Shown here in pieces: positions 1 through 64,000 of a stretch of DNA of 64,000 bases. Source of the stretch: Arthrobacter rhizophilus (GTDB lineage: Bacteria; Actinomycetota; Actinomycetes; Actinomycetales; Micrococcaceae). A program made the position numbers and the translations under genes. The stretch covers positions 116,505-180,504 of the forward strand of contig NZ_JAPFFT010000007.1 of the NCBI RefSeq assembly GCF_026241105.1. Reading direction: 5' to 3'. The first letter of the stretch is position 1, and each line of letters starts with the position of its first letter. The notes under the pieces were generated by a model, which made no database searches, was not told the origin of the DNA, and worked only from the letters and a program-made list of their open reading frames with translations.

Positions 1-606
1 CACTCCGTTTTCACCACTGGACGCGATGCCGGCCGGCTCGCGGCGTTCCTGGAGTCGTGCTCCGGGCTGGGGCGCGTGGGTGGCGTTGTGGCGGACGCCG
101 GGGACTGGGAACAGACCCGTGACGCCGTCGCTGCGGCAGGGGACTTCCTGGGCGGAATCGACGTCGCGGTGGCCAACGCCGGTTTTTCCGCCCCAGGGGA
201 CCTTACCGACGGCGACCCGGAACATTGGCGGGACATGGTGCTCACCAACGTCTACGGTCCCGCGATACTGGCCAAGGCCACCCTGCCGCAGCTCACCGCC
301 CACCGCGGGCACATGGTGCTCATGGGCAGCACAGCGGGGCGCAAGGTATATCCCGGGAACCTCTACACGGCCACCAAATGGGCCGTGACCGGTTACGCCG
401 AATCCCTCCGTCAGCAGCTCGTGGGAACGGGTGTCCGGGTGCTGCATATCGCGCCCGGCCACGTGGACACTCCCTTGTGGAAGAAAGCTCCCGACGCCGC
501 CATCGCGCCGGAGTCCGTGGCAGGAACTATGCTCTGGGCACTCTCCCAGCCACCCGGCGTCGACGTGTCCGAAGTGATGATCCGGGCCACGGGACAGGAG
601 TTCTGA
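1..606 (+). CDS. Short-chain dehydrogenase/reductase, 5' end missing
   Basis: C-terminal ~200 residues of an SDR-family NAD(P)-dependent oxidoreductase; the gene begins upstream of the window and frame 1 is open from the first base. Visible SDR marks are the NAG motif (VANAGF), the active-site Ser in MGSTAGR and the YTATK motif (YxxxK), followed by PGHVDTPLW after the active site. The TGxxxGxG cofactor loop lies outside the window, so cofactor preference cannot be judged. It is a classical SDR of unknown substrate. It ends with TGA four bases before the stop of the convergent penicillin-binding protein gene. Confidence 0.9.
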   Translation, partial: HSVFTTGRDAGRLAAFLESCSGLGRVGGVVADAGDWEQTRDAVAAAGDFLGGIDVAVANAGFSAPGDLTDGDPEHWRDMVLTNVYGPAILAKATLPQLTAHRGHMVLMGSTAGRKVYPGNLYTATKWAVTGYAESLRQQLVGTGVRVLHIAPGHVDTPLWKKAPDAAIAPESVAGTMLWALSQPPGVDVSEVMIRATGQEF

Positions 607-609
607 AGC

Positions 610-2784
610 TCACGGGGAAGGACGCGGCGTCGGCGTCCCCACCATCGACGCGGGCGGCGCCGGGAAGGCGGCCGCCGGGTAGAGCCCGGCCACTTGTGTC
701 ATGTAGTTGGCCCATTGCGGCCCGGCCAGCATGTAGCCGTCGACGGCGGTGTAGAACTTGCCGTTGATTGTCACGTTCTGGCCCGCTCGGCTCTGTCCCG
801 CCATAGTGTCGCCGAAGAAGGACGCCGTGGCGAGCCCTGTGGTGAACCCGACTACCCAGGTGGACCCGTTGCTATTGTTCGTTCCCGTTTTCGCGGCGGT
901 GGGGAAGTGGTCCTGGACTTTGGGTTGGATGTAAATGCCGGAGCCACGTTTGAGGACGTCTTGGAGCACTGAGTTGACCCCGCGGGCAACCTCGGGTTTG
1001 ACGGCGTCCCGGCAGGAACTGGCCTGGGCGGGCAGCCTTGCACCGCCAGGATCCACCACACTCACAATGGCGATCGGCGAGCAGTACTTGCCGTCGTTGG
1101 CGAAGGTGGCAAAGGCGTTGGCCAGCACAAGGGGCGCTACTTCGGTGCCGCCGAGGAGGTTGCCCAGCTGGTGCATGTTCACGGGGGCGTTGTCCACGCC
1201 GTTGTGGAGACCCACAGCATCCACCACTCTTTGGATGCCGCAAAAGTCCAGTTGCGATGCCTCGGCAAAAGTGGCGGTGTTGATGGAGTTGTAGAGCCCG
1301 TAGTTGACGGGCATCGACCGGTAGTATCCCTCATCGTTGTTGCGGAGGTCGTCCGCTGTGCCAAGGCCGGCAATTTTCTGGGCCGTGCTGTAGCCGCCCA
1401 GCACCTTCCCGCAGCTGTCTTTCCAAGGGAATCCGAGCGGATACTCCCTCCGCGACGCGTCCACCACCGTCGTCATGGATTTGCCCTCGTTGAGCCATTC
1501 CGTGAAAGTGAAGGGCTTCATGGCGGAACCTGGCTGGAACCCTCCGGCTCCGTTGAGGTCATTGCCGTTCGCGTCCTTGGAGTCAACGTTGAAGTTCAGT
1601 TGCGTATCGAACTTCCCAGGCTGGGGCAGAAATACCGTGTTCTGTGCCATGGCCAGGATCTTGCCCGTGCCTGGCTGCACTGAGACCAAGGAGGCGCCCC
1701 ATTTGTCCGCGTTGGCCCCTGCCGTGGCATCGACCTGGGCTTGAGCCGCTGCCTGCAAGCGGCTGTCCAGTGTGGTGGTGATGGTCAGGCCGCCGCGGTA
1801 GAGCAGCTGTTCCCGGTCCGCGACGTTGGCACCGTACGCGGGGTTGTTGAGGATCAGATGGGAGATGTAGTCGCAGAAGTAGGGCGCCATGTCCGCGGCG
1901 GCGCAGCCCTGCTTCCCAGCGGTGATGGTGAGTTTGATGGGGGTAGCGACGGCCGCCGCATACGCTGCCTGTTGGATCTTGCCCTGCGCGAGCATGTCGG
2001 CCAGCACTAGGTTGCGTCGCTTGATGGAGTTGTCCGGATGGACGGAGGGGTCGTAGTAGCTGGGGCTGTTGACCAGGCCGGCGAGCAGGGCCGCTTGTGG
2101 AAGGCTGAGGTCCTTGGCAGAGACGCTGAAGAAATGCCGCGCTGCGGCTTCAATGCCGTACGCATCCCGATTGAAGAACACAATATTCAGGTAGCCCTCA
2201 AGGATCTGGTCCTTGCTGAACTTCTTCTCCAGTTCAACGGCGAGCTTCATCTCGCGCAGCTTGTCACCGAGGGTTTTCTGACCGCTGAGCACAACCTCCT
2301 GGGTCTTGCCTGCCGCCAAGCGGGACTCGTTGAGCACGTTGGTCACGTACTGCTGGGTCAGTGTCGACGCGCCCTCCTTGGCGCCCTTGGTCAGGTCGGC
2401 CGCGACGGCCCGGAGAATCCCTTGGGGGTCTATTCCGCCGTGCTCGTAGAAGCGGCTATCCTCGACGGCGACAATCGCGTCCTTGATGTAGGGGGACATC
2501 TGGTCGAGGCCGACCCTCACCCGGTTCTCCGCATAGAAGGTAGCGATGGTCTTTCCGTCGGAACTGAGAACTTTGGTGGACTGCGACGGCGCGTTGACTA
2601 CCAGATCACCCGGAAGGTTGTCGAAGTATTGGATCGAGCCGCTGACGGCCATGCCGGCCGACGCCACACCGGGAATCACCAGACCGGCAGCCAATACTCC
2701 ACAAACGGCGCTCACGACGAAGAATCCGATGACCCTCCAGAGGGTCGCGGCCACACCCTTTTTTGGGTTGCTCTTTGACGCCAT
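610..2784 (-). CDS. Bifunctional class A penicillin-binding protein
   Basis: Peptidoglycan glycosyltransferase/transpeptidase of 724 residues. After a basic N-terminus there is one membrane anchor (about residues 14-36), then a GT51 glycosyltransferase domain with the EDSRFYEHGG signature near residue 108 and TLTQQYV. The transpeptidase domain follows, with the SxxK motif SAMK (Ser420-Lys423), a YNSIN (SxN-like) motif and KTGT near the C-terminus. It ends in a short Pro/Thr tail. The ATG at 2784 is chosen because the open frame further upstream runs through intergenic repeats and has no family similarity, while MASKSNPKK begins a typical cytoplasmic tail. It polymerises and cross-links cell-wall peptidoglycan outside the membrane. 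Confidence 0.92.
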   Translation of the reverse strand: MASKSNPKKGVAATLWRVIGFFVVSAVCGVLAAGLVIPGVASAGMAVSGSIQYFDNLPGDLVVNAPSQSTKVLSSDGKTIATFYAENRVRVGLDQMSPYIKDAIVAVEDSRFYEHGGIDPQGILRAVAADLTKGAKEGASTLTQQYVTNVLNESRLAAGKTQEVVLSGQKTLGDKLREMKLAVELEKKFSKDQILEGYLNIVFFNRDAYGIEAAARHFFSVSAKDLSLPQAALLAGLVNSPSYYDPSVHPDNSIKRRNLVLADMLAQGKIQQAAYAAAVATPIKLTITAGKQGCAAADMAPYFCDYISHLILNNPAYGANVADREQLLYRGGLTITTTLDSRLQAAAQAQVDATAGANADKWGASLVSVQPGTGKILAMAQNTVFLPQPGKFDTQLNFNVDSKDANGNDLNGAGGFQPGSAMKPFTFTEWLNEGKSMTTVVDASRREYPLGFPWKDSCGKVLGGYSTAQKIAGLGTADDLRNNDEGYYRSMPVNYGLYNSINTATFAEASQLDFCGIQRVVDAVGLHNGVDNAPVNMHQLGNLLGGTEVAPLVLANAFATFANDGKYCSPIAIVSVVDPGGARLPAQASSCRDAVKPEVARGVNSVLQDVLKRGSGIYIQPKVQDHFPTAAKTGTNNSNGSTWVVGFTTGLATASFFGDTMAGQSRAGQNVTINGKFYTAVDGYMLAGPQWANYMTQVAGLYPAAAFPAPPASMVGTPTPRPSP

Positions 2785-2976
2785 TTTTCCAGCTATCAAC
2801 CGTGCGTGTATCCAGAGTACGCCGCCATTACACGCTTCAAACAGGCCCAAAAATCCGTGGCGGCACGGCAACACGGTTATGTTCGTCACTTCGCCCGCGT
2901 GCTGGCGGGAATCGGCGTTTTGCCGGATGCATACTGATGATGTTCGGGTGCGTGATGGAAGGCAGGTGGGCGGCCG

Positions 2977-3261
2977 GTGGAGACTTTGACGGCTGTTGTG
3001 AGGAGCGAGTATTTTCCGGCGGGAGCGGTGCTCGTGGGCGTGGTTTTGTTCTGGACGATCGGGTTGCTTGGCGGATTGTCCTGGTTGAGCGGAGGGCAGC
3101 CGCCTCTGGCCATCCTGACGTGGATGTTCTTCATCTACGGTGTGGTGGTGCTTTCTCCCCTCGCCGGAATTTGGGCCGCAGTGGACCTTTCCCGCCGCTG
3201 GTGGCGGAACCGCCAGGCGCGCCAGCAGCAGCCCGGAACGGCCGACGTCGAGTCCTTCTAA
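2977..3261 (+). CDS. Small two-helix membrane protein
   Basis: 94-residue protein read divergently from the penicillin-binding protein. The GTG start follows a purine-rich GGAAGG sequence about 15 bases upstream. Two hydrophobic segments are visible (about residues 13-37 and 46-67), followed by a basic, Gln-rich cytoplasmic tail (RRWWRNRQ). No family was recognised. The two-helix pattern with a positively charged C-terminus is credible for a real gene, but the function is unknown. Confidence 0.6.
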   Translation: METLTAVVRSEYFPAGAVLVGVVLFWTIGLLGGLSWLSGGQPPLAILTWMFFIYGVVVLSPLAGIWAAVDLSRRWWRNRQARQQQPGTADVESF

Positions 3262-3283
3262 AATCCCCACCGCCACCCTCGCC

Positions 3284-3370
3284 TCGCAAGTCCCCACCGG
3301 CTCCCAGCCTTCGCAAGTCCCCACCGGCTCCCAGCCTTCGCAAGTCCCCACCGGCTCCCAGCCTTCGCAA
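3284..3370 (+). repeat. Three tandem 27-bp repeats
   Basis: Three identical 27-bp units (3284-3310, 3311-3337, 3338-3364) followed by the start of a fourth. They lie between the small membrane protein and the dehydratase. The unit length is a multiple of three, so long spurious reading frames run through both strands here. No hairpin or known family was recognised. Confidence 0.85.
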
Positions 3371-3534
3371 GCTCAGGCCGGGTCCCTCGCCGGCGTGGGC
3401 CCCCAGGCAGGGACCCTCGCCGGCGGGGCCCCACGGCCAGGGAACCCTGGCGGCGTGGGCCCAGGCGATAGCCTGAGGCTAGGCCCTGCCTGAAACCTGC
3501 CCAGCATCTGCCCGAACGGAACGAGGACTTCCCC

Positions 3535-4467
3535 ATGATCACACGCGTCGACGTCGATGAAGCGGCTGCCCGGATTGCCGGGAGGATCCGCCGCACGCCC
3601 GTTTTCGAAGCTGACGAGGGGACCGTACCCGGGCATCTGTGGTTCAAATGCGAGTTCATGCAGCACACGGGCACGTTCAAGGCGAGGGGCGCCTTCAACC
3701 GCGTCCTGGCCAGCCGGGAGCGCGGCGAGCTGAAGGACGAGGTGGGAATCGTCGTCGCTTCAGGAGGCAACGCCGGGCTGGCGAATGCCTATGCCGCAGC
3801 CCAGCTTGGTGTGCCCGCAACGGTTTTTGTCCCCGAGACCGCACCAGCCGTGAAGGTCAAGAAGCTCAAGGCCAGCGGCGCCACGGTGGTCCAGCGCGGG
3901 ACCGAGTACGCCGAAGCGTTTGAAGCCGCATTGGCCTATGCCGAGGAAACCGGCGCGGTCTACTGCCACGCGTACGACCAAGCCGAAATCGCCGCTGGGG
4001 CAGGCACCGTGGGTTCGGAGCTCCTGGAACAGCTGGGCGAAGTAGACACCATTGTGGTGGCCGTTGGAGGCGGCGGGCTCATGGCCGGAATCGCGGCCGC
4101 CGTCGAAGGACACGCCCGGGTTGTTGGCGTCGAACCGGACAACGCGCCTACCCTCCATTCGGCCCTGGCCGCGGGGACGCCGGTTGACGTCGCCGTTTCC
4201 GGGATCGCCGCGGATTCACTCGGGGCCCGGCAGATCGGCCGGATCGGCTTCGAGGTGGCCGTCCGCACGGGCGTCCGGACGGTCCTGGTGTCCGACGACG
4301 ACATCGCCGCCGCGCGCTCGCTCCTCTGGGAGCAGTACAGGATCGTCGTGGAACACGGCGCGGCCGCCGCTTTCGCTGCCCTGAACTCGGGAGCTTACGT
4401 TCCCGCAGAAGGGGAACGCGTTGCTGTGATCCTTTGCGGTGCCAACACCGACCCCGCCACGGTCTGA
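3535..4467 (+). CDS. PLP-dependent serine/threonine dehydratase
   Basis: 310-residue fold-type II PLP enzyme of the threonine dehydratase/serine racemase group. The PLP lysine is in TGTFKARGAF (about residue 45), SGGNAGLA binds substrate/cofactor and VGGGGLMAG is the phosphate-binding glycine loop. It has no C-terminal ACT domain, unlike biosynthetic IlvA, which suggests catabolic deamination of L-Thr or L-Ser to 2-oxo acid plus ammonia. It stands alone, with a G/C-rich repeated tract downstream. Substrate choice between Thr, Ser and hydroxy-amino acids such as hydroxyaspartate cannot be decided from sequence. Confidence 0.85.
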   Translation: MITRVDVDEAAARIAGRIRRTPVFEADEGTVPGHLWFKCEFMQHTGTFKARGAFNRVLASRERGELKDEVGIVVASGGNAGLANAYAAAQLGVPATVFVPETAPAVKVKKLKASGATVVQRGTEYAEAFEAALAYAEETGAVYCHAYDQAEIAAGAGTVGSELLEQLGEVDTIVVAVGGGGLMAGIAAAVEGHARVVGVEPDNAPTLHSALAAGTPVDVAVSGIAADSLGARQIGRIGFEVAVRTGVRTVLVSDDDIAAARSLLWEQYRIVVEHGAAAAFAALNSGAYVPAEGERVAVILCGANTDPATV

Positions 4468-4589
4468 AGCGGCCTGCCCCGGCCCTGCCCCGGCCCGGCC
4501 CTGCCCGGCCCTGCCGCGAGCGCTCCGAAGTTGCTAAGCTCTAGCCCAAATGCCGGGGCACGCAAACCGCTTCACGAACGGACAGTGAC

Positions 4590-5174
4590 ATGACGCGATT
4601 GATCATCATGGGCCCTCCTGGCTCGGGCAAGGGTACCCAGGCTGAATACATCGCCAGGCATTTCGGTATCCCTGCGATTTCCACCGGAGATATTTTCCGC
4701 GCCCATGTGGGAGGCAAGACCGAACTTGGGGCGGAAGCCAGCAAGTACATGGACAGCGGCGAATTCGTTCCGGATCACGTGACCAATGCCATGGTCCAGC
4801 AGAGGCTTGGCAATACCGATGTCCAGTCAGGATTCCTCCTGGATGGCTACCCCCGCACCACGGCGCAAATAGAGGCACTCGATGGCATTCTGGCCGGTAA
4901 CCAGCAGCAGCTTGATGCGGTCGTCGAGCTGACAGTCGACGACGACGAACTGGTGGAGCGAATGCTTCGCAGGGCGCAAGAGCAGGGCCGCCGCGATGAC
5001 ACGACGCCGGTGATCCGCCGTCGTCTGGAGCTCTACCGGGACGAGACACAGGCCGTGGTTGCCCGGTACTCCGAGCGCGGAATTGTGCTCGCCGTGGATG
5101 GTTCCGGCCAGCGGGAAGAGATCACGGCCAAAGCCATTGCCGCCATTCAATCAGTGCTAGGGAAGGACCTGTGA
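4590..5174 (+). CDS. adk: Adenylate kinase, short form
   Basis: 194-residue nucleoside monophosphate kinase (ATP + AMP to 2 ADP). The P-loop GPPGSGKGTQ is at residues 8-17, the AMP-binding STGDIFRAH follows, and the LLDGYPRT and RRDDTTPVIRRRLELYR motifs are present. The long zinc-type LID insertion is absent, as in other actinobacterial adenylate kinases. It is not in a ribosomal-protein context, the usual place for the main adk, so it may be a second copy (inference). Its TGA overlaps the GTG of the next gene (GTGA), implying translational coupling. Confidence 0.9.
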   Translation: MTRLIIMGPPGSGKGTQAEYIARHFGIPAISTGDIFRAHVGGKTELGAEASKYMDSGEFVPDHVTNAMVQQRLGNTDVQSGFLLDGYPRTTAQIEALDGILAGNQQQLDAVVELTVDDDELVERMLRRAQEQGRRDDTTPVIRRRLELYRDETQAVVARYSERGIVLAVDGSGQREEITAKAIAAIQSVLGKDL

Positions 5175-7087
5175 ACGGTCAACCGAATACCGGCCAAAGG
5201 ATCGAAGACTATGCGATGATCGGGGACCTGCACACGGCAGCCCTGGTCAGCAGGGCAGGCTCGATCGACTGGTTGTGCCTTCCACGTTTCGATTCACCTG
5301 CGTGTTTCGCCGCGCTCCTGGATTCTTCCAAGGCAGGGCGTTGGCTCCTGGCTCCCGAATCCGGGGGCACGTGCACGCGACGCCAGTACAGGGACGGCAC
5401 GCTCATTCTGGAGACGGACTGGGAAACCGAGGAAGGGCACGTGCGGGTCATCGACTTCATGCCCCCGCGCGACTCCGTTGCGGACATCGTCCGGATAGTT
5501 GAAGGTATTCGCGGCTCGGTCAAGATGCGCGGCGAGCTGATCCTACGGTTCGACTACGGACACGTAGTGCCCTGGGTGCGCCGTGACAGGCACGGCCTCC
5601 GCGCGGTTGCCGGTCCGGACTCCGTCTACCTCAAGACCCCGGCGCCGTTGATAGGCAAGGACTTCACCACGGTCAGCGAGTTCACGGTGAACGCCGGTGA
5701 CCACGTCCCCTTCGTCCTGACCTGGGCGCCCAGCCACGAACGGCGGCCACGCTCTGTCGAGGCAGACATCGCGCTTGAGGACACTGCAGGATTCTGGACG
5801 GATTGGTCCAAGCGTTGCACCGTCCGTGGGCCTTACCGGAAAGCCGTTCAGCGATCCTTGATCACGCTGAAGGCCCTCACGTATGCGCCTACCGGGGGCA
5901 TTGTTGCCGCCGCCACCACCTCGCTCCCCGAACAGATCGGCGGACCACGGAACTGGGACTACCGCTATTGCTGGCTGCGTGATGCCACGTTGACCCTTCA
6001 AGCGTTCCTGGCCGCGGGCTATACCGAGGAGGCCAGCGCGTGGCGGGACTGGCTACTCCGCGCAGTGGCCGGCGATCCGGCCGACCTCCAGATCATGTAC
6101 AGCTTGCACGGTCGCCGGCGATTGCCCGAGACGGAGCTGACGTGGCTTGCGGGATACCAGGGGTCGAAGCCGGTGCGAATCGGGAATGCGGCAGCGGAGC
6201 AGCTTCAGTTGGACGTGTGGGGAGAGGTCCTGGACTGCCTGTCCCTGACCCGGGCATCGCTGATGACCATCGGCGATGAGTCCTGGGCTATCCAGACTGC
6301 CTTGATGCGCCATCTTGAGAGCATCTGGGACCAGCCGGACAACGGACTCTGGGAAGTACGCGGCCCGCGGCGCCACTTCGTGCACTCCAAAGTGATGGCC
6401 TGGGTCGCAGCTGACCGCATGGTCCGGGGAATCCGCGACTCCGGGATGCCGGGCCCGTTGGATCGCTGGGAGGCTTTGCGGGACACCATTCATGACGAAG
6501 TCATGACCCACGGATTCGACGCCGAACGCAACACCTTCGTGCAGTCCTACGGGAGCAAGGAGCTGGATGCCAGCCTTCTCCTGATCCCCAAAGTGGGCTT
6601 CCTTCCCCACGACGATCCGCGCGTGATCGGCACCATTGACGCCATCCAGCGCGAGCTGACGGAAGACGGCTTTGTGCTGCGCTACCGTCCGCAAGACAGC
6701 GACGACGGATTGCCGGGTGGCGAGGGAGTCTTCCTCGCCTGCTCCTTCTGGATGGTGGACGCACTTTTGGGCGCCGGGCGCCGCGCGGAAGCCACGGAGC
6801 TCTTTGAACGGCTCCTGGCGTTGCGCAACGATGTGGGGCTGCTGAGCGAGGAATGGGACGCACATGCCGGCCGACAACTGGGCAATATGCCCCAGGCTTT
6901 CAGCCATTTCGGCTTGGTGCTTAGCGCCTTGCAACTGCACCACGGCAAAGCGCACCGCAGCAATGCCCCGATAGGCGGGGAACCGCCGTCGGGATCCTCT
7001 GCAGTGTCTTTGGAAGCGCCGTCCCCAGAGGCGCCGTCGGCGGTTTCGGGGACGTCGACGGCGGCCCTAGGGACGGCGTCGAGCTGA
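5171..7087 (+). CDS. GH15 glucoamylase/trehalase-like glycoside hydrolase
   Basis: 638-residue protein of the GH15 (alpha/alpha)6 family. The N-terminal trehalase/glucoamylase domain begins near IEDYAMIGDLHTAALV. The catalytic domain has RNWDYRYCWLRDA, LTWLAGYQGS and the late EGVFLACSFW motif. In actinobacteria, proteins of this layout include phosphate-dependent trehalases and glucoamylases; the substrate cannot be fixed here. The GTG start overlaps the stop of adk by 4 bp. The Ala/Pro/Ser-rich tail runs 21 bp into the convergent DUF2156 gene. Confidence 0.88.
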   Translation: MNGQPNTGQRIEDYAMIGDLHTAALVSRAGSIDWLCLPRFDSPACFAALLDSSKAGRWLLAPESGGTCTRRQYRDGTLILETDWETEEGHVRVIDFMPPRDSVADIVRIVEGIRGSVKMRGELILRFDYGHVVPWVRRDRHGLRAVAGPDSVYLKTPAPLIGKDFTTVSEFTVNAGDHVPFVLTWAPSHERRPRSVEADIALEDTAGFWTDWSKRCTVRGPYRKAVQRSLITLKALTYAPTGGIVAAATTSLPEQIGGPRNWDYRYCWLRDATLTLQAFLAAGYTEEASAWRDWLLRAVAGDPADLQIMYSLHGRRRLPETELTWLAGYQGSKPVRIGNAAAEQLQLDVWGEVLDCLSLTRASLMTIGDESWAIQTALMRHLESIWDQPDNGLWEVRGPRRHFVHSKVMAWVAADRMVRGIRDSGMPGPLDRWEALRDTIHDEVMTHGFDAERNTFVQSYGSKELDASLLLIPKVGFLPHDDPRVIGTIDAIQRELTEDGFVLRYRPQDSDDGLPGGEGVFLACSFWMVDALLGAGRRAEATELFERLLALRNDVGLLSEEWDAHAGRQLGNMPQAFSHFGLVLSALQLHHGKAHRSNAPIGGEPPSGSSAVSLEAPSPEAPSAVSGTSTAALGTASS

Positions 7088-9664
7088 CGTTCTGGAGCGT
7101 TTAGGCCAGCGGAAGATCCGGCCGGCCAAGGCCAGCCCCGCTCCGAGGTTGATCATGGGCAGGTAAGCCCGTGCGACTGCGGTTCCAACGGCCGGCAAGG
7201 AAGCGGCGTCGGGGTAGAGCATGTAAAGGGGTTCGTACCTAGGCTGGAACTTTGCCTTGAAGGCCAAGAGGGACCTGAACCCGTACACCGGTTCCAAAGT
7301 CGCGCCCAACCAATCGAGCAACCGGTCAAGGCTGCCGGGAGGCCGGGATCGTGGCCTGGGGCGTGGAATTTCGGAAGAATCCTCGGCGATCCGTGCCAAG
7401 GGTGCTCCGGAGAGGCTGAGGAATTCGCATCCTTCATCCTTGAGGCTGAGTGCCGCGGAAGCGATGAGGAATTCGATGCTGGCACGGAAGCCGTTGCTGC
7501 GGCGCCGCATGAAATCCAAGGTCCAGCCCACGATGTGTCCGTTGCGGTACACAGGCAACCAAGACGTGACGGCGTGAACGGTGTGGCGCTGGTCAATCGC
7601 GAGCAAACAGCGTACGTCCGGGTCGTCGAGCTCGTCCAGGCTGCCCAGGGTAAAGCCCATTTCGGGCATGTTCCTGTCCGCTACCCATTCTTCGGAGATT
7701 TCCTCGATCTGGACCTGGACGGAGAAAGGAGCAGAGGCGTAGCTCGTCCACTCGTAGTGGACGCCCTCCTTCGCTGCGCTGTTCAGGGCTGTGCGGATGT
7801 CCTGGAACTTCTTTCCCTTGAAGGAAATCGAATGCAACGGCAGGACCGTTTCCTGGGCTACCTGGGCGGAGCTCCAACCGGAAGAATCCGCATGATCGCG
7901 CAGTTCCTGGGGCACCGAGTAGAAACACGGCGTCCACCCATTGCCCCTGCAGTGGCGGGCGAATTCCGCAAAGGCGGCGCCCATCTCGGATTTGGGTCCC
8001 ACGGGGCCACCAAGCGTGAGCGCAACTCCCGTGCTGACCCGGTACGCGACAAAGGACTGTCCTGTAGCGGAGAACCAGTACATGTTTCCGGGCCAGGTAG
8101 TCATCCAGGACAGGGAACTGCCTTCCCACGTCTTGATGATCTTCCGCGCACGCTCGGTACTGGCGTCGTGCCGGGTGTGGGTCTGGTGAAGGAAAGTCTT
8201 GAATATCAGGACACACGCAATGGCCCAAAAGACGACTCCGACGCCCTCGTAGACGAGAACGGCGGCTGTGCCTTGGGGGAAGAAGGCCGGAGGTACGTCC
8301 AGCACGAAGCCCAGCGGAAGGAAACGGTCGGGGATATCCGCCAGTAGATCCGGCAATCCAGGAACAGGGGAGAAATCCTGGGCGAGGAGGAGCCCCGCAC
8401 CCACGTAGACCACACTCAGCACAGCCGCCATGACAAGAACTTGGACAGCAAGGCGCTTGTAGGTTCCAACCGGCGCCGTGACGTGGAACAGCCGCCGGGT
8501 GGCGAGCAGGACGATGGTCAGCGCCAGGGGTAGGAGCAGCGGCAGGGCCAACGTGAGCGGCTGCGAGGAGCCCGACCCTTCGATCGCGGCGATCCCCTCG
8601 CTTGCCCCGGTGTCCGAGGTAGTTGGCTGCAGGACTCCCGCGATGGCAATTCCAGCCAGGACGGACAGGCCCACCTGGATCAGCAGGGTCCCCACCCATG
8701 CAAATCGCCGTCCGCGACGGAGGCCGTCTGCGAGCAACAGGAGGAGGAACGACGGGAGGATGGCCATGAAGATCCCGCCGGCGCCGGCGCGCAACTGCAG
8801 CTGTGCGACGGCACAGTCCTTCGCCTGCGCGGGATTCGCGCAGAGGGCTTGGAGCGCTTGGGAGTCCACCGGCTGGATGTTGGTGAACAGAAAGCGCAGG
8901 ATGGACAACGGCCCCACGGCATGCGGGACGAGGCCGGCTACCACCGGTCCGATCGCCGAGGCGGCAATGAGCAGCGAAAGCAGCACACGGCCCTCGTGGC
9001 GGGTGCTGACCGGGCGTCCGAATCGCGGCCGCCGTCCCAGCAACAGTGGGCCAAGAACCGTGCCTACCCCTGCGGCGCCGAGCCTCACGAGATCCGCGAA
9101 CCCTCCGCTGTACAGGGCCAGGAGCAGCAACAAGGCAAAGACGGCCAGCCGGATGCGGCGCCTCCAAAGGGTTGCCATGGACGCAGTGGCCGCCATGGCC
9201 GTGCCGGTGAGGAAAGCACTCGGACCCATGAAGAGGTGGCTGCCCATCTCCGCCGTCCAGCTTCCCAGCAAACCTTGGGCAAGGCCTAGGAATCCAAGGG
9301 AAACTCCAACTCCCAGGATCTGGCTGGAGACCGCCGCGGTTGCGTATGCCCGCCATCCCATTCGCCGCTCCAAAGGCACCCCGAGCAGGAGCACCAGGAC
9401 GGTTCCAAGCACATACTCCGTCAGGTCCCTCGCCCAAAAGGCGGAAGCCAAGACGGCCCACCAGTGATCTGGAACAGAGTGCGGCGTCGCTGCGACCTGG
9501 AGCCGTAATTGCGCATTCGGTCCGGTGGCAAGGCTCGACGTCAACGCGCCCAATCCCCAGAAAACGATGACAAAAGCCAAGGTGAGCCGTGCGGAGCGCA
9601 GTCTTCCAGCCCACGATGGCCGCGCTGGGACGTCAGGGAAGGGCTCGGTTCCCGGCTCGTGCAC
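7067..9664 (-). CDS. Large membrane protein with C-terminal DUF2156 (MprF-like) domain
   Basis: 865 residues, starting at GTG with a good AAAGGAA ribosome site. The first ~500 residues form a multi-helix membrane region: an early part resembles a rhomboid-like bundle (EMGSHLFMGPSAFLTG), and further long hydrophobic helices follow. The last ~330 residues are a soluble DUF2156 acyltransferase-like domain (for example WMTTWPGNMYWF, ALTLGGPVG, LSLSGAPLA). This is the GNAT-like half of MprF/LysX lipid aminoacyltransferases. The family adds amino acids to phosphatidylglycerol, but the substrate here is not established. The stop overlaps the convergent GH15 gene by 21 bp. Confidence 0.85.
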   Translation of the reverse strand: MHEPGTEPFPDVPARPSWAGRLRSARLTLAFVIVFWGLGALTSSLATGPNAQLRLQVAATPHSVPDHWWAVLASAFWARDLTEYVLGTVLVLLLGVPLERRMGWRAYATAAVSSQILGVGVSLGFLGLAQGLLGSWTAEMGSHLFMGPSAFLTGTAMAATASMATLWRRRIRLAVFALLLLLALYSGGFADLVRLGAAGVGTVLGPLLLGRRPRFGRPVSTRHEGRVLLSLLIAASAIGPVVAGLVPHAVGPLSILRFLFTNIQPVDSQALQALCANPAQAKDCAVAQLQLRAGAGGIFMAILPSFLLLLLADGLRRGRRFAWVGTLLIQVGLSVLAGIAIAGVLQPTTSDTGASEGIAAIEGSGSSQPLTLALPLLLPLALTIVLLATRRLFHVTAPVGTYKRLAVQVLVMAAVLSVVYVGAGLLLAQDFSPVPGLPDLLADIPDRFLPLGFVLDVPPAFFPQGTAAVLVYEGVGVVFWAIACVLIFKTFLHQTHTRHDASTERARKIIKTWEGSSLSWMTTWPGNMYWFSATGQSFVAYRVSTGVALTLGGPVGPKSEMGAAFAEFARHCRGNGWTPCFYSVPQELRDHADSSGWSSAQVAQETVLPLHSISFKGKKFQDIRTALNSAAKEGVHYEWTSYASAPFSVQVQIEEISEEWVADRNMPEMGFTLGSLDELDDPDVRCLLAIDQRHTVHAVTSWLPVYRNGHIVGWTLDFMRRRSNGFRASIEFLIASAALSLKDEGCEFLSLSGAPLARIAEDSSEIPRPRPRSRPPGSLDRLLDWLGATLEPVYGFRSLLAFKAKFQPRYEPLYMLYPDAASLPAVGTAVARAYLPMINLGAGLALAGRIFRWPKRSRTSARRRP

Positions 9665-9899
9665 GGGGTTCCTTTCAACGCACCAGAAGGATTGGGGGCG
9701 AAATGAAATTCTTCCACACCAGCAGTCCTACGAGGATAGGTCCCACTTCGCCGTGACCTTCCCCTTCCCGATCCAATAGACTCCCACGTAGGCAGGCCGT
9801 CGGATTGATTCCGTTCCCTACAAATAAGTCGGACAGTGGTTTCCACGCTTAGGCCAGCAGAGTTCAAAACCAACAGAAAGCAAGCTCGGGACAAGGACG

Positions 9900-10748
9900 A
9901 TGCACAAATCTCGCATAATCCGCTTCGCTGCATCCGTAATGGCCGCTGGCGTGGTCTTGACCGGCTGTGCGCAGGCGCCGGCCGAGTCGACCCCGTCGGC
10001 CAGCGGGAAACAGGCAGCGGCGCCCATCGCGCCCTCCGGGAGTCCGGCGGCAGCGGCCGAAAGTCCCAGGAAACCCGATTCCCCACAAGATCCGTCAAAG
10101 CTTCCCATGGGGTCCCTGTACAAGAATCCAAGTAATGACCGGAACGAAATCATCCTCGCGGATATCCGGCACACCGCTGTCCTCATTGGTGATTCCCAGT
10201 CTGAGCCGATGGACTCATGGCCGCGGGTGGCCTTGGGCTCCCTTGGCTACAAGGTGTATTCCGTGGCCCGCGGTGGTACCGGATACGTGGCCGCCACGAA
10301 TGCCAGTGGCAACTACATCGACGCGCTCCAACGCGGAGATTGGGTGCTGCCTTATGGGACGCCGCCGCTGATCGTGCTCGAAGGTGGAGGCAACGACGCC
10401 TCTCACAACGCTAGCGATGGGCAGATCACGGCCAACGCCAACAGGCTCCTCGCAGCTCTCAAAAAGAGATACCCACAGGCGAAGATTGCGATGATTGGAA
10501 CCCTTGCCAGGGGTTCCAGCGCCGGCGGGGGTCGCCGCACCCAGGTTGACGCGCTGCTGGGCGACATCGCGGCCAAGGCCGGAGCTCCGTTCTTCAGCGT
10601 CGGCGACTGGATCAGCAAGTATCAGGTCGCCGGAGACCTGGTGGATGGCGTGCACTTGAATGCCGCAGGGCATGCCAAGCTCGGCGGGGTACTGGCCGCC
10701 GATATGGCCGAAGCCGGACTTAGCCTGCAGCCGGACCCGGCCAGCTGA
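9900..10748 (+). CDS. SGNH-hydrolase lipoprotein
   Basis: 282 residues with a lipoprotein signal: basic start, hydrophobic core and lipobox LTGC. A low-complexity Ala/Ser/Pro linker follows, then an SGNH/GDSL esterase domain. Block I is GDSQ (Ser), the conserved Gly is in ARGGTG, block III is GGGND (Asn) and block V is DGVHLN (Asp and His). All four SGNH blocks are present, so an active extracytoplasmic esterase or acetyl-hydrolase is expected. The Gln after GDS differs from the common GDSL/GDSI. Ribosome site AAGGACG precedes the ATG. Confidence 0.88.
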   Translation: MHKSRIIRFAASVMAAGVVLTGCAQAPAESTPSASGKQAAAPIAPSGSPAAAAESPRKPDSPQDPSKLPMGSLYKNPSNDRNEIILADIRHTAVLIGDSQSEPMDSWPRVALGSLGYKVYSVARGGTGYVAATNASGNYIDALQRGDWVLPYGTPPLIVLEGGGNDASHNASDGQITANANRLLAALKKRYPQAKIAMIGTLARGSSAGGGRRTQVDALLGDIAAKAGAPFFSVGDWISKYQVAGDLVDGVHLNAAGHAKLGGVLAADMAEAGLSLQPDPAS

Positions 10749-10800
10749 CCTGCCTAAGAACAGAAGCTCGTCAAACACGTTCCAACCAGAGGAGTGCTTC

Positions 10801-11673
10801 ATGAGAATTGCAGTAACCGGAGGAAGCGGAAAACTGGGCAAGAGCGTGGTCCGCAGGCTGATTGCCGACGGTCACGAGGTCATGAACCTGGACCGGGCCG
10901 GCGGGAGGGAACGCGGAACAGTCTCAGTGGACCTTCGCAACTACGGGCAGGTTTTGGACGTGATTCTTGGCCTGGATGACCGCCACGAAGGATTCGACGC
11001 GATCGTCCACCTCGGAGCGATCCCGGCACCGGGACTGTTTCCGGACGCCGCAACGTTCGAAAACAATATGCTCTCCACCTACAACGTGTTTCAAGCAGCC
11101 AGGAGGGCAGGGATCAAGAAGATCGTCTACGCCTCCAGCGAGACAGTGCTGGGGCTGCCGTTCGACGTCGATCCTCCCTACATCCCAGTGGACGAGGAAT
11201 ATCCGGCGCGGCCGGAAAGCACCTATTCGCTGGTGAAGCACCTCGAAGAACGAATGGCCATCGAACTCACACGCTGGGATCCCGAGCTGAGCATTGTGGG
11301 CTTACGGTTCTCCAACGTCATGGACCCCGAGGACTACGAAGCCTTCCCGTCGTTTGACGCCGACGCCAAGCTTCGTAAATGGAACCTCTGGGCATACATT
11401 GACGGGCGCGACGGCGCGCAGGCAGTGGCGCGCGCTTTGGAGAACGGCAAGGCGGGTTTCGAGGCATTCATCATTGCGGCGGCGGACTCTGTCATGGGCC
11501 GTTCAAGCGCCAGCCTGGCCGCCGAAGTCTTCCCGCAGGTCACCTTGACCAAGGACCTGGAAGAACACGAAACCATGCTGTCCATCGACAAAGCCAGGCG
11601 CCTCCTGGGTTTCTCCCCGGAGCACAGTTGGCGGGACTACCACTCGAACCGGACCACACCCACGGAAGACTAG
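10801..11673 (+). CDS. NAD-dependent epimerase/dehydratase
   Basis: 290-residue extended-SDR protein. The NAD-binding loop GGSGKLG is at residues 7-13, the catalytic Ser lies in YASSETV and the YSLVK motif supplies Tyr and Lys. An AGAGGAG ribosome site precedes the ATG at 10801; the upstream open frame overlaps the preceding lipoprotein gene and is not used. It resembles bacterial UDP-glucose 4-epimerase/uronate-dehydrogenase-like proteins acting on a sugar or sugar-nucleotide. The exact substrate is unknown. Confidence 0.88.
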   Translation: MRIAVTGGSGKLGKSVVRRLIADGHEVMNLDRAGGRERGTVSVDLRNYGQVLDVILGLDDRHEGFDAIVHLGAIPAPGLFPDAATFENNMLSTYNVFQAARRAGIKKIVYASSETVLGLPFDVDPPYIPVDEEYPARPESTYSLVKHLEERMAIELTRWDPELSIVGLRFSNVMDPEDYEAFPSFDADAKLRKWNLWAYIDGRDGAQAVARALENGKAGFEAFIIAAADSVMGRSSASLAAEVFPQVTLTKDLEEHETMLSIDKARRLLGFSPEHSWRDYHSNRTTPTED

Positions 11674-11767
11674 CCCGCCGCAACCGGAAGGCCGCCGCCG
11701 TCGGGCTCCGCTATCTGGAGATGGCCGGGGTCTGGCAGAACGCCGTGCACCGGAGAACAATTGATTC

Positions 11768-12013
11768 ATGGTCAGCTATTCAGCCCTTGAACAAGCGTCC
11801 AGCAAGAATCCGCATGACTGGGGCCGGGCGATGGCAACGGCTATGACAAAGCTCCTGGATGCGGCTCGCATTGATGGACGGCATTTTGAACATGAGTTCC
11901 TCTTTGGCGAGGAACTGTGCATGAGGATCGACGAGAACAACGGCGGAGCCACGGTGAAACTCACGTGGACGCCGATGGATCAGGAAACCGAACAGGAGAA
12001 ATCCTCGGCCTGA
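11768..12013 (+). CDS. Small hypothetical protein
   Basis: 81 residues beginning MVSYSALEQ, acidic at the C-terminus (QETEQEKSSA), with no signal peptide or membrane helix. A GGAGAA sequence lies about ten bases upstream of the ATG. No family was recognised. Codon use matches the neighbours and it fills the gap before a convergent AAA ATPase gene, so it is probably real. Confidence 0.55.
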   Translation: MVSYSALEQASSKNPHDWGRAMATAMTKLLDAARIDGRHFEHEFLFGEELCMRIDENNGGATVKLTWTPMDQETEQEKSSA

Positions 12014-12133
12014 GTGCTCCGGTCGGCTCGGGACCGGCCGCCGTGAACTTGTGTCGCACTGAACCTGCGCCGCTGTGAGGCGACACGGATTCATTTGCCG
12101 TGCCTAGCGGCCTGGCGAAAACCGGGCGCGCTA

Positions 12134-13636
12134 CTACTCGCGGGCTTCGTAACTGGCGAAACGCGCCGACATGCCGCCCGGGCCAGGAGATCCGCCTCGG
12201 CCTCCGGGCCCGGGGAACGGTCCAGCGGGCGGCCCGGGAAATTCGCCGGGGCCGCTAGGGCCCCCGTTGCTTCCGAGCAGGCTCCGCGTCAGGGCCTCGC
12301 CGTCGGCCATGAGCTGTTCCACCGCGAAGCCCAGGTGCGCGTCGCCGGGAGCCTCGCCCGCCAGCGCTGCCGCGACCACCGCGCGTCGGATCAGTTCCTT
12401 GGCGAACGACGCCGTGGTGCCAGCAGTGCGGGCTGCTGCGGTTTCGATCGACGAGGGGGAGAACGGGAGTCCGTTCGAATACAGCCTCAGCAATTCCACC
12501 CGTTCGTGCTTGGAGGGAAGCGGTATTTCCACCGCCAGGTCCACGCGTCCGGGCCGCTGGGCAAGGGCCCGCTCCAACAGGTCCACCCGGTTGGTCGTCA
12601 GTACGAACGCGACGTCGGCGTCGTTGTCCAGCCCGTCCATTGCGTCGAGCACCTCGAAAAGCAGCGGCTTGGGTCCATGTCCGAAGCTGCGGTCCTCGGC
12701 GATCAGATCGCAGTCCTCCAACACCACGATCGACGGCGCCAACGCCCGCGCGATCTTGGCTGCCTCCGAAATCCTGGCGAGTGACCCGCCGGAGAGGAGC
12801 ACCGCCGTCGTACCCTCGCTTCGGCTCAGCAGGTACCGGACGGTGTGTGTTTTGCCCGTGCCCGGTGGCCCGTAGAGAAGGAGGCCGCGCTTGAGATGCT
12901 GTCCGTGTGCCGCCAGGATGTCCGCTTGCCGGGCAATGCCAAGGGTGTGGCCCTCCACCTTGTCGAGGAGACCGTCAGGAAGGACCACATCACCGCTGGT
13001 GAGCTCCGGGCGCCTGATAAAGGTCACGCCACTGATGCTCGGCCCATAGTCGCTCACGGCGAGGGCGATGATCTGGCCCTTGAAGACGCTGTGATGCTCC
13101 ATTTCCCGCCGCACCTCGGCCAGCAGTTCGGAAGCGACGTCAGGGTGGGTGGCCAGGACTTCGAGCGAGGCAAATTGCCGGCCGCGGTCCATCTTTGCCC
13201 CGCGCTGGAGCACCGCAACGGGCGAACCGGCATAGTTGAAGAGCCAGAGACCATGCGCGACGGCCTGGCGCTGTTGGTCCGGGCCGGTGGCCACGTTGGA
13301 ATAGTCCGGCTGGGCGAGCGGAAAGCGCGGGTAGTTGCGGGATTGCTGCAGCATGTCGCTGAAGGACATGTGGTGGCGCTGATCGCCGCCCCCGACGCCC
13401 ACCAGCCGGTAGTCCGGATCCCGGCCGGCCAGCCCCTCCATGACTATGTCCACATCCACCAAGCGATGCGGCGGGACCTCCTCCGTCACCACCGAAAGTT
13501 CATGGGCCGGCACGGCAAGGTGCCCGGTCAACGCCTGCAGGAGCTGCTCGCCGCCCTCGGCATGGTCCAAACCAGACTGTGCCAAACGTGTCAGTGTTCC
13601 GAAGTCTTCGATGAATTTCCCCAATTTTTCATCCAT
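12134..13636 (-). CDS. AAA-family ATPase
   Basis: 500 residues. The N-terminal ~240 residues match no family I recognise. A single AAA module follows, with Walker A GPPGTGKTHT, Walker B IVVLEDCDLI (Glu-Asp order is unusual; DE is common), the sensor region LTTNRVD and an arginine-finger-like RPGRVDLAVEIPLP. The C-terminal 60 residues are Gly/Pro-rich and probably disordered. CDC48/proteasomal-ATPase-like AAA proteins remodel or unfold partners. The gene is transcribed alone, convergent with the small hypothetical gene. Confidence 0.85.
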   Translation of the reverse strand: MDEKLGKFIEDFGTLTRLAQSGLDHAEGGEQLLQALTGHLAVPAHELSVVTEEVPPHRLVDVDIVMEGLAGRDPDYRLVGVGGGDQRHHMSFSDMLQQSRNYPRFPLAQPDYSNVATGPDQQRQAVAHGLWLFNYAGSPVAVLQRGAKMDRGRQFASLEVLATHPDVASELLAEVRREMEHHSVFKGQIIALAVSDYGPSISGVTFIRRPELTSGDVVLPDGLLDKVEGHTLGIARQADILAAHGQHLKRGLLLYGPPGTGKTHTVRYLLSRSEGTTAVLLSGGSLARISEAAKIARALAPSIVVLEDCDLIAEDRSFGHGPKPLLFEVLDAMDGLDNDADVAFVLTTNRVDLLERALAQRPGRVDLAVEIPLPSKHERVELLRLYSNGLPFSPSSIETAAARTAGTTASFAKELIRRAVVAAALAGEAPGDAHLGFAVEQLMADGEALTRSLLGSNGGPSGPGEFPGPPAGPFPGPGGRGGSPGPGGMSARFASYEARE

Positions 13637-13676
13637 GGTCAGACCCTAGCAGGAGGGACATTCCTTGGTCAGGGGC

Positions 13677-14885
13677 TCAACAGAGCCCGTTCAGGGTAGT
13701 GATGGCCAGATCCCGAAGGCGCCCGGACACCGGCTGGGAGAGGGCGGCGACCATTGCGTCGTCCTCCGCCCCGGTATCAGGCGGGTAGGCGACCCCCAGG
13801 CTCAGCTGGCGGGTGCCATCCGCGCTGCTGACGCTGATGCCGCCGAAGCCCAACGTGGATCCGCCGTGGCCGTAGTAGAAGCCGTTGGTGCAGTCGTCGT
13901 TCCACCGCTGCAGGCCCAGGCCATAGTTGGCCCCGTTGATTGTCTTCATCTCCGTCAGGGCGGCGGGTCCTAGTAAGCGACCTCGCATGAGGGCCGCGTA
14001 AAACGAGTTCACTTCCCCCACGCTCGAGATGACTCCGGCGCCGGCCGACCCAAGCTCGAGTTCCGGTTCCGTCACGTCCAGGCGCTCGCCGTCCAGCAGG
14101 GAGTAGCTGTGGATCAGGGTAGGTTCCGAACGGTCCGGCCCGGCAAGGGTTGTGCGGCTCAGCCCCAGGGGTTCGAAGATGTCAGCTGCAAGGACGTCGC
14201 TGATCGAGTGGTTGCGGTACCTCTGGATGATCAAGGCCAGGGCAGCGTAGTTCGCTTCCGAATAGGTGAATTGCGGAGCGAGCCGTTCCACCCAAGGCAC
14301 TGTACCTGCCAGCCGCAGGATGTCCTCCGGGCTGAAGCGAGTGTTGATGCCCTGCTTCAACGACTGGGACTTCAGCATGGGCCCCGTCGGGTCGGCCAAC
14401 CCTGAGGTGTGGTTCAGCAGGGACCGGACCGTGACGGCGTCGGTTGCGTGGACGAGGGTGTTGAATTCCGGAAGGTGTTTCGAAACGGGGTCATCGAGGC
14501 TGACTGTTCCTTCCTCCACCAGTTTGAGGAGGGAAACCGAGACCATGGACTTGGTGATTCCTCCGGCCGGTATACGATCCGTGACTTCGGCGGGCTGCCT
14601 CGTGTCCACGTTCCGTACCCCGTAGCCCCTGGCCCACTTGTTGCCCCGGACGTTGACCTCGACAACTACAGCGGTGGCCCCTTGGCCGATCATGGCTTGG
14701 GCGAAGAATTCCAGCCCGGGCACATCTATCGCCGACGGTCCCGTAGGGGCTGCGACGGGTGCGGAATCGGACGTGGGCGGGTACGTGCAGGCTCCTGTAG
14801 CCAAGGTCAGTGCCACGACTGAGGCCACCAGGAATCCTGCAATCGGGGAGGTGGCTCGTGCCTTGGACCCCCGCGCAGCCTTCAT
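13677..14885 (-). CDS. Beta-lactamase-fold lipoprotein lacking the catalytic serine
   Basis: 402 residues. The ATG at 14885 is chosen for the AGGAGG site just upstream. It is a lipoprotein (lipobox ending at Cys33) with a class C beta-lactamase/D-alanyl-D-alanine carboxypeptidase domain (PF00144 type). The fold is plainly recognisable: LVEEGTVSLDDPVSKHLPEF, NHTSGL, the Tyr motif YSEANY and GHGGS. The SxxK nucleophile position reads Gly109-Ile-Thr-Lys112: codon 109 is GGA, not Ser. A dead enzyme or binding protein is the simplest reading. Confidence 0.85.
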   Translation of the reverse strand: MKAARGSKARATSPIAGFLVASVVALTLATGACTYPPTSDSAPVAAPTGPSAIDVPGLEFFAQAMIGQGATAVVVEVNVRGNKWARGYGVRNVDTRQPAEVTDRIPAGGITKSMVSVSLLKLVEEGTVSLDDPVSKHLPEFNTLVHATDAVTVRSLLNHTSGLADPTGPMLKSQSLKQGINTRFSPEDILRLAGTVPWVERLAPQFTYSEANYAALALIIQRYRNHSISDVLAADIFEPLGLSRTTLAGPDRSEPTLIHSYSLLDGERLDVTEPELELGSAGAGVISSVGEVNSFYAALMRGRLLGPAALTEMKTINGANYGLGLQRWNDDCTNGFYYGHGGSTLGFGGISVSSADGTRQLSLGVAYPPDTGAEDDAMVAALSQPVSGRLRDLAITTLNGLC

Positions 14886-15001
14886 GACTGCCTCCTGAAG
14901 CTCCGCTGCAGGGCAACGGCGGGGCGCCTTTGCCCCCGTAGTTTCGATCGTCCTCTTCCTAGGTGAGGGGGTCAACGCCGAAAACGCAGGTCCGGCCCGA
15001 A

Positions 15002-15067
15002 CCCAACTGACTCGCAGTAGTTGTCGTTATGAGCGCTCATAACGACATTAACTGCGAGCCAGTTGGG
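15002..15067. repeat. 66-bp near-perfect palindrome, copy 1
   Basis: An inverted repeat with ~33-bp arms; the outer arms are CCCAACTGACTCGCA and TGCGAGCCAGTTGGG, the inner arms TGTCGTTATGAGCG and CGCTCATAACGACA. It ends 15 bases from the stop codon of the ureidoglycine aminohydrolase gene. A second copy lies at 22993-23058, also 15 bases beyond a stop. It is probably a REP-like or terminator element. Confidence 0.9.
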
Positions 15068-15082
15068 GTGGCCGGGTGAAGC

Positions 15083-15898
15083 CTAGGTCAGCTTGATCTG
15101 ACGGTTGACGTCCTTGTACAGCAGGTACCGGAACGGACCCGGTCCGCCGGCGTAGCAGGCCTGGGGGCAGAAGGCGCGCAGCCACATGAAGTCGCCGGCC
15201 TCCACCTCTACCCAGTCATTGTTGAGCAGGTACATGCCCTTGCCCTCCAGGACGTACAAGCCATGCTCCATGACGTGGGTCTCCGGGAAGGGGATCACGC
15301 CACCGGGCTGGAAGGTCACGATGTTCACGTGCATGTCGTGGGCCAGGTCATTGGGGTCCGCGAAGCGCGTGGTGGCCCAGACGCCGTTGACGTCCGGCAT
15401 TTCGCCCGCTTCAACTTCCGCATCACTCGTGACGAACGACTTGGCTTCATAACCCTCAAGACGCTCGTAGGCCTTGCGGATCCAGTGGAAGGAAACGATG
15501 TCATCCGAGACGTTCTCGAGGCCCCAGTTGGAACCGGCAGCGAGGTAGGCGTAGCCGCCCTCCTCAAGATGGTGAAGTTCCCCGTCAAGGGTCAGGTTGA
15601 CCTTGCCCTTGGTGACGAAGATGACGCCTTCAACACCCGACTCAAACTCGGCCCTGGGAGCTCCGCCACCCGGGCCGATCTCGACGATCAGCTGGGAGAA
15701 AGTGGTCGCGAACCCGGAGATCGGGCGGGCAATGATCCAGGAACGCGTGTTGGAGAAGCCAGGCAGGTTGCTGGTCACAATATCGGTCAGCACGCCCTTG
15801 GGGATGACCGTGTAGGCCTCCGTGACGATTGCGCGTTCCGTGGTGAGGTGGGTCTGCGGCGGCAGGCCGCCTTGGGGATAGTAGTACTTGCCCATCAT
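15083..15898 (-). CDS. allE: (S)-ureidoglycine aminohydrolase
   Basis: 271-residue bicupin. It releases ammonia from (S)-ureidoglycine to give (S)-ureidoglycolate in allantoate breakdown. The family start GKYYYPxGG and the metal-site region PETHVMEHGLYVLEGKGMYLLNNDW are clear, with a tail FCPQACYAGGPGPFRYLLYKDVNR. It is the last gene of the leftward operon malic enzyme - malate synthase - DUF6986 - allE, seven bases after the DUF6986 stop. A GGATCC-type ribosome site precedes two adjacent ATG codons (15898 and 15895). Allantoinase and allantoicase genes are not in the window. Confidence 0.93.
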   Translation of the reverse strand: MMGKYYYPQGGLPPQTHLTTERAIVTEAYTVIPKGVLTDIVTSNLPGFSNTRSWIIARPISGFATTFSQLIVEIGPGGGAPRAEFESGVEGVIFVTKGKVNLTLDGELHHLEEGGYAYLAAGSNWGLENVSDDIVSFHWIRKAYERLEGYEAKSFVTSDAEVEAGEMPDVNGVWATTRFADPNDLAHDMHVNIVTFQPGGVIPFPETHVMEHGLYVLEGKGMYLLNNDWVEVEAGDFMWLRAFCPQACYAGGPGPFRYLLYKDVNRQIKLT

Positions 15899-15905
15899 TG
15901 GATCC

Positions 15906-17174
15906 TTACTTGGAGGTGGTGTGCGCCAGCCGGGGGTGCGCCAGTGCGGTCAGCCGGGAGAGTTCGACGCCGGCAAGCGCCAGCACTTCTTCGGAACCTA
16001 CGGCTCCGCATTGGACGCCCCGCAGGACGAAGGCGGCGAGGGCCCGGGCGGTAGCTGGTTCGTCCATGACGCCGCCTTCGGTGCGCTCCACATAGTTGCG
16101 GAGGCGGGCCGCGGCGGCGGGCAGGCCCTCGCGGTAGAAGGCATACGTTGCGGCGAAACGGCTCGGCAACTGGGCAGCATGCAGGTCCCAGCCCTGGTAA
16201 TAGCCGCGTTCAAGGGAGCGGCGGACCAAACGGCCGTGCAGCTTCCACGCGTTTTCCACGTTGTCGCCCACCGGGATGATGTTGGTGGAACCGTCGGAGA
16301 GCCGGATTCCTGTGCCCGCAACGGCCAACTGCATGACTTCCTTGGCGAAATCCGCCACCGGGTGCTCCATGGACTGGTACTCCGCGGAGATCTGCAGCGA
16401 AGCGGAGTAGTCGTAGGTGCCGTAGTGCAGTGCGCTGATGCGGCCAGGAACTGCGTGCGGAAGCTGGGCCACGGGGGAGGTTCCCTCCGGGCCCAGAATC
16501 AGCTGAGGTGTTTCCACCTGTACTTCGAAGCGCAGCCGGCCCGCCGGAAGGGAGTGGATCTCTTCCAAGCGGGAGACGGCGAAGTCCATTGCCTGCACCT
16601 GGGCCACCGTGGTGACCTTGGGCAGGGTCAGGATGAGTCCCTCGGGCAGTTCTCCGGCGGAAGCCAGAGTGGAGACGAAAAGGTCCAGGGTCTTCAATCC
16701 ACGTGCCCGGGTGGGGGCCTCGAAGCACTTGAAGCGAATACCGATGAACGGCGAGGCGGAACCCGCGGCAACGGCTTCGCTGACAGCCTGGGCCGCCGCG
16801 ACCGCTGCCACGTCTTCAGCTTCGTCGCCGCGATCGCCGTAGCCGTCCTCGAAGTCGAGGCGCAAGTCCTCGATCGGTTCGCTGCGCAGTTTGGCAGCTA
16901 CACGGGAGGCGACGGCGGCAGCCAGTTCGGGCTCCTGGCCCAGCAACGTACCGAGCCTTTCGAGACCGCCGTGGGCCTCCGCCGTCGTGATCGCCTGGGC
17001 GCCCCATTCGGCAGAGAGCGACGGCGTGAAACGGTCCGCCGGGACGTACACCGTGTGCACGGGCTGGCGGGTGCCGTCGTCACCGGGGTAATTGCGCTCC
17101 AGCAGCTGGTCGGTGGCGGCCAGCTGGGAGTCGATCGCGGCGAAATCGGCCGCCGAGAAGGAGGATGCGGCCAT
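15906..17174 (-). CDS. DUF6986 aldolase/citrate-lyase-like protein
   Basis: 422 residues resembling the HpcH/HpaI and citrate-lyase-beta TIM-barrel superfamily. LRLDFEDGYGDR matches the metal-binding acidic stretch of that fold, and EVQVETPQLILG and HYGTYDYSASL follow. It is annotated as DUF6986 in related actinobacteria. It sits two bases after the malate synthase stop and just before allE, so it probably acts on glyoxylate or another C2-C4 acid made from ureidoglycolate. That role is inferred from context only. Confidence 0.8.
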   Translation of the reverse strand: MAASSFSAADFAAIDSQLAATDQLLERNYPGDDGTRQPVHTVYVPADRFTPSLSAEWGAQAITTAEAHGGLERLGTLLGQEPELAAAVASRVAAKLRSEPIEDLRLDFEDGYGDRGDEAEDVAAVAAAQAVSEAVAAGSASPFIGIRFKCFEAPTRARGLKTLDLFVSTLASAGELPEGLILTLPKVTTVAQVQAMDFAVSRLEEIHSLPAGRLRFEVQVETPQLILGPEGTSPVAQLPHAVPGRISALHYGTYDYSASLQISAEYQSMEHPVADFAKEVMQLAVAGTGIRLSDGSTNIIPVGDNVENAWKLHGRLVRRSLERGYYQGWDLHAAQLPSRFAATYAFYREGLPAAAARLRNYVERTEGGVMDEPATARALAAFVLRGVQCGAVGSEEVLALAGVELSRLTALAHPRLAHTTSK

Positions 17175-17176
17175 TC

Positions 17177-18772
17177 CTACACCAGCTCGTAGGCGGGAGT
17201 GGTGAGGAAGTCCGTGTAGTCCTCGGAGAGACAGATGTCCGCGATCAGGCGGCTGGCCGGCTCGTAGAACTTCTCGAAGGTCTCGGCGTCAACCTCGCTG
17301 CGCAGGCGATCGGTCTCTTCGCCGAGGATCCGGGTGACCAGTTCGCGGGTGACGGTGTTGCCGGTGTCAGCCAGGACGGACTTGTTGCGGATCTGCTGCC
17401 ACACCTGGGAGCGGGAGATTTCCGCGGTGGCGGCGTCTTCCATGAGGTTGTGGATGGCGACCGCGCCGCTGCCGGAGAGCCACACGGCGGTGTACGCGAC
17501 GGCGACGTAGAGGTTGAGGCGAAGGCCCGCCTCGGTCACGTGGCCACCGGCGGAGGAGATGTCCAGCAGCTGCTCGGCAGTCACGGAGATCTCGGGGCGC
17601 TGCTTGTCCAGTTGGTTGGGCCGATCTCCCAGGACCGAGTCGAACACTTCGCGGCAGGTGGAGACGAGGTCCGGGTGGGCCACCCAGGAACCATCGAAAC
17701 CGTCGTTGGCCTCGCGGGTCTTGTCCGCACGGACCTTCTCGAAGGCCTGGGCCGTGACTTCGGGTTCGCGGCGGTTCGGGATGACGGCTGCCATGCCGCC
17801 CATGGCGAACGCGCCGCGCTTGTGGCAGGTCTTGACCAGAAGTTCCGTGTAGGCGCGCATGAACGGGGCCGTCATGACCACGGACGCGCGGTCCGGCAGG
17901 ATGAAAGACTCACCAGCGTCGCGGAAGTACTTCACGATGCTGAAGAGGTAGTCCCAACGGCCTGCGTTCAGGCCGGACGCGTGGTCACGCAGTTCGTAGA
18001 GGAACTCGTCCATTTCGAACGCGGCCGGGATGGTTTCGATCAGCATGGTGGCGCGGACGCTGCCCTGCGGAATGCCGAGGTAGTCCTGGGCGAAAACGAA
18101 GATGTCGTTCCAGAGGCGGGCCTCCAGGTGGCTTTCCATCTTGGGCAGGTAGTAGTACGGGCCCTGGCCGTTGAGAAGGAGCTGCTTGGCCACGTGGAAG
18201 AAATGCAGGCCGAAGTCCACCAACGCGCCCACGGTGGGTTCGCCGTCGAGCAGCAAGTGCCGTTCGTCCATGTGCCAGCCGCGGGGGCGGGCGACGACGA
18301 CGGCGAGCGGCGCGTCCGTGCGGAGCCGGTATTCCTTGCCCTCTGGAGAGGTGTAGCTCAGGGTTCCCTGGGCGGCGTCGCGGAGGTTGAGGATGGCGTC
18401 GATGACGTTCGCCCACGTCGGGGTGCTGGCGTCCTCGAGGTCGGCGAGCCATACCTTGGCGCCGGAGTTCAGGGCGTTGATGGCCATCTTGGCCGGGGAA
18501 GCCGGGCCGGTCATCTCGACCCGGCGGTCCTGCAGGGCCTTGGGTGCTTCGGCAATCTTCCAGTCGCCGTCGCGGATGTCCTGCGTTTCGGGGAGGAAGT
18601 CGAGACGGCCGGTGCGGGCCACTTCTTCGCGCTTGGCGACGCGGGCCGCCAGGAGCTCGGTGCGGGTGCCGGCGAAGCGGCGGTGCAATTCCTCCACGAA
18701 GGCCAACGCCTTGGGAGTCAGGATCTCCTCGGCGCGTTCGATCGGCCGGGGGTCTGTGACTGTGAGAGCCAT
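17177..18772 (-). CDS. aceB: Malate synthase A
   Basis: 531 residues; condenses glyoxylate with acetyl-CoA to malate. Diagnostic stretches include VWLADLEDASTPTW, RPRGWHMDE, GRWDYLFSIVK and GMAAVIPNR. Length matches the A isoform (about 530). Placed between malic enzyme and DUF6986/allE, it is the sink for glyoxylate released from purine catabolism rather than part of an acetate glyoxylate shunt (no isocitrate lyase is nearby). A GGAAAGGA ribosome site precedes the ATG. Confidence 0.95.
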   Translation of the reverse strand: MALTVTDPRPIERAEEILTPKALAFVEELHRRFAGTRTELLAARVAKREEVARTGRLDFLPETQDIRDGDWKIAEAPKALQDRRVEMTGPASPAKMAINALNSGAKVWLADLEDASTPTWANVIDAILNLRDAAQGTLSYTSPEGKEYRLRTDAPLAVVVARPRGWHMDERHLLLDGEPTVGALVDFGLHFFHVAKQLLLNGQGPYYYLPKMESHLEARLWNDIFVFAQDYLGIPQGSVRATMLIETIPAAFEMDEFLYELRDHASGLNAGRWDYLFSIVKYFRDAGESFILPDRASVVMTAPFMRAYTELLVKTCHKRGAFAMGGMAAVIPNRREPEVTAQAFEKVRADKTREANDGFDGSWVAHPDLVSTCREVFDSVLGDRPNQLDKQRPEISVTAEQLLDISSAGGHVTEAGLRLNLYVAVAYTAVWLSGSGAVAIHNLMEDAATAEISRSQVWQQIRNKSVLADTGNTVTRELVTRILGEETDRLRSEVDAETFEKFYEPASRLIADICLSEDYTDFLTTPAYELV

Positions 18773-18786
18773 GGGATGGTCCTTTC

Positions 18787-20196
18787 CTAGAGAGCGCTAG
18801 CGGCCTTGGCAGATGCTGCGTTTGCTGCGTTAGCAACGGCTGCGGCGACGTCGGCGGCAACGTGGGGGTCGAAGACGCTGGGGATAATGTAGCTCGCATT
18901 CAGTTCATCATCTGCAACCCGGTTGGCGATAGCCTCTGCGGCAGCGACGAGCATTTCCGGGATGATGTCCGATGCTCCGGCGTCGAGCAGTCCGCGGAAG
19001 AAGCCTGGGAAGGCCAGGACGTTGTTGATCTGGTTGGGGAAGTCGCTCCGGCCGGTGGCGACCACGGCTGCGTGCTTGGACGCAATCACCGGGTCGATTT
19101 CCGGGGTCGGGTTGGCCATGGCGAAAACGATCGCATCCTCGGCCATCGAGGCGACCTGCTCTTCGCCGATCACGTGCGGAGCGCTGACGCCGATGAACAC
19201 GTCGGCACCCTTGAGGGCTTCGTGCAGCGTGCCGGAGAAGCCGGCCTCGTTGGTGTTCGCGGCAATCCAGGAACGGTGCTCGTCGTCGTACTTCTCGCCC
19301 GAGTGGATGGCACCGGAACGGCCGGCCGCGACGATGTGCTGCGCGCCCTGGGCCTTGAGGAGCTGGATGATGGCAGATCCCGCAGCACCGACGCCGGAGA
19401 CCACGATCTTGACCTCTGACAGCTTCTTGTCCACCACGCGCAACGCGTTGACGAGCGCCGCGAGCGTGACAATGGCCGTTCCGTGCTGGTCGTCGTGGAA
19501 GACGGGGATGTCCAGCTCGTCGCGGAGCCGCTTCTCGATTTCGAAGCAGCGCGGGGCTGCGATGTCTTCAAGGTTGATGCCGCCATAGACGGGGGCCATG
19601 GCCTTGGCGATCATGATGATTTCTTCACTGTCCTGGGTGTCCAGGCAGACCGGCCAGGCATCGACGTTGGCGAACTGCTTGAACAGGGCGGCCTTGCCTT
19701 CCATGACAGGCAGGGCTGCGGCCGGTCCGATGTTGCCCAGGCCAAGGACGGCCGAACCGTCGGTGAGGACGGCGATCGTGTTGCGCTTGACGGTCAGGTT
19801 ACGGGCAGCGGCCGGGTCCTCGGCGATGGCGAGGCAGACGCGTGCGACGCCGGGGGTGTAGGCGCGCGAGAGGTCGTCGCGGTTGCGCAGGGCCACCTTC
19901 GGGACCACCTCGAGCTTGCCGCCCAGGTGCATGAGGAAGGTGCGGTCCGAGACGTGCTGGACAGTGACGCCGTCGAGCGCGTTGAGGGCGTCCTTGACGC
20001 GGTTGGCGTGGTCTTCGTCCGTGGTGTTGCAGGTGACGTCAACAACCAGGGTGTCGTGGTGGGACTCAGTCACATCCAGCGCGGTGACGGCTGCGCCTGC
20101 GGCGGCGACGGCCGCCGCCAGCTCGCTCGTGGCGGTGAAGCTTGACGGCGCGGCGACGCGCAGGGTGATCGAATTTCCGGGGCTCGGGTTCGCCAT
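18787..20196 (-). CDS. NAD(P)-dependent malic enzyme with N-terminal ACT-like domain
   Basis: 469 residues, first gene of the leftward operon with an excellent GAGGAGGA ribosome site. Residues ~1-85 look like an ACT regulatory domain. The malic enzyme core follows: [36 protein letters not shown] and the Rossmann loop [11 protein letters not shown]. It oxidatively decarboxylates malate to pyruvate and CO2. With malate synthase downstream, it completes glyoxylate plus acetyl-CoA to pyruvate. Confidence 0.93.
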
Positions 20197-20249
20197 TGAA
20201 TTTCCTCCTCGTACAGGCCCGTAGCGGGCCTCCGCTCAAATCGAATATT

Positions 20250-20278
20250 TTCGTATTATGGATATTATTATCTACGAA
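20250..20278. promoter_or_regulatory. Candidate IclR operator between malic enzyme and iclR
   Basis: A 29-bp AT-rich segment with inverted ends TTCGTA and TACGAA sits in the 210-bp divergent gap between the malic enzyme operon and its IclR regulator. The AT content contrasts with the GC-rich surroundings. The placement fits autoregulation and control of both arms. The site is weak by eye and unproven. Confidence 0.4.
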
Positions 20279-20406
20279 GTGGAAACACAAGCCCTAGTTG
20301 GTACGCAAGCATTCCGGCGTCGCGTGCTGTATCTTGAGTGTTCTAAGCAATTCTTTTCACGATGCGGATAAGAGTTGTCGGATTCCGAGCCATAGGAGAC
20401 AACGGA

Positions 20407-21162
20407 ATGGCTGAAAAGCCCTCGGGAGGCGTGCAGTCCGTCGAGCGCGTCTTCGAACTGCTGGAACTCATCACCGACGCCGGCGGAGACGTCACGTTGA
20501 GCGAACTGTCGTCGTCGACAGACCTGCCGCTCCCCACCATCCACCGCCTGCTGCGCACCTTGGTTTCCCTCGGCTACATCCGACAACTGCCAAATCGTCG
20601 CTACGCGCTAGGCCCCCGGCTCATCCGGCTTGGCGAAGGTGCCAACAAGCAGCTCGGCGCCTTGGCCCGTCCCCAGCTGAAGTCGCTCGTTGACCGGCTC
20701 GGCGAGACGTCCAACATGGCCGTCCTGGATTCCGACATGGTCATCTACGTTGCCCAGGTTCCGTCCCTGCACTCCATGCGCATGTTCACCGAGGTGGGCC
20801 GCCGCGCCCATACGCACGACACCGGCGTGGGCAAGGCCATCCTGGCCCAGTTGGACGACGAAGTGGTCCGCGGAATCGTGGCCCGCACGGGCATGCCCAC
20901 CCCCACAGCCAAGAGCATCGGCGACATCGATTCACTCCTCGCCGATTTGAACCGGATCCGCGAACGTGGTTACTCGATCGATGAGGAAGAGCAGGAGATC
21001 GGCGTCCGTTGCTTCGCCATGGCCGTCCCCAACGCTCCGACGCCGACCGCCATTTCCGTTTCCGGACCGGTGTCCCGCGTAGACCAGCACTTTGCAGACC
21101 GCGCCGTGCCGCTCCTGCGCGAAGCCGCCCTCGCGATCTCGGCCGAGCTGAACCAGAACTAG
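20407..21162 (+). CDS. IclR-family regulator of purine/glyoxylate genes
   Basis: 251 residues. The ATG at 20407 follows AGGAGA and begins MAEKPSGGVQSVERV. The N-terminal winged helix (TLSELSSSTDLPLPTIHRLLRTL, about residues 29-51 in the family alignment) is followed by the IclR effector domain with GVGKAILA and an EEEQEIGVRCFA segment. AllR-type members sense glyoxylate or allantoin intermediates. It is divergent from the malate synthase/allE operon, so local control is likely. The ligand is inferred. Confidence 0.88.
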   Translation: MAEKPSGGVQSVERVFELLELITDAGGDVTLSELSSSTDLPLPTIHRLLRTLVSLGYIRQLPNRRYALGPRLIRLGEGANKQLGALARPQLKSLVDRLGETSNMAVLDSDMVIYVAQVPSLHSMRMFTEVGRRAHTHDTGVGKAILAQLDDEVVRGIVARTGMPTPTAKSIGDIDSLLADLNRIRERGYSIDEEEQEIGVRCFAMAVPNAPTPTAISVSGPVSRVDQHFADRAVPLLREAALAISAELNQN

Positions 21163-21201
21163 CCTCTACCGACGCTCGCTCACCTTTGTCGGGTTTCCGG
21201 T

Positions 21202-21330
21202 GGACGCTCGCTCACCTTTAAGGCCAAAATGGCGAACGCTCAAGCACATCTTGTGCAGGATCGTTCGGCCAGGGGGCGCTCTATCTGCAGGAGCGTTCGC
21301 CAAAAAGGGGCCAAAAGTGAGCGAGCGTCC
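21202..21330. terminator. Long inverted repeat between convergent genes
   Basis: Arms of about 40 bp (21202-21241 and 21291-21330) share GGACGCTCGCTCAC and GGCGAACGCTC with a few differences. The spacer holds a small GCACA/TGTGC hairpin. An extra direct copy of the outer arm lies at 21171-21187. It sits between the stops of iclR and the permease and probably acts as a bidirectional terminator or a repeat element. Confidence 0.7.
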
Positions 21331-21351
21331 GGCGGGACTCATGCGCGAACT

Positions 21352-21395
21352 GGCAGGCGTTGCCCTTTGCCTGAGAAAGAGGGGCAACACCTGCC
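21352..21395 (-). terminator. Hairpin beyond the purine permease
   Basis: GGCAGGCGTTGCCC and GGGGCAACACCTGCC pair over about 15 bp with one G-U. It lies 18 bases past the permease stop on the minus strand. No clear T-run is visible. Confidence 0.5.
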
Positions 21396-21413
21396 GGTTC
21401 GGCGCAGAAGCCG

Positions 21414-22904
21414 TTAGTGTTCGGCCGCGGTGGACGACTTGAAGGGCACTTCCTTGCCTTCGGCGTCGATCAATTTGCCGTTCTCGAACCGGTCGCCGTT
21501 CGCGAGGCACGCAATGTCCGCTTCTGTGACCACGCGTCCCGTGCCTGCCACGAACACCGACTGGTTGTCCGAGTTGCCGGCCTTGAGGTGGTTGAAGAGC
21601 ATGTTCAAGAGGATGGCCATGATGGCGGCCGAGCTAATGCCCGAATGGAAGATAGTGGAGAACCAGGACGGGAACTGGTCGTAGAACTTCGGGGCGGCGA
21701 TCGGGATCATGCCGAAGCCGATGGAAGCCGCAACGACAATCAGGTTCATGTTGTTGCGGTACTCGACTTTGGAGAGCGTCCGGATGCCGCTGGCGGCCAC
21801 AGTTCCAAAGAGTACGACGCCGGCGCCGCCCAGGACGGGCGTCGGAACCGCTGCGACCACTCGCCCGAGGACCGGCAGCACGCCGAGGACCACCAGGATG
21901 AGTCCGCCCGCGCTGACCACGAAGCGGCTCTTGATGCCCGTGATGGCCACGAGACCGACGTTCTGGGCGAAAGCGCTCTGGGTGAAGGAGTTGAAGAGCG
22001 GCGAGATGGCGCTTGAGAGCATGTCTGCACGCAGGCCGTTGCCGATGCGCTTGGAATCGACCTTGGTGCCTACGATCTCGCCGACGGCGATGATGTCCGC
22101 CGAGGTCTCAGTCAGGGTGACCAGGATGACGATCAGCATCGAAACAATGGAGGCGATTTCGAAGGTGGGGGCACCGAAGGCGAATGGAGTAGGGAAGGCA
22201 ACGATCGGACCCTGGCCGACCTTGGAGAAATCAGCCATTCCCGTGGCCAGGGCGACGACGGTCCCCATAGCCATGGCGAGGAGGATAGACAGCCGGGAGA
22301 TCGCCGCGTTGCCGATCTTGCTGAGGAGCAGGACGATCCCCATGGTGGCCGCGGCTAGGCCGATGTTCGCCATGCTGCCGTAGTTGGGTGCGGCGCTGTT
22401 GCCGCCCATGGCCCAGTTGGCTGCGACGGGCATGAGCGTCAGCCCGATGGTGGTGATGACGGTACCCGTGACTACAGGCGGAAAGAATTTGATGATCTTG
22501 GAGAAGAGGGGAGTGATCGCCAGGCCGATCAAGGACGCCACGATGACCGAACCAAACACCGCCTGGATTCCGCCGCCACCGTGGACGATCGCCACCATGG
22601 TGGAAACGCCAGCGAAGGACACCCCCTGGACCAGCGGCAGTTGCGATCCGAAGAACGGGATGCCGATGGTCTGCAGAATGGTGGCGAGGCCGCCGACGAA
22701 CAAGCAGGCCGCGATCAGGAGGCCGATGTCCTGCGAGGACATGCCTGCGGCGGCTCCGATGATGAGCGGCGGGGCGATGATGCCGCCGTACATGGTCAAA
22801 ACGTGCTGGAAGCCGTACGCGAACGTGCTCCCGATCGAGAGGCGCTGGTCCTCGGGCCGGGTTGGCCCGGACTCTGCGGGGCGGGTTTTCTTCTTGATGT
22901 TCAT
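21414..22904 (-). CDS. NCS2-family urate/xanthine permease
   Basis: 496 residues with about 14 hydrophobic segments. The nucleobase-ascorbate transporter signature QNVGLVAITG is present, and LTETSADIIAVGE in TM8 carries the conserved acidic residue of purine-specific NATs. The N-terminal GSTFAYGFQHVLTMYGG is typical. It imports urate or xanthine by proton symport. Uricase lies just upstream on the same strand, so urate is the favoured substrate. The ATG is overlapped by the stop of a possible 10-residue leader ORF. Confidence 0.92.
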   Translation of the reverse strand: MNIKKKTRPAESGPTRPEDQRLSIGSTFAYGFQHVLTMYGGIIAPPLIIGAAAGMSSQDIGLLIAACLFVGGLATILQTIGIPFFGSQLPLVQGVSFAGVSTMVAIVHGGGGIQAVFGSVIVASLIGLAITPLFSKIIKFFPPVVTGTVITTIGLTLMPVAANWAMGGNSAAPNYGSMANIGLAAATMGIVLLLSKIGNAAISRLSILLAMAMGTVVALATGMADFSKVGQGPIVAFPTPFAFGAPTFEIASIVSMLIVILVTLTETSADIIAVGEIVGTKVDSKRIGNGLRADMLSSAISPLFNSFTQSAFAQNVGLVAITGIKSRFVVSAGGLILVVLGVLPVLGRVVAAVPTPVLGGAGVVLFGTVAASGIRTLSKVEYRNNMNLIVVAASIGFGMIPIAAPKFYDQFPSWFSTIFHSGISSAAIMAILLNMLFNHLKAGNSDNQSVFVAGTGRVVTEADIACLANGDRFENGKLIDAEGKEVPFKSSTAAEH

Positions 22905-22933
22905 GGCAGACTTTCTTGGTTCATGGCAGACAT
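22901..22933 (-). CDS. Possible 10-residue leader ORF overlapping the permease start
   Basis: An ATG at 22933 opens a frame reading MSAMNQESLP whose TGA overlaps the permease ATG (ATGA). The sequence around the ATG (TCTGCCATGAAC) appears twice in tandem, so it may simply be a duplicated start region. No strong ribosome site precedes it. Confidence 0.3.
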   Translation of the reverse strand: MSAMNQESLP

Positions 22934-22992
22934 CTTTGTCTGGCTAACGTTGTCTGGCTAACAGTGTGGGGGTTTTTGGGTACGGGTGGGTG

Positions 22993-23058
22993 CCCAACTG
23001 ACTCGCATTTGATGTCGTTTTGACGCTCCAAAACGACACTTACTGCGAGCCAGTTGGG
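22993..23058. repeat. 66-bp near-perfect palindrome, copy 2
   Basis: Same 66-bp architecture and outer arms as 15002-15067; the centre differs. It begins 15 bases beyond the uricase stop codon. Likely a REP-like or terminator element. Confidence 0.9.
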
Positions 23059-23073
23059 CGGGGACCTGGTGGC

Positions 23074-23982
23074 TTAGCAGAAGCCGGCGATGCCGTTCCA
23101 GGCAGCCGGGGCCGGCTTGGTGTCGTCGCGCTGGACCGTGGCTTCGATCAGGCCATACGGGCGGTCGGCGGCGAAGAAGACCTCGTTGGGGTTGTCGAGG
23201 CCGAACGGGCTGAGGTCCACCAGGAAATGGTGCTTGTTGGGCATGGAGAACTTGATCTCATCAACTTCGCTGTGGGCCTCGAGGACCTTCTTGCCCATGT
23301 CGAACAGGGTCTGCTGCAGGGCGTGGGAGTAGTTCTCCGTGAAGCCCTCAAGGAGCAGGGCCTTGATGTCTTCGTAGCTCTTGTTGAAGTCGGTCCCGGC
23401 AACGTCGAGTCCCGTGCTGTAGCGCCAGCGGGCCGAGACGTCGGTGGCGAGGATGCGGTCCGTGGTCTCGGGCAGCGTGGTGTACCGGTCGCGCGGGTAG
23501 CCGACGAAGCCGGACTGGGTGGTCTTGAGGACCGTCAGGTCCTTGAGGCCGGAAATGACGTGCGTGGTGTTGCCGTCGCGGACCACGACGGCGGTGCGGA
23601 CTTCCTGCCCCTTGCGGACAAAGCTGTGGTCGTGTTCGGAGCCGTGGGCCTGGATGCGGTCCCACGTGTAGGCCTCGGCTTCCCAGCGTCCGCCCGTGAC
23701 CCACTCGAATCCCGAAGTGAAGTGTTCGCTGAGGCGGAGGAGGAAGGCTTCGGGGGAGCCGATCCCGTCACGGGCGAAGGCGTAGATCGTGTTCTTCTGG
23801 GTGTCCGTGGCGACGACGTGTGCGTTGTCGCCCTGGAGGTGCGCAGCCTGGAAATCGCCACGCAATTGTGAGGTGACGTTCAGATCTTCGATCTGGTGGC
23901 GGTCGGTGTCGCGGGTGACTTTGACGACGCGGACTTCTGCCTTGCCGTACTGGTTTTCGCCGAGGACGATGTTGTTGCTCAT
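23074..23982 (-). CDS. Urate oxidase (uricase)
   Basis: 302 residues; oxidises urate with O2 to 5-hydroxyisourate and H2O2 without a cofactor. Two T-fold repeats are visible. Motifs include YGKAEVRVVKVTRD (catalytic Lys region), VATDTQKNTIYAFA (conserved Thr), the substrate-binding Phe/Arg region and FSMPNKHHFLVDL near the C-terminus. The ATG at 23982 is preferred over the one at 23988 because GGGA lies eight bases upstream. HIU hydrolase and OHCU decarboxylase, which normally follow uricase, are absent here. Confidence 0.94.
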   Translation of the reverse strand: MSNNIVLGENQYGKAEVRVVKVTRDTDRHQIEDLNVTSQLRGDFQAAHLQGDNAHVVATDTQKNTIYAFARDGIGSPEAFLLRLSEHFTSGFEWVTGGRWEAEAYTWDRIQAHGSEHDHSFVRKGQEVRTAVVVRDGNTTHVISGLKDLTVLKTTQSGFVGYPRDRYTTLPETTDRILATDVSARWRYSTGLDVAGTDFNKSYEDIKALLLEGFTENYSHALQQTLFDMGKKVLEAHSEVDEIKFSMPNKHHFLVDLSPFGLDNPNEVFFAADRPYGLIEATVQRDDTKPAPAAWNGIAGFC

Positions 23983-24077
23983 GGTCATATCCCAACTTCT
24001 ACGAGGTGGAACCACTAAGGTCCACCAATGAAATTAAGCGCGTGTTTCAAACGCGTTTCTGGTGGAGCCGACCCAAC

Positions 24078-24180
24078 AAAAAAGAGCCGGCATCCGTTGA
24101 TGCCAGCTCATTACGACCCTGCCTGCTGCTCCCAGGTTACGTGACCTGCGCCACGAATTGAAGAAAGCGTAGCCCACGTT
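24078..24180 (-). ncRNA. Structured uricase leader or small RNA ending in an intrinsic terminator
   Basis: On the minus strand a GAGCTGGCAT/ATGCCGGCTC stem (24109-24084, one mismatch) is followed at once by six T (24083-24078), a textbook Rho-independent terminator. It lies ~95 bases before the uricase ATG, so it ends either a small RNA or an attenuated uricase leader. Upstream is another palindromic element, CAGGT/ACCTG at 24133-24148. No known riboswitch family was recognised. Confidence 0.5.
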
Positions 24181-24326
24181 TGCCAGTGGTGTACATCACT
24201 CCCGGAGAATCGTTATCTACTTTTCGATTGTGACCGACGGCGGGTGGCGGCGGGGGCGTGGTCCCGTGGGCACCCCTTGACGCGGTTCCTGGATCCCCTC
24301 TACCATTTCCATATAACAAAAAATGT

Positions 24327-24343
24327 TTTCCAAGATGCGGAAA
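24327..24343. promoter_or_regulatory. Candidate operator TTTCC-N7-GGAAA
   Basis: Inverted repeat TTTCC (24327-24331) and GGAAA (24339-24343), in an AT-rich island ~75 bases upstream of the 58-residue gene and upstream of uricase on the other strand. Its form recalls TTGGAA/TTCCAA-type IclR operators. Weakly supported. Confidence 0.3.
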
Positions 24344-24415
24344 TGAGTGAGGGTCTGACGAGGGACCCGGAGTGCATCGCCACGGAGAACTTGAGCGCAT
24401 GAAATAGGAGGACAG

Positions 24416-24592
24416 ATGGACTCGCAGGATAAGAAGAATGTCGTGGAATTCCCGGCGCCCGGCCAGGAGCTGTACCTGCCGTTCGGCGCTACGGATCCTG
24501 ACTTCTACATTCCGGCCGACTGTGACCGCATGCCAGGGACATTCTCCCGTTGGCTGCGCGCCCTTCCGGTATTCGGCCGGCAGCGTTCCTAG
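24416..24592 (+). CDS. 58-residue hypothetical protein
   Basis: Short gene with a near-ideal ribosome site (TAGGAGGACAG then ATG). The product begins MDSQDKKNVVEFPAPG and ends FGRQRS; it is acidic at the start and basic at the end, with no membrane helix. No family was recognised. It is divergent from uricase and followed by the hairpin in the 68-bp repeat at 24622, which could act as its terminator. The strong ribosome site is the main reason to call it. Confidence 0.6.
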   Translation: MDSQDKKNVVEFPAPGQELYLPFGATDPDFYIPADCDRMPGTFSRWLRALPVFGRQRS

Positions 24593-24621
24593 GGCTCCTG
24601 CCCCTGGGGATGAAGGACTCT

Positions 24622-24689
24622 GCGCAACAGAGCCAAAAGGCGGGCGGCATTGAACTGCTCCCTACGGGGGTGGCGCCGCCCGCCACTTT
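24622..24689. repeat. 68-bp direct repeat, copy 1 (left of TA-like module)
   Basis: Matches 26044-26111 at all but about three of 68 positions. It contains an internal hairpin GGCGGGCGGC/GCCGCCCGCC flanked by an A-run and a T-run, so it may terminate transcription. It abuts the TAA of the nucleotidyltransferase gene. The two copies bracket a 1.35-kb, two-gene module. Confidence 0.9.
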
Positions 24690-25256
24690 TTAGCTCTTAC
24701 CGACCTTCCGGAACTTCGCTCCGCTCTGCGGATTGTCGGCAAGGATCTTTAGGTTCATCCGGGCCCGCTGCCTCTCCCTTTCCTCCAGAAGCATCCATGA
24801 CCGGTGCGTTTCGTCGTTCAGGCTTTCGTGCAGGCTGCTGACCCGGGAGCGGTCGCTGCCGCGCATCTGTTCGCGCATGGTTAGTGGTTCCACGACGCAA
24901 GCGACCATGACGTCGACCTGCTCCTGGCCTCGGACAAACCGGTGCGCCGGAGCAAAGGAGTCGATGGAGGTCTGCAGCGTGTAGCCCATCCCGGCGAGGA
25001 CCCCCTGCACCTGAGGTACCGTCGTGGCCGGAGTGTCTAAGTGCAGGACGATGTCCACGTCGGCCGTTGGTCGCGTCACAGCCAAGGCGGCTCGGGCGGA
25101 GTGCAGCTGGACCATGAGCCCGCCGACGAGCGTCCAGTGCTGCGCCGGCAGGTTCATGGCAAGTTCGATGCATTGGGGCCACGGCTGGCCCCAACCTCCC
25201 GGTGGGGCGGGTACGTCCCAGATTTCCCTGCCGTCTTCGTGCATATCGTCAGCCAC
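24690..25256 (-). CDS. Nucleotidyltransferase-fold protein, probable toxin of a TA pair
   Basis: 188 residues from GTG 25256 (AGGA eight bases upstream); an ATG at 25244 is an alternative. The nucleotidyltransferase core is visible: VGG at residues 44-46 followed by PTADVD with Asp66 and Asp68, the GG...DxD pattern of the Pol-beta/MNT superfamily used by AbiEii-type toxins. The rest is unrecognised, with a basic C-terminus. The start overlaps the upstream HTH gene by 8 bp, typical of coupled antitoxin-toxin pairs. Function is inferred from fold and layout. Confidence 0.65.
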   Translation of the reverse strand: MADDMHEDGREIWDVPAPPGGWGQPWPQCIELAMNLPAQHWTLVGGLMVQLHSARAALAVTRPTADVDIVLHLDTPATTVPQVQGVLAGMGYTLQTSIDSFAPAHRFVRGQEQVDVMVACVVEPLTMREQMRGSDRSRVSSLHESLNDETHRSWMLLEERERQRARMNLKILADNPQSGAKFRKVGKS

Positions 25257-25941
25257 GGAGCTGTTCCTGCAGGAGCTTCTCAAGCACTGACCGCCCGGCG
25301 GAGTGTTCCCTGGCGGCCAGGGACTCGGCGAGGTCAAGGGCGATGGCCGCGATTGGCACCTCGACGCTGAGAGCATCCTCGAAATCCACTTCTCGCAGGA
25401 TGACGTTGCCGTTCGGGTCCTTCTCCATGTGGAAGGACTCGGCCATTTCATCGGCGACGCCCGTGGGAACGTAGCCGTCGAGGATGCTGCCTCCGCGGGC
25501 AAGCCCAAAGACGGCGGCGATATCCGCGTCCTGCAAGGCCGTCTCACCGGTCGCGGCCACGTACTCTCGAAGCCTGGAGATCGCGTCGGGGGTGGCGCGG
25601 AATTTACGAACTGTGGCCCGGTCGCGGGCGGCGGCCATGACCTCATCCACGCTGCGGGTCTTCAGGGACTGACGTAGCCGGTAGCGCTCGGAGGGTTGGA
25701 GCCAGGCGGCGTTACCGCCCCCGAGTATGACGAGGGCAGCCCAAGCGATGCGTTGACTCCAGGCACGGCCGGCCCGGCGTGGGATCTGACAGGTGCGAAG
25801 GAGGGAGTCGATGGAGATCAGATGATTGTGGACGTTGGCAAGGACTTCCAGCTGGCCGTGCACGATCATGTTCCTGATCTGGCGCTGGCTCACTCCTAGC
25901 CGGTCGGCCGCTTCGGCAGTGCTTACATAGTTTGAAGCCAT
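25249..25941 (-). CDS. HTH DNA-binding protein, probable antitoxin
   Basis: 230 residues beginning MASNYVSTAEAADRLGV; residues ~5-30 form an excisionase/MerR-like helix-turn-helix (STAEAADRLGVSQRQIRNMI). The middle (IAWAALVILGGG) is moderately hydrophobic. The C-terminal half (VPTGVADEMAESF, FEDALSVEVPIAAIALDLAES) may bind the nucleotidyltransferase encoded by the overlapping next gene. The arrangement resembles AbiE-type antitoxin-toxin operons. The ATG at 25941 is preferred because upstream codons run into the promoter and the 68-bp repeat. Confidence 0.65.
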   Translation of the reverse strand: MASNYVSTAEAADRLGVSQRQIRNMIVHGQLEVLANVHNHLISIDSLLRTCQIPRRAGRAWSQRIAWAALVILGGGNAAWLQPSERYRLRQSLKTRSVDEVMAAARDRATVRKFRATPDAISRLREYVAATGETALQDADIAAVFGLARGGSILDGYVPTGVADEMAESFHMEKDPNGNVILREVDFEDALSVEVPIAAIALDLAESLAAREHSAGRSVLEKLLQEQLRG

Positions 25942-25962
25942 AGGCACAATACTACCGAGCGC

Positions 25963-25992
25963 GGAAGTGTTTCGTATATGCAGATCACTTCC
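25963..25992. promoter_or_regulatory. Candidate autoregulatory operator of the HTH/NTase pair
   Basis: Inverted repeat GGAAGTG (25963-25969) and CACTTCC (25986-25992), seven-base perfect arms, centred about 36 bases upstream of the HTH start codon. Suitable for binding by the HTH protein as a dimer. Unproven. Confidence 0.4.
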
Positions 25993-26043
25993 CCTTGCGG
26001 AATAGTTTTGTCTATGCGCGGTATGCTTCATGGGCGATCGATC

Positions 26044-26111
26044 GCGCAACAGAGCCAAAAGGCGAGCGGCACTGAACTGCTCCCTACGGGGGTGGTGCCG
26101 CCCGCCACTTT
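26044..26111. repeat. 68-bp direct repeat, copy 2 (right of TA-like module)
   Basis: Second copy of the element at 24622-24689, same orientation. One hairpin base differs (GGCGAGCGGC instead of GGCGGGCGGC). It lies between the DUF2510 gene stop and the promoter of the HTH/nucleotidyltransferase pair. Confidence 0.9.
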
Positions 26112-26143
26112 GTGTAACCGGGAACGTTGTCTGTTCGGGGAGC

Positions 26144-26884
26144 CTACATCGGTATGGTGCTGGCTATGCTCGAAAAGATCATGCCCGCTTTGATCCCCAC
26201 CACAATGAAGCTCAGTGCAGTCAGCCCAATCAGTGCCCAAATCGGAGCAAGCCCGCGCTGCGGCGCAACCTTGTGGACGATCACTGACCGGCCCACCACG
26301 TAGACTCCCGCGCCCAGGAAGGCCCATGCCCAGTGGAAGGGGCGGACCACCCCGTCCCTTTGCAGCTTTTGCCAGTCGAGGTAGGACAGCAGAACGCTGA
26401 CCCCGTAGATGAGCCAACCTGAAGCGATGAGCAGAAAATATGGAACACTGAACATCGAGGTCGGATCGAGGGTTGGTACGCGCCTGGCCCCCACATACCG
26501 TAGGTGGAAGACCGGATTCCAGAGCAGCACGATGATCACGGTGATCACCGGCAGCAGTGTGACCAACCAAATGAACGGGTTGTAGACCGGGGTCTGACGG
26601 CTGATTTCCGGGCGCGGAGCGGGCCGTGGCGGGCCAACGTATTGACCGGGCTGCGCCGCCGCGGGCCACGAGGCTCCGGCTGGCGCCGGCTGGACCGGCT
26701 GCCCGCCCGCAGGCCACGAGCCTCCGGGCTGACCAGTTCCCGCCTGGCCTTGCGCAGGCTGAGCCGGTGGGTTCCACGCAGTTCCAGTCCAAGCATTACC
26801 GTCCCACCACCGTAGTTGCCCGGAGCCCGAGGGGTCTGGGTACCAACCTGGAGGAGTCGGCGTGTTGTGCTGGGGGACGGTCAT
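26144..26884 (-). CDS. DUF2510 membrane protein
   Basis: 246 residues. The N-terminus has a DUF2510 motif (PPGWYPDPSGSGQLRWWDGNAWT, residues ~11-33) followed by a Pro/Gln/Ala-rich linker to ~100. Four hydrophobic segments follow (about residues 104-123, 146-167, 185-200 and 214-235). DUF2510 is a short Trp-rich actinobacterial domain commonly found at the N-terminus of membrane proteins; its role is unknown. Confidence 0.8.
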   Translation of the reverse strand: MTVPQHNTPTPPGWYPDPSGSGQLRWWDGNAWTGTAWNPPAQPAQGQAGTGQPGGSWPAGGQPVQPAPAGASWPAAAQPGQYVGPPRPAPRPEISRQTPVYNPFIWLVTLLPVITVIIVLLWNPVFHLRYVGARRVPTLDPTSMFSVPYFLLIASGWLIYGVSVLLSYLDWQKLQRDGVVRPFHWAWAFLGAGVYVVGRSVIVHKVAPQRGLAPIWALIGLTALSFIVVGIKAGMIFSSIASTIPM

Positions 26885-26924
26885 GATTTGCCTCCTGATC
26901 TACGACCTAATCGAGAGGCTACTC

Positions 26925-28322
26925 CTAACCCCTGATGATTTTCTGTGCGGCGGCTGAATGTTTGGTAATAAGTTCCGGGATGTTCAGATCCGGGATCTGT
27001 CCGTCCACAACGCGCCACTGGCCGCCCACCATGACGCGGTCGGCGCGGTCCGCCGCGCAGAGCAACAATGCCGCGATGGGATCATGGCTGCCGGAGAAGC
27101 GCAGCCCGTCGGGCTTGAACAAGGCAAGGTCTGCCTGCATCCCGGGAGCTATCTGGCCGATGTCGGTGCGGCCCAGCACTGCCGCGGATCCCCGCGTCGC
27201 CCAGCCGAGGGCGCGCTCCACGGGGACATCCGCACCGTAGCGAAGCCGCTGCAGATACAACGCCTGCCGCGCTTCGAGGATCATGTTGGAAGTGTCGTTC
27301 GACGCCGAGCCGTCCACTCCCAGCCCCACTGGAACCCCGGCGGCCTCGAGTTCCAGCACCCGTGCGGTGCCGGACGCCAGCCGCATGTTCGACGTCGGGC
27401 AGTGTGCGACGGCGGTGCCGGCGGCACCCAGCCGGGCGATCTCGTCGTCGTCGAAATGGATGCCGTGGCCAAGCCAGGTGCGCTTTCCGAGCCAGCCGAC
27501 GCTGTCCAGATAGTCCACGGTGCGCAGCCCGAACATCTCGCGGCAGAAATCTTCCTCGTCGATGGTTTCGGCGAGGTGGGTGTGGAGGCGGACATCCAGC
27601 CGTTCGGCCATGGCCGCGCTTTCGGTCATGATCTCCCGCGTCACCGAGAACGGCGAACAGGGAGCCAGGGCAATCTGGATGACCGCGCCGTCCCCCCGTT
27701 CGTGATACTTCCCGATCAGCCGTTCGCTGTCCGCGAGGATCACCTCCGGGCGCTGCACGGTGGATCGCGGCGGCAGGCCGCCGTCGTCCTCGCCTAGCGT
27801 CATTGACCCGCGGGTAAGGGTGGCGCGCATGCCGAGTTCACGCACGACGCCGACCTCAACATCGATCGCGTCCTCAAGTCCCGCGGGGAAGAGGTAGTGG
27901 TGGTCGGCTGCCGTGGTGCAACCGGACAGCAGGAGTTCCGCGAGCGCTACTTTCACGGCAAGTTCGAGGCTGTCCGGGGTGAGGCGTGCCCACACGGGGT
28001 AGAGGTTCTGCAGCCACGGGAACAGGGGAGCGTTGGCCACCGGACCCCAGGCGCGGGTGAGCGTTTGGTAGAAGTGGTGGTGCGTGTTGATGAGTCCGGG
28101 CGTCAGGACGTGACTGCCGGCGTCGAAGACTCGATCGCAGTGTGCGGTAGGTTGCTTTCCCGCTGGGATGAGTTCGGCGATTTTCCCGTCGCTGACGACG
28201 ATGCCCCCGCCGGCGTCGAGCCCGTTGGCGGTGAACACTGCGAGGGGATTCTTGATCCAAATCCTCGAAGAGTTTGGATCCGTTGCCGGGGCTGCTGGCT
28301 GGAAGTCGGGTTTCGGAGACAT
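26925..28322 (-). CDS. 8-oxoguanine deaminase-like amidohydrolase
   Basis: 465 residues. The ATG at 28322 follows AAGGA. It is a metal-dependent amidohydrolase of the TRZ/ATZ/cytosine-deaminase group: metal ligands in NTHHHF, HTHLAET, HGIHFDDDE and GVDGSASND. The closest resemblance is to 8-oxoguanine deaminases, which form urate directly from 8-oxoguanine. It is divergent from guanine deaminase, so it feeds the same purine pool as uricase. S-triazine or hydroxydechloroatrazine activity of related enzymes is an alternative. Confidence 0.82.
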   Translation of the reverse strand: MSPKPDFQPAAPATDPNSSRIWIKNPLAVFTANGLDAGGGIVVSDGKIAELIPAGKQPTAHCDRVFDAGSHVLTPGLINTHHHFYQTLTRAWGPVANAPLFPWLQNLYPVWARLTPDSLELAVKVALAELLLSGCTTAADHHYLFPAGLEDAIDVEVGVVRELGMRATLTRGSMTLGEDDGGLPPRSTVQRPEVILADSERLIGKYHERGDGAVIQIALAPCSPFSVTREIMTESAAMAERLDVRLHTHLAETIDEEDFCREMFGLRTVDYLDSVGWLGKRTWLGHGIHFDDDEIARLGAAGTAVAHCPTSNMRLASGTARVLELEAAGVPVGLGVDGSASNDTSNMILEARQALYLQRLRYGADVPVERALGWATRGSAAVLGRTDIGQIAPGMQADLALFKPDGLRFSGSHDPIAALLLCAADRADRVMVGGQWRVVDGQIPDLNIPELITKHSAAAQKIIRG

Positions 28323-28711
28323 TGGAATCCTTGTCTGGTCGGCGTGGTTGCGTTCCAGCTCAGTGGGTCCTGTCTGCTGATCCAGGTTCCGGCGGGTCTG
28401 TCCTGCCGGTGGCACCCAGCGTAGGACTCCACGCCGAAGAGAGTCAATGTGACCGGCGCCCAAACCCGGCCCGGCGCCCGGCCCAACAGCTGAATTTCAC
28501 ATGTCGAAACTTTTTTTCCAGAAACTATGGCGCGGCTCACATCTCCGGTGCTAATCTCAATTTGCCAAAGGCGGGCACCCGGACCCCGGGAAGCTATCTA
28601 CCAGGCGAAACCTTCAAAAGCACATGCTGAAGCCTGGTAATCGCAGCACTGGTCTGTCATGTTCAGATGCCTCCCTGGTTACAGGCTTCCTCAGCACTAA
28701 GGAAGTCGCAC
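28323..28711. other. 389-bp divergent promoter region between two deaminases
   Basis: No gene found. A T-rich tract and TTTCCAGAAA occur near 28508-28525, and an AAGGA ribosome site serves guanine deaminase. Promoters for both flanking genes must lie here. No hairpin of note. Confidence 0.5.
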
Positions 28712-29206
28712 ATGAGTACCACCGTCACGGCCGAACATTTCTTGGCCACCTCCATTGAGCTGGCAACAGCCAATGTCCTCAACAGCGGCGGGCCGTTCGG
28801 CGCCGTCATTGTCACCGCGGATGGCCGCGCCTTCGAAGGCGTCAACCGGGTCACCGCAACCAACGACCCCACGGCCCACGCCGAGGTCACCGCCATCCGA
28901 AATGCCTGCCGCGAGTTCGGCACCTTCGATCTCAGCGGAGCCACCCTCTACACGAGCTGCGAGCCATGCCCCATGTGCCTGGCCTCGGCTCTCTGGGCAC
29001 GCATCGGCAACGTGGTTTTCGCAGCAGACCGGCACGACGCCGCCTCAGTTGGCTTCGACGACGCCGTCTTCTACGAGTACTTCGAGAACGAAGACCGGGA
29101 CAAGCTCATGCCGGTCACCAAGCTGGAACTGGGCGACCCCCAGGCGCCGGCCATCCTGGAACCGTTCAACACCTGGAACACGCTTGACTCCAGGATTGAC
29201 TACTAG
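28712..29206 (+). CDS. Guanine deaminase, CDA-fold type
   Basis: 164 residues from ATG 28712 (AAGGA eight bases upstream). A GuaD of the cytidine/dCMP deaminase fold: zinc ligands and proton shuttle in THAEVTAIR (His, Glu) and SCEPCPMC (two Cys). It converts guanine to xanthine and ammonia. The family tail region VFYEYFEN is present. The AzgA-type permease starts six bases later, so the two are co-transcribed. Confidence 0.92.
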   Translation: MSTTVTAEHFLATSIELATANVLNSGGPFGAVIVTADGRAFEGVNRVTATNDPTAHAEVTAIRNACREFGTFDLSGATLYTSCEPCPMCLASALWARIGNVVFAADRHDAASVGFDDAVFYEYFENEDRDKLMPVTKLELGDPQAPAILEPFNTWNTLDSRIDY

Positions 29207-29212
29207 GGCCCG

Positions 29213-30790
29213 GTGGCTGAAATGACAATCCTGGACCCCGCAGATATGCGAACAGCGACTGAAAAGCAGGCTGCGCCCTTGGGCGCAGGGCAGACAGTGG
29301 CAGGCGAAAAGCACACGGCAACCGGACTGGCGCGGGGCAGCAGCCCCAGGCCACCGGCGTCGAACTCTTTCCTGGATCGTTTCTTCCAGATCACCAAGCG
29401 TGGCTCCACGCTGGCCCGCGAATTCCGCGGCGGCATAGTCACGTTCTTCACGATGGCTTACATCGTTATCCTCAACCCCCTGATTCTGGGCGGATTCTCT
29501 GCCCAGAACGCACCCACGGACGTGGCCGGCGGATGGTTGTCGGCAGCGCAGGTGGGGGCCGTCACCGGACTGACCGCCGGCGTCATGACGGTTCTCTTCG
29601 GCCTCATCGCGAACCTGCCGTTCGGGCTCGCTGCGGGCTTGGGAATCAACTCGTTCCTGGCAGTTGCCGTCATCCATGAAGTCACCTGGCCGGAAGCCAT
29701 GGGCCTGGTGGTCATCAACGGCATCCTGATTGTCCTGTTCGGTGCCACGGGTGCCCGGACCGCGATCTTCAAGGCTGTCCCCAAGGAACTCAAGGCTGCC
29801 ATCACCGTGGGAATCGGCCTCTTTATCGCCTTCATCGGCTTTGTCGACTCCGGTTTCGTCCGCGCCACAAAAGGTGGACCGCCGGTACAACTCGGCACGG
29901 ATGGTTCCATCACCTCCATCCCCACGCTTGTATTCATCGTCGGTCTGCTGGTCATGGGAATCCTCGTGGCCCGCAAGATCCAGGGCGGCCTCCTGATCGG
30001 AATCGTCGCCACCACGGTCCTCGCCGCCGTCGTCGAGGCCGTCATGCACATCGGGCCTGGCAGCGCCGCCAATCCCGGTGGCTGGCACCTCAACACCCCG
30101 GTACTGTCCGGCCAACTGGTTTCCGCCCCGGACTTCAGCCTGGTGGGCCACTTCGACCTCTTCGGCTCGTTCTCGAGGATCGGTGGCCTGGCGGCCACGA
30201 TGTTGGTGTTCACCCTGGTGTTCACCAACTTCTTCGACGCCATGGGCACCATGACCGGTCTCGCCAAGAGTGCCGGCGTGGCATACAAGGACGGGACTTT
30301 CCCCAAGCTCAAGTCGGCCTTCATCGTCGAAGGCCTGGGCGCGGTAGCCGGCGGCGCGACGTCCGGCTCGTCCAACACCGTGTATATCGACTCCGCTGCC
30401 GGGATTGGCGAAGGCGCCCGCACCGGCCTGGCTTCGGTGGTTACTGGACTGCTGTTCCTGGGCTCGATGTTCCTGACCCCGCTCACCAGCGTGGTTCCGC
30501 TGGAGGTCGCAGCCTCGGCACTGGTGGTGGTGGGAGCCATGATGATGGCGCAGATCCGCGAGATCAAGTTCTCCAAGTTCTCGGTGGCCCTGCCCGCCTT
30601 CCTGACCATCGTCACCATGCCGCTGACTTACTCCATCGCAAACGGCATCGGCGTCGGGTTCATCTCCTGGGCCGTGATCCATGCGGCATCAGGCAAGGGC
30701 AAGAAGGTCCATCCGCTCATGTGGGTGGTGACCGTGGGCTTCCTGATCTACTTTGCCCGCGGGCCGATCAGCGCGCTGATGGGAGCGTAG
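29213..30790 (+). CDS. AzgA-family guanine/hypoxanthine permease
   Basis: 525 residues, GTG start (or ATG at 29222). A polar N-terminal ~60 residues precede about 13 hydrophobic helices. AzgA/PbuG signatures include GGIVTFFTMAYIVILNP, GLAAGLGINSFLAV and GGATSGSSNTVYIDSAAGI. It imports guanine, hypoxanthine or adenine by proton symport. It is coupled to guanine deaminase (6-bp gap) and followed by a strong terminator. Confidence 0.93.
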   Translation: MAEMTILDPADMRTATEKQAAPLGAGQTVAGEKHTATGLARGSSPRPPASNSFLDRFFQITKRGSTLAREFRGGIVTFFTMAYIVILNPLILGGFSAQNAPTDVAGGWLSAAQVGAVTGLTAGVMTVLFGLIANLPFGLAAGLGINSFLAVAVIHEVTWPEAMGLVVINGILIVLFGATGARTAIFKAVPKELKAAITVGIGLFIAFIGFVDSGFVRATKGGPPVQLGTDGSITSIPTLVFIVGLLVMGILVARKIQGGLLIGIVATTVLAAVVEAVMHIGPGSAANPGGWHLNTPVLSGQLVSAPDFSLVGHFDLFGSFSRIGGLAATMLVFTLVFTNFFDAMGTMTGLAKSAGVAYKDGTFPKLKSAFIVEGLGAVAGGATSGSSNTVYIDSAAGIGEGARTGLASVVTGLLFLGSMFLTPLTSVVPLEVAASALVVVGAMMMAQIREIKFSKFSVALPAFLTIVTMPLTYSIANGIGVGFISWAVIHAASGKGKKVHPLMWVVTVGFLIYFARGPISALMGA

Positions 30791-30927
30791 CCGGCCCGTA
30801 GTAGCCGGCCATTGAGACGGCGGTCCGGCCGCAAGTCACCGCAATGAATAGGCGTCCGCCGATCGTCCTCCACCCGCATAGCGCGGACGACGACGGCGGG
30901 CGGCGGTGAGGTGCGGCCGCTCCGCTA

Positions 30928-30965
30928 AGGACCGGGGTGGGAAATGAGAGGCCCGCCCCGGTCCT
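30928..30965 (+). terminator. Terminator hairpin after the purine permease
   Basis: AGGACCGGGGTGGG pairs with CCCGCCCCGGTCCT (14-bp arms, one G-U) around a 10-base loop, ~135 bases past the permease stop. No long T-run. It is the only structure noted in the 305-bp gap 30791-31095, whose right end carries the xdhC ribosome site. Confidence 0.65.
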
Positions 30966-31095
30966 CTTCACGCAAAGGGTTGCTTGTTTACCCGAAGCTC
31001 TCCTGTACAGACGCAAGGAATGAGAATATGAGGCAAGATCGCACGCTGCCCCGGGCGGGTCTCCGGTCCGGGACCTCGGTAAAGGAAGTGTTGCC

Positions 31096-32334
31096 ATGCT
31101 GGATTTGATGCCTTCGCTGGGCACCTGGCGGCCCGCGGTCTCTGGCGAGCGATGCGCAGTCGCCACCATCGTGGCCGCTGGAGGCTCCGTGCCCCGGCCC
31201 CTCGGCACGTCCATGCTGGTCTCCGAACACGGCGATGTTCTCGGCAGCCTCTCCGGAGGGTGCGTGGAAGGTGCCGTGGTGGAGGCCGCGCTTGAGGCAA
31301 TGCGCGACGGCGGCAGCCGCCTTGAGTCGTTCGGCTACAGCGCCGAGGACGCGTTCGCCGTCGGGCTCACCTGTGGCGGCGAACTGGAAGTCCACATCCA
31401 GCCGACCGGGGTCGCAGGGCTGGACTTGGCCGCGTTGAACGCGGTCAGCGGAGGGATGAACACCGCGAGCGGCTGGCCGTCCTCCATGGCACTCATCCGC
31501 AGGCTCGACGCTGCGGGAGGCGCCGTCGTCGTTCCTGATCCGGCCGTTTTTTCCGCCGCGGGTTCGCAGGAACTCTCGGACCTCCTGGGCGGGGATGCCG
31601 GCGTGATTCGCGCGGCCGCGGCCCAGCTCGAGCCCCTCTTACGTGGTGGCCGCGCAGGGCTGGTCCGGCTGGCGCCGGCTGAAGGCTGCGGGACCGTACC
31701 GGAACCCGAACCCATTACCCTCTTCGTCGAAAGCCGCTTGCCCGCGGCCCGCATGCTCATCTTTGGCGCCAACGACTTCGGCGCCGCGCTGCTCCCTGCC
31801 GGGAAACTCCTCGGCTACGACGTCACCGTGTGCGATGCCCGTCCCGCGTTTTCGAGCCAAGGCCGTTTCCTCGCCGCAGACCACCTCGTCACGGATTGGC
31901 CGCATCGCTACCTTGCCGCCGAGTCAGCCGCCGGCCGGATCGATTCCCGCACCGTGGTGTGCGTGCTGACCCACGATCCCAAGTTCGATATTCCCCTGCT
32001 GGAAACCGCCCTTGCTTTGGATCTTGCCTACGTAGGGGCCATGGGTTCGAGGCGCAGCCACCGGCAGCGGATCGACGGACTGCTGGCCAACGGCACCCAG
32101 GCCGAGGCGCTCGAACGGCTTCATTCGCCCATTGGGCTGGACCTTGGTGCGGTCACCCCGGCTGAAGTTGCGGTGTCCATTACGGCCGAGATCCTCACGT
32201 CCCGCGCGCCCCAAGCCACGTCCGGCCGGGGTTCGCTCAAAGACGGCACAGGACCGATTCATCACAGCACCCCCGAAACCCGCACCCCCGATCACAGCAC
32301 TCCAGAACACAGCAAGGTGACCCAGTGGACATGA
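31096..32334 (+). CDS. xdhC: XdhC-family molybdenum-cofactor insertion/sulfuration protein
   Basis: 412 residues with AAGGAAG before the ATG. The N-terminal XdhC domain has SVPRPLGTSM, GSLSGGCVEGAVV and the conserved LTCGGELEV. The C-terminal Rossmann part has LIFGANDFGAALLPAGKLLGYDVTVCD (usually GAGH in place of GAND) and YVGAMGSRRSHRQR. XdhC binds Moco and delivers it, sulfurated, to xanthine dehydrogenase. A His/Thr/Pro-rich tail ends in an ATGA overlap with the FAD subunit gene. Confidence 0.9.
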   Translation: MLDLMPSLGTWRPAVSGERCAVATIVAAGGSVPRPLGTSMLVSEHGDVLGSLSGGCVEGAVVEAALEAMRDGGSRLESFGYSAEDAFAVGLTCGGELEVHIQPTGVAGLDLAALNAVSGGMNTASGWPSSMALIRRLDAAGGAVVVPDPAVFSAAGSQELSDLLGGDAGVIRAAAAQLEPLLRGGRAGLVRLAPAEGCGTVPEPEPITLFVESRLPAARMLIFGANDFGAALLPAGKLLGYDVTVCDARPAFSSQGRFLAADHLVTDWPHRYLAAESAAGRIDSRTVVCVLTHDPKFDIPLLETALALDLAYVGAMGSRRSHRQRIDGLLANGTQAEALERLHSPIGLDLGAVTPAEVAVSITAEILTSRAPQATSGRGSLKDGTGPIHHSTPETRTPDHSTPEHSKVTQWT

Positions 32335-33284
32335 ACACCATCGAGTCCGTGGTTGCCACCACGGATCCAGGCCAATGGCGCGACGGCGACGCCTGGCTTG
32401 CCGGCGGCACTGTCCTGTTCTCCTACGGCAGTCCGGTCGGCAGCGAAGAACCGCTCAAGCGCTTGCTCGACCTGGGCCAAGCAGGCTGGCAGTCCGTGAC
32501 CGTGAGCGACTCCGGCGTAGAGCTTGCCGCCACCTGCACTGTTGCCGAGCTGTACGCGCTCCCGGTTTCGGACGCCGTGGCCGGCCGGAACTGGCCCGGC
32601 CTTGATGTTTTCCGCCCATGCTGCGATTCTTTCGTGGCCTCCTTCAAGGTGTGGAACATGTCCACCGTGGGCGGCAACGTTTGCACCTCGCTCCCTGCCG
32701 GGCCCATGATTTCGCTGTGCGCCGGCCTCGACGCCACGGCCACCATCCTTGGCCGGCACGGCAGCAGCCGTACTGTCCCAGTGGCGGAGTTCGTCACCGG
32801 GGACGGGAAGAACTCCTTGGCACCCGGCGAGCTCCTCCGCAGTATCCAGCTGCCGGCGTCGGCTCTGTCCGCGCGGGTGGCCTTCCGTCGGCTCTCGCTG
32901 AGCAACCTCGGGCGATCGGGGGTACTGCTGATCGGACGGCTCGACGCCGATGGCAGCCTGGTCCTCACCGTCACCGCCGCTACCAAACGGCCCGTGCAGC
33001 TGCGGTTCGCCGCCGCCCAGGTGCTCGACGCAGGCCAGCTAGCCGCCGCCGTCGAGCGTTCCATCCCTCCGGAGCTGTACCACGACGACATCCATGGGCT
33101 CCCGGAATGGCGTCGCGACATGACGGTTCGCCTTGCCGAGGAGATCCGCATGGAACTGCTCGACCCGGCTGGACACGGAGGGCCGTTTACGGTCTCGGGC
33201 GATTTCTGGCCACCGCATGCCACCTCACAACAACCGTCCACCCAGCCCGCGTTTAGGGACACAGCAAAGCAGAAGGAGGCCTGA
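32331..33284 (+). CDS. Xanthine dehydrogenase FAD-binding subunit
   Basis: 317 residues from ATG 32331, which forms a 4-bp ATGA overlap with xdhC; a GTG two codons earlier is possible. FAD_binding_5 features: AGGTVLFSY near the start and WNMSTVGGNVCTSLPAGPMISLCAGLDA, then the CO-dehydrogenase flavoprotein C-terminal domain (FRRLSLSNLG). It passes electrons from the iron-sulfur clusters to NAD. The Mo subunit gene follows after two bases. Confidence 0.9.
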   Translation: MNTIESVVATTDPGQWRDGDAWLAGGTVLFSYGSPVGSEEPLKRLLDLGQAGWQSVTVSDSGVELAATCTVAELYALPVSDAVAGRNWPGLDVFRPCCDSFVASFKVWNMSTVGGNVCTSLPAGPMISLCAGLDATATILGRHGSSRTVPVAEFVTGDGKNSLAPGELLRSIQLPASALSARVAFRRLSLSNLGRSGVLLIGRLDADGSLVLTVTAATKRPVQLRFAAAQVLDAGQLAAAVERSIPPELYHDDIHGLPEWRRDMTVRLAEEIRMELLDPAGHGGPFTVSGDFWPPHATSQQPSTQPAFRDTAKQKEA

Positions 33285-33286
33285 GC

Positions 33287-36124
33287 ATGGCAATCGAGAT
33301 CAACGGAACCGCCACCGAGGCCGCACCCCGCCCGGGCCAGTGCCTGCGGACATTCCTGCGCGAACAGGGCAATTTCGGCGTCAAGAAGGGGTGCGACGGC
33401 GGCGACTGCGGCGCCTGCACCGTCCACGTGGATGGTACGCCCGTGCACAGTTGCATCTACCCGGCCGTCCGCGCCGAGGGGCACTCGGTCACCACCATCG
33501 AGGGGCTGTCCAGCGGGGGAGAGCTCCATCCTGTGCAGCAGCAGTTTGTGGAAAACCAGGGCTTCCAATGCGGCTTCTGCACGGCGGGCATGATGATGAC
33601 CGCCGCTACCTTCGACGACGAACAGAAGGCCAACCTCCCGCGCAGCCTCAAGGGAAACCTTTGCCGCTGCACTGGTTACCGCTCTATCGCGGACGCTGTG
33701 TGCGGCAGTCACACCCACGCGCCCGACGCCGGCGCGGCGGCTCAGTCCGGCGCGGCAGTAAGTTCCGGCCCGGAAGTAAAAAACACCGGCCAGCTCGGTG
33801 ACGACGTTCCCGCCCCGGCGGGTCGCGCCGTCGTCACTGGCACTGCCCGCTACACGCTCGACGTCCCCGCGGAACAACTCCCCGGGCTGCTGCACCTCAA
33901 ACTGCTGCGCTCGCCGCACGCGCACGCCCGAATTGTCTCGATCGACACGACGGCGGCCCTCCGGGTACCTGGAGTCGTTGCCGTGTTCACGCACGAGGAC
34001 GCGCCGGCCCGGTTGTTCTCCACCGCCCAGCACGAGCTCTACACCGATGATCCCGACGACACCCGGGTGCTCGACAGCGTGATGCGATTCATCGGCCAGC
34101 GGGTTGCCGCCGTCGTCGCCGAATCGGTGGGCGCAGCGGAAGCCGGAGCGCGGGCCATCAAGGTGGAGTATCAACTCCTCGACGCTGTCTTCTCGCCACG
34201 GGAGGCGTTGCGGCCCGGCGCCCCCGCCATCCACGGGGAGAAGAATGCACAAACGGCCCGGATTTCCCGCCCGCAGAACAACGTCGTGGCAGAGGTCCAT
34301 TCCGAGCTGGGGAACGTGGAAGCCGGATTTGCAGCGGCCTCTTTCATCCACGAGAACACATACCAAACCCAACGGGTGCAGCATGTCGCGATGGAAACCC
34401 ATTGCTCCATCGCGTGGCTGGAACCCTCCGGGAAGCCCGGGGAGGAGCGCTTGGTGGTCCGTTCCTCAAGCCAGGTGCCGTTCCTTGCCCGGCGCACCCT
34501 GGCCCGCGTGTTCGATCTCCCCGAAGACCGCATCCGCGTGGTGGCCGGACGCGTGGGCGGTGGGTTCGGCGGCAAGCAGGAAGTGCTCACTGAAGACCTC
34601 GTGGCCATGGCAGCCCTCAAGCTGCGCCGGCCCGTGCAGGTGGAGTTCACCCGCAACGAGCAGTTCACCGCCACCACCACACGCCACCCCTTCACCATTA
34701 AGGTCAAGGCCGGGACTACCCGGGACGGGCACCTGACGGCGCTGCAGCTGGACGTGGTCACCAACACGGGCGCCTACGGAAACCACGCGCCCGGAGTGAT
34801 GTTCCACGGTTGCGGCGAATCCTTGGCCGTCTACAAATGCGCCAACAAGAAGGTGGATGCCCAGGCTGTTTACACCAACACCGTCCCGGCCGGCGCCTTC
34901 CGCGGCTACGGGCTGAGCCAGATGATCTTCGCGATCGAATCCGCCGTGGACGAGCTCGCCGTCGGAATCGGCATGGACCCCCTGGAGTTCCGGCTCAAGA
35001 ACATGGTCCGGCCGGGTGATGACATGCTTTCGACGAATCCGGAACCGGAGGAGGACGTCTTCTACGGCAGTTACGGCCTGGACCAGTGCGTGGCTTTGGT
35101 CCGGGACGCCCTTGAGCGCGGCGCGCAACGCTACCGGGACGCAGGCCTCGACCACCTTGGCCCGGAGTGGGCCACCGGCGTCGGTTCAGCGCTGTCCATG
35201 ATCGACACCGTTCCGCCTCGCGGTCACTTCGCCCACACGCGCCTGAGGCTTTTGCCGGACGGTACGTTCGACGCCGCCGTCGGGACCGCCGAATTCGGCA
35301 ACGGCACCACCACGGTCCACGCCCAACTGGCTGCGACCGCCCTGTCCACCACGGCGTCGAAGGTGGCCGTGCGTCAGTCCGACACGGACCTCGTGGAGCA
35401 CGATACCGGCGCTTTCGGCTCCGCGGGCACGGTGGTGGCCGGGCAGGCCACCTTGCTCGCGGCGCAAGAGCTGGCGCTCCGGATCCGGTCTGTAGCGGCC
35501 GCGTTCGCCGTTGTTCCGGCGGCGGATTGCGTGCTCGAGGACGGTGCGGTGCGCTGCGGCCCGCGGGTCCTGGCGCTCGCAGAGGTGTACGACGCCGCGC
35601 AGCAGCAGGGCGTGGAACTCGCCGCAGAGGGCCGTTGGGGTGGAACACCGCGTTCGGTCGCCTTCAACGTCCACGGATTCCGAGTCGCCGTGAACACCGG
35701 AACGGGGGAGCTGCGGATCCTGCAGAGCGTGCAGGCCGCCGATGCCGGCGTCGTGGTCAATCCGCGGCAGTGCCGCGGCCAGGTGGAAGGCGGAATCGCG
35801 CAGGCGCTCGGTGTGGCGCTGTATGAGGAAGTACGCGTGAACGACGCCGGACGGGTCACCACGGACATCCTGCGGCAGTACCACATCCCGTCTTTCGCAG
35901 ACGTGCCGCGCAGCGAGGTCTACTTCGCGAAAACGAACGATCAAATGGGGCCCCTCGGTGCGAAGTCCATGAGCGAGAGCCCGTTCAACCCCGTGGCGCC
36001 CGCGCTGGCCAACGCCATCCGGAACGCTACGGGAGCGAGGTTCGCGGAGCTCCCCATCGCTCGGGACAAGATCTACCTGGCGCTCAAGGATGCCGCCGCC
36101 CCCACCCAACTGGTTCGCATTTGA
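33287..36124 (+). CDS. Xanthine dehydrogenase, fused 2Fe-2S and molybdopterin subunit
   Basis: 945 residues. Residues ~1-150 carry both 2Fe-2S domains: the plant-type cluster GCDGGDCGACTVHVDG and the second site QCGFCTAGMM with CRCTGY. A short linker leads to the molybdopterin-binding domain with GRVGGGFGGKQE, AFRGYGLSQM and the end motif GAKSMSESPFNPVAPAL containing the active-site Glu. It hydroxylates hypoxanthine and xanthine to urate. Small and large subunits are fused while FAD is separate. Ribosome site GGAGG precedes the ATG. Confidence 0.93.
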   Translation: MAIEINGTATEAAPRPGQCLRTFLREQGNFGVKKGCDGGDCGACTVHVDGTPVHSCIYPAVRAEGHSVTTIEGLSSGGELHPVQQQFVENQGFQCGFCTAGMMMTAATFDDEQKANLPRSLKGNLCRCTGYRSIADAVCGSHTHAPDAGAAAQSGAAVSSGPEVKNTGQLGDDVPAPAGRAVVTGTARYTLDVPAEQLPGLLHLKLLRSPHAHARIVSIDTTAALRVPGVVAVFTHEDAPARLFSTAQHELYTDDPDDTRVLDSVMRFIGQRVAAVVAESVGAAEAGARAIKVEYQLLDAVFSPREALRPGAPAIHGEKNAQTARISRPQNNVVAEVHSELGNVEAGFAAASFIHENTYQTQRVQHVAMETHCSIAWLEPSGKPGEERLVVRSSSQVPFLARRTLARVFDLPEDRIRVVAGRVGGGFGGKQEVLTEDLVAMAALKLRRPVQVEFTRNEQFTATTTRHPFTIKVKAGTTRDGHLTALQLDVVTNTGAYGNHAPGVMFHGCGESLAVYKCANKKVDAQAVYTNTVPAGAFRGYGLSQMIFAIESAVDELAVGIGMDPLEFRLKNMVRPGDDMLSTNPEPEEDVFYGSYGLDQCVALVRDALERGAQRYRDAGLDHLGPEWATGVGSALSMIDTVPPRGHFAHTRLRLLPDGTFDAAVGTAEFGNGTTTVHAQLAATALSTTASKVAVRQSDTDLVEHDTGAFGSAGTVVAGQATLLAAQELALRIRSVAAAFAVVPAADCVLEDGAVRCGPRVLALAEVYDAAQQQGVELAAEGRWGGTPRSVAFNVHGFRVAVNTGTGELRILQSVQAADAGVVVNPRQCRGQVEGGIAQALGVALYEEVRVNDAGRVTTDILRQYHIPSFADVPRSEVYFAKTNDQMGPLGAKSMSESPFNPVAPALANAIRNATGARFAELPIARDKIYLALKDAAAPTQLVRI

Positions 36125-36125
36125 G

Positions 36126-36755
36126 CTAGTCGGTCAGGAGGTGGAGCTGTGCCTTGGTATCTACGTCTGTTCCATCGGCGAGGTCGCTGCAGTCCACAAC
36201 GTCCACCAGTCCCGGGTGGGCTTTGAGGAAACGGCGAGCTCCGGCGTCGCCCGCGGCGGACTCGGCTGCCTCGGCGCGGAGGGCGGCGTCGATGATCAGG
36301 GGATGGCCACGCCGCAGCTTTGCGGGTGCACTGCCGTCGAGGGCATCTTCCGCGTACCCCGCAGCCGTCACGCGGCCGGGTCGGTGCGCGGCCAGCAGCC
36401 TGGCGACGACCCCGGGAGTGAGGCCGGGCTGGTCAACCAAAGCCACGAGGACGTTGTGGCCTCGGGCAGCCGTTGCAATACCTGTCCGAAATGAACTAGC
36501 CATGCCGGACGCCCACTCCGGGTTGTCCACCACGAGGTATCCGTCTAGATCCGTGGTGCGGCGGACTTCCCCCGCTCCGGCACCGAGCACCACCACTACC
36601 TCGTGGCATCCGCCGTCGAGCAACACCTTGGCGAGTAACTCCACCAAGGTGCGGCCGCGGAAGGGGAGCAGTGCCTTGGGGCCGAGGCCCAGGCGCGTCC
36701 CTGCGCCGCCGGCCAACAGTACGCCGGTGGTGGGCGTGAGGCTGGTGTCGTTCAT
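36126..36755 (-). CDS. MobA/MocA-like nucleotidyltransferase
   Basis: 209 residues from ATG 36755 (GGTGA upstream). An NTP-transferase Rossmann protein: LLAGGAGTRLGLGPKALLPF is the nucleotide-binding signature, VDNPEWASGMASS and LVDQPGLT follow. In XDH operons such proteins (MocA/YgfJ type) attach CMP to molybdopterin to make MCD cofactor, or act as MobA-like GMP transferases. It is convergent with the Mo subunit gene with one base between stops, consistent with cofactor maturation for that enzyme. Confidence 0.85.
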   Translation of the reverse strand: MNDTSLTPTTGVLLAGGAGTRLGLGPKALLPFRGRTLVELLAKVLLDGGCHEVVVVLGAGAGEVRRTTDLDGYLVVDNPEWASGMASSFRTGIATAARGHNVLVALVDQPGLTPGVVARLLAAHRPGRVTAAGYAEDALDGSAPAKLRRGHPLIIDAALRAEAAESAAGDAGARRFLKAHPGLVDVVDCSDLADGTDVDTKAQLHLLTD

Positions 36756-36768
36756 GGGTTCACCATAT

Positions 36769-37051
36769 ACATGGTGCTGCCCGGGGTCTCGATACGGCCT
36801 GGCCTCGCCCGGCTGCTGCACGGCTTCGGTTTCCGGAGACCACATCGAAGTTCGATTTCCAGTGCGAGCCCACGGCGGTCTTGAGGTGCTTGAGCTGCGC
36901 CACTAGCTCCGACGGTTCCTGCGATGCCGCTCTTGAGGGCGATGCTTTGGATTCCATTCCTCCATTTGAGTTCGTTGAGGGGATTGGCGATGAAGGCGTA
37001 GACATCACTGATCGGACGTTTGATGATGACCGTGTTCTCGGCGTGAGCCAT
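36769..37051 (-). pseudogene. Truncated SRPBCC-family remnant
   Basis: A good AAAGGT ribosome site and ATG (37051) begin an intact SRPBCC/polyketide-cyclase N-terminus (NTVIIKRPISDVYAFIANP, about 46 residues). The frame then loses family character in 3'-terminal sequence that instead looks protein-like in another frame (ELVAQLKHLKTAV). This fits an internal deletion joining the two ends out of frame. A full SRPBCC protein is ~145 residues. The frame runs on to overlap the nucleotidyltransferase start at 36752. Function is presumably lost. Confidence 0.6.
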
Positions 37052-37178
37052 GGAGGACCTTTCGTCGTCTTTCGAGCTAAGTCTCTCTGGAAAGAGCGGA
37101 TCGGGCCCTGGAAAAGGTGTTGAACATGATGTTGTAAAGAGGCGTGCGGCCGGGGTCTCAGATCCGACCGCACGCCTT

Positions 37179-37200
37179 GCAGGGATCCGTGGATCCCTGC
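37179..37200. terminator. 10-bp perfect hairpin
   Basis: GCAGGGATCC and GGATCCCTGC around a GT loop. An outer pair GGCGTGCGG/CCGCACGCC at 37140-37175 forms another stem beside it. Possible terminator; no T-run. Confidence 0.45.
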
Positions 37201-37554
37201 GCGTGACCCGTGTGGTGGGTTAAGCATGGGGTCCCCCACCGCCGTGGCACGGCCTGACACGCGATCCACGGAGGACGGCTCCGTGGCGGAGCCCTAACAG
37301 GCCAGAGGCGAGTTTCGGACTCCTCTCGCATGCCAGGCACTATGTATGTGTCTTGAGTGCCTGAAACATGTCGCCAATCTGGTAAGGCAAATTCCGGAAG
37401 CCCGTAGGAGCCGATAGTAGGAATTAAACCGCCGATATTACGGCACGATCTGCGCCCCCGGGACACTTAAAGGGTGCTTGGCGCGTGAGAGACGGACTTC
37501 TCGACGGATTTGTGGGGACGACGCGAGAGGTCACTTCGGAATGCGAGTCAGGCC

Positions 37555-37604
37555 GTGTCCCAGGCAGTTGACGGTTACCCAGACGGCCGAACTGCCTGGG
37601 ACAC
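37555..37604. repeat. 15-bp perfect inverted repeat
   Basis: GTGTCCCAGGCAGTT (37555-37569) and AACTGCCTGGGACAC (37590-37604) with a 20-base loop. It lies far from any start codon, so a terminal repeat remnant, structured RNA or protein-binding site are all possible. Confidence 0.7.
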
Positions 37605-37816
37605 ACTTTGAGTCGGGTCACGCGCCGGTATAAGCGCCCGACGGAGACCGAGCTCTTGGCTACGCCTGGGCTTTGATGTCTGTGGATCCGTCGGGCCCTG
37701 CGAGCTTCCGTTTGGTTCGGGTGCTAAAACCATTCAGTCCTCCGTTCTCATGTCGCCGACGCGTTTCGGCCAGCGGGGGAGTCACAGCAGAGCGCGATTG
37801 GAAAGATTCTTTGCGA

Positions 37817-37839
37817 ACCGGCGGCGAGAATCCGCCGGT
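37817..37839. other. 8-bp hairpin upstream of the surface-protein gene
   Basis: ACCGGCGG and CCGCCGGT around CGAGAAT, followed by TTTCCTCTTT. Could be a terminator or a leader element, about 250 bases before the start codon. Confidence 0.4.
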
Positions 37840-38090
37840 GTTTCCTCTTTAACAGTGAAGGCTCGCGCACGACGAGAGCGGTCGTCGGCACTCTTACCGG
37901 AATAGCCCGATCCTCGCTCTTCGTGCCTCCTGGACCCTGGGAGGGGCCTTCGCAACTCCAGGCTCCCCGTCTCGCGTCTTTTTTGGGGGCTTCGAAGTCG
38001 TTTTTTAAACATCGAATCGATGAATTAAAAGCCGCCCGAATTAGGCGACTGGCTGGCGTGAACTTACGCGCATCTTTGGAGGAGACAGTC

Positions 38091-39344
38091 ATGATCAAGA
38101 TTTCCAAACCGGCAACGAGGGCAGCGGTGTTTGCCGGCATCCCGTTACTATTGTTGACTGCGGCAGGGGCAGCGTTGGCCGATGGTTCGGCCAAGCCGGC
38201 CACGGCTACCGGGACACAGAACAGCGTCAGTGCTGCCAAAGCACCGCTCGCTCCCGTGATTTCCAGGTCTCCGGCAGTTTCGGAGACCGCTGGAAAGCCA
38301 GCGGTTCCGGCGCCGGCGGCGCCCGCCACGGCGGCCCAACCCACCACGGTCCCGCCACGAGCCGCAGCTTCGGGGTCACCGGCAGTTGGGGAGACTGCCG
38401 GAAAACCAGCCGTTCCAGTTCCTGGGGTCCCCGCGACGGCGGCACAGCGAAGCGCAGCTTCGTCCAGCTCCGTTTCACCGTCCACTGCACCGACGGATCC
38501 CACCACTCCGGGCTTTTCAACCTGTGATCCTGCGAAGCCCAACACCATGCCCAACTGTGCCTTGCTCACGGTCAACAAAGTGTGGATAGTCAATGGCCAG
38601 ACCATCAAAAATGGTGACGTCCTCGACGGCGTCACCTTCAATGCAGCCCTCAAACTGACGTTCAGCCACGACAACGGCCCCAACTCGGTGCCACAGGTAG
38701 CCGATCCTGCTGCGTGGGGGGAGGGCTACTACGTCCACCACGGCAGGCCCGTGAGCATCGAAGAGCAGATCAACCTACCCAACTGCACGGTGAACAGTTC
38801 CTTCACGGATGGGACCCGAAGCCTTCACCACGGACGTCTGCACGATCTGCAGTGGTTCGGCCCGTCCGAGCTTCACATTCAAGGCCCCTTGCAGTACACC
38901 GTCACGGTGACGAACACGGCCGAATGCACATTCCCGACACCGACACCGACGCCCACGAGCACTGCCACACCGACACCGACGCCGACACCCACGAGCACTG
39001 CCACACCGACACCGACACCGACGCCCACGAGCACTGCCACACCGACACCGACGCCGACACCCACGAGCACTGCCACACCGACACCGACACCGACGCCCAC
39101 GAGCACTGCCATTCCCACACCCACCGTGGTTCCGACACCGACCAGTTCACCGTCGGTAACCTTGCCAACCGAGACCGGAACAGCCGTGGTCGTGGCCGCT
39201 TCCGCAACCCCGGCATCAGGCACAACTGAGAACAGGCTGGCCTATACCGGGTCCGGTGGGGTCGGTTGGATTGCCGGCGCAGCCACGCTGCTCGCGGGAG
39301 CCGGGGCTGCGCTGCTCATTTCCCGACGCCGTAGGGCCCACTAA
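38091..39344 (+). CDS. Sortase-anchored surface protein with Thr-Pro repeats
   Basis: 417 residues; GGAGGAG ribosome site before ATG 38091. A signal peptide (basic start, LLLLTAAGAALAD) is followed by an Ala/Pro-rich stalk with two imperfect copies of SPAVxETAGKPAVPxP. A globular domain (~residues 140-285, with paired Cys in STCDPAKPN/PNCALL and LPNCTVN) precedes five Thr-Pro-Thr blocks. LAYTG at 383-387, a hydrophobic helix and SRRRRAH complete a class E (LAxTG) sorting signal. It is exported and covalently attached to peptidoglycan. The globular domain was not recognised. Confidence 0.88.
   Translation: MIKISKPATRAAVFAGIPLLLLTAAGAALADGSAKPATATGTQNSVSAAKAPLAPVISRSPAVSETAGKPAVPAPAAPATAAQPTTVPPRAAASGSPAVGETAGKPAVPVPGVPATAAQRSAASSSSVSPSTAPTDPTTPGFSTCDPAKPNTMPNCALLTVNKVWIVNGQTIKNGDVLDGVTFNAALKLTFSHDNGPNSVPQVADPAAWGEGYYVHHGRPVSIEEQINLPNCTVNSSFTDGTRSLHHGRLHDLQWFGPSELHIQGPLQYTVTVTNTAECTFPTPTPTPTSTATPTPTPTPTSTATPTPTPTPTSTATPTPTPTPTSTATPTPTPTPTSTAIPTPTVVPTPTSSPSVTLPTETGTAVVVAASATPASGTTENRLAYTGSGGVGWIAGAATLLAGAGAALLISRRRRAH
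38934..39110 (+). repeat. In-frame tandem repeats encoding TPTP...STA
   Basis: One shorter unit followed by four 36-bp units (38967-39002, 39003-39038, 39039-39074, 39075-39110). Units alternate between two synonymous spellings, so the true DNA period is 72 bp. Encodes the Thr-Pro stalk of the surface protein. Confidence 0.9.
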
Positions 39345-39381
39345 CGGCGCAACGCGCTCCGGAGTGGCGATGTCCGGCGGG

Positions 39382-40137
39382 TTAGGGCGTGTCGAATAGT
39401 GTGGGCGCTTCGAAGAGCGCGCTCACGTCGCCGGTTGTTTCCCGGGGCAGCGTGCCTTTGCGGAAGGTGATGGCCGGGCCGAGGCCCGGGGTGACGGCGG
39501 TGCCGCCGACCATGGCTGTGAGGTTGGGTTCTCCTGCCGTGCCGGTGACCCGCAGGTGCGCTCCCTCTCTGAGGCCCAGGACAGGGACATCGTTTTCTTC
39601 GAGGAACTCGCTCAGCCTGGTTTCGCGTGTTTCCCCGGCATGGGTGCTGCCGGGGTCCGCGTCCAGATAGTGCGGGTTGATCTGGAACGGTACCAGGCCC
39701 AGGGTCGAGAAGCTCGGGGGTTCGACGATGGGCATGTCGTTGGTGGTGCGCAGCGTCGGGGAAGCGATGTTCGTTCCGGCGCTTGCTCCCATATACCTGG
39801 TCCCGGACTGAGCCGCCTCGCGCAGGGGATCCATGAGTCCCTGGCGGTGCAGCTGTGAGACGAGCCGGAAGGTGTTGCCGCCTCCCACAAAGACAGCATC
39901 GGCCTTGGCCAACGCATCCTGGGGCGAGCCAAATGTGTGCAGCCCGCGGGTAATGATGCTGTGGGCAGCCAGCGCTTTAGCTACTTTCGCGGTGTAGGCG
40001 TCGTGATCCTGCAGCGCGTAGGGCACGAAGATGACTTCGTTGACCGCGTCCAGGAATTGTGCGACCTCATCGCGGGCGTGGTCAAGGTAGCCGCTGTTGG
40101 CGTTGGTCGAGTTGGAAAACAGCAGAAGATCGAGCAT
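39382..40137 (-). CDS. pepE: Dipeptidase E (peptidase S51)
   Basis: 251 residues. The nucleophile Ser is in GASAGTN, after the VGGGNTFRL segment, with the His/Asp region INPHYLD, matching the Ser-His-Glu/Asp S51 peptidases that cleave N-terminal aspartyl dipeptides (cyanophycinase relatives). Length is close to the ~230 of E. coli PepE. It is four bases downstream of the iclR gene on the same strand and divergent from aroM-DUF1177-OPT, implying intracellular hydrolysis of imported peptides. Confidence 0.9.
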   Translation of the reverse strand: MLDLLLFSNSTNANSGYLDHARDEVAQFLDAVNEVIFVPYALQDHDAYTAKVAKALAAHSIITRGLHTFGSPQDALAKADAVFVGGGNTFRLVSQLHRQGLMDPLREAAQSGTRYMGASAGTNIASPTLRTTNDMPIVEPPSFSTLGLVPFQINPHYLDADPGSTHAGETRETRLSEFLEENDVPVLGLREGAHLRVTGTAGEPNLTAMVGGTAVTPGLGPAITFRKGTLPRETTGDVSALFEAPTLFDTP

Positions 40138-40141
40138 GTGT

Positions 40142-41008
40142 TCAGGCTTTCGTTCGTGGCCGGGTTTGGTTGGACAGGCTCTTGCCGTGGCGCCAGTTCC
40201 GTTGGGGTGCGGCTGTCTTGTTGGACAATAAATCGGAGAGTTCCTGGGCTGCTGCCAGAAGTTGGGCCAGGAAGTCCATCAGGTCTGTGCCGTCCTGTTG
40301 GACCTTGCTTTCGGAGATGGACAAGGAACCCACCGGGCGATGTCCCAGAAGCACCGGAACGGCCAGCGCCCTGGTGGAGGGGTCATATTCTCCTTCGGAG
40401 AAGGCGTAGCCGTCGGTGACTGTTTGATCAAACAGCGCCTCGAGGCGCTGCTCATCGACTTCGGTGTGTTCGGAGTACCTTGGATGCGGCCTGCCCTGGA
40501 GCAGGTTCCGGCGCTCGGCGGGACTGAGGAACGCGAAATATGACCTCGAGGTAGCCCCGGCATGGGCCGGGTACAGGTCTCCGATCAGGGGATGGGACCG
40601 GAGGGGTCCGTGGAGGCCGTCGATGGCCGCGATGCACCGGACGTAGGCCCCGTCGGGGATGGCGAACAACGTGGTCTTGGTGGTTTCCTGCGAAAGCCTG
40701 GTGAGGACGGTGTCGGCAAGCCGTGCCAGGCCCCCGGTGCGTTCCCACAGGGAAGCCATCCTCCACATGGCAGGTCCCAGACTGTAACGGCGGGTCCACG
40801 GGTCGGCCCGGAGAAACCCTTGGGCCGCGAGGGAGGCCAGGAGTCGCTGGGCGGAGGACTTGGTCAGTCCGAAGGTCTCGGCCAGTTCAAGAACTCCCCA
40901 GTCCGTGCGGAACTCGTTGAAGGACAGGAGGATCCCCAGGGCGCGGTCAACAGTCTGGAGCGGGGACTGCGCATCGGCGCCTGGAAGGGGCTGCGGGGAC
41001 AACGTCAT
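40142..41008 (-). CDS. IclR-family regulator of the pepE/aroM cassette
   Basis: 288 residues from ATG 41008. The winged helix is in GVLELAETFGLTKSSAQRLLASL; the effector domain has AHAGATSRSYFAFLSPAERR and GYAFSEGEYDPSTRALAVPVL. A short Lys/Arg-rich tail follows the usual IclR end. It is transcribed with pepE and divergently from aroM, so it probably controls both arms through the 195-bp gap between them. Confidence 0.88.
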   Translation of the reverse strand: MTLSPQPLPGADAQSPLQTVDRALGILLSFNEFRTDWGVLELAETFGLTKSSAQRLLASLAAQGFLRADPWTRRYSLGPAMWRMASLWERTGGLARLADTVLTRLSQETTKTTLFAIPDGAYVRCIAAIDGLHGPLRSHPLIGDLYPAHAGATSRSYFAFLSPAERRNLLQGRPHPRYSEHTEVDEQRLEALFDQTVTDGYAFSEGEYDPSTRALAVPVLLGHRPVGSLSISESKVQQDGTDLMDFLAQLLAAAQELSDLLSNKTAAPQRNWRHGKSLSNQTRPRTKA

Positions 41009-41081
41009 GGGAAAAGCATAGGGGCCACCGGAGTCGGAAACCGCAAATTCCCGAATTTCCGTCCCAAAAATAGATTCCACC

Positions 41082-41096
41082 TCCCAAATAGTGGGA
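41082..41096. promoter_or_regulatory. Candidate IclR operator TCCCA-N5-TGGGA
   Basis: Perfect 5-bp arms TCCCA (41082-41086) and TGGGA (41092-41096), extended by ATTCC and GGAAT on the outside. Located in the AT-rich gap between divergent iclR and aroM. Similar half-sites (TTCCCGAATTTCC) lie at 41048-41060. Confidence 0.45.
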
Positions 41097-41202
41097 ATTG
41101 ATTGTTTGTGGTGAGCATCCCGTGGGCTAATTGAGGCACTCCAAAATGTCGGGCAGATCACATCCGGCAGCAAGCTGCGGCGGGACGCCGGGAAGGATTC
41201 AG

Positions 41203-41919
41203 ATGAACGACATGCCACCACCTGCGGCCCTGGCCCGCACCGCACGGACCCTGGGCGTCATCACCATCGGGCAGACGCCGCGGACGGACCTCACCCCGGA
41301 GCTCGCGGACCTTCTTCCTGGTGTGCGCATCGCCGAACGAGGCGCCTTGGACGGGCTCTCGGCGTCGGAAATCGCCGAACTTGCTCCGGTACCCGGAGAC
41401 CATGTCATGACGACGCGTCTGCGGGACGGGACGGCCGCCGTCGTCGGCCAGGAAGCTCTGGTGAGACGGGTCCAGGCCGCCATCCTGGACCTGCAGGGCG
41501 AAACCGACGTGCTCCTGTTGGCCTGCACAGGGACATTCCCGGAGTTCATCCACATCAAACCACTGATTGAACCGGACCACGTACTGGCCCACGTGGTGGC
41601 CGCCGTCGCCTCGCGGAGCCCTCATGTCGGCATCATCTGTCCCCTGGCCGAACAGCAGGAGGACGCGAAGGCCAAATACCGGGCCCTCCTGCCCCGGACG
41701 GTGGCCCTCTCAACGGCGGCAGCCACCCCTTATTCCACGGACCTGGCATCCCTGGGCGCAGCCGCGGAACAACTCAGAGCCGACGGCGCGGAGATCATCG
41801 TTCTGGACTGCATCGGCTACACGGCGCGGATGCGCTCCGAGGTTATCGAAGCCAGCGGTTTGCCGGTCCTGCTGGCACGATCAGTCGCCGCGCGCATCGC
41901 CGCCGAGCTGCTCGGCTAA
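41203..41919 (+). CDS. aroM: AroM-family protein
   Basis: 238 residues from ATG 41203 (GGAAGG upstream). AroM signature LGVITIGQTPRTDLTPEL at the start, with LLLACTG and VLDCIGYT each carrying a Cys, and a Cys in VGIICPLAEQQ. The family is named from an E. coli gene downstream of aroL, but its function is unknown. The two-domain layout with paired Cys resembles Asp/Glu and hydantoin racemases, suggesting a racemase-like role. In this cassette it precedes DUF1177 and the transporter. Confidence 0.85.
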   Translation: MNDMPPPAALARTARTLGVITIGQTPRTDLTPELADLLPGVRIAERGALDGLSASEIAELAPVPGDHVMTTRLRDGTAAVVGQEALVRRVQAAILDLQGETDVLLLACTGTFPEFIHIKPLIEPDHVLAHVVAAVASRSPHVGIICPLAEQQEDAKAKYRALLPRTVALSTAAATPYSTDLASLGAAAEQLRADGAEIIVLDCIGYTARMRSEVIEASGLPVLLARSVAARIAAELLG

Positions 41920-41940
41920 CCCATCCCAAAGAACAAAAAA

Positions 41941-41963
41941 CGGCACCGGAGACCCCGGCGCCG
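41941..41963 (-). terminator. Hairpin in the aroM-DUF1177 gap
   Basis: CGGCACCGG and CCGGCGCCG pair (one mismatch) around AGACC. An A-run precedes it on the plus strand, so on the minus strand it reads as an intrinsic terminator. It may instead protect or attenuate the plus-strand mRNA. The 86-bp gap ends with AAGGAG before DUF1177. Confidence 0.45.
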
Positions 41964-42005
41964 CAATGAAACTTGCATTGACCCATAAAAAAGGAGCAAA
42001 AACTA

Positions 42006-42965
42006 ATGTCTTGGAAGCACGTGCTGGAATCCTTCGACCTGCTGGACAGCCCGGCAGTCAACGGTGAGGCGGTAAGGAATCTATGGCAGAACTACGGAGC
42101 CGATGATGTCTTCGTGGAAACCGTCGCCGGCCACGCCGGAGCCACGGACTTCGTCCGCGTTCTCATCCCGGGAACCAGAGGCAAGAGCGCTGGCGGCACG
42201 GCGCCGACCCTCGGCATCATCGGCCGGCTCGGGGGACTGGGAGCCAGGCCGGAAAAGATCGGTTTCGTCTCCGACGGCGACGGTGCCCTGACAGTCGTGG
42301 CCGCCGCGGCCAAACTCCTGGAAATGGCCTCCCGCGGAGACCAGCTCGAGGGCGACGTCATCGTCAGCACTCACATCGACCCCGACGCCCCGACGCAACC
42401 CCACGACCCCGTCCCGTTCATGGGTTCCTCGATCGACATGTCGATCAACAACAAGTACGAAGTCACCCCGGACATGGACGCAATCATCTCGGTGGACACC
42501 ACGAAGGGCAACCGCATCTGCAACCACCGCGGATTCGCCATCACCCCCACCATCAAAGAAGGGTGGATCCTGCGCGTGGCCGAGCCGCTGCTCGACATCG
42601 CCGAACAAACCTCCGGGATGGCGCCGGTGGTCCTGCCGATCACCATGCAGGACATCACCCCCTACGGCAACGACGTCTACCACATGAACTCCATTGTCCA
42701 GCCTTGCACCGCGACCACCGCTCCCGTCGTCGGGCTGGCCATCACCACCATCTCGGCCGTTCCCGGATCAGCCACCGGAGCGACCGACCTGGGCAGCGTC
42801 GAATCAGCCGTCAGGTTCGTCATCGAAACGGCCAAAGACTTCGGACGCGACAAGCTGGCGTTCTTCGACGACGAAGACTACGCACAGCTGACCACCCGCT
42901 ACGGGTCCATGTCCAGGCTCCAGCACCTCTATCAAACACTCGCCGCAGCCACAACCCCGGCCTGA
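42006..42965 (+). CDS. DUF1177 protein
   Basis: 319 residues with AAGGAG before the ATG. Conserved DUF1177 blocks are visible: FVSDGDGALT, STHIDPDAP, FMGSSIDM, ISVDTTKGNRI, TPTIKEGW, PITMQDITPYGND and STAT-like IVQPCTATTAPVVG. The arrangement SDGDGA...THIDPDAP with acidic/His residues recalls M20/M42 metallopeptidases, but this is an impression. Function unknown; its genomic linkage to an OPT transporter, aroM and pepE supports a role in peptide processing. Confidence 0.85.
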   Translation: MSWKHVLESFDLLDSPAVNGEAVRNLWQNYGADDVFVETVAGHAGATDFVRVLIPGTRGKSAGGTAPTLGIIGRLGGLGARPEKIGFVSDGDGALTVVAAAAKLLEMASRGDQLEGDVIVSTHIDPDAPTQPHDPVPFMGSSIDMSINNKYEVTPDMDAIISVDTTKGNRICNHRGFAITPTIKEGWILRVAEPLLDIAEQTSGMAPVVLPITMQDITPYGNDVYHMNSIVQPCTATTAPVVGLAITTISAVPGSATGATDLGSVESAVRFVIETAKDFGRDKLAFFDDEDYAQLTTRYGSMSRLQHLYQTLAAATTPA

Positions 42966-43016
42966 GCAGGAACCGCCCCACCCCCAACGATCCCTCCCAC
43001 AGAAATCAGTCCTCCC

Positions 43017-44660
43017 ATGGCACAACCTCTCAATGTCAAAGACGACACCACAGCACGCCACCCCAGAGCCTTTGAGCCCGTGACCCTGGTGGTCACCGTT
43101 CTCCTGAGCATCCTGGGCGCCGTTATCGGCCTGCACATGATCACCACCATCGGCATCTCCGCCAACACCTCCGTCATCGGCGCGCTCATCGCCATGATCA
43201 TCGGCCGGATCTCTTTTTTCGGACTGGCCAAGATGCGCGACATCAACCGGCAAAACCTCGCGCAAAGTGCCATTTCCGGTGCCACCTTCGCCGCCGCAAA
43301 TTCACTGCTCACACCCATCGCGGTCCCCTTCGCGTTCGGCCGTACCGACCTGGTCGGTCCCATGCTCGTTGGCGCGTCAATGGGCCTGCTGATTGACGCG
43401 TGGATCCTGTACAAGAGCTTCGGGTCCAGATTCCTCCCCGCCGACGCAGCCTGGCCTCCGGGAGTGGCCGCCGCCGAAACCATTCTCGCCGGCGACAAAG
43501 GAGGTAAACGGGCGCTCCTCATGGCCGCCGGAGGCGCCATCGGCGTCGGAGCATCCTTATTCGGACTGCCCATGTCCGCGGCCGGAGTCGCGCTGATCGG
43601 CAACGTCTGGGCACTGGGAATGTTCGCCGCCGGGCTCCTGGTGAGCCAATACGCTCCGGCGATCCTGCACTTCACCCTCTCTTCCATATATGTCCCGCAC
43701 GGAGTAATGATCGGCGCCGGAATCGTCGCCCTGGTCCAGGCAGTAAGGATCCTCCTGGACAAAAAATCCGCCAAAGACCGGCAGAAAGACCAGATCCTGG
43801 CCCAGGCCCGAGCGGAAGCACCGGAAGACCCCTCCCTTGTCACCACTGTCAGCGCTGGCAAGCTGCGCCGCACCTTCACCTCCGGCTACTTCCTCTACGT
43901 CGCCGGCGCCCTGATCCTAGCCACCCTCGGTGGCATCTGGACCCAGATGTCCGTCCCCGCAGTGATCGCCTGGATCCTCTTCGCCGCCGTCGCCGCGATC
44001 ATCCACGAACTCATCGTCGGCCTCGCCGCCATGCACGCCGGCTGGTTCCCCGCCTTCGCCGTGACACTGATCTTCCTCGTCGCCGGCCTGCTGCTCCAGA
44101 TCCCCGCCGTGCCCCTGGCCCTCCTGGTCGGATACTGCGCCGCCACCGGCCCGGCGTTCGCCGACATGGGCTACGACCTCAAAGCAGGCTGGATCCTCCG
44201 CCGAGAAAACCGGCCGTATACGGCCTTCGAAATCGAAGGTCGCCGGCAGCAACTGCTCTCCGCCATGATCGGCTTCACCGTCGCCATCGGCCTCGTCGCC
44301 TTGCTCTGGAACACCTACTTCACCGCCGGACACCTCCCGCCCGCCGCCATGGTCTACGCGGACACCATCAAAGCCGGCCTGACAAACCCTGACGTCATCC
44401 GCAACCTCATCCTCTGGGCCATCCCCGGAGCCATCATCCAGATCATCGGCGGCGCCAAACGCCAAATGGGCGTCTTGCTCGCAACAGGACTGCTCATCGG
44501 AACCCCCAACGCCGGCTGGCTCGTCCTCACAGCCCTGCTCTTCCGCTTCATCTGGACCAAATACCGGCCGCAAAACGGGGAAACCGAAGTCTCCCTCATC
44601 GGAGCGGGCCTGATCGCCGGCGACTCCGTCTATTCCGTGGGCCAGATCTTCAAAGGCTAA
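43017..44660 (+). CDS. OPT/YSL-family oligopeptide transporter
   Basis: 547 residues, ~14 hydrophobic helices. OPT features include AWPPGVAAAETI (the FPxGxAxAE-type block), GLLIDAWILYKSF and GYDLKAGWILRRENR. OPT proteins move oligopeptides or metal-nicotianamine-type chelates by proton symport. Last of the three plus-strand genes of the cassette, followed by a perfect hairpin terminator. Codon choice (Arg CGC/CGG, many CTC) matches the neighbours. Confidence 0.88.
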   Translation: MAQPLNVKDDTTARHPRAFEPVTLVVTVLLSILGAVIGLHMITTIGISANTSVIGALIAMIIGRISFFGLAKMRDINRQNLAQSAISGATFAAANSLLTPIAVPFAFGRTDLVGPMLVGASMGLLIDAWILYKSFGSRFLPADAAWPPGVAAAETILAGDKGGKRALLMAAGGAIGVGASLFGLPMSAAGVALIGNVWALGMFAAGLLVSQYAPAILHFTLSSIYVPHGVMIGAGIVALVQAVRILLDKKSAKDRQKDQILAQARAEAPEDPSLVTTVSAGKLRRTFTSGYFLYVAGALILATLGGIWTQMSVPAVIAWILFAAVAAIIHELIVGLAAMHAGWFPAFAVTLIFLVAGLLLQIPAVPLALLVGYCAATGPAFADMGYDLKAGWILRRENRPYTAFEIEGRRQQLLSAMIGFTVAIGLVALLWNTYFTAGHLPPAAMVYADTIKAGLTNPDVIRNLILWAIPGAIIQIIGGAKRQMGVLLATGLLIGTPNAGWLVLTALLFRFIWTKYRPQNGETEVSLIGAGLIAGDSVYSVGQIFKG

Positions 44661-44720
44661 CCAGCCCACTATCCGTCCACGCCGTCACTGCCGGGGCACT
44701 GACTGCAAGGTCAACGAAGG

Positions 44721-44745
44721 CGGCTGCGAACAAGGTTCGCAGCCG
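44721..44745. terminator. Terminator hairpin between OPT transporter and hypothetical gene
   Basis: CGGCTGCGAA (44721-44730) and TTCGCAGCCG (44736-44745), perfect arms around CAAGG. Sits between convergent genes and probably serves both. Confidence 0.7.
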
Positions 44746-44752
44746 CTGGAGA

Positions 44753-45157
44753 TCAAACTGCCTGCAGTTTGTTTAAACACCGAACGTAGCCGTTCATTAC
44801 CGATTCGAAGTCAAGCAACTGCGGTTGGATAGTAGTTGCCGAGAGCCCATCGCCGGAATCTTCCTCGCAAAGCAGAGGTTCACAACTGTTCCCTGATGCG
44901 GAGAACGTTGCGATGCCCCATGGATGGGTTGCGGATGTCACAGCGATCCCGGCAGCGTCGAATGTATCGGCCAGGACTTTGGTTGCAACGCTCTGCCAAG
45001 AATGCAGGAGCGCGTCCTGCATGCGCTCCACGAGATCCGTGTCTTTGCTCTTGCGGGCGAGCGTCAGCGCCGCCGAAAGATCGTCCCACTCCTGTGCCGG
45101 GCGAACAAGAAGGTGTCCACTCCGGATCCGGGCATTCATCTCATTCAACGACAACAC
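44753..45157 (-). CDS. Hypothetical protein
   Basis: 134 residues from GTG 45157, chosen for the AAGGAGG site seven bases upstream; the longer frame starts without one. Soluble, slightly acidic, one Cys pair (CEPLLCEED) near residue 100. Three parts: a helical N-terminus (LSLNEMNARIRSG), a central region with ERMQDALLHSW and a C-terminal helix (VRCLNKLQAV). No family recognised. It lies downstream of the acyl-CoA ligase operon on the same strand. Confidence 0.65.
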   Translation of the reverse strand: MLSLNEMNARIRSGHLLVRPAQEWDDLSAALTLARKSKDTDLVERMQDALLHSWQSVATKVLADTFDAAGIAVTSATHPWGIATFSASGNSCEPLLCEEDSGDGLSATTIQPQLLDFESVMNGYVRCLNKLQAV

Positions 45158-45299
45158 TGGATTCCTCCTTGGAAAATGGTGCGGCCTCGGCCGCCGGGTG
45201 TTCACAGCGGGAACACCGCCACGGACCTTGTGTCCGCAACCACGGGAACATGACGTCATTCTCCCGAAGTTCGACCCTGCCACCCGGTCAGCCAACCTG

Positions 45300-46886
45300 C
45301 TAAGAGGGAACGGGACGGACGGGGTTTTCTGTGTACTGTGCGGCGAGCTCGCGTTTGAGGATTTTTCCGCTTGGCCCCAGTGGGAGTTCCGTCAGGATCT
45401 TGATGATCCGAGGGTACTTGTAGGCCGCCAGCTGGGCGCTTGCGTGTTTGGTCAGTTGTTCCGTGGTAATGGTGCTGCCGGGAGCGAGGACGACGGCGGC
45501 GGCGACTTCTTGTCCGTGCGTCTCGTGGGGGACCCCGAAGACAGCTGCGCTGATCACGTCCGGGTGTTGATTGAGGACTTCTTCGACTTCGCGCGGATAG
45601 ACGTTGTAGCCGTTGCGGATGATCATTTCCTTTTTGCGGTCGAGGATCCGCAGGTAGCCGTCTTCGTCTTTGGTGCCCAGGTCTCCCGTGCGGAACCAGC
45701 CGTCCACCATTGACTCGGCGGTGGATGACGGCTGGTTCAGGTAACCCTTGAACAGGTTGTGTCCGCGCACCACCAGTTCGCCGAGTTCGCCGCGGGGCAG
45801 CAGTTCGATGGTGTCGGTGATTTCAGGCCGGGCGATTTCGATGTCGACCCCCCAGAGAGGGGTTCCGACGGTGCCGGGCCGCGGTGTGGTGCCTACATGG
45901 TTGAAGCTGGCCACGGGGGAGGTTTCGGTGAGGCCGTAGCCTTCGTGGATGTCCGCGTTGAATACCTCACGGAACTTGCCCATCACGGCCAGCGGCAGGG
46001 CGGCGCCGCCGGAGGCGCCCCAGCGCAGCGTGTCGGGGCGGATGGGGTTCGTCCTGGCTGCTTCGAGAAGTGCCACGTACATGGTGGGCACACCGAAGAA
46101 GATGTTGATCTTGTGTTTCTGCATTAGTTCCAGCGCCGTGTTTCCGCTGAATTTCTCACACATGACTACCGTGGCACCCCGCCGGAGGCTTGTGTTGAGC
46201 ACGCAGGTCTGGCCGAAGGTGTGGAACAGGGGCAGGCCTCCGAAGACCCTGTCGCCGGGTCGGATGTCGAAGGTGCTGGTAAGCAGTACGTTGACTTGTT
46301 CCACGAGGGCGAAGTGTGTACCGAGCGCGCCTTTGGGTTTGCCGGTGGTTCCGGAGGTGTAGAGGATGGTGGCGGTGTCTTCGGGTTTGCGCGGAACGAA
46401 ATGCTGAATCGGCGTTGATTCGGCGGCTTCCGCCTCAAGTCGGGGCAGGCCTTGAGGGTCCTCCGGCGCCATAACGGTCAGTATCCCCACGCGGGCCAGC
46501 GCGGCGCCTTTCGCTCCCTCACCGAGCAGCGGGGCGGCGCAGATGAGTAACTTGGCGCCGCTGTCTTGGAGCATGAAGTCGATCTCGCGGGCTTTCAGCA
46601 GCGCATGGACCGGAACAACGATTCCGCCAAGGGCAAGGACCGCGTAGTAGGCGCGGGCGAAGTCGGCCACGTTCGGAATGAGAAGGGCCACGGGGTCCCC
46701 GGGACCGATTCCTCGGGCTCTCAAGGCGCCTGCGTAGGCGCGGGTTTGTTCCCAGAGCGCGCGGTAGGTGGTTTCTTCGGCTCCGACGACGATGGCCGTG
46801 GCATCCGGAGTGCGGGCGGCTGACTCTGCAAGGATAGCCGCCACGGAGATGGTGCCGAAGCTATCTTCGGGTGTGGGTGTTTGCAT
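45300..46886 (-). CDS. Acyl-CoA ligase (AMP-forming)
   Basis: 528 residues; activates a carboxylic acid with ATP and CoA. ANL-family signatures: YTSGTTGKPKG (P-loop), GYGLTETSPV, FRTGDLGTKDEDGY and the C-terminal Lys in GPSGKILKREL. Substrate range cannot be told from sequence, but it lies between a thiolase and a TetR regulator, suggesting a medium- or long-chain acid. AAGGAAT precedes the ATG; the thiolase gene is 36 bp upstream. Confidence 0.93.
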   Translation of the reverse strand: MQTPTPEDSFGTISVAAILAESAARTPDATAIVVGAEETTYRALWEQTRAYAGALRARGIGPGDPVALLIPNVADFARAYYAVLALGGIVVPVHALLKAREIDFMLQDSGAKLLICAAPLLGEGAKGAALARVGILTVMAPEDPQGLPRLEAEAAESTPIQHFVPRKPEDTATILYTSGTTGKPKGALGTHFALVEQVNVLLTSTFDIRPGDRVFGGLPLFHTFGQTCVLNTSLRRGATVVMCEKFSGNTALELMQKHKINIFFGVPTMYVALLEAARTNPIRPDTLRWGASGGAALPLAVMGKFREVFNADIHEGYGLTETSPVASFNHVGTTPRPGTVGTPLWGVDIEIARPEITDTIELLPRGELGELVVRGHNLFKGYLNQPSSTAESMVDGWFRTGDLGTKDEDGYLRILDRKKEMIIRNGYNVYPREVEEVLNQHPDVISAAVFGVPHETHGQEVAAAVVLAPGSTITTEQLTKHASAQLAAYKYPRIIKILTELPLGPSGKILKRELAAQYTENPVRPVPS

Positions 46887-46922
46887 GGGGATTCCTTAGT
46901 CTGGAGATTCGGTCGGGTGGGG

Positions 46923-48119
46923 CTACGCCTTGAGGAGCAAGGCATCGCCTTGTCCGCCCCCGCCGCAGAGGGCGACGACGCCGGTTCCGCCGCCCCGGCG
47001 TTGGAGAGCCAGGGCCTGGTGCAGTACCAAGCGAGCCCCGGAGGCGCCGACGGGGTGGCCGAGCGCGATTGCACCGCCTTCGGCGTTGATGCGGTCCGTG
47101 TCGATGCCGAGGTCTTTGGCGGATTGGATGAGGACGGAGGCGAACGCCTCGTTGATTTCGATCAGGTCCAGTTCGGCGGCAGTCAACCCTTCACGCTTGA
47201 GCGCCGATTCGATGGCCCGTGATGGCTGGGAGTGAAGGGATCCGTCAGGCCCTGCCGTTTGGCCGTGGGCGCCGATCTCGGCGATCCATGCCAAGCCAAG
47301 CGCTTCGGCGGCGGCCTTGCTGGCGATGATCAGCGCGGCGGCGCCGTCCGAAAGCGGTGACGAGGACCCGGCGGTGATCGTCGCATTCTCGCCTTTGGCA
47401 AACGCGGGCTTGAGCTGGGACAGTGCTTCCGTCGTCGTGCCTGGGCGGATGCCCTCGTCGTCGGAGAAGACCAGGGCGGGCCCCTTCCGTTGCCGGATCT
47501 CCACGGGGGCGATTTCCTCAGCCAGGATGCCGGCGGACCGGGCTGCTTCCGCGCGTTGGTGCGAGCGGGCGGCCACCTTGTCCTGTTCTTCGCGGCCGAT
47601 CCCGCGGGCGGTGTTTCCGGCGTCGGTGGCGCTGCCCATGAGCTCACCGCTGATGGGGTCCTGGAGGCCGTCGTGGTTCAGGGAGTCCACCATGGGGGTG
47701 TCTCCGACGGTGAGGCCGCGGCGCAGGCCTTGGACCAGATGAGGGGCGTTGGTCATGGATTCCTGGCCGGCGGCGACCACGAAATCGGCTTCTCCGGCAC
47801 GGATCATGCGTGCCGCATCGATCACGGCCGTGAGGCCCGAGAGGCATAATTTGTTCACTGTCACGGTGGGAACGTCCCAGCCGATGCCTGCGCCGAGGCT
47901 GGATTGCCGGGCCGGGCCCTGGCCGGTGCCTGCCTGGATGACCTGGCCGACGATCACTGCGTCGATCTGTTCCGGGCTGACACCGGTCCGTTCCAGGGCG
48001 GCGCGGATCGCGTGGGCTCCCAGCTCGCTGGCGGAAAGGGACGCGAGGCCGCCGCGGAAGCGGCCGAACGGGGTGCGGGCGCCGCCGATGATGACGGCGA
48101 TGTTGCGGTGAGAGCTCAT
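46923..48119 (-). CDS. Acetyl-CoA acyltransferase (thiolase)
   Basis: 398 residues of the thiolase superfamily. Catalytic Cys in VNKLCLSG (about residue 90), His in GHPVGASG and Cys in ALCGGGGQG are all present, with NEAF. It cleaves 3-ketoacyl-CoA to acetyl-CoA plus acyl-CoA, or condenses two acetyl-CoA. Placed between a CoA ligase and TetR; no hydratase or hydroxyacyl-CoA dehydrogenase is nearby. Confidence 0.93.
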   Translation of the reverse strand: MSSHRNIAVIIGGARTPFGRFRGGLASLSASELGAHAIRAALERTGVSPEQIDAVIVGQVIQAGTGQGPARQSSLGAGIGWDVPTVTVNKLCLSGLTAVIDAARMIRAGEADFVVAAGQESMTNAPHLVQGLRRGLTVGDTPMVDSLNHDGLQDPISGELMGSATDAGNTARGIGREEQDKVAARSHQRAEAARSAGILAEEIAPVEIRQRKGPALVFSDDEGIRPGTTTEALSQLKPAFAKGENATITAGSSSPLSDGAAALIIASKAAAEALGLAWIAEIGAHGQTAGPDGSLHSQPSRAIESALKREGLTAAELDLIEINEAFASVLIQSAKDLGIDTDRINAEGGAIALGHPVGASGARLVLHQALALQRRGGGTGVVALCGGGGQGDALLLKA

Positions 48120-48230
48120 TCGGGTGCCTTTCGGGCTGGCGGTGCGGTCTGGCTTCGGGCGGGGGATAGTGCCAGCCGGTAAGGCCAGCCTGAGGACCCG
48201 GTTGACGGGATCGTGTGCGAAACGGCCGCC

Positions 48231-48929
48231 CTACCGGCTACGGGGCATGGCAGACGCTTCAGCCGCATCGAGCAGGGCGTCCACGCCAAGGAAGAAGACC
48301 TCGCGGTCGCTCAACCCCAGCAGCTGATCGCGCACCGCATTGATGTATGGATGCGAGGCGGCCGTCACCGGAAGTGAGCGGCCCAGCCACGAGGATTGTT
48401 GTTCATCGTTGGCGGTCCCGTTGCGTGAACTCTGCGCCCGGGCGATTCCGGCACCAACAGACAGAACATAAGTCGACAGGGAAGCGTAGTGGCGTACGGC
48501 GTCTTGCCCTTCCAGTCCGGCGACGTTGAGGGCGTCCAGGATGAATTCGATGGTGTCCAGCTCTGCCGGGCCCTGGGCGTTGATCAGAATCGATTCGGCG
48601 CCGATCGCCGGAAACTCGGTGAACAGGTCAACCATGGCCGAGGCCATTTGGGTCAGGCGGGTCCGCCACTGTTCGCGCGGAGCCGTCACCCGGTCAAGCC
48701 CCATCGAGAACAACCGGTCGAGAAGTGCCCCCATGAGGTCCTCTTTGTTGCGGAAATGCCGATAGATCGCCGTCGGGTCAACGCCGAGCAGCGTCCCCAA
48801 TTCCCGGACGGTGACCGTTGTCGTTCCGGGTTTCGCTGCGATCTGCAGTCCCGCGGCGACGATCGACTCGGGGTCCAGGCGCTGTTTTGCCCTCGCCGTC
48901 CCCTGTTGTTCCACGAGAGAACCCACCAC
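48231..48929 (-). CDS. TetR-family regulator
   Basis: 232 residues from GTG 48929, chosen for the AAGGAG site. N-terminal HTH TVRELGTLLGVDPTAIYRHFRNKEDLMGAL at ~35-70 and a larger ligand domain with LGVDALLDAAEAS at the end. First gene of the TetR-thiolase-CoA ligase unit and divergent from the amidohydrolase/ABC operon. The perfect palindrome at 49065-49079 is its likely operator. Confidence 0.9.
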   Translation of the reverse strand: MVGSLVEQQGTARAKQRLDPESIVAAGLQIAAKPGTTTVTVRELGTLLGVDPTAIYRHFRNKEDLMGALLDRLFSMGLDRVTAPREQWRTRLTQMASAMVDLFTEFPAIGAESILINAQGPAELDTIEFILDALNVAGLEGQDAVRHYASLSTYVLSVGAGIARAQSSRNGTANDEQQSSWLGRSLPVTAASHPYINAVRDQLLGLSDREVFFLGVDALLDAAEASAMPRSR

Positions 48930-49064
48930 TTGACCACTCCTTCTAGCTTCGACTGACAGCAGTACACACAATCGCCCGCGGCGGAGGATCCTCGGCGCGG
49001 GCAAGCACGATGTTCCGTCCCTAGTCACCAGTATTGCATGGTCAATCTAGATGTCAACGGCAAA

Positions 49065-49079
49065 GTCAACAGTGTTGAC
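49065..49079. promoter_or_regulatory. TetR operator candidate GTCAACA-G-TGTTGAC
   Basis: 15-bp perfect odd palindrome that overlaps a -35 hexamer (TTGACA, 49075-49080). Two more GTCAA half-sites lie at 49041 and 49053. Between divergent tetR and the amidohydrolase gene. Confidence 0.65.
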
Positions 49080-49104
49080 ATGAGGGTTGTGTTGTGGCTA
49101 ATGT
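49075..49104 (+). promoter_or_regulatory. Promoter of the amidohydrolase/ABC operon
   Basis: -35 TTGACA (49075-49080) and -10-like TAATGT (49099-49104) with an 18-base spacer. A reverse TTGACA at 49057-49052 may serve tetR. The palindrome over the -35 box suggests repression. Confidence 0.6.
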
Positions 49105-49155
49105 CACATCTGACGACCGGCCATGCGACAAGGCATGCAACACCAGGAGGCTCAA

Positions 49156-50823
49156 GTGGCGCCAAAACCAGACCTAATCTTCACAGGCGGATGGATCTTC
49201 ACCGCCCGATCGAACGCACCGGCGCGACTGGCTGTGGCTGTGTCGGAAGGACGCATCACCGCGGTCGGACCCGACGTCGACGTCCTCACGACGGCAACGG
49301 ACGGGACTGAGATCGTGGACCTCGACGGCGGGCTCCTGATTCCCGGTTTCCAGGACGCTCACGTCCACCCGGTGTCCGGCGGCATGGAACTGCTGCAGTG
49401 CAACCTCACCGAAGCCCAGAGCGCGGCCGATTCCCTCGCCAGGATCGACGGGTACGCAGCAGAGAACCCGGAGGCCGAATGGATCCTCGGAGGCGGCTGG
49501 TCCATGGAGCATTTTCCGGGCGGCACCCCGACCCGGCAGGCACTCGATGCCATCGTGCCGGACCGTCCCGTGCTGCTCGCCAACCGTGACCACCACGGCG
49601 TCTGGGCCAACACCCGCGCATTCGAACTAGCCGGCATCAACGCGTTGACACAGGACCCGGTTGACGGCCGTCTTGAGCGGGAGCCTGACGGTTACCCCGC
49701 CGGCACAGTGCACGAGGGGGCAATGAACCTCTTCGACAAGGTTCGCCCGGCGGTGCACGGCGATCTCCTCTACGCGGGGCTGCTCCGCGCCCAGGAAGAA
49801 CTCTTCAGCCTTGGCATCACGGGCTGGCAGGACGCCGCCGTGGGAGCCTTGTTCGGCGCGCCGGACACGCTCGACACATACCGCAGGGCCATCGCGGAGG
49901 GAACACTCGAAGCACACGTCGTCGGGGCGCTGTGGTGGGAGCGTGAACCCGGTCTCGAGCAGATACCCCGTCTGATCGAACGCCGTTCCAGCGTTGCCGC
50001 CGAACTGCCGGGGGAACTCTTCTCGGCCGGAACGGTCAAGATCATGGTGGACGGGGTCGCGGAAAACTTCACGGCCGCCATGACCGCTCCTTATCTGGAC
50101 AATCACGGCCACAGCACGGACAACGCAGGGCTGTCCTTCATTGACCCGGAGCGGCTGAAGGAGTACGTGACAGCTCTCGATGCGGCCGGATTCCAAGTGC
50201 ACTTCCATGCGCTCGGCGACCGTGCCGTCCGCGAGGCGCTCGACGCCGTGGAGGCCGCCAGGCTGGCCAACGGCCCCAAGGGAAACCGGCATCAGATCGC
50301 CCATCTGCAGCTCGTCAGCGAGGTGGACGCCCCCCGGTTTGCTGAACTCGATGTCGTCGTCAACATGCAGGCGCTGTGGGCCTGCCACGAAACCCACCTG
50401 GACGAGCTCACCTTGCCGTTCCTGCCGGCCGGCGCGGAAGCGCGCCACTATCCCTTCGGTGAGCTGCTGGCCAGCGGAGCGCGCCTGGCGGCAGGCAGCG
50501 ACTGGCCGGTATCAAGCGCAAACCCTGTCTGGGCCATCCACGTCGCCGTCAATCGTGTGGCGCCGGGTTCTTCGGACGAGGTGCTCGGCGATGCGCTTCA
50601 ACGGCTTGACCTTGCAACCGCGCTGACCGCGTATACGGCCGGCACCGCCTACGCGAACCACCGTGACCACAACACGGGAGCTATAGCCCAAGGCTATTTC
50701 GCAGACCTCGCAGTGCTCCGCCCCAACCCGTTCGAGCTCGCCCCTACGGACATCCACACCGCCGCCGTCGTCTCGACCTGGGTGCGCGGCGAACAAGTCT
50801 ATGCCGCCCCCGGCACCCACTGA
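49156..50823 (+). CDS. YtcJ-like amidohydrolase
   Basis: 555 residues from GTG 49156 (CAGGAGG upstream). Amidohydrolase-3 family: metal site DAHVHPVSGG, ANRDHHGVWANT, HFHALGDRAV, HQIAHLQLV and GSDWPVSSANPVWA. Hydrolyses an amide or imide bond, substrate unknown (YtcJ-like enzymes include N-substituted formamide deformylases). First gene of an operon with an ABC importer, amine oxidase, cupin and aldehyde dehydrogenase. Confidence 0.88.
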   Translation: MAPKPDLIFTGGWIFTARSNAPARLAVAVSEGRITAVGPDVDVLTTATDGTEIVDLDGGLLIPGFQDAHVHPVSGGMELLQCNLTEAQSAADSLARIDGYAAENPEAEWILGGGWSMEHFPGGTPTRQALDAIVPDRPVLLANRDHHGVWANTRAFELAGINALTQDPVDGRLEREPDGYPAGTVHEGAMNLFDKVRPAVHGDLLYAGLLRAQEELFSLGITGWQDAAVGALFGAPDTLDTYRRAIAEGTLEAHVVGALWWEREPGLEQIPRLIERRSSVAAELPGELFSAGTVKIMVDGVAENFTAAMTAPYLDNHGHSTDNAGLSFIDPERLKEYVTALDAAGFQVHFHALGDRAVREALDAVEAARLANGPKGNRHQIAHLQLVSEVDAPRFAELDVVVNMQALWACHETHLDELTLPFLPAGAEARHYPFGELLASGARLAAGSDWPVSSANPVWAIHVAVNRVAPGSSDEVLGDALQRLDLATALTAYTAGTAYANHRDHNTGAIAQGYFADLAVLRPNPFELAPTDIHTAAVVSTWVRGEQVYAAPGTH

Positions 50824-50837
50824 CCCTCCCGGAGAAC

Positions 50838-52526
50838 ATGATGCTTACAACACCACAGATATTCCCGCACGCCCCCGGCACCCGCAGCACGCGGCGTCCC
50901 CCGCGCCGCCGCACTCTTACCATCACGGCTCTGCTCGCCGCCGGTTCACTGGCCCTCACCGCCTGCGCCCCGGCCGTGACCACTACCGGCAAAACCGCGG
51001 CATACGAACTGACCGGTACCACCCCTGCACCGTCAGGACAACTGGACTCCTTCACTTGGTCGATCTACGCGGAACCATCATCCCTCGACTACGCCCACGC
51101 CTACGATTTCCCGGACGACCAGGTCCTCAGCAACGTCTGCGAGTCCCTGCTGCGCACCAACCCCGACCTCAGCATCTCCCCGGGACTCGCAGCGAAGTGG
51201 GAGAACCCGACCCCGACAACCTGGGTTTACACCATCCGATCCGGAGTCACCTTCCACGACGGCACGCCTCTCACGGCGGCTGACGTCGTGGCATCGCTCA
51301 AACGCCACGTCGACCCCGCCGTCGGCTCACCGTGGGCCGTCGCCTTCGCCAACGTGTCCTCCATCGAACAGACGTCCGGCATGGAAGTCACCGTGACCAC
51401 AAGCACCCCGGATTCCCAGTTCAACCTCGCCATGGCGTCCATCCCCGGTGAAGTGGAGTCCGCCGCGACCCTCGCCAAGGACGGCGCCAACTACGGAAAC
51501 GCGGGCACAGGCGTGAACTGTACCGGCCCGTTCTCGCTCGAGAAGTGGGACTCAGGGTCGAGCATCACGCTCAAACGCTATGACGCCTACTGGGACAAGA
51601 CACTGCTGGCCAAGTCCAAACAGGTGAAATTTGTGTTCCTGTCCGATCCGAACACCCGCATCAATGCCTTTAAGTCAGGAGAAGTCGACGGCGGCTGGCT
51701 CATCCCGTCGAATGCCATCGACCAACTGAAGGCATCCCCCAACGGCAAACTCTATTTCGGTCTGAACACCACCGTCGCCGACGAAGTCGTCAGCAACATG
51801 AGCGGCCCTCTCGGGGATCAGCGTGTCCGCAAAGCCCTCATGATGGCGATCGACCGCCGCGGCCTGGTAGCGGCCGGAGAGCAAGGCTATGCGAAAGTGA
51901 CTGACGCCCTCACCACTCGTTCCGTCTGGAACGGAGCCCAGGGCGGGGTCGCGGACAACGCGTTCAACGGTCTGGAGAGTTACCCGGTCGATATCGCCGC
52001 CGCCAAAAAACTTGTCGCCGACGCCGGTGCGACCGACAAGGAAATCGTCATCGCCACCTCACCGATCTACGCCGGAGCCGACGTCGTCGCCCAGGCGGTT
52101 GCGGCCGCTGCGACCTCGATCGGCCTCAAACCGCGCATCGACACGATTCCGCCGGCCAAATACACCACCCTGTTCACCGACCCGGCCGCTCGCAAAGGCA
52201 TCGATCTGTTCTTCACAATGTGGAACAACTCCATAGCCGATCCCCTCGAAATGTACGCCGTCCTGCGCACCGGCGAGGCCAGCAACTACGGCGGATGGTC
52301 GAACCCGGACTTCGACGCGACCGTCAACAAGGCGATCGGAATCTCCGATCCCACCGACCGTGCCCGTGAATCGACAAAGGCCCAGCACATCGCCAATACG
52401 GAGTTGCCGTGGCTGCCGCTCTACGAGGTACCGACCACCGTGTGGCTCGGCTCCCGCATCACGGGAGTGTCGCCGTCGATCAGCTACCTGTACTCCCCTT
52501 GGGCTGCCGCCATCGGCGCCAATTAG
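50838..52526 (+). CDS. Peptide/nickel ABC transporter substrate-binding lipoprotein
   Basis: 562 residues of SBP family 5. A long basic N-region precedes a lipobox LTAC at ~residue 42. The domain shows GLAAKWENPTPTTWVYTIRSGVTFHDGTPLTAADV and the hinge LMMAIDRRGLV. Two adjacent ATG codons (50838, 50841) are possible starts; GGAGAA upstream fits the second. It captures the extracellular substrate for the permeases that follow. Confidence 0.93.
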   Translation: MMLTTPQIFPHAPGTRSTRRPPRRRTLTITALLAAGSLALTACAPAVTTTGKTAAYELTGTTPAPSGQLDSFTWSIYAEPSSLDYAHAYDFPDDQVLSNVCESLLRTNPDLSISPGLAAKWENPTPTTWVYTIRSGVTFHDGTPLTAADVVASLKRHVDPAVGSPWAVAFANVSSIEQTSGMEVTVTTSTPDSQFNLAMASIPGEVESAATLAKDGANYGNAGTGVNCTGPFSLEKWDSGSSITLKRYDAYWDKTLLAKSKQVKFVFLSDPNTRINAFKSGEVDGGWLIPSNAIDQLKASPNGKLYFGLNTTVADEVVSNMSGPLGDQRVRKALMMAIDRRGLVAAGEQGYAKVTDALTTRSVWNGAQGGVADNAFNGLESYPVDIAAAKKLVADAGATDKEIVIATSPIYAGADVVAQAVAAAATSIGLKPRIDTIPPAKYTTLFTDPAARKGIDLFFTMWNNSIADPLEMYAVLRTGEASNYGGWSNPDFDATVNKAIGISDPTDRARESTKAQHIANTELPWLPLYEVPTTVWLGSRITGVSPSISYLYSPWAAAIGAN

Positions 52527-52552
52527 CCGGACCGGACAGCGAAAGCCCTGAA

Positions 52553-53506
52553 ATGACCATCCTGCCTATCCTGAAAAAGCTGGGATCCCTTGCCCTGACC
52601 TTGTTTGCGGCGTCCATCCTGGTCTTCTGCTCCATGTACTTTGTCCCCGGGAACCCGGTCAGCTTCTTACTGCGCGGACGCAGCCCGAGCGCGGAGGCTG
52701 TTGCCGCCGTGACCGCCCAATACGGGCTCGACAAGCCCGTCCCGGAGCAATACGTCGACTGGCTTGCCAATGTTCTTCACGGGGACTTCGGCCGGTCCTT
52801 CCAATACCGCGAAGACGTCAGCACCCTGATCGCTTCCCGGGCACCGGCTACGATCGGACTCGTCGCTCTGGCCGGACTGATCATCGGGATCCTCGGCCTG
52901 GCCGCCGGCATCACCGCGGCCCTGAACCAGGGGAGGGCCGCGGACCAGGCAATACTCTTGGCATCGACCGGGCTAGCCGCCATTCCGTCTTTCGTCGGCG
53001 CCATCGTGCTCATCGCGTTCTTCGCCGTTCAGCTTGGCTGGTTCCCGTCCTTCGGCAGCGGGAACGGGTTCCTGGATGCCCTTTATCACCTCGTGCTCCC
53101 GGCCCTCGCCCTCGCCGCCACCTTCGTGGCGCTCGTGGCCAGGGTGACACGGACCTCGATGCTGGAACAGCTCGGCCGGGAACACGTCGAGGTGGCTGTG
53201 AGCCGCGGGATAGGCAGAGGACACGTCATCCGCCGCCACGTGCTGCGGAACGCGCTGGGTCCCATTCTCACTGTCAGCGGTGTCCTCGTCGCCGGACTGC
53301 TCGTGGCGAGCTCGATCGTGGAGCAGTCCTTCGGACTCTCCGGCATCGGCTCCCTGCTCGTCCAGTCCGTCGACCGGCTCGACTTCCCGGTCGTGCAGGC
53401 CATCGTGCTCCTCATCGTGGTGATCTTCGTGACGATGAACACGGTCGTGGACCTGTTAGCGCCCGTGATCGACCCCCGCAGCATGGCAGGTGCAGCAGCC
53501 CGATGA
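52553..53506 (+). CDS. ABC transporter permease, DppB-like
   Basis: 317 residues from ATG 52553. Five to six membrane helices and the EAA motif region (EHVEVAVSRGIGRGHVIRRHVLRNAL) that contacts the ATPase. N-terminal VPGNPVSFLL is typical of DppB. It overlaps the next permease gene by 4 bp. Confidence 0.93.
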   Translation: MTILPILKKLGSLALTLFAASILVFCSMYFVPGNPVSFLLRGRSPSAEAVAAVTAQYGLDKPVPEQYVDWLANVLHGDFGRSFQYREDVSTLIASRAPATIGLVALAGLIIGILGLAAGITAALNQGRAADQAILLASTGLAAIPSFVGAIVLIAFFAVQLGWFPSFGSGNGFLDALYHLVLPALALAATFVALVARVTRTSMLEQLGREHVEVAVSRGIGRGHVIRRHVLRNALGPILTVSGVLVAGLLVASSIVEQSFGLSGIGSLLVQSVDRLDFPVVQAIVLLIVVIFVTMNTVVDLLAPVIDPRSMAGAAAR

Positions 53507-54363
53507 CCACCTTCCCGCTCACCCGTGCCGTCCCGCGCCACTTCCGTCCGAGAAGCGGCAACCCCCTCTTCACCGCGGCCATCATCCTCGCGATGGTCAT
53601 GGTCATCGCCGCCGCTGCTGCCACGCTCATCGCCCCCTACGATCCCGACTTCGTCGATCTTGGCAACGTCCTTTCCGCACCCTCGCCCGCGCACTGGTTG
53701 GGGACGGACGCCGTCGGCCGTGACACGCTTTCCCGGATGATGTTCGGGGCACGGACCGCCCTGCTGGGACCGCTTCTCGTTGTCCTCCTCTCGACGGCAC
53801 TGGGTATCGGGTTCGGGCTCCTTGCCGGGTGGTTCGGAGGCTGGATCGACGCTGTTCTCTGCAGGGTTTTCGACCTGCTGTTCGCGTTCCCGGCACTGCT
53901 GCTGGCCATTCTTGCGGTCGCGATCTTCGGCAAGGGGCTCACGGCGCCGGTGGCAGCCATGACCATCGCCTACATTCCCTACGTTGCCAGGCTTGTCCGA
54001 TCGCTTGTCGTCTCTGAACGCGGCAGGCCGTACGTGACGGCCTACCGGGTCCAGGGATTCGCCGGCTGCTGGATCGCCGTCAAACGGGTGTTGCCCAACG
54101 TGATGCCGACTGTCGGCGCCCAGTCAACACTGAACTTCGGATACGTCCTCGCCGACCTCGCCTCCCTGTCGTTCCTTGGCCTGGGCGTGCAGCCGCCGGC
54201 CGCGGACTGGGGCGCCATGATCAACGACAGCCGCGGCGCATTGATGAGCGGCCAGTCGTTGCCGGCCCTGGTCCCGGCAATCGCCGTCGTGCTGGTCGTG
54301 ATTGCCATGAACATCATCGGAGAAAACCTCTCCGACCGAATCGGTGGAAGGCGTCAGCCATGA
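53503..54363 (+). CDS. ABC transporter permease, DppC-like
   Basis: 286 residues. An early helix is followed by HWLGTDAVGRDTLSRMMFGARTAL, the DppC hallmark, and the EAA loop (YVTAYRVQGFAGCWIAVKRVLPNV). Overlaps both the upstream permease and the downstream ATPase gene by 4 bp (ATGA), so the three are translated together. Confidence 0.93.
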   Translation: MTTFPLTRAVPRHFRPRSGNPLFTAAIILAMVMVIAAAAATLIAPYDPDFVDLGNVLSAPSPAHWLGTDAVGRDTLSRMMFGARTALLGPLLVVLLSTALGIGFGLLAGWFGGWIDAVLCRVFDLLFAFPALLLAILAVAIFGKGLTAPVAAMTIAYIPYVARLVRSLVVSERGRPYVTAYRVQGFAGCWIAVKRVLPNVMPTVGAQSTLNFGYVLADLASLSFLGLGVQPPAADWGAMINDSRGALMSGQSLPALVPAIAVVLVVIAMNIIGENLSDRIGGRRQP

Positions 54364-56000
54364 GCCTGCTTGAAATTTCCGGCCTGACCCTTGACTTGCC
54401 GTCGGAACCGTCCTGCCGCTTGTTGGATGGGATCTCGTTGAATGTCGGCGCGGGGGAAACTGTGGGGATTGTCGGCGAGTCCGGTTCCGGAAAGTCACTG
54501 ACCGCCCGGACTGTACTCGGTCTCCTGCCCGGGGGCGCCCGGACAAGCGGGTCCGTGCTGCTCGACGGAACGGACATGCTCCGCTGTCCTCCGTCGGTAG
54601 CTCTTGACCGGAGGCGTGACACAGTCTCGATGATCTTCCAGGATCCGCGCTCAGGAATGAACCCGGTCCGCCGAATCGGCGATTTCCTCACGGAGTCGTT
54701 GCGGCTGTGCGAGGGGTGGTCCAAGGCAGACGCTGATGAGCGCGCGCTTGAGCTGCTTCGTTCCGTGGGCCTGCCACGGCCGGAGTCCCATCTCTCGCAA
54801 TACCCGCATGAGCTCTCCGGCGGGATGCTGCAGCGCGTCATGATCGCAGGCGCCCTTACTGCCGCACCGGCCTTGCTCGTCTGCGACGAGCCAACGGCCG
54901 CACTGGATGTGACCACCCAGGCGGAAATCATCAACGTGCTCCGGAAACAACAAGAGACCCGCGGCATGGGCATGCTGTTCATCACGCACGACCTGAACCT
55001 CGCCGCTGCCCTGTGTGACAGGGTCTACGTCATCCATTCGGGTCGCATCGTCGAGTACGGGAGCGCACTATCCATCTTCACCAGCCCCCGGGCCGATTAC
55101 ACCAAACGCCTGGTCGCGGCAACGCCGACCATCCCCTCCGTTTCCGGTCGCCGAAGCTCCGCGGCCGCCAGCCATGGCCGCGCGCCGTCGGCAGGATCCG
55201 CTGAGCCTGCTCTTGAGGCCCGGGGGGTCAGCAAGTGTTACGCGATTCGGGGGGGAGCGGATATTCGCGCCGTCGACGACGTGTCGTTCCGGGTCCCGCC
55301 GGGCGGAGCACTGGCCCTTGTCGGGGAATCGGGGTCCGGCAAGTCGACGCTCGCGCGGATGCTGGTCGGACTTGAACGCCCCGACAGCGGTGACATTCTT
55401 GTCGACGGAGTGAGCCGTTCCACTCGTCCCCGAAGCCGGGCGGAACGTTTGAAGCGAGCCCGGGCAGTGCAGATCGTTTTTCAGGACCCCTATCTTTCCC
55501 TGGACCCCCGGATCCCTGCGGGGGCAGCAATCGAAGACGCGCTCCGGCTTCATTCGACTTTGCGCGGTGTCGAGGCCAGGGCGCGGGTGCTGACGCTCCT
55601 AGACAGGGTCGGGCTGACTGAAAAGCACTCCCAGTCCAAACCCCGGACCCTGTCCGGGGGGCAAAGGCAACGGGTCGCGATCGCCAGGGCCCTAGCGGCC
55701 GCCCCGGGGGTCCTGGTGCTCGACGAGTCCACGAGCGCCCTGGACGTCTCGGTTCAGGCCCAGGTCCTTGACCTCATAGACGAGATCAGAAGGGAACGGG
55801 GCCTGACCCTTGTCTTCGTCAGTCACGACCTTGCCGTCGTCCGGCGCGTCTGTGAGACCACGGCCGTGATGAAGCAAGGCGCCGTGGTCGAATCCGGTGC
55901 CACAGCAGGTTTGCTGGAACATCCGGGCCACCCCTACACACAACTCCTCATCGACTCAATCCCGAAACCGCGCCGGAGCCTGCACGCGATTTCACAGTAA
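54360..56000 (+). CDS. Fused ABC ATPase, DppD-DppF-like
   Basis: 546 residues with two complete nucleotide-binding domains. First half: Walker A GESGSGKS, signature LSGGMLQRV, Walker B LLVCDEPTAALD. Second half: GESGSGKSTLARML, LSGGQRQRVAIARAL, VLVLDESTSALD (Glu present, DES instead of DEP). Dpp/Opp importers usually have these as two genes. It energises uptake of the operon substrate, probably a peptide-like amide. Confidence 0.93.
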   Translation: MSLLEISGLTLDLPSEPSCRLLDGISLNVGAGETVGIVGESGSGKSLTARTVLGLLPGGARTSGSVLLDGTDMLRCPPSVALDRRRDTVSMIFQDPRSGMNPVRRIGDFLTESLRLCEGWSKADADERALELLRSVGLPRPESHLSQYPHELSGGMLQRVMIAGALTAAPALLVCDEPTAALDVTTQAEIINVLRKQQETRGMGMLFITHDLNLAAALCDRVYVIHSGRIVEYGSALSIFTSPRADYTKRLVAATPTIPSVSGRRSSAAASHGRAPSAGSAEPALEARGVSKCYAIRGGADIRAVDDVSFRVPPGGALALVGESGSGKSTLARMLVGLERPDSGDILVDGVSRSTRPRSRAERLKRARAVQIVFQDPYLSLDPRIPAGAAIEDALRLHSTLRGVEARARVLTLLDRVGLTEKHSQSKPRTLSGGQRQRVAIARALAAAPGVLVLDESTSALDVSVQAQVLDLIDEIRRERGLTLVFVSHDLAVVRRVCETTAVMKQGAVVESGATAGLLEHPGHPYTQLLIDSIPKPRRSLHAISQ

Positions 56001-56069
56001 TCAGCCCTCATCCCGCCTCCACCCGCACGCCGTGACCATCGGCGCCCAACAGACCCGGAGAGACCCGCC

Positions 56070-57491
56070 GTGACCACCTACGACACCGCCGAATCAACCA
56101 TCAGCAGGTACCACATTGCCCAGGCGCTCGCCGGGGCCTCCACAGTTCCGTACTGGCTCGATGACCCGGACCGTCCAGCGCCTTTGCCGGCACTGGCCTC
56201 GGACACCGCAACGGATCTGGCCGTCGTAGGCGGCGGTTACACCGGACTCTGGACGGCCCTGATGGCCAAGGAACGCGACCCCGGCCGCCGGGTAGTGGTG
56301 CTTGAAGGCAACCGCATCGGCTGGGCCGCGTCCGGCAGGAACGGCGGCTTCTGCGATGCCAGCTTGACCCACGGCGAGGACAACGGGAAGAAACACCTTC
56401 CCGACGAATCTGACCGTCTGCATGAGCTAGGACTGGAAAACCTGCAGGAAATCTCAGACACCGTCAACAAATACGGCATCGACTGCGGATTCGAATGGAC
56501 CGGCACCCTGGACGTCGCTACAGAGGATCACCAGATCGCGTGGCTGCAGGCCGAGGAAGGCAAGAACCCGGACATTCTCTTCCTCGACGAACGGGCGGTC
56601 CGTGCGGAAGTGGACTCACCGGTCTACAAAGCCGGGTTATGGGACAAGAAGGGCAGCGTGATGCTCAACCCCGCCCGGCTCGCGTGGGGCCTGCAACGCG
56701 CCTGCCTGGAACTAGGGGTTGAAATATATGAGCACACAACCGTCCGCGGCCTCACCCGCACACCAGACGGTATCCGACTAGCCACAGACGCCGGAACAGT
56801 CACCGCCGGCAAGGTTGCCCTTGCCACCAATGTGTTCCCATCCCTCCTCAAAAGAACACGCCTTCACACAGTCCCGGTCTACGACTACACGCTGATGACC
56901 CAGCCGCTCAGCGCCGAACAGCTGGAAGCAATCGGCTGGTCCAACCGGCAAGGGCTATCCGATCTGAGCAACCGCTTCCACTACTACCGGCTGACCGAAG
57001 ACAACCGCATCCTCTTCGGCGGCTACGACGCGATCTACTACTACGGCCGCACCCTCAACCCGGACCACGACCAGCGTGAACAAACCTTCGAGCGGCTTGC
57101 CGCGCATTTCTTCGCGACATTCCCCCAGCTGAACGGCGTCCGCTTCACCCACAAATGGGGCGGAGCCATCGACACCTGCAGCCGGTTCTTCGCCTTCTTC
57201 GCCACAGCGCATCACGGCCGTGTCGCCTATTCCGCAGGCTACACAGGGCTCGGCGTCGGAGCCACCCGGTTCGGAGCAAACGTCATGCTCGACCTGCTCT
57301 CCGGGACCGTCAACGAACGCACGCAGCTAAGGATGGTTAAAAAGCGGCCGCTGCCCTTCCCACCGGAGCCCTTGGCGTGGCTCGGAGTGAAGATCACCAC
57401 CGCCGCGATGATTCGAGCGGACCGCAACAAGGGCCGGCGCGGGCCCTGGCTGAAACTCATGGACGCGGTCGGAATGGGGTTTGACTCCTGA
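56070..57491 (+). CDS. FAD-dependent amine oxidase (DAO family, PuuB-like)
   Basis: 473 residues from GTG 56070 (GGAGAG upstream). The FAD Rossmann loop is VVGGGYTGLWTA, then VLEGNRIGWAASGRNGGF (DAO glycine-rich segment) and TGLGVGATRFGANVMLDLL near the C-terminus. PuuB-like oxidases oxidise gamma-glutamylputrescine or similar secondary/primary amines to an aldehyde. It is joined to a cupin and aldehyde dehydrogenase, a set also seen in putrescine catabolism. Stop and next ATG share one base (TGATG). Confidence 0.88.
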   Translation: MTTYDTAESTISRYHIAQALAGASTVPYWLDDPDRPAPLPALASDTATDLAVVGGGYTGLWTALMAKERDPGRRVVVLEGNRIGWAASGRNGGFCDASLTHGEDNGKKHLPDESDRLHELGLENLQEISDTVNKYGIDCGFEWTGTLDVATEDHQIAWLQAEEGKNPDILFLDERAVRAEVDSPVYKAGLWDKKGSVMLNPARLAWGLQRACLELGVEIYEHTTVRGLTRTPDGIRLATDAGTVTAGKVALATNVFPSLLKRTRLHTVPVYDYTLMTQPLSAEQLEAIGWSNRQGLSDLSNRFHYYRLTEDNRILFGGYDAIYYYGRTLNPDHDQREQTFERLAAHFFATFPQLNGVRFTHKWGGAIDTCSRFFAFFATAHHGRVAYSAGYTGLGVGATRFGANVMLDLLSGTVNERTQLRMVKKRPLPFPPEPLAWLGVKITTAAMIRADRNKGRRGPWLKLMDAVGMGFDS

Positions 57492-57874
57492 TGGATCCGG
57501 AACTGATTCCAGGGTCCCCGGTGAACGTGGGTGAACTGACCCTGCCGCACGAAGCGGTGCCGCCAGGGCAAACAGCCTCTGGCGCGCCAACCACGGGGAT
57601 CCAATCGCTGGGCACCTTCTCCGGCCTCGAACTCGGCACCTGGGAAATGACGACCGGTGGCATGCATGACCTCGAGGTGGAAGAACTTTTCCTGGTCACT
57701 GCAGGCAGAGCCACCCTCGAAATCCACTACGATACCGGCGAAGCAAAGAGGCTCCCTCTGGGTCCCGGCGCGCTCATGCGCTTGAACGCGGGCATGCGCA
57801 CCACCTGGACCGTCCACGAGACCCTCCGCAAGGTCTACCTCACCCCCAGCAGCGAACCAAACAAGCACACCTGA
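57491..57874 (+). CDS. Cupin-domain protein
   Basis: 127-residue single cupin of the cupin_3/DUF861 group. A MHDLEVEELFLVTAGRATLEI core fits the cupin motif, with EIHYDTGEAKRLPLGPGALMRLNAG as motif 2. No clear HxH metal pair is seen, only single His. Its role in oxidase-aldehyde dehydrogenase operons is unknown. Translationally coupled to the oxidase gene. Confidence 0.8.
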   Translation: MDPELIPGSPVNVGELTLPHEAVPPGQTASGAPTTGIQSLGTFSGLELGTWEMTTGGMHDLEVEELFLVTAGRATLEIHYDTGEAKRLPLGPGALMRLNAGMRTTWTVHETLRKVYLTPSSEPNKHT

Positions 57875-57884
57875 CCTAGGGAGA

Positions 57885-59378
57885 ATGATGCACCAATTCA
57901 TCGACGGCGAATACCGCGACGGCAACGGCGAGGAGGCACAACGAATCAATCCGGCCACCGGCGAAGTCGCCGAAACCATCCGCCACGCGAACACGGACGA
58001 CGTCGACGCGGCGATCGCTTCAGCCCGGCGCGCCTTCACCGAGTGGTCGCGTCGAACGCCGGGCGAACGCTCAGACGCCATCCACCGGCTGGCCGGCGAA
58101 CTGGACAAACGCGCTATCGAACTTGCCGCCGTCGAAACCTCCCAGACCGGCAAATCAATCCGTATGTCCAGCGGGTTCGATGTCCCGGGCACCGTGGACA
58201 ATGCGTCGTTCTATGCCGGCGCCGCCCGTCAGCTGCGCGGGTTGGCCGCCGGCGAGTACGGGGCGGGAGGGACCTCGATGATCCGCCGCGAACCCATCGG
58301 CGTCATCGGCTCCATCTCGCCATGGAACTATCCGCTTCAGATGGCAGGCTGGAAAATACTGCCTGCCATAGCTGCAGGCAACACGATCGTGCTCAAGCCC
58401 TCCGAGCTCACCCCAGGCACCACCCTTCTCTTCGCGGAGGCCGCACGCGACGCAGGCATTCCACCAGGGGTCATCAACATTGTGACCGGCCCAGGCAAAG
58501 GCGTCGGCGAGCACTTGGTGAAACACCCCGGCGTGGCAATGACGTCATTCACCGGTTCCACTGCAGTCGGACGGCGCATCATGGAACTCGCCAGCCAAAC
58601 GGCCAAACGAGTGCACTTGGAACTTGGCGGAAAGGCCCCCTTCCTTGTGTTCGACGACGCCGACCTGGAAGCCGCCGCTCACGGCGCCGTGGCCGCCTCG
58701 ACCATCAATGGAGGCCAAGACTGCACTGCGGCGACCCGCGCCTACATCCAGCGGCCGATGTTCGAGGCCTTCACGGCCCGCGTGGCAGAACTGATGGACC
58801 AGATGATCGTCGGGGATCCCGCCAAGGACTGCACGGATCTCGGCTCACTGATCACGCACGCCCACCGGGACAAGGTGGCCGGCTTTGTCGAAAGCGCCCG
58901 AGGCTACGGTGCGCGGATCCTGGCAGGAGGCGAAGCACCCGGCGGCAAAATGGCTGCCGGAGCGTTCTACCGGCCGACCCTGGTGGTTGATGCAGCCCAG
59001 GATTCGCCGATCGTGCAAGAAGAGATCTTTGGCCCGGTCCTGACGGCTCTGCCCTTCGATTCCGACGATGAGGGAATCCGGCTGGCCAACGACACCCCGT
59101 ACGGGCTCGCCGCCTCCGCCTGGACCAATGACCTCGGCCGATCCCTCCGGGCAAGCAAGGAAATCCAGGCCGGCTGCGTCTGGATCAACGACCACATCCC
59201 GATAGTCTCCGAGATGCCACACGGCGGCTACAAGGACTCGGGGTTCGGTAAAGACATGTCCGCCTACTCCCTCGAGGAGTACACCAACATCAAACACGTG
59301 GTGTTCAGCCAGGACAGGTCCTCCCACAAAGGCTGGCAAAACACCGTCTTTCGCACGACGCCTCCGAGCTCGGCCTGA
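57885..59378 (+). CDS. Aldehyde dehydrogenase (gamma-aminobutyraldehyde-type)
   Basis: 497 residues; two ATG codons (57885, 57888). NAD+-dependent ALDH: SPWNYPLQMAGWKILPAIAAGN, catalytic Glu in LELGGKAPF and catalytic Cys in GGQDCTAATR. The best match is PuuC/PatD-type enzymes. It oxidises the aldehyde made by the upstream amine oxidase to a carboxylate, which the divergent CoA ligase could activate. Confidence 0.92.
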   Translation: MMHQFIDGEYRDGNGEEAQRINPATGEVAETIRHANTDDVDAAIASARRAFTEWSRRTPGERSDAIHRLAGELDKRAIELAAVETSQTGKSIRMSSGFDVPGTVDNASFYAGAARQLRGLAAGEYGAGGTSMIRREPIGVIGSISPWNYPLQMAGWKILPAIAAGNTIVLKPSELTPGTTLLFAEAARDAGIPPGVINIVTGPGKGVGEHLVKHPGVAMTSFTGSTAVGRRIMELASQTAKRVHLELGGKAPFLVFDDADLEAAAHGAVAASTINGGQDCTAATRAYIQRPMFEAFTARVAELMDQMIVGDPAKDCTDLGSLITHAHRDKVAGFVESARGYGARILAGGEAPGGKMAAGAFYRPTLVVDAAQDSPIVQEEIFGPVLTALPFDSDDEGIRLANDTPYGLAASAWTNDLGRSLRASKEIQAGCVWINDHIPIVSEMPHGGYKDSGFGKDMSAYSLEEYTNIKHVVFSQDRSSHKGWQNTVFRTTPPSSA

Positions 59379-59391
59379 AATAGGGGAACCG

Positions 59392-60276
59392 ATGGCACAT
59401 GGATTTGCAAAGGCGGTCCCGACCAGCGACGGTCAGCTCATCGCTTTGGTCCGTGCCGGGAACGCCGGAGCTTATGAAGGCTTGTACACGCGGCACATGT
59501 CCGCTGCCATTTCGTTTGCGCGCATGAATGTCGACAACCCCAGTGACGCAGACGACGTTGTCGCAGAAGCATTCCAAGCTGTACTAAAAAGCCTCAAGGA
59601 CGGCAAAGGCCCGGACCAGTTTTTCCGTGCGTACCTCCTCTCGACTGTCACCAGACTGGCCCACGCCACAAACATAAAGGCACGCCGAAACGTGCCGGCG
59701 GACGTCGACAAAATGATTGATCAGGAGGTGATCCACGAGGATCCCATCATTCAAGCCTTCGAATCGTTGACAATTGCCCGTGCCTATCGCGCCCTCCGGG
59801 AACGCTGGCAGTCAGCGCTCTGGTACTTGGATGTGGAAGGGATGAAACCGGCCGCAGTAGCACCGATCATGGGGCTTTCACCCAATGCAGTCTCAACGCT
59901 CGGCGCAAGAGCCCGGGAAGGGCTACGTCGGCAGTACCTGCAATTCCATGTCATGGAGACGGACCGGAGGAAATGCTCAGAAGTTGCGTCCCAATTGGGG
60001 GCCTACCTACGTGGTGGTCTGGCCAGCCCGACGAAATCGAAGATCCGGAGTCATCTTGATGGCTGTGCAAGGTGCAAGGCTGTTTTTCTCGAGCTAAAAG
60101 ACATCGGGGGAACCATGCGGACCATAATTCCCCCCTTGATCTTAGGTATGCCGTTGGTCATTTGGAGCGGCAGAGCCTCGGAATTCGGGGCTGGCGGTCT
60201 ATGGCACTTCCATGGGAAAAGCAGGCAGCGACGGTATAAGCCAGACAACAGTACAGATAATGGTGATGAACAATGA
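59392..60276 (+). CDS. ECF sigma factor fused to an anti-sigma-like zinc finger and membrane helix
   Basis: 294 residues. Region 2 spans ~15-90 (DADDVVAEAFQAVL) and region 4 ~125-182 (MKPAAVAPIMGLSPNAVSTLGARAREGLRR). The C-terminal extension has Cys195 and the motif His221-x3-Cys225-x2-Cys228 (HLDGCARC) of zinc anti-sigma domains, then one hydrophobic segment (~244-258) and a basic tail. It may be a self-inhibited, membrane-tethered sigma factor. It starts 13 bases after the aldehyde dehydrogenase stop and overlaps the AI-2E transporter gene by ATGA. Confidence 0.8.
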   Translation: MAHGFAKAVPTSDGQLIALVRAGNAGAYEGLYTRHMSAAISFARMNVDNPSDADDVVAEAFQAVLKSLKDGKGPDQFFRAYLLSTVTRLAHATNIKARRNVPADVDKMIDQEVIHEDPIIQAFESLTIARAYRALRERWQSALWYLDVEGMKPAAVAPIMGLSPNAVSTLGARAREGLRRQYLQFHVMETDRRKCSEVASQLGAYLRGGLASPTKSKIRSHLDGCARCKAVFLELKDIGGTMRTIIPPLILGMPLVIWSGRASEFGAGGLWHFHGKSRQRRYKPDNSTDNGDEQ

Positions 60277-61475
60277 ACCCCACGGCAGTTGCCCCGCTCT
60301 CGGAAAAGGCCAACAACCCAGGCGGTCGCATGAAGCGTGTGATGCGCGTTCCTGGGTCTCGTGGACCGGCGGTCAGGTTCGGGAGCAGTCGCTCGCTGCG
60401 AGTTGGAGCCCCACGGAACGTTGACGGGGTCCCTGTCGGCGTCCAGGTGGCGGGGGAGTGGTCGTGGCGCCTGCTCGCTATCGCGGCGGTCGTCGGCGTC
60501 TTGCTGTACCTCGTGGTGACACTGCATGTGATTGCAGTTCCGTTCTTCGTCGCGATCGTGCTTTCGGCGATGCTGGTTCCCTTTAAGGACATGCTGGTTC
60601 GTCATCGGTGGCCGAAATGGCTGGCAGTGACAACCACCGAGGGGGGAATGCTCGCCGTCATCGCGGGATTGCTCTTGCTGGTGATCAGCCAGGTAGCGTC
60701 GAGCCTGAGTGGTCTTGGGCTGCAAAGTACCAAGTTCCTGGGGGACCTTCGCGAGGAACTCCTTGCGTCTCCGTTCGGCGCCTCATCCACCGATCTCGAC
60801 CGGTTCCTCGGTGATGCCCTCCAGTCGGTGCAGGCGAACGAACAAGACATCGCTTCCGGCCTAGCATCACTCGGCTCTGGTGTCGGCGAAATCGCCGCCG
60901 GAACCGCTCTGGCACTGTTTGCGACACTGTTCATTCTCATCGACGGAGTAGGGATCTGGACGTGGTTCACTCGGCTCGTCCCCCGGCGGGCCCGCGAACG
61001 GTTCGACCACGCAGGCAAGGCAGGATGGGCCACGCTGCGATCATTTGCCAAGGTTCAGATCTTCGTCGCGCTCATCAACGGCGTGGGCATCGGAATCGGC
61101 ACCGCGCTTCTCGGGGTGCCGCTCGCGATCCCGATTGCCGTCCTTGTCTTCCTCGGTTCCTTCATCCCTGTGGTCGGCGCCATCGCCACCGGCGCCGTCG
61201 CAGTATTCATCGCACTTGTCTACAACGGGTGGATCGTTGCGGTCGCGATGCTCGCCGTCGTGCTCCTCGTGCACCAGATCGAAAGCCACGTTCTACATCC
61301 CGTTATCATGGGCAATGCCGTGAAAGTGCACCCCTTGGCGGTGATGTTCGCCGTGGCCGGCGGATCCGTGCTCGCTGGAATCCCAGGTGCCTTCTTCGCC
61401 GTCCCCGTCGCCGCAGTCTTGAACACCATGGTGACCGCACTGGCCGGGCAAGCTGGTCGTGGGGAGGATGAGTAG
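60273..61475 (+). CDS. AI-2E family transporter
   Basis: 400 residues; PF01594-type permease (PerM/TqsA group) with about eight helices. Typical segments are VAIVLSAMLVPF, GVPLAIPIAVLVFLGSFIPVVGA, QIESHVLHPVIMGNAV and AGIPGAFFAVP. A charged, likely disordered N-terminus of ~65 residues precedes the first helix. The family name comes from autoinducer-2 export in E. coli, but most members are uncharacterised. ATG overlaps the sigma gene stop. Confidence 0.88.
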   Translation: MNPTAVAPLSEKANNPGGRMKRVMRVPGSRGPAVRFGSSRSLRVGAPRNVDGVPVGVQVAGEWSWRLLAIAAVVGVLLYLVVTLHVIAVPFFVAIVLSAMLVPFKDMLVRHRWPKWLAVTTTEGGMLAVIAGLLLLVISQVASSLSGLGLQSTKFLGDLREELLASPFGASSTDLDRFLGDALQSVQANEQDIASGLASLGSGVGEIAAGTALALFATLFILIDGVGIWTWFTRLVPRRARERFDHAGKAGWATLRSFAKVQIFVALINGVGIGIGTALLGVPLAIPIAVLVFLGSFIPVVGAIATGAVAVFIALVYNGWIVAVAMLAVVLLVHQIESHVLHPVIMGNAVKVHPLAVMFAVAGGSVLAGIPGAFFAVPVAAVLNTMVTALAGQAGRGEDE

Positions 61476-61552
61476 TCGAACCCCTTGCGTCTCGCGCGGG
61501 ATCCAACCAAGCGCAGCGACATGGTAAGCCTCAGACGAGGGAGAATAGCCTC

Positions 61553-61918
61553 ATGACTTCAGAAGAGCCGGCGGACCCCGGGCATACCTTTCCTCGGCCA
61601 GAATCACCGTCCGGGGGCCAAATCCCCGAACCCATCACCAGTGATGCTGATCGAAGCAAGCAGGTCACCAGGACAGCAGTCATTTGGGGGGCCGTAGCGT
61701 TCGGTCTTGCGGTGATGGTGCTGTTGATAATCTTCTTCATCCAAAACCAAGACGTGATCGCGGTCAAATTCCTTGGATGGGAAGGACGCCTGGCCCAGGG
61801 AATCGCGTTCTTCATGGCCGCCGTCGGAGGTGGAATACTCGTGGCAATCGCAGGCGGAGCGCGAATCCTGCAGCTTCGCCGCAACGAACGACGACGCCGC
61901 AAGACCACGGGCTTGTAG
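61553..61918 (+). CDS. LapA-domain (DUF1049) membrane protein
   Basis: 121 residues with two hydrophobic helices (about 42-62 and 81-104) separated by a NQDVIAVKFLGWEG motif typical of LapA/DUF1049. N-terminus is Pro/Ser/Glu-rich; C-terminal RRNERRRRK is basic. Family members act in envelope or lipid processes (LapA/YciS with LapB in E. coli). Not obviously part of the sigma operon; 77 bases separate it from AI-2E. Confidence 0.8.
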   Translation: MTSEEPADPGHTFPRPESPSGGQIPEPITSDADRSKQVTRTAVIWGAVAFGLAVMVLLIIFFIQNQDVIAVKFLGWEGRLAQGIAFFMAAVGGGILVAIAGGARILQLRRNERRRRKTTGL

Positions 61919-62135
61919 AGCAGTGGGCGGTTTCTGCCGTTTCTGGGAGGTCGGGCCCTCGGAGAATTCTTGAAAATCGGCATTGGAGTTGCGGCACGAA
62001 ATCTGCCTGAAGGCCACTGTAAGGATGTCCGTAGTTTTAGCGGATTCCTTGTGTCCCCCGAGGCGAATTTCCCGGTTCCGGGGAATTCGCACAGTGGGTG
62101 TGCTACGGGATGTGGCGCGAGTCGAAGGAGTGAAG

Positions 62136-62918
62136 ATGCCTGTTCGTATTGAAAAATGGCCCGAGGGTACGCCGACATGGGCTGATCTTGGAGTCACTGA
62201 TCTGGATGCCGCGAAGGCGTTCTACACCGAGTTGTTCGGCTGGGAGTACTCCTCCGGTGGTGGGGATTCCGGAGGGTATTTGCTTGCTCATCTTGGCGGG
62301 AAATCGGTGACAGGTTTAGGGCCGAAACAGAATGCGGAGATGCCCACCGTCTGGACCACCTATTTTGGGTCCGACGACGTAGATGCCACTGCAGTGAAGG
62401 TGGCCGCAGCGGGCGGGAGCCTTGTCGCTCCGCCGTTTGATGTCATGGACTCCGGCCGGATGTCGATCGCCGCCGATAGCGTTGGCGCGGTATTTGGCAT
62501 TTGGCAGGCCGGGACTCACATCGGCGCAGAACGAGTCAACGAGCACGGGGCATTGTGCTGGAATGAGTTGCACACACGCGACTACGGCCCGGCCCGCGAG
62601 TTTTACGCAAGGGTTTTCGGGTTTAGCTACAAGGACATTGACGGTGACGGCTTTGTCTATTCCACGTTTAAGCGGTTCTCAGACGGTGAAGAAGTCGGTG
62701 GCATCCACCACGACACGCAGCTTCCCGAAGGTGCACCCAACTACTGGCTGGCGTGGTTTGCCAGCGATGACGTCGACGCTACCGCAGCGAAAGCCCGCGA
62801 ATTGGGCGGGACCCTCGTCATACCCGTCATGGACAGTCCGTTCGGGCGGATGACAATCCTGCGAGCACCCCAGGGCGAAACTTTTGGAGTCATCCACCTG
62901 CCCGACACGCAGGGATAA
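62136..62918 (+). CDS. Two-domain VOC-family protein
   Basis: 260 residues from ATG 62136 (AAGGAG upstream). Two glyoxalase/VOC domains (~1-125 and ~135-257), each opening with DLDAAKAFYTELFGW or DYGPAREFYARVFGF. Related proteins are hydroxylase or glyoxalase-like; metal ligands such as His/Glu are only partly obvious, so activity is uncertain. A 217-bp gap lies upstream. Confidence 0.85.
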   Translation: MPVRIEKWPEGTPTWADLGVTDLDAAKAFYTELFGWEYSSGGGDSGGYLLAHLGGKSVTGLGPKQNAEMPTVWTTYFGSDDVDATAVKVAAAGGSLVAPPFDVMDSGRMSIAADSVGAVFGIWQAGTHIGAERVNEHGALCWNELHTRDYGPAREFYARVFGFSYKDIDGDGFVYSTFKRFSDGEEVGGIHHDTQLPEGAPNYWLAWFASDDVDATAAKARELGGTLVIPVMDSPFGRMTILRAPQGETFGVIHLPDTQG

Positions 62919-63137
62919 TTTCGTCGGCGAGGAGATCAATCCGGTTGAGCCCTCGCCAACTGGCCCGACTGAGACTGCGTGCCGCCTTCATCGAGCCGGT
63001 GTGTGGCGTAGGGATCCGTGTTGGCGGCACGTTTCGGACCGAGGTTCCACTGCTCAGATGAGACTCGGTCCTGCAAGTCAGGGCGTGCCCGATATCGAAA
63101 ACCGAGAAGTAGGAAACGAATCAACCGATGGATCCCC

Positions 63138-63617
63138 ATGACCGGCGCGGCAGATCTTCAACGTAACGACAAGGATCATACGAATGTGACGCATGCCGAC
63201 GGGCTGCGGGCCTGGGCCAAAGGCTCCTTCCCTTGCGAGGCGGCCACCGAACTGCTGCTCCGCGGGTTTGGAGCCCGGTTCGCCGCGCCCGGCAATCCCT
63301 GGATCGGCACGGACGAATTCAGCGGCGCATCGTGGATTGATTTCGCCTCGATCCCCGAACATGCCGGCCGTTTCTCCAACGGTGAATGGGCGTTCCTGAT
63401 GTTCGCGGCCTCCATAGCCGAAGGCGTTCCCGTGAATTTGGCTGAAATCGTGACCGTAGTAAACAGAGAGAGCGTCGCGCTCATGCTGGCCTCGATCGCC
63501 CACGCGTCCGGTAGCCATGAATGCGCCTGGGAGAGGGCGGACCGGGGAGAGTTGGAGGGCTTCAACCGTCTGCCCGGGCTGTATTCATGGCCGGGCAAGC
63601 ACGCCGAAGGTCGCTAG
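63138..63617 (+). CDS. Hypothetical protein
   Basis: 159 residues from ATG 63138; a GTG at 63186 with AAGGA upstream is an alternative start. No signal peptide. The composition is like a soluble protein: ELLLRGFGARFAAPGNPW, FSGASWIDFASIPE, FSNGEWAFLMFAASIAEGVPVNLAE, then a C-terminal CAWERADRGELEGFNRLPGL. No family recognised. Codon use matches neighbours. Confidence 0.6.
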   Translation: MTGAADLQRNDKDHTNVTHADGLRAWAKGSFPCEAATELLLRGFGARFAAPGNPWIGTDEFSGASWIDFASIPEHAGRFSNGEWAFLMFAASIAEGVPVNLAEIVTVVNRESVALMLASIAHASGSHECAWERADRGELEGFNRLPGLYSWPGKHAEGR

Positions 63618-64000
63618 GACAGAACTTTCGGACACATCCCGGACGGCCAGCACGGTGACCGGAGCATCCGAGCTGGTTCCCGCGAGGCCGGGGCATGGAT
63701 TTTTCCATTGTGGTTCGCGACACGATCCTGATCCTTTCCCTACTTAATAGGTGGCAGGCATGGGAGTGGTGAAATCCGACAGACTTCATCGATGTGGTGT
63801 CCGGGCGGACAGCCATCACTTCACATGACCGGCCCTGTCACGGAGTGCGCCCCGGATCCTGTCGGTGCCGCGTCTGCCTGGACATACGAGCCGATGACTA
63901 TGATCACGGCAGGGCGTGGGGGCCCCGGCCGGCCAGGGCCCCCCCGGCATAATTACCCGCGCAGTTGAAAAACCACGGACCCAACCCCAACCCCAGGGCC
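63618..64000. other. Gene-free right end
   Basis: No supported gene in the last 383 bases. One GC-rich hairpin (63918-63943) is noted separately. The sequence may hold the promoter or terminator of a gene beyond the window. Confidence 0.5.
63918..63943. terminator. GC-rich hairpin
   Basis: GGGGGCCC (63918-63925) and GGGCCCCC (63936-63943), loop CGGCCGGCCA. No T-run; terminator role tentative. Confidence 0.4.

Follow-up and report, generated by a model that had tools for sequence, protein, structure and literature searches.

Organization of the Locus

The window, a 64,000-nt stretch of DNA from Arthrobacter rhizophilus, carries five contiguous genes, each assigned to a family, that form two divergent arms. 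The left arm encodes a 251-aa PepE-family protein (Peptidase_S51; 39382-40137, minus strand) and a 288-aa IclR-family regulator (40142-41008, minus strand) separated by 4 bp. The right arm encodes a 238-aa AroM-family protein (41203-41919, plus strand), a 319-aa DUF1177 protein (42006-42965, plus strand) and a 547-aa OPT-family transporter (43017-44660, plus strand), with spacings of 86 and 51 bp. The two tight arms described in the first-pass annotation are thus borne out. The divergent promoter gap between them (41009-41202) had been called AT-rich; at 54.1% GC it is AT-richer than its surroundings (64.0% GC for the window) but not AT-rich in the strict sense.

The PepE protein matches PF03575 at 201 bits and scores 280.1 bits against an NCBIfam PepE equivalog cut-off of 156. 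Residues S119, H156 and E191 are identical in all nine aligned PepE homologues from related cassettes, and by spacing and motif they line up with Ser120-His157-Glu192, the catalytic residues described for the clade I S51 peptidase PepE of Salmonella (PMC9239234). Judged from this alignment, the Ser-His-Glu triad is intact and the role of aspartyl dipeptidase is putative. Unlike Salmonella PepE, the window protein, whose specificity is likewise putative, belongs to a dedicated cassette.

The transporter scores 73.7 bits against PF03169 (gathering cut-off 25.8), has no match in NCBIfam and contains many hydrophobic stretches; it belongs to a weakly matching OPT subfamily. Both OPT matches obtained genome-wide fall on different stretches of this gene, the sole OPT gene found there. 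The IclR protein has both of its expected domains above cut-off (HTH_IclR, 50.3 bits; IclR_C, 75.3 bits). Its open frame runs upstream as far as 41245.

A Candidate Operator in the Divergent Gap

The TCCCA-N5-TGGGA palindrome noted earlier is present in the divergent gap as TCCCAAATAGTGGGA (41082-41096), the only site in the window at one mismatch or fewer. Shuffled windows are expected to hold 2.67 such sites, so the presence of TCCCAAATAGTGGGA alone is not above chance. Genome-wide there are 12 exact sites, compared with one for a reversed-pattern control. The same or a near motif accompanies iclR at three other DUF1177 loci: TCCCACATAGTGGGA lies in the divergent iclR/OPT gap of locus L006, and in L027 and L028 TCCCATTTTATGAGA ends 6-7 bp ahead of the start codon of iclR. 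A motif control over 286 kb gave no matches when the loci retrieved by the pattern itself were left out (20 with them). The window regulator is 60% identical to the IclR protein of L006 and 62% identical to that of L005. Site counts leave room for chance, but position in the gap and recurrence at other iclR loci disfavor it and argue for a candidate operator. An IclR gene is found near DUF1177 in only 12 of the 52 loci tallied below.

Predicted Structures of AroM and DUF1177

AroM scores 248.5 bits against Pfam PF07302, for which the gathering score is 23.8. Its structure model adopts the Asp/Glu/hydantoin racemase fold, with a hydantoin racemase as the best fold match, and C108 and C203 are kept in all 61 sequences compared; they are the predicted catalytic cysteine pair. 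The suggestion of a racemase-like protein with paired cysteines therefore agrees with the model, and a racemase-like prediction for AroM has appeared before (PMC11055893). A PDB sequence search with AroM alone returned one weak match only (E 0.13). A useful comparison is NozR, an Asp/Glu racemase relative that isomerizes cyclic dipeptides (PMC10156859). Both proteins are of the Asp/Glu racemase type and have two cysteines; NozR is biosynthetic, however, and AroM forms a separate Pfam family. The E. coli control genome also carries AroM.

DUF1177 had been proposed to be an M20/M42-like hydrolase. Its structure model does adopt an M20/M28/M42-type fold, but profile similarity to those families is lacking. 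Against M42, M28 and M20 profiles, hhalign gave probabilities below 1% with small in-house profiles (five sequences for M28, four for M20); Pfam returned nothing except DUF1177 itself, and NCBIfam nothing. In the PDB, the sequence alone was unmatched and its profile reached only E 1.3-1.9. The di-metal ligands of M20/M28/M42 enzymes follow the pattern His-Asp-Glu-Asp/Glu-His. A mapping based on the order of secondary-structure elements rather than on residue-level alignment would keep D90 and D164, place R74 at the first His and T122/H123 at the Glu pair, and put loop 254-258, which has no His and reads G-S/C-A/G-T-G, where the last canonical His is expected. The canonical di-zinc histidines thus appear to be missing from the model. 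Because of this and the lack of profile similarity, the term hydrolase reflects the fold of DUF1177 and not an active-site match. At the same time, D90, D92, D164, D216, H226, N228 and Q232 are invariant in 83 of 83 bacterial and archaeal sequences and H123 is kept in 78, which suggests a working site.

Recurrence of the Gene Set

DUF1177, AroM and OPT recur together in other genomes, so the co-occurrence check of the first reading does not refute it, and the core of the cassette is found, rearranged, in distant bacteria and an archaeon. In the 52-locus tally the gene set lies above chance, with zero matches in control regions. The tally excludes L190, which has the same gene order as L002, and the three loci L187-L189 from the window's family, each of these three lacking AroM. 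One of its sources, Set A (nine loci), was retrieved by matching six short peptide words from the query and so leans to close relatives; another, Set D, comprises 29 of 33 positive genomes, omitting G419 (already counted as L009) and G433, G565 and G635 (split DUF1177 hits). Genes in the survey loci were called with a simple script, and the tally HMMs were built from cassette members, so distant neighbors may be missed.

Among 299 genomes, DUF1177 is present in 24 of the 28 with strong AroM matches against 3.1 expected (hypergeometric 4e-24, genome kinship ignored), and AroM lies within 2.2 kb of DUF1177 in 21 of the 24 genomes holding both. In the window's own phylum, with the window genome removed, the overlap is one genome (p about 0.06); the strong statistics therefore come from the other phylum, whose genomes are interrelated. 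AroM is not within 8 kb of DUF1177 in 19 of the 52 loci, nor in seven of eight loci drawn from the window's phylum. There DUF1177 lies beside DUF917, hydantoinase/oxoprolinase and M29-like genes, with CN_hydrolase in six and an NCS1 permease in five. None of ten marker families was found near DUF1177 in seven of the 29 Bacillota-type loci (L142, L145-L147, L149, L151 and L152). DUF1177 is sporadic, occurring in five of 295 genomes of the window's family, and some hosts carry the cassette on a plasmid; a Klebsiella plasmid cassette gave no megablast match to E. coli genomes. No DUF1177 relatives were found in the viral contigs scanned.

The partners of the pair vary in type. The importer beside AroM/DUF1177 is either OPT or an Opp-type ABC system, pointing to uptake of one solute class. 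Where AroM is missing, NCS1 or branched-chain-type transporters can stand in for OPT. Among the peptide-handling genes found with DUF1177 are PepE, M29-like, M20, S9, S33-like and Opp ABC genes, and once a C1-like peptidase. PepE, proposed as the processing partner, is present here with its triad intact but is not a constant member: it occurs in eight of the 52 loci, compared with 24 for the M29-like peptidase.

Comparison with Known Systems

A close published parallel is a survey of non-CDPS cyclodipeptide-oxidase clusters, in which hydantoin racemase, DUF917, AroM and transporters (OPT among the examples) are enriched and peptidase genes occur in many (PMC11055893). AroM, OPT and peptidase genes are common to those clusters and the window. 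In contrast, none of the five window genes gave a family match to a cyclodipeptide oxidase (nitroreductase-type CDOA with CDOB) at E 0.001, and the term DUF1177 is absent from the available text of that survey. In the literature text available, DUF1177 occurs once, in a fungal DUF1996 study, and PF06675 gives no occurrence.

Hydantoin utilization, which employs a racemase, hydantoinase, carbamoylase and NCS1 permease, resembles the cassette in the predicted fold of AroM and in the DUF917, hydantoinase and NCS1 neighbors of related loci. Carbamoylases have an M20-type fold. The window differs from such systems in pairing a peptide-type transporter with a peptidase, and its five genes include no hydantoinase.

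Proposed Function and Alternatives

On balance, we lean toward a reading in which the products of the five genes act jointly in the uptake and breakdown of a small peptide-like amide. We infer an inward flow in which OPT would bring the compound into the cell. AroM would then invert an acidic alpha-carbon, a reaction that its fold carries out with hydantoins, with Asp/Glu and, in the case of NozR, with cyclic dipeptides. Next, DUF1177 would cleave an amide bond beyond the reach of ordinary peptidases, possibly opening a ring. The linear dipeptide would be finished off by PepE here and by an M29-like or M20 peptidase in other hosts. Both arms may be repressed by the IclR protein acting at the TCCCA-N5-TGGGA site; the sensing of the substrate by this protein, put forward in the first reading, is conjectural, as is the substrate itself. 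The peptide uptake and processing role first proposed for the locus is consistent with the recurrence of the gene set and with the AroM and DUF1177 folds; PepE and IclR are not constant, however, OPT is replaceable, and OPT proteins elsewhere are described as carrying metals and folates besides peptides, which counts against a peptide substrate.

The cassette could instead degrade hydantoins or thiohydantoins (cyclic ureides, N-carbamoyl amino acids), with AroM racemizing, DUF1177 opening the ring or hydrolyzing the carbamoyl group and the peptidases incidental. The best fold match of AroM fits this, as do the neighbors of DUF1177 over the 52 loci: DUF917, the S-methyl-thiohydantoin desulfurase family, in 24, hydantoinase/oxoprolinase and CN_hydrolase in nine each, and NCS1 permease in six. 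PucR-type purine-catabolism regulators also account for nine of 86 neighbor proteins scanned in the Bacillota-type set, hand-picked from 156 unassigned genes near DUF1177. Yet DUF917, hydantoinase and NCS1 are absent from the five window genes, and PepE, OPT and Opp are all components of a peptide type. The two DUF917 proteins tested, like the one hydantoinase-like protein, score under the equivalog cut-offs set for thiohydantoin and caprolactam enzymes. We regard this route as unlikely. Somewhat less probable again is a catalytically dead DUF1177, a binding or sensor subunit that leaves all chemistry to AroM and PepE. The apparent loss of both canonical histidine ligands, the G-S/C-A/G-T-G loop and the lack of profile similarity to active families would suit such a protein, and the fold matches of the model include the transferrin receptor, a known non-enzyme. 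The invariant residues speak against it, and DUF1177 is also found without AroM.

Two further readings deserve very little weight. OPT might import a metal chelate, such as a siderophore- or nicotianamine-like amino-acid chelator, from which the enzymes would strip the ligand; a plant OPT relative is described as carrying Fe, Zn, Cd and Cu, and a peptide-like chelator could likewise require a racemase and a peptidase. An Opp-type ABC system takes the place of OPT at some AroM/DUF1177 loci, however, and no siderophore or metal-regulator family is among the neighbor Pfam matches listed, which for one set cover 25 of 103 families. It is just as improbable that the cassette serves in detoxifying a peptide antibiotic, of which an isoaspartyl-nucleotide would be an example, rather than in feeding on peptides. 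Some S51 peptidases (MccG, clade V) are described as conferring microcin C resistance (PMC9239234), and the sporadic, partly plasmid-borne distribution would suit a resistance trait. Against this, the window PepE has the Ser-His-Glu triad of Salmonella PepE and not the clade V Asp, E. coli PepE is described in the same source as giving no microcin C protection, and an importer within the cassette suits catabolism better than defense.

A bolder and decidedly tentative proposal is that DUF1177 founds a new class of amide hydrolases, its M20/M28/M42-type fold carrying a metal site rebuilt around D90/D92, D164 and the new histidines H123/H133/H226. As a pair, AroM and DUF1177 might first racemize and then hydrolyze cyclic or D-residue dipeptides, opening them in a dedicated recycling route common to bacteria and archaea.

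The cassette ties AroM and DUF1177, both uncharacterized families, to a single module of small-molecule catabolism and suggests for each a chemistry that can be tested. An active DUF1177 would represent a class of enzymes that combines a peptidase fold with a different active site, and would provide a route for cyclic or D-containing dipeptides, which lie outside the range of ordinary peptidases.

Composition of the cassette

The five genes of the cassette are those named in the first-pass annotation. Their products match the Pfam families Peptidase_S51 (PepE, 39382–40137, minus strand), IclR (40142–41008, minus strand), AroM (41203–41919, plus strand), DUF1177 (42006–42965, plus strand) and OPT (43017–44660, plus strand), all above the curated cut-offs. 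The S51 protein also exceeds the NCBIfam equivalog cut-off for PepE, while DUF1177 and OPT have no NCBIfam match. The arms are as tight as first described, with 4 bp between PepE and IclR, 86 bp between AroM and DUF1177 and 51 bp between DUF1177 and OPT, and they diverge from a 194 bp gap of 54.1% GC. PepE residues S119, H156 and E191, conserved in all nine cassette homologues, match the Salmonella triad given in PMC9239234. AroM is predicted to adopt a racemase fold, and DUF1177 an M20/M28/M42-type fold.

At its end, the adjoining ORF (37923–39344) encodes long TPTPTPTST repeats and then LAYTG, a hydrophobic tail and RRRR. Genes scanned further upstream (29222–36845) include a purine-type permease, a molybdopterin (xanthine-dehydrogenase-like) protein and a MobA-like NTP transferase. 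Consecutive genes at 49135–59378 encode an Amidohydro_3 protein, dipeptide/oligopeptide ABC parts, a DAO-type oxidoreductase and an aldehyde dehydrogenase, which may form a second peptide or D-amino-acid pathway.

Association of AroM with DUF1177

The 52 DUF1177 loci surveyed comprise four sets: nine from reference genomes; eight from a search of 396 Actinomycetota genomes, of which nine, the window's included, carry DUF1177; six of seven matching plasmid records, a second Planococcus glaciei record being omitted; and a Bacillota-type set from 29 of the 33 DUF1177-positive genomes among the 299 covered in the phylum to which G419, the source of locus L009, belongs. Profile HMMs made from cassette members were searched against all six-frame ORFs within 8 kb of DUF1177. 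AroM, whose co-occurrence with DUF1177 had been proposed as a check, recurs at 33 of the 52 loci, followed by Asp/Glu racemase (25), DUF917 and M29-like peptidase (24 each), OPT (20), IclR (12), hydantoinase/oxoprolinase and CN_hydrolase (9 each), PepE (8) and NCS1 permease (6). Three or more of the six core partners (AroM, OPT, Asp/Glu racemase, DUF917, M29-like, PepE) occur at 23/52 loci, and 61 unrelated control regions (215 kb in total) gave no match with the same HMMs. The AroM gene lies on the DUF1177 strand in 32 of 33 cases and within 1.1 kb in 31.

The association is stronger at the level of genomes. Among the 299, strong AroM matches (E < 1e-50) occur in 28 and DUF1177 in 33, with both in 24 against 3.1 expected (hypergeometric 4e-24, relatedness ignored). 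The two genes lie within 2.2 kb in 21 of these 24 and on separate contigs in three; with weak matches included, 25 of 32 AroM genomes carry DUF1177. The Actinomycetota overlap is small: four genomes have strong AroM (six including weak), nine have DUF1177, and two have both strong, one being the window's. DUF1177 is carried by 5 of 295 Micrococcaceae genomes, and the cassette is therefore sporadic.

Five loci (L124:6155–7000, L127:9804–10628, L132:1969–2829, L135:8422–9282 and L137:8125–8961) have an unnamed protein, about 280 aa long, between their DUF1177 and AroM genes; in a sixth (L139:9820–10662) it adjoins DUF1177. Pfam gave no match for the L124 copy and NCBIfam none for the L135 copy; a four-copy profile gave only weak matches against the PDB, the best being vinculin (E 0.015).

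Exchangeable partners

The importer beside AroM and DUF1177 is OPT or an Opp-type ABC system (L019, L031, L032). Some AroM-less loci have NCS1 permeases (L021–L025, L030, L187) or, adjoining DUF1177 at L149, branched-chain-type ABC genes. The end-peptidase may be PepE or an M29-like protein; M20, S9 and S33-like genes also occur. PepE goes with OPT, which is present at all eight PepE loci among the 52. Three further Micrococcaceae loci (L187–L189) all lack AroM: in two, PepE-DUF1177-OPT is accompanied by a class-V aminotransferase, and the third has PepE, IclR and an NCS1 permease. An uninterrupted IclR-OPT-DUF1177-AroM-PepE-racemase run is found on Klebsiella and Sodalis plasmids, and an archaeal plasmid has DUF917-DUF1177-AroM-M29-like. 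On the Klebsiella pneumoniae plasmid (L027, 6559–11966), typed conjugative, the run is flanked on both sides by transposase genes; E. coli genomes gave no megablast match to it.

The nearest rival to a peptide-like amide is hydantoin-type chemistry. Seven of the eight Actinomycetota loci (L020–L026) have a second arrangement resembling a hydantoin-type pathway, with DUF917, hydantoinase/oxoprolinase and an M29-like protein beside DUF1177, CN_hydrolase in six and NCS1 permease in five; this arrangement lacks AroM. A further seven of the 29 Bacillota-type loci (L142, L145–L147, L149, L151, L152) have none of ten marker families near DUF1177; its neighbours at L146, for example, are RapZ/CofD genes. 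The AroM-less and marker-less loci and the swapped partners argue against an invariant pathway of five genes; they favour a DUF1177 that has interchangeable partners, of which AroM is the most frequent.

A candidate operator

A perfect palindrome, TCCCAAATAGTGGGA, lies at 41082–41096. In L006, which has an IclR 60% identical to the window's, the divergent gap between iclR and OPT holds the version TCCCACATAGTGGGA; the motif is absent at L005, where IclR is 62% identical. L027 and L028 carry TCCCATTTTATGAGA, ending 6–7 bp upstream of the iclR start codon, and lend weak support because the two loci are alike and their IclR is just 20–21% identical to the window's. TCCCA-N5-TG(A/G)GA matches 4 of 56 DUF1177 loci searched, three of them at iclR, with no match in 286 kb of control DNA.

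The cassette is best read as a module, putatively IclR-controlled and founded on DUF1177 and AroM, that takes up and breaks down a peptide-like amide. Its gene content is observed directly. We infer its substrate, reaction order and catalysis by DUF1177; the substrate would most likely be a cyclic amide or one containing a D-residue.
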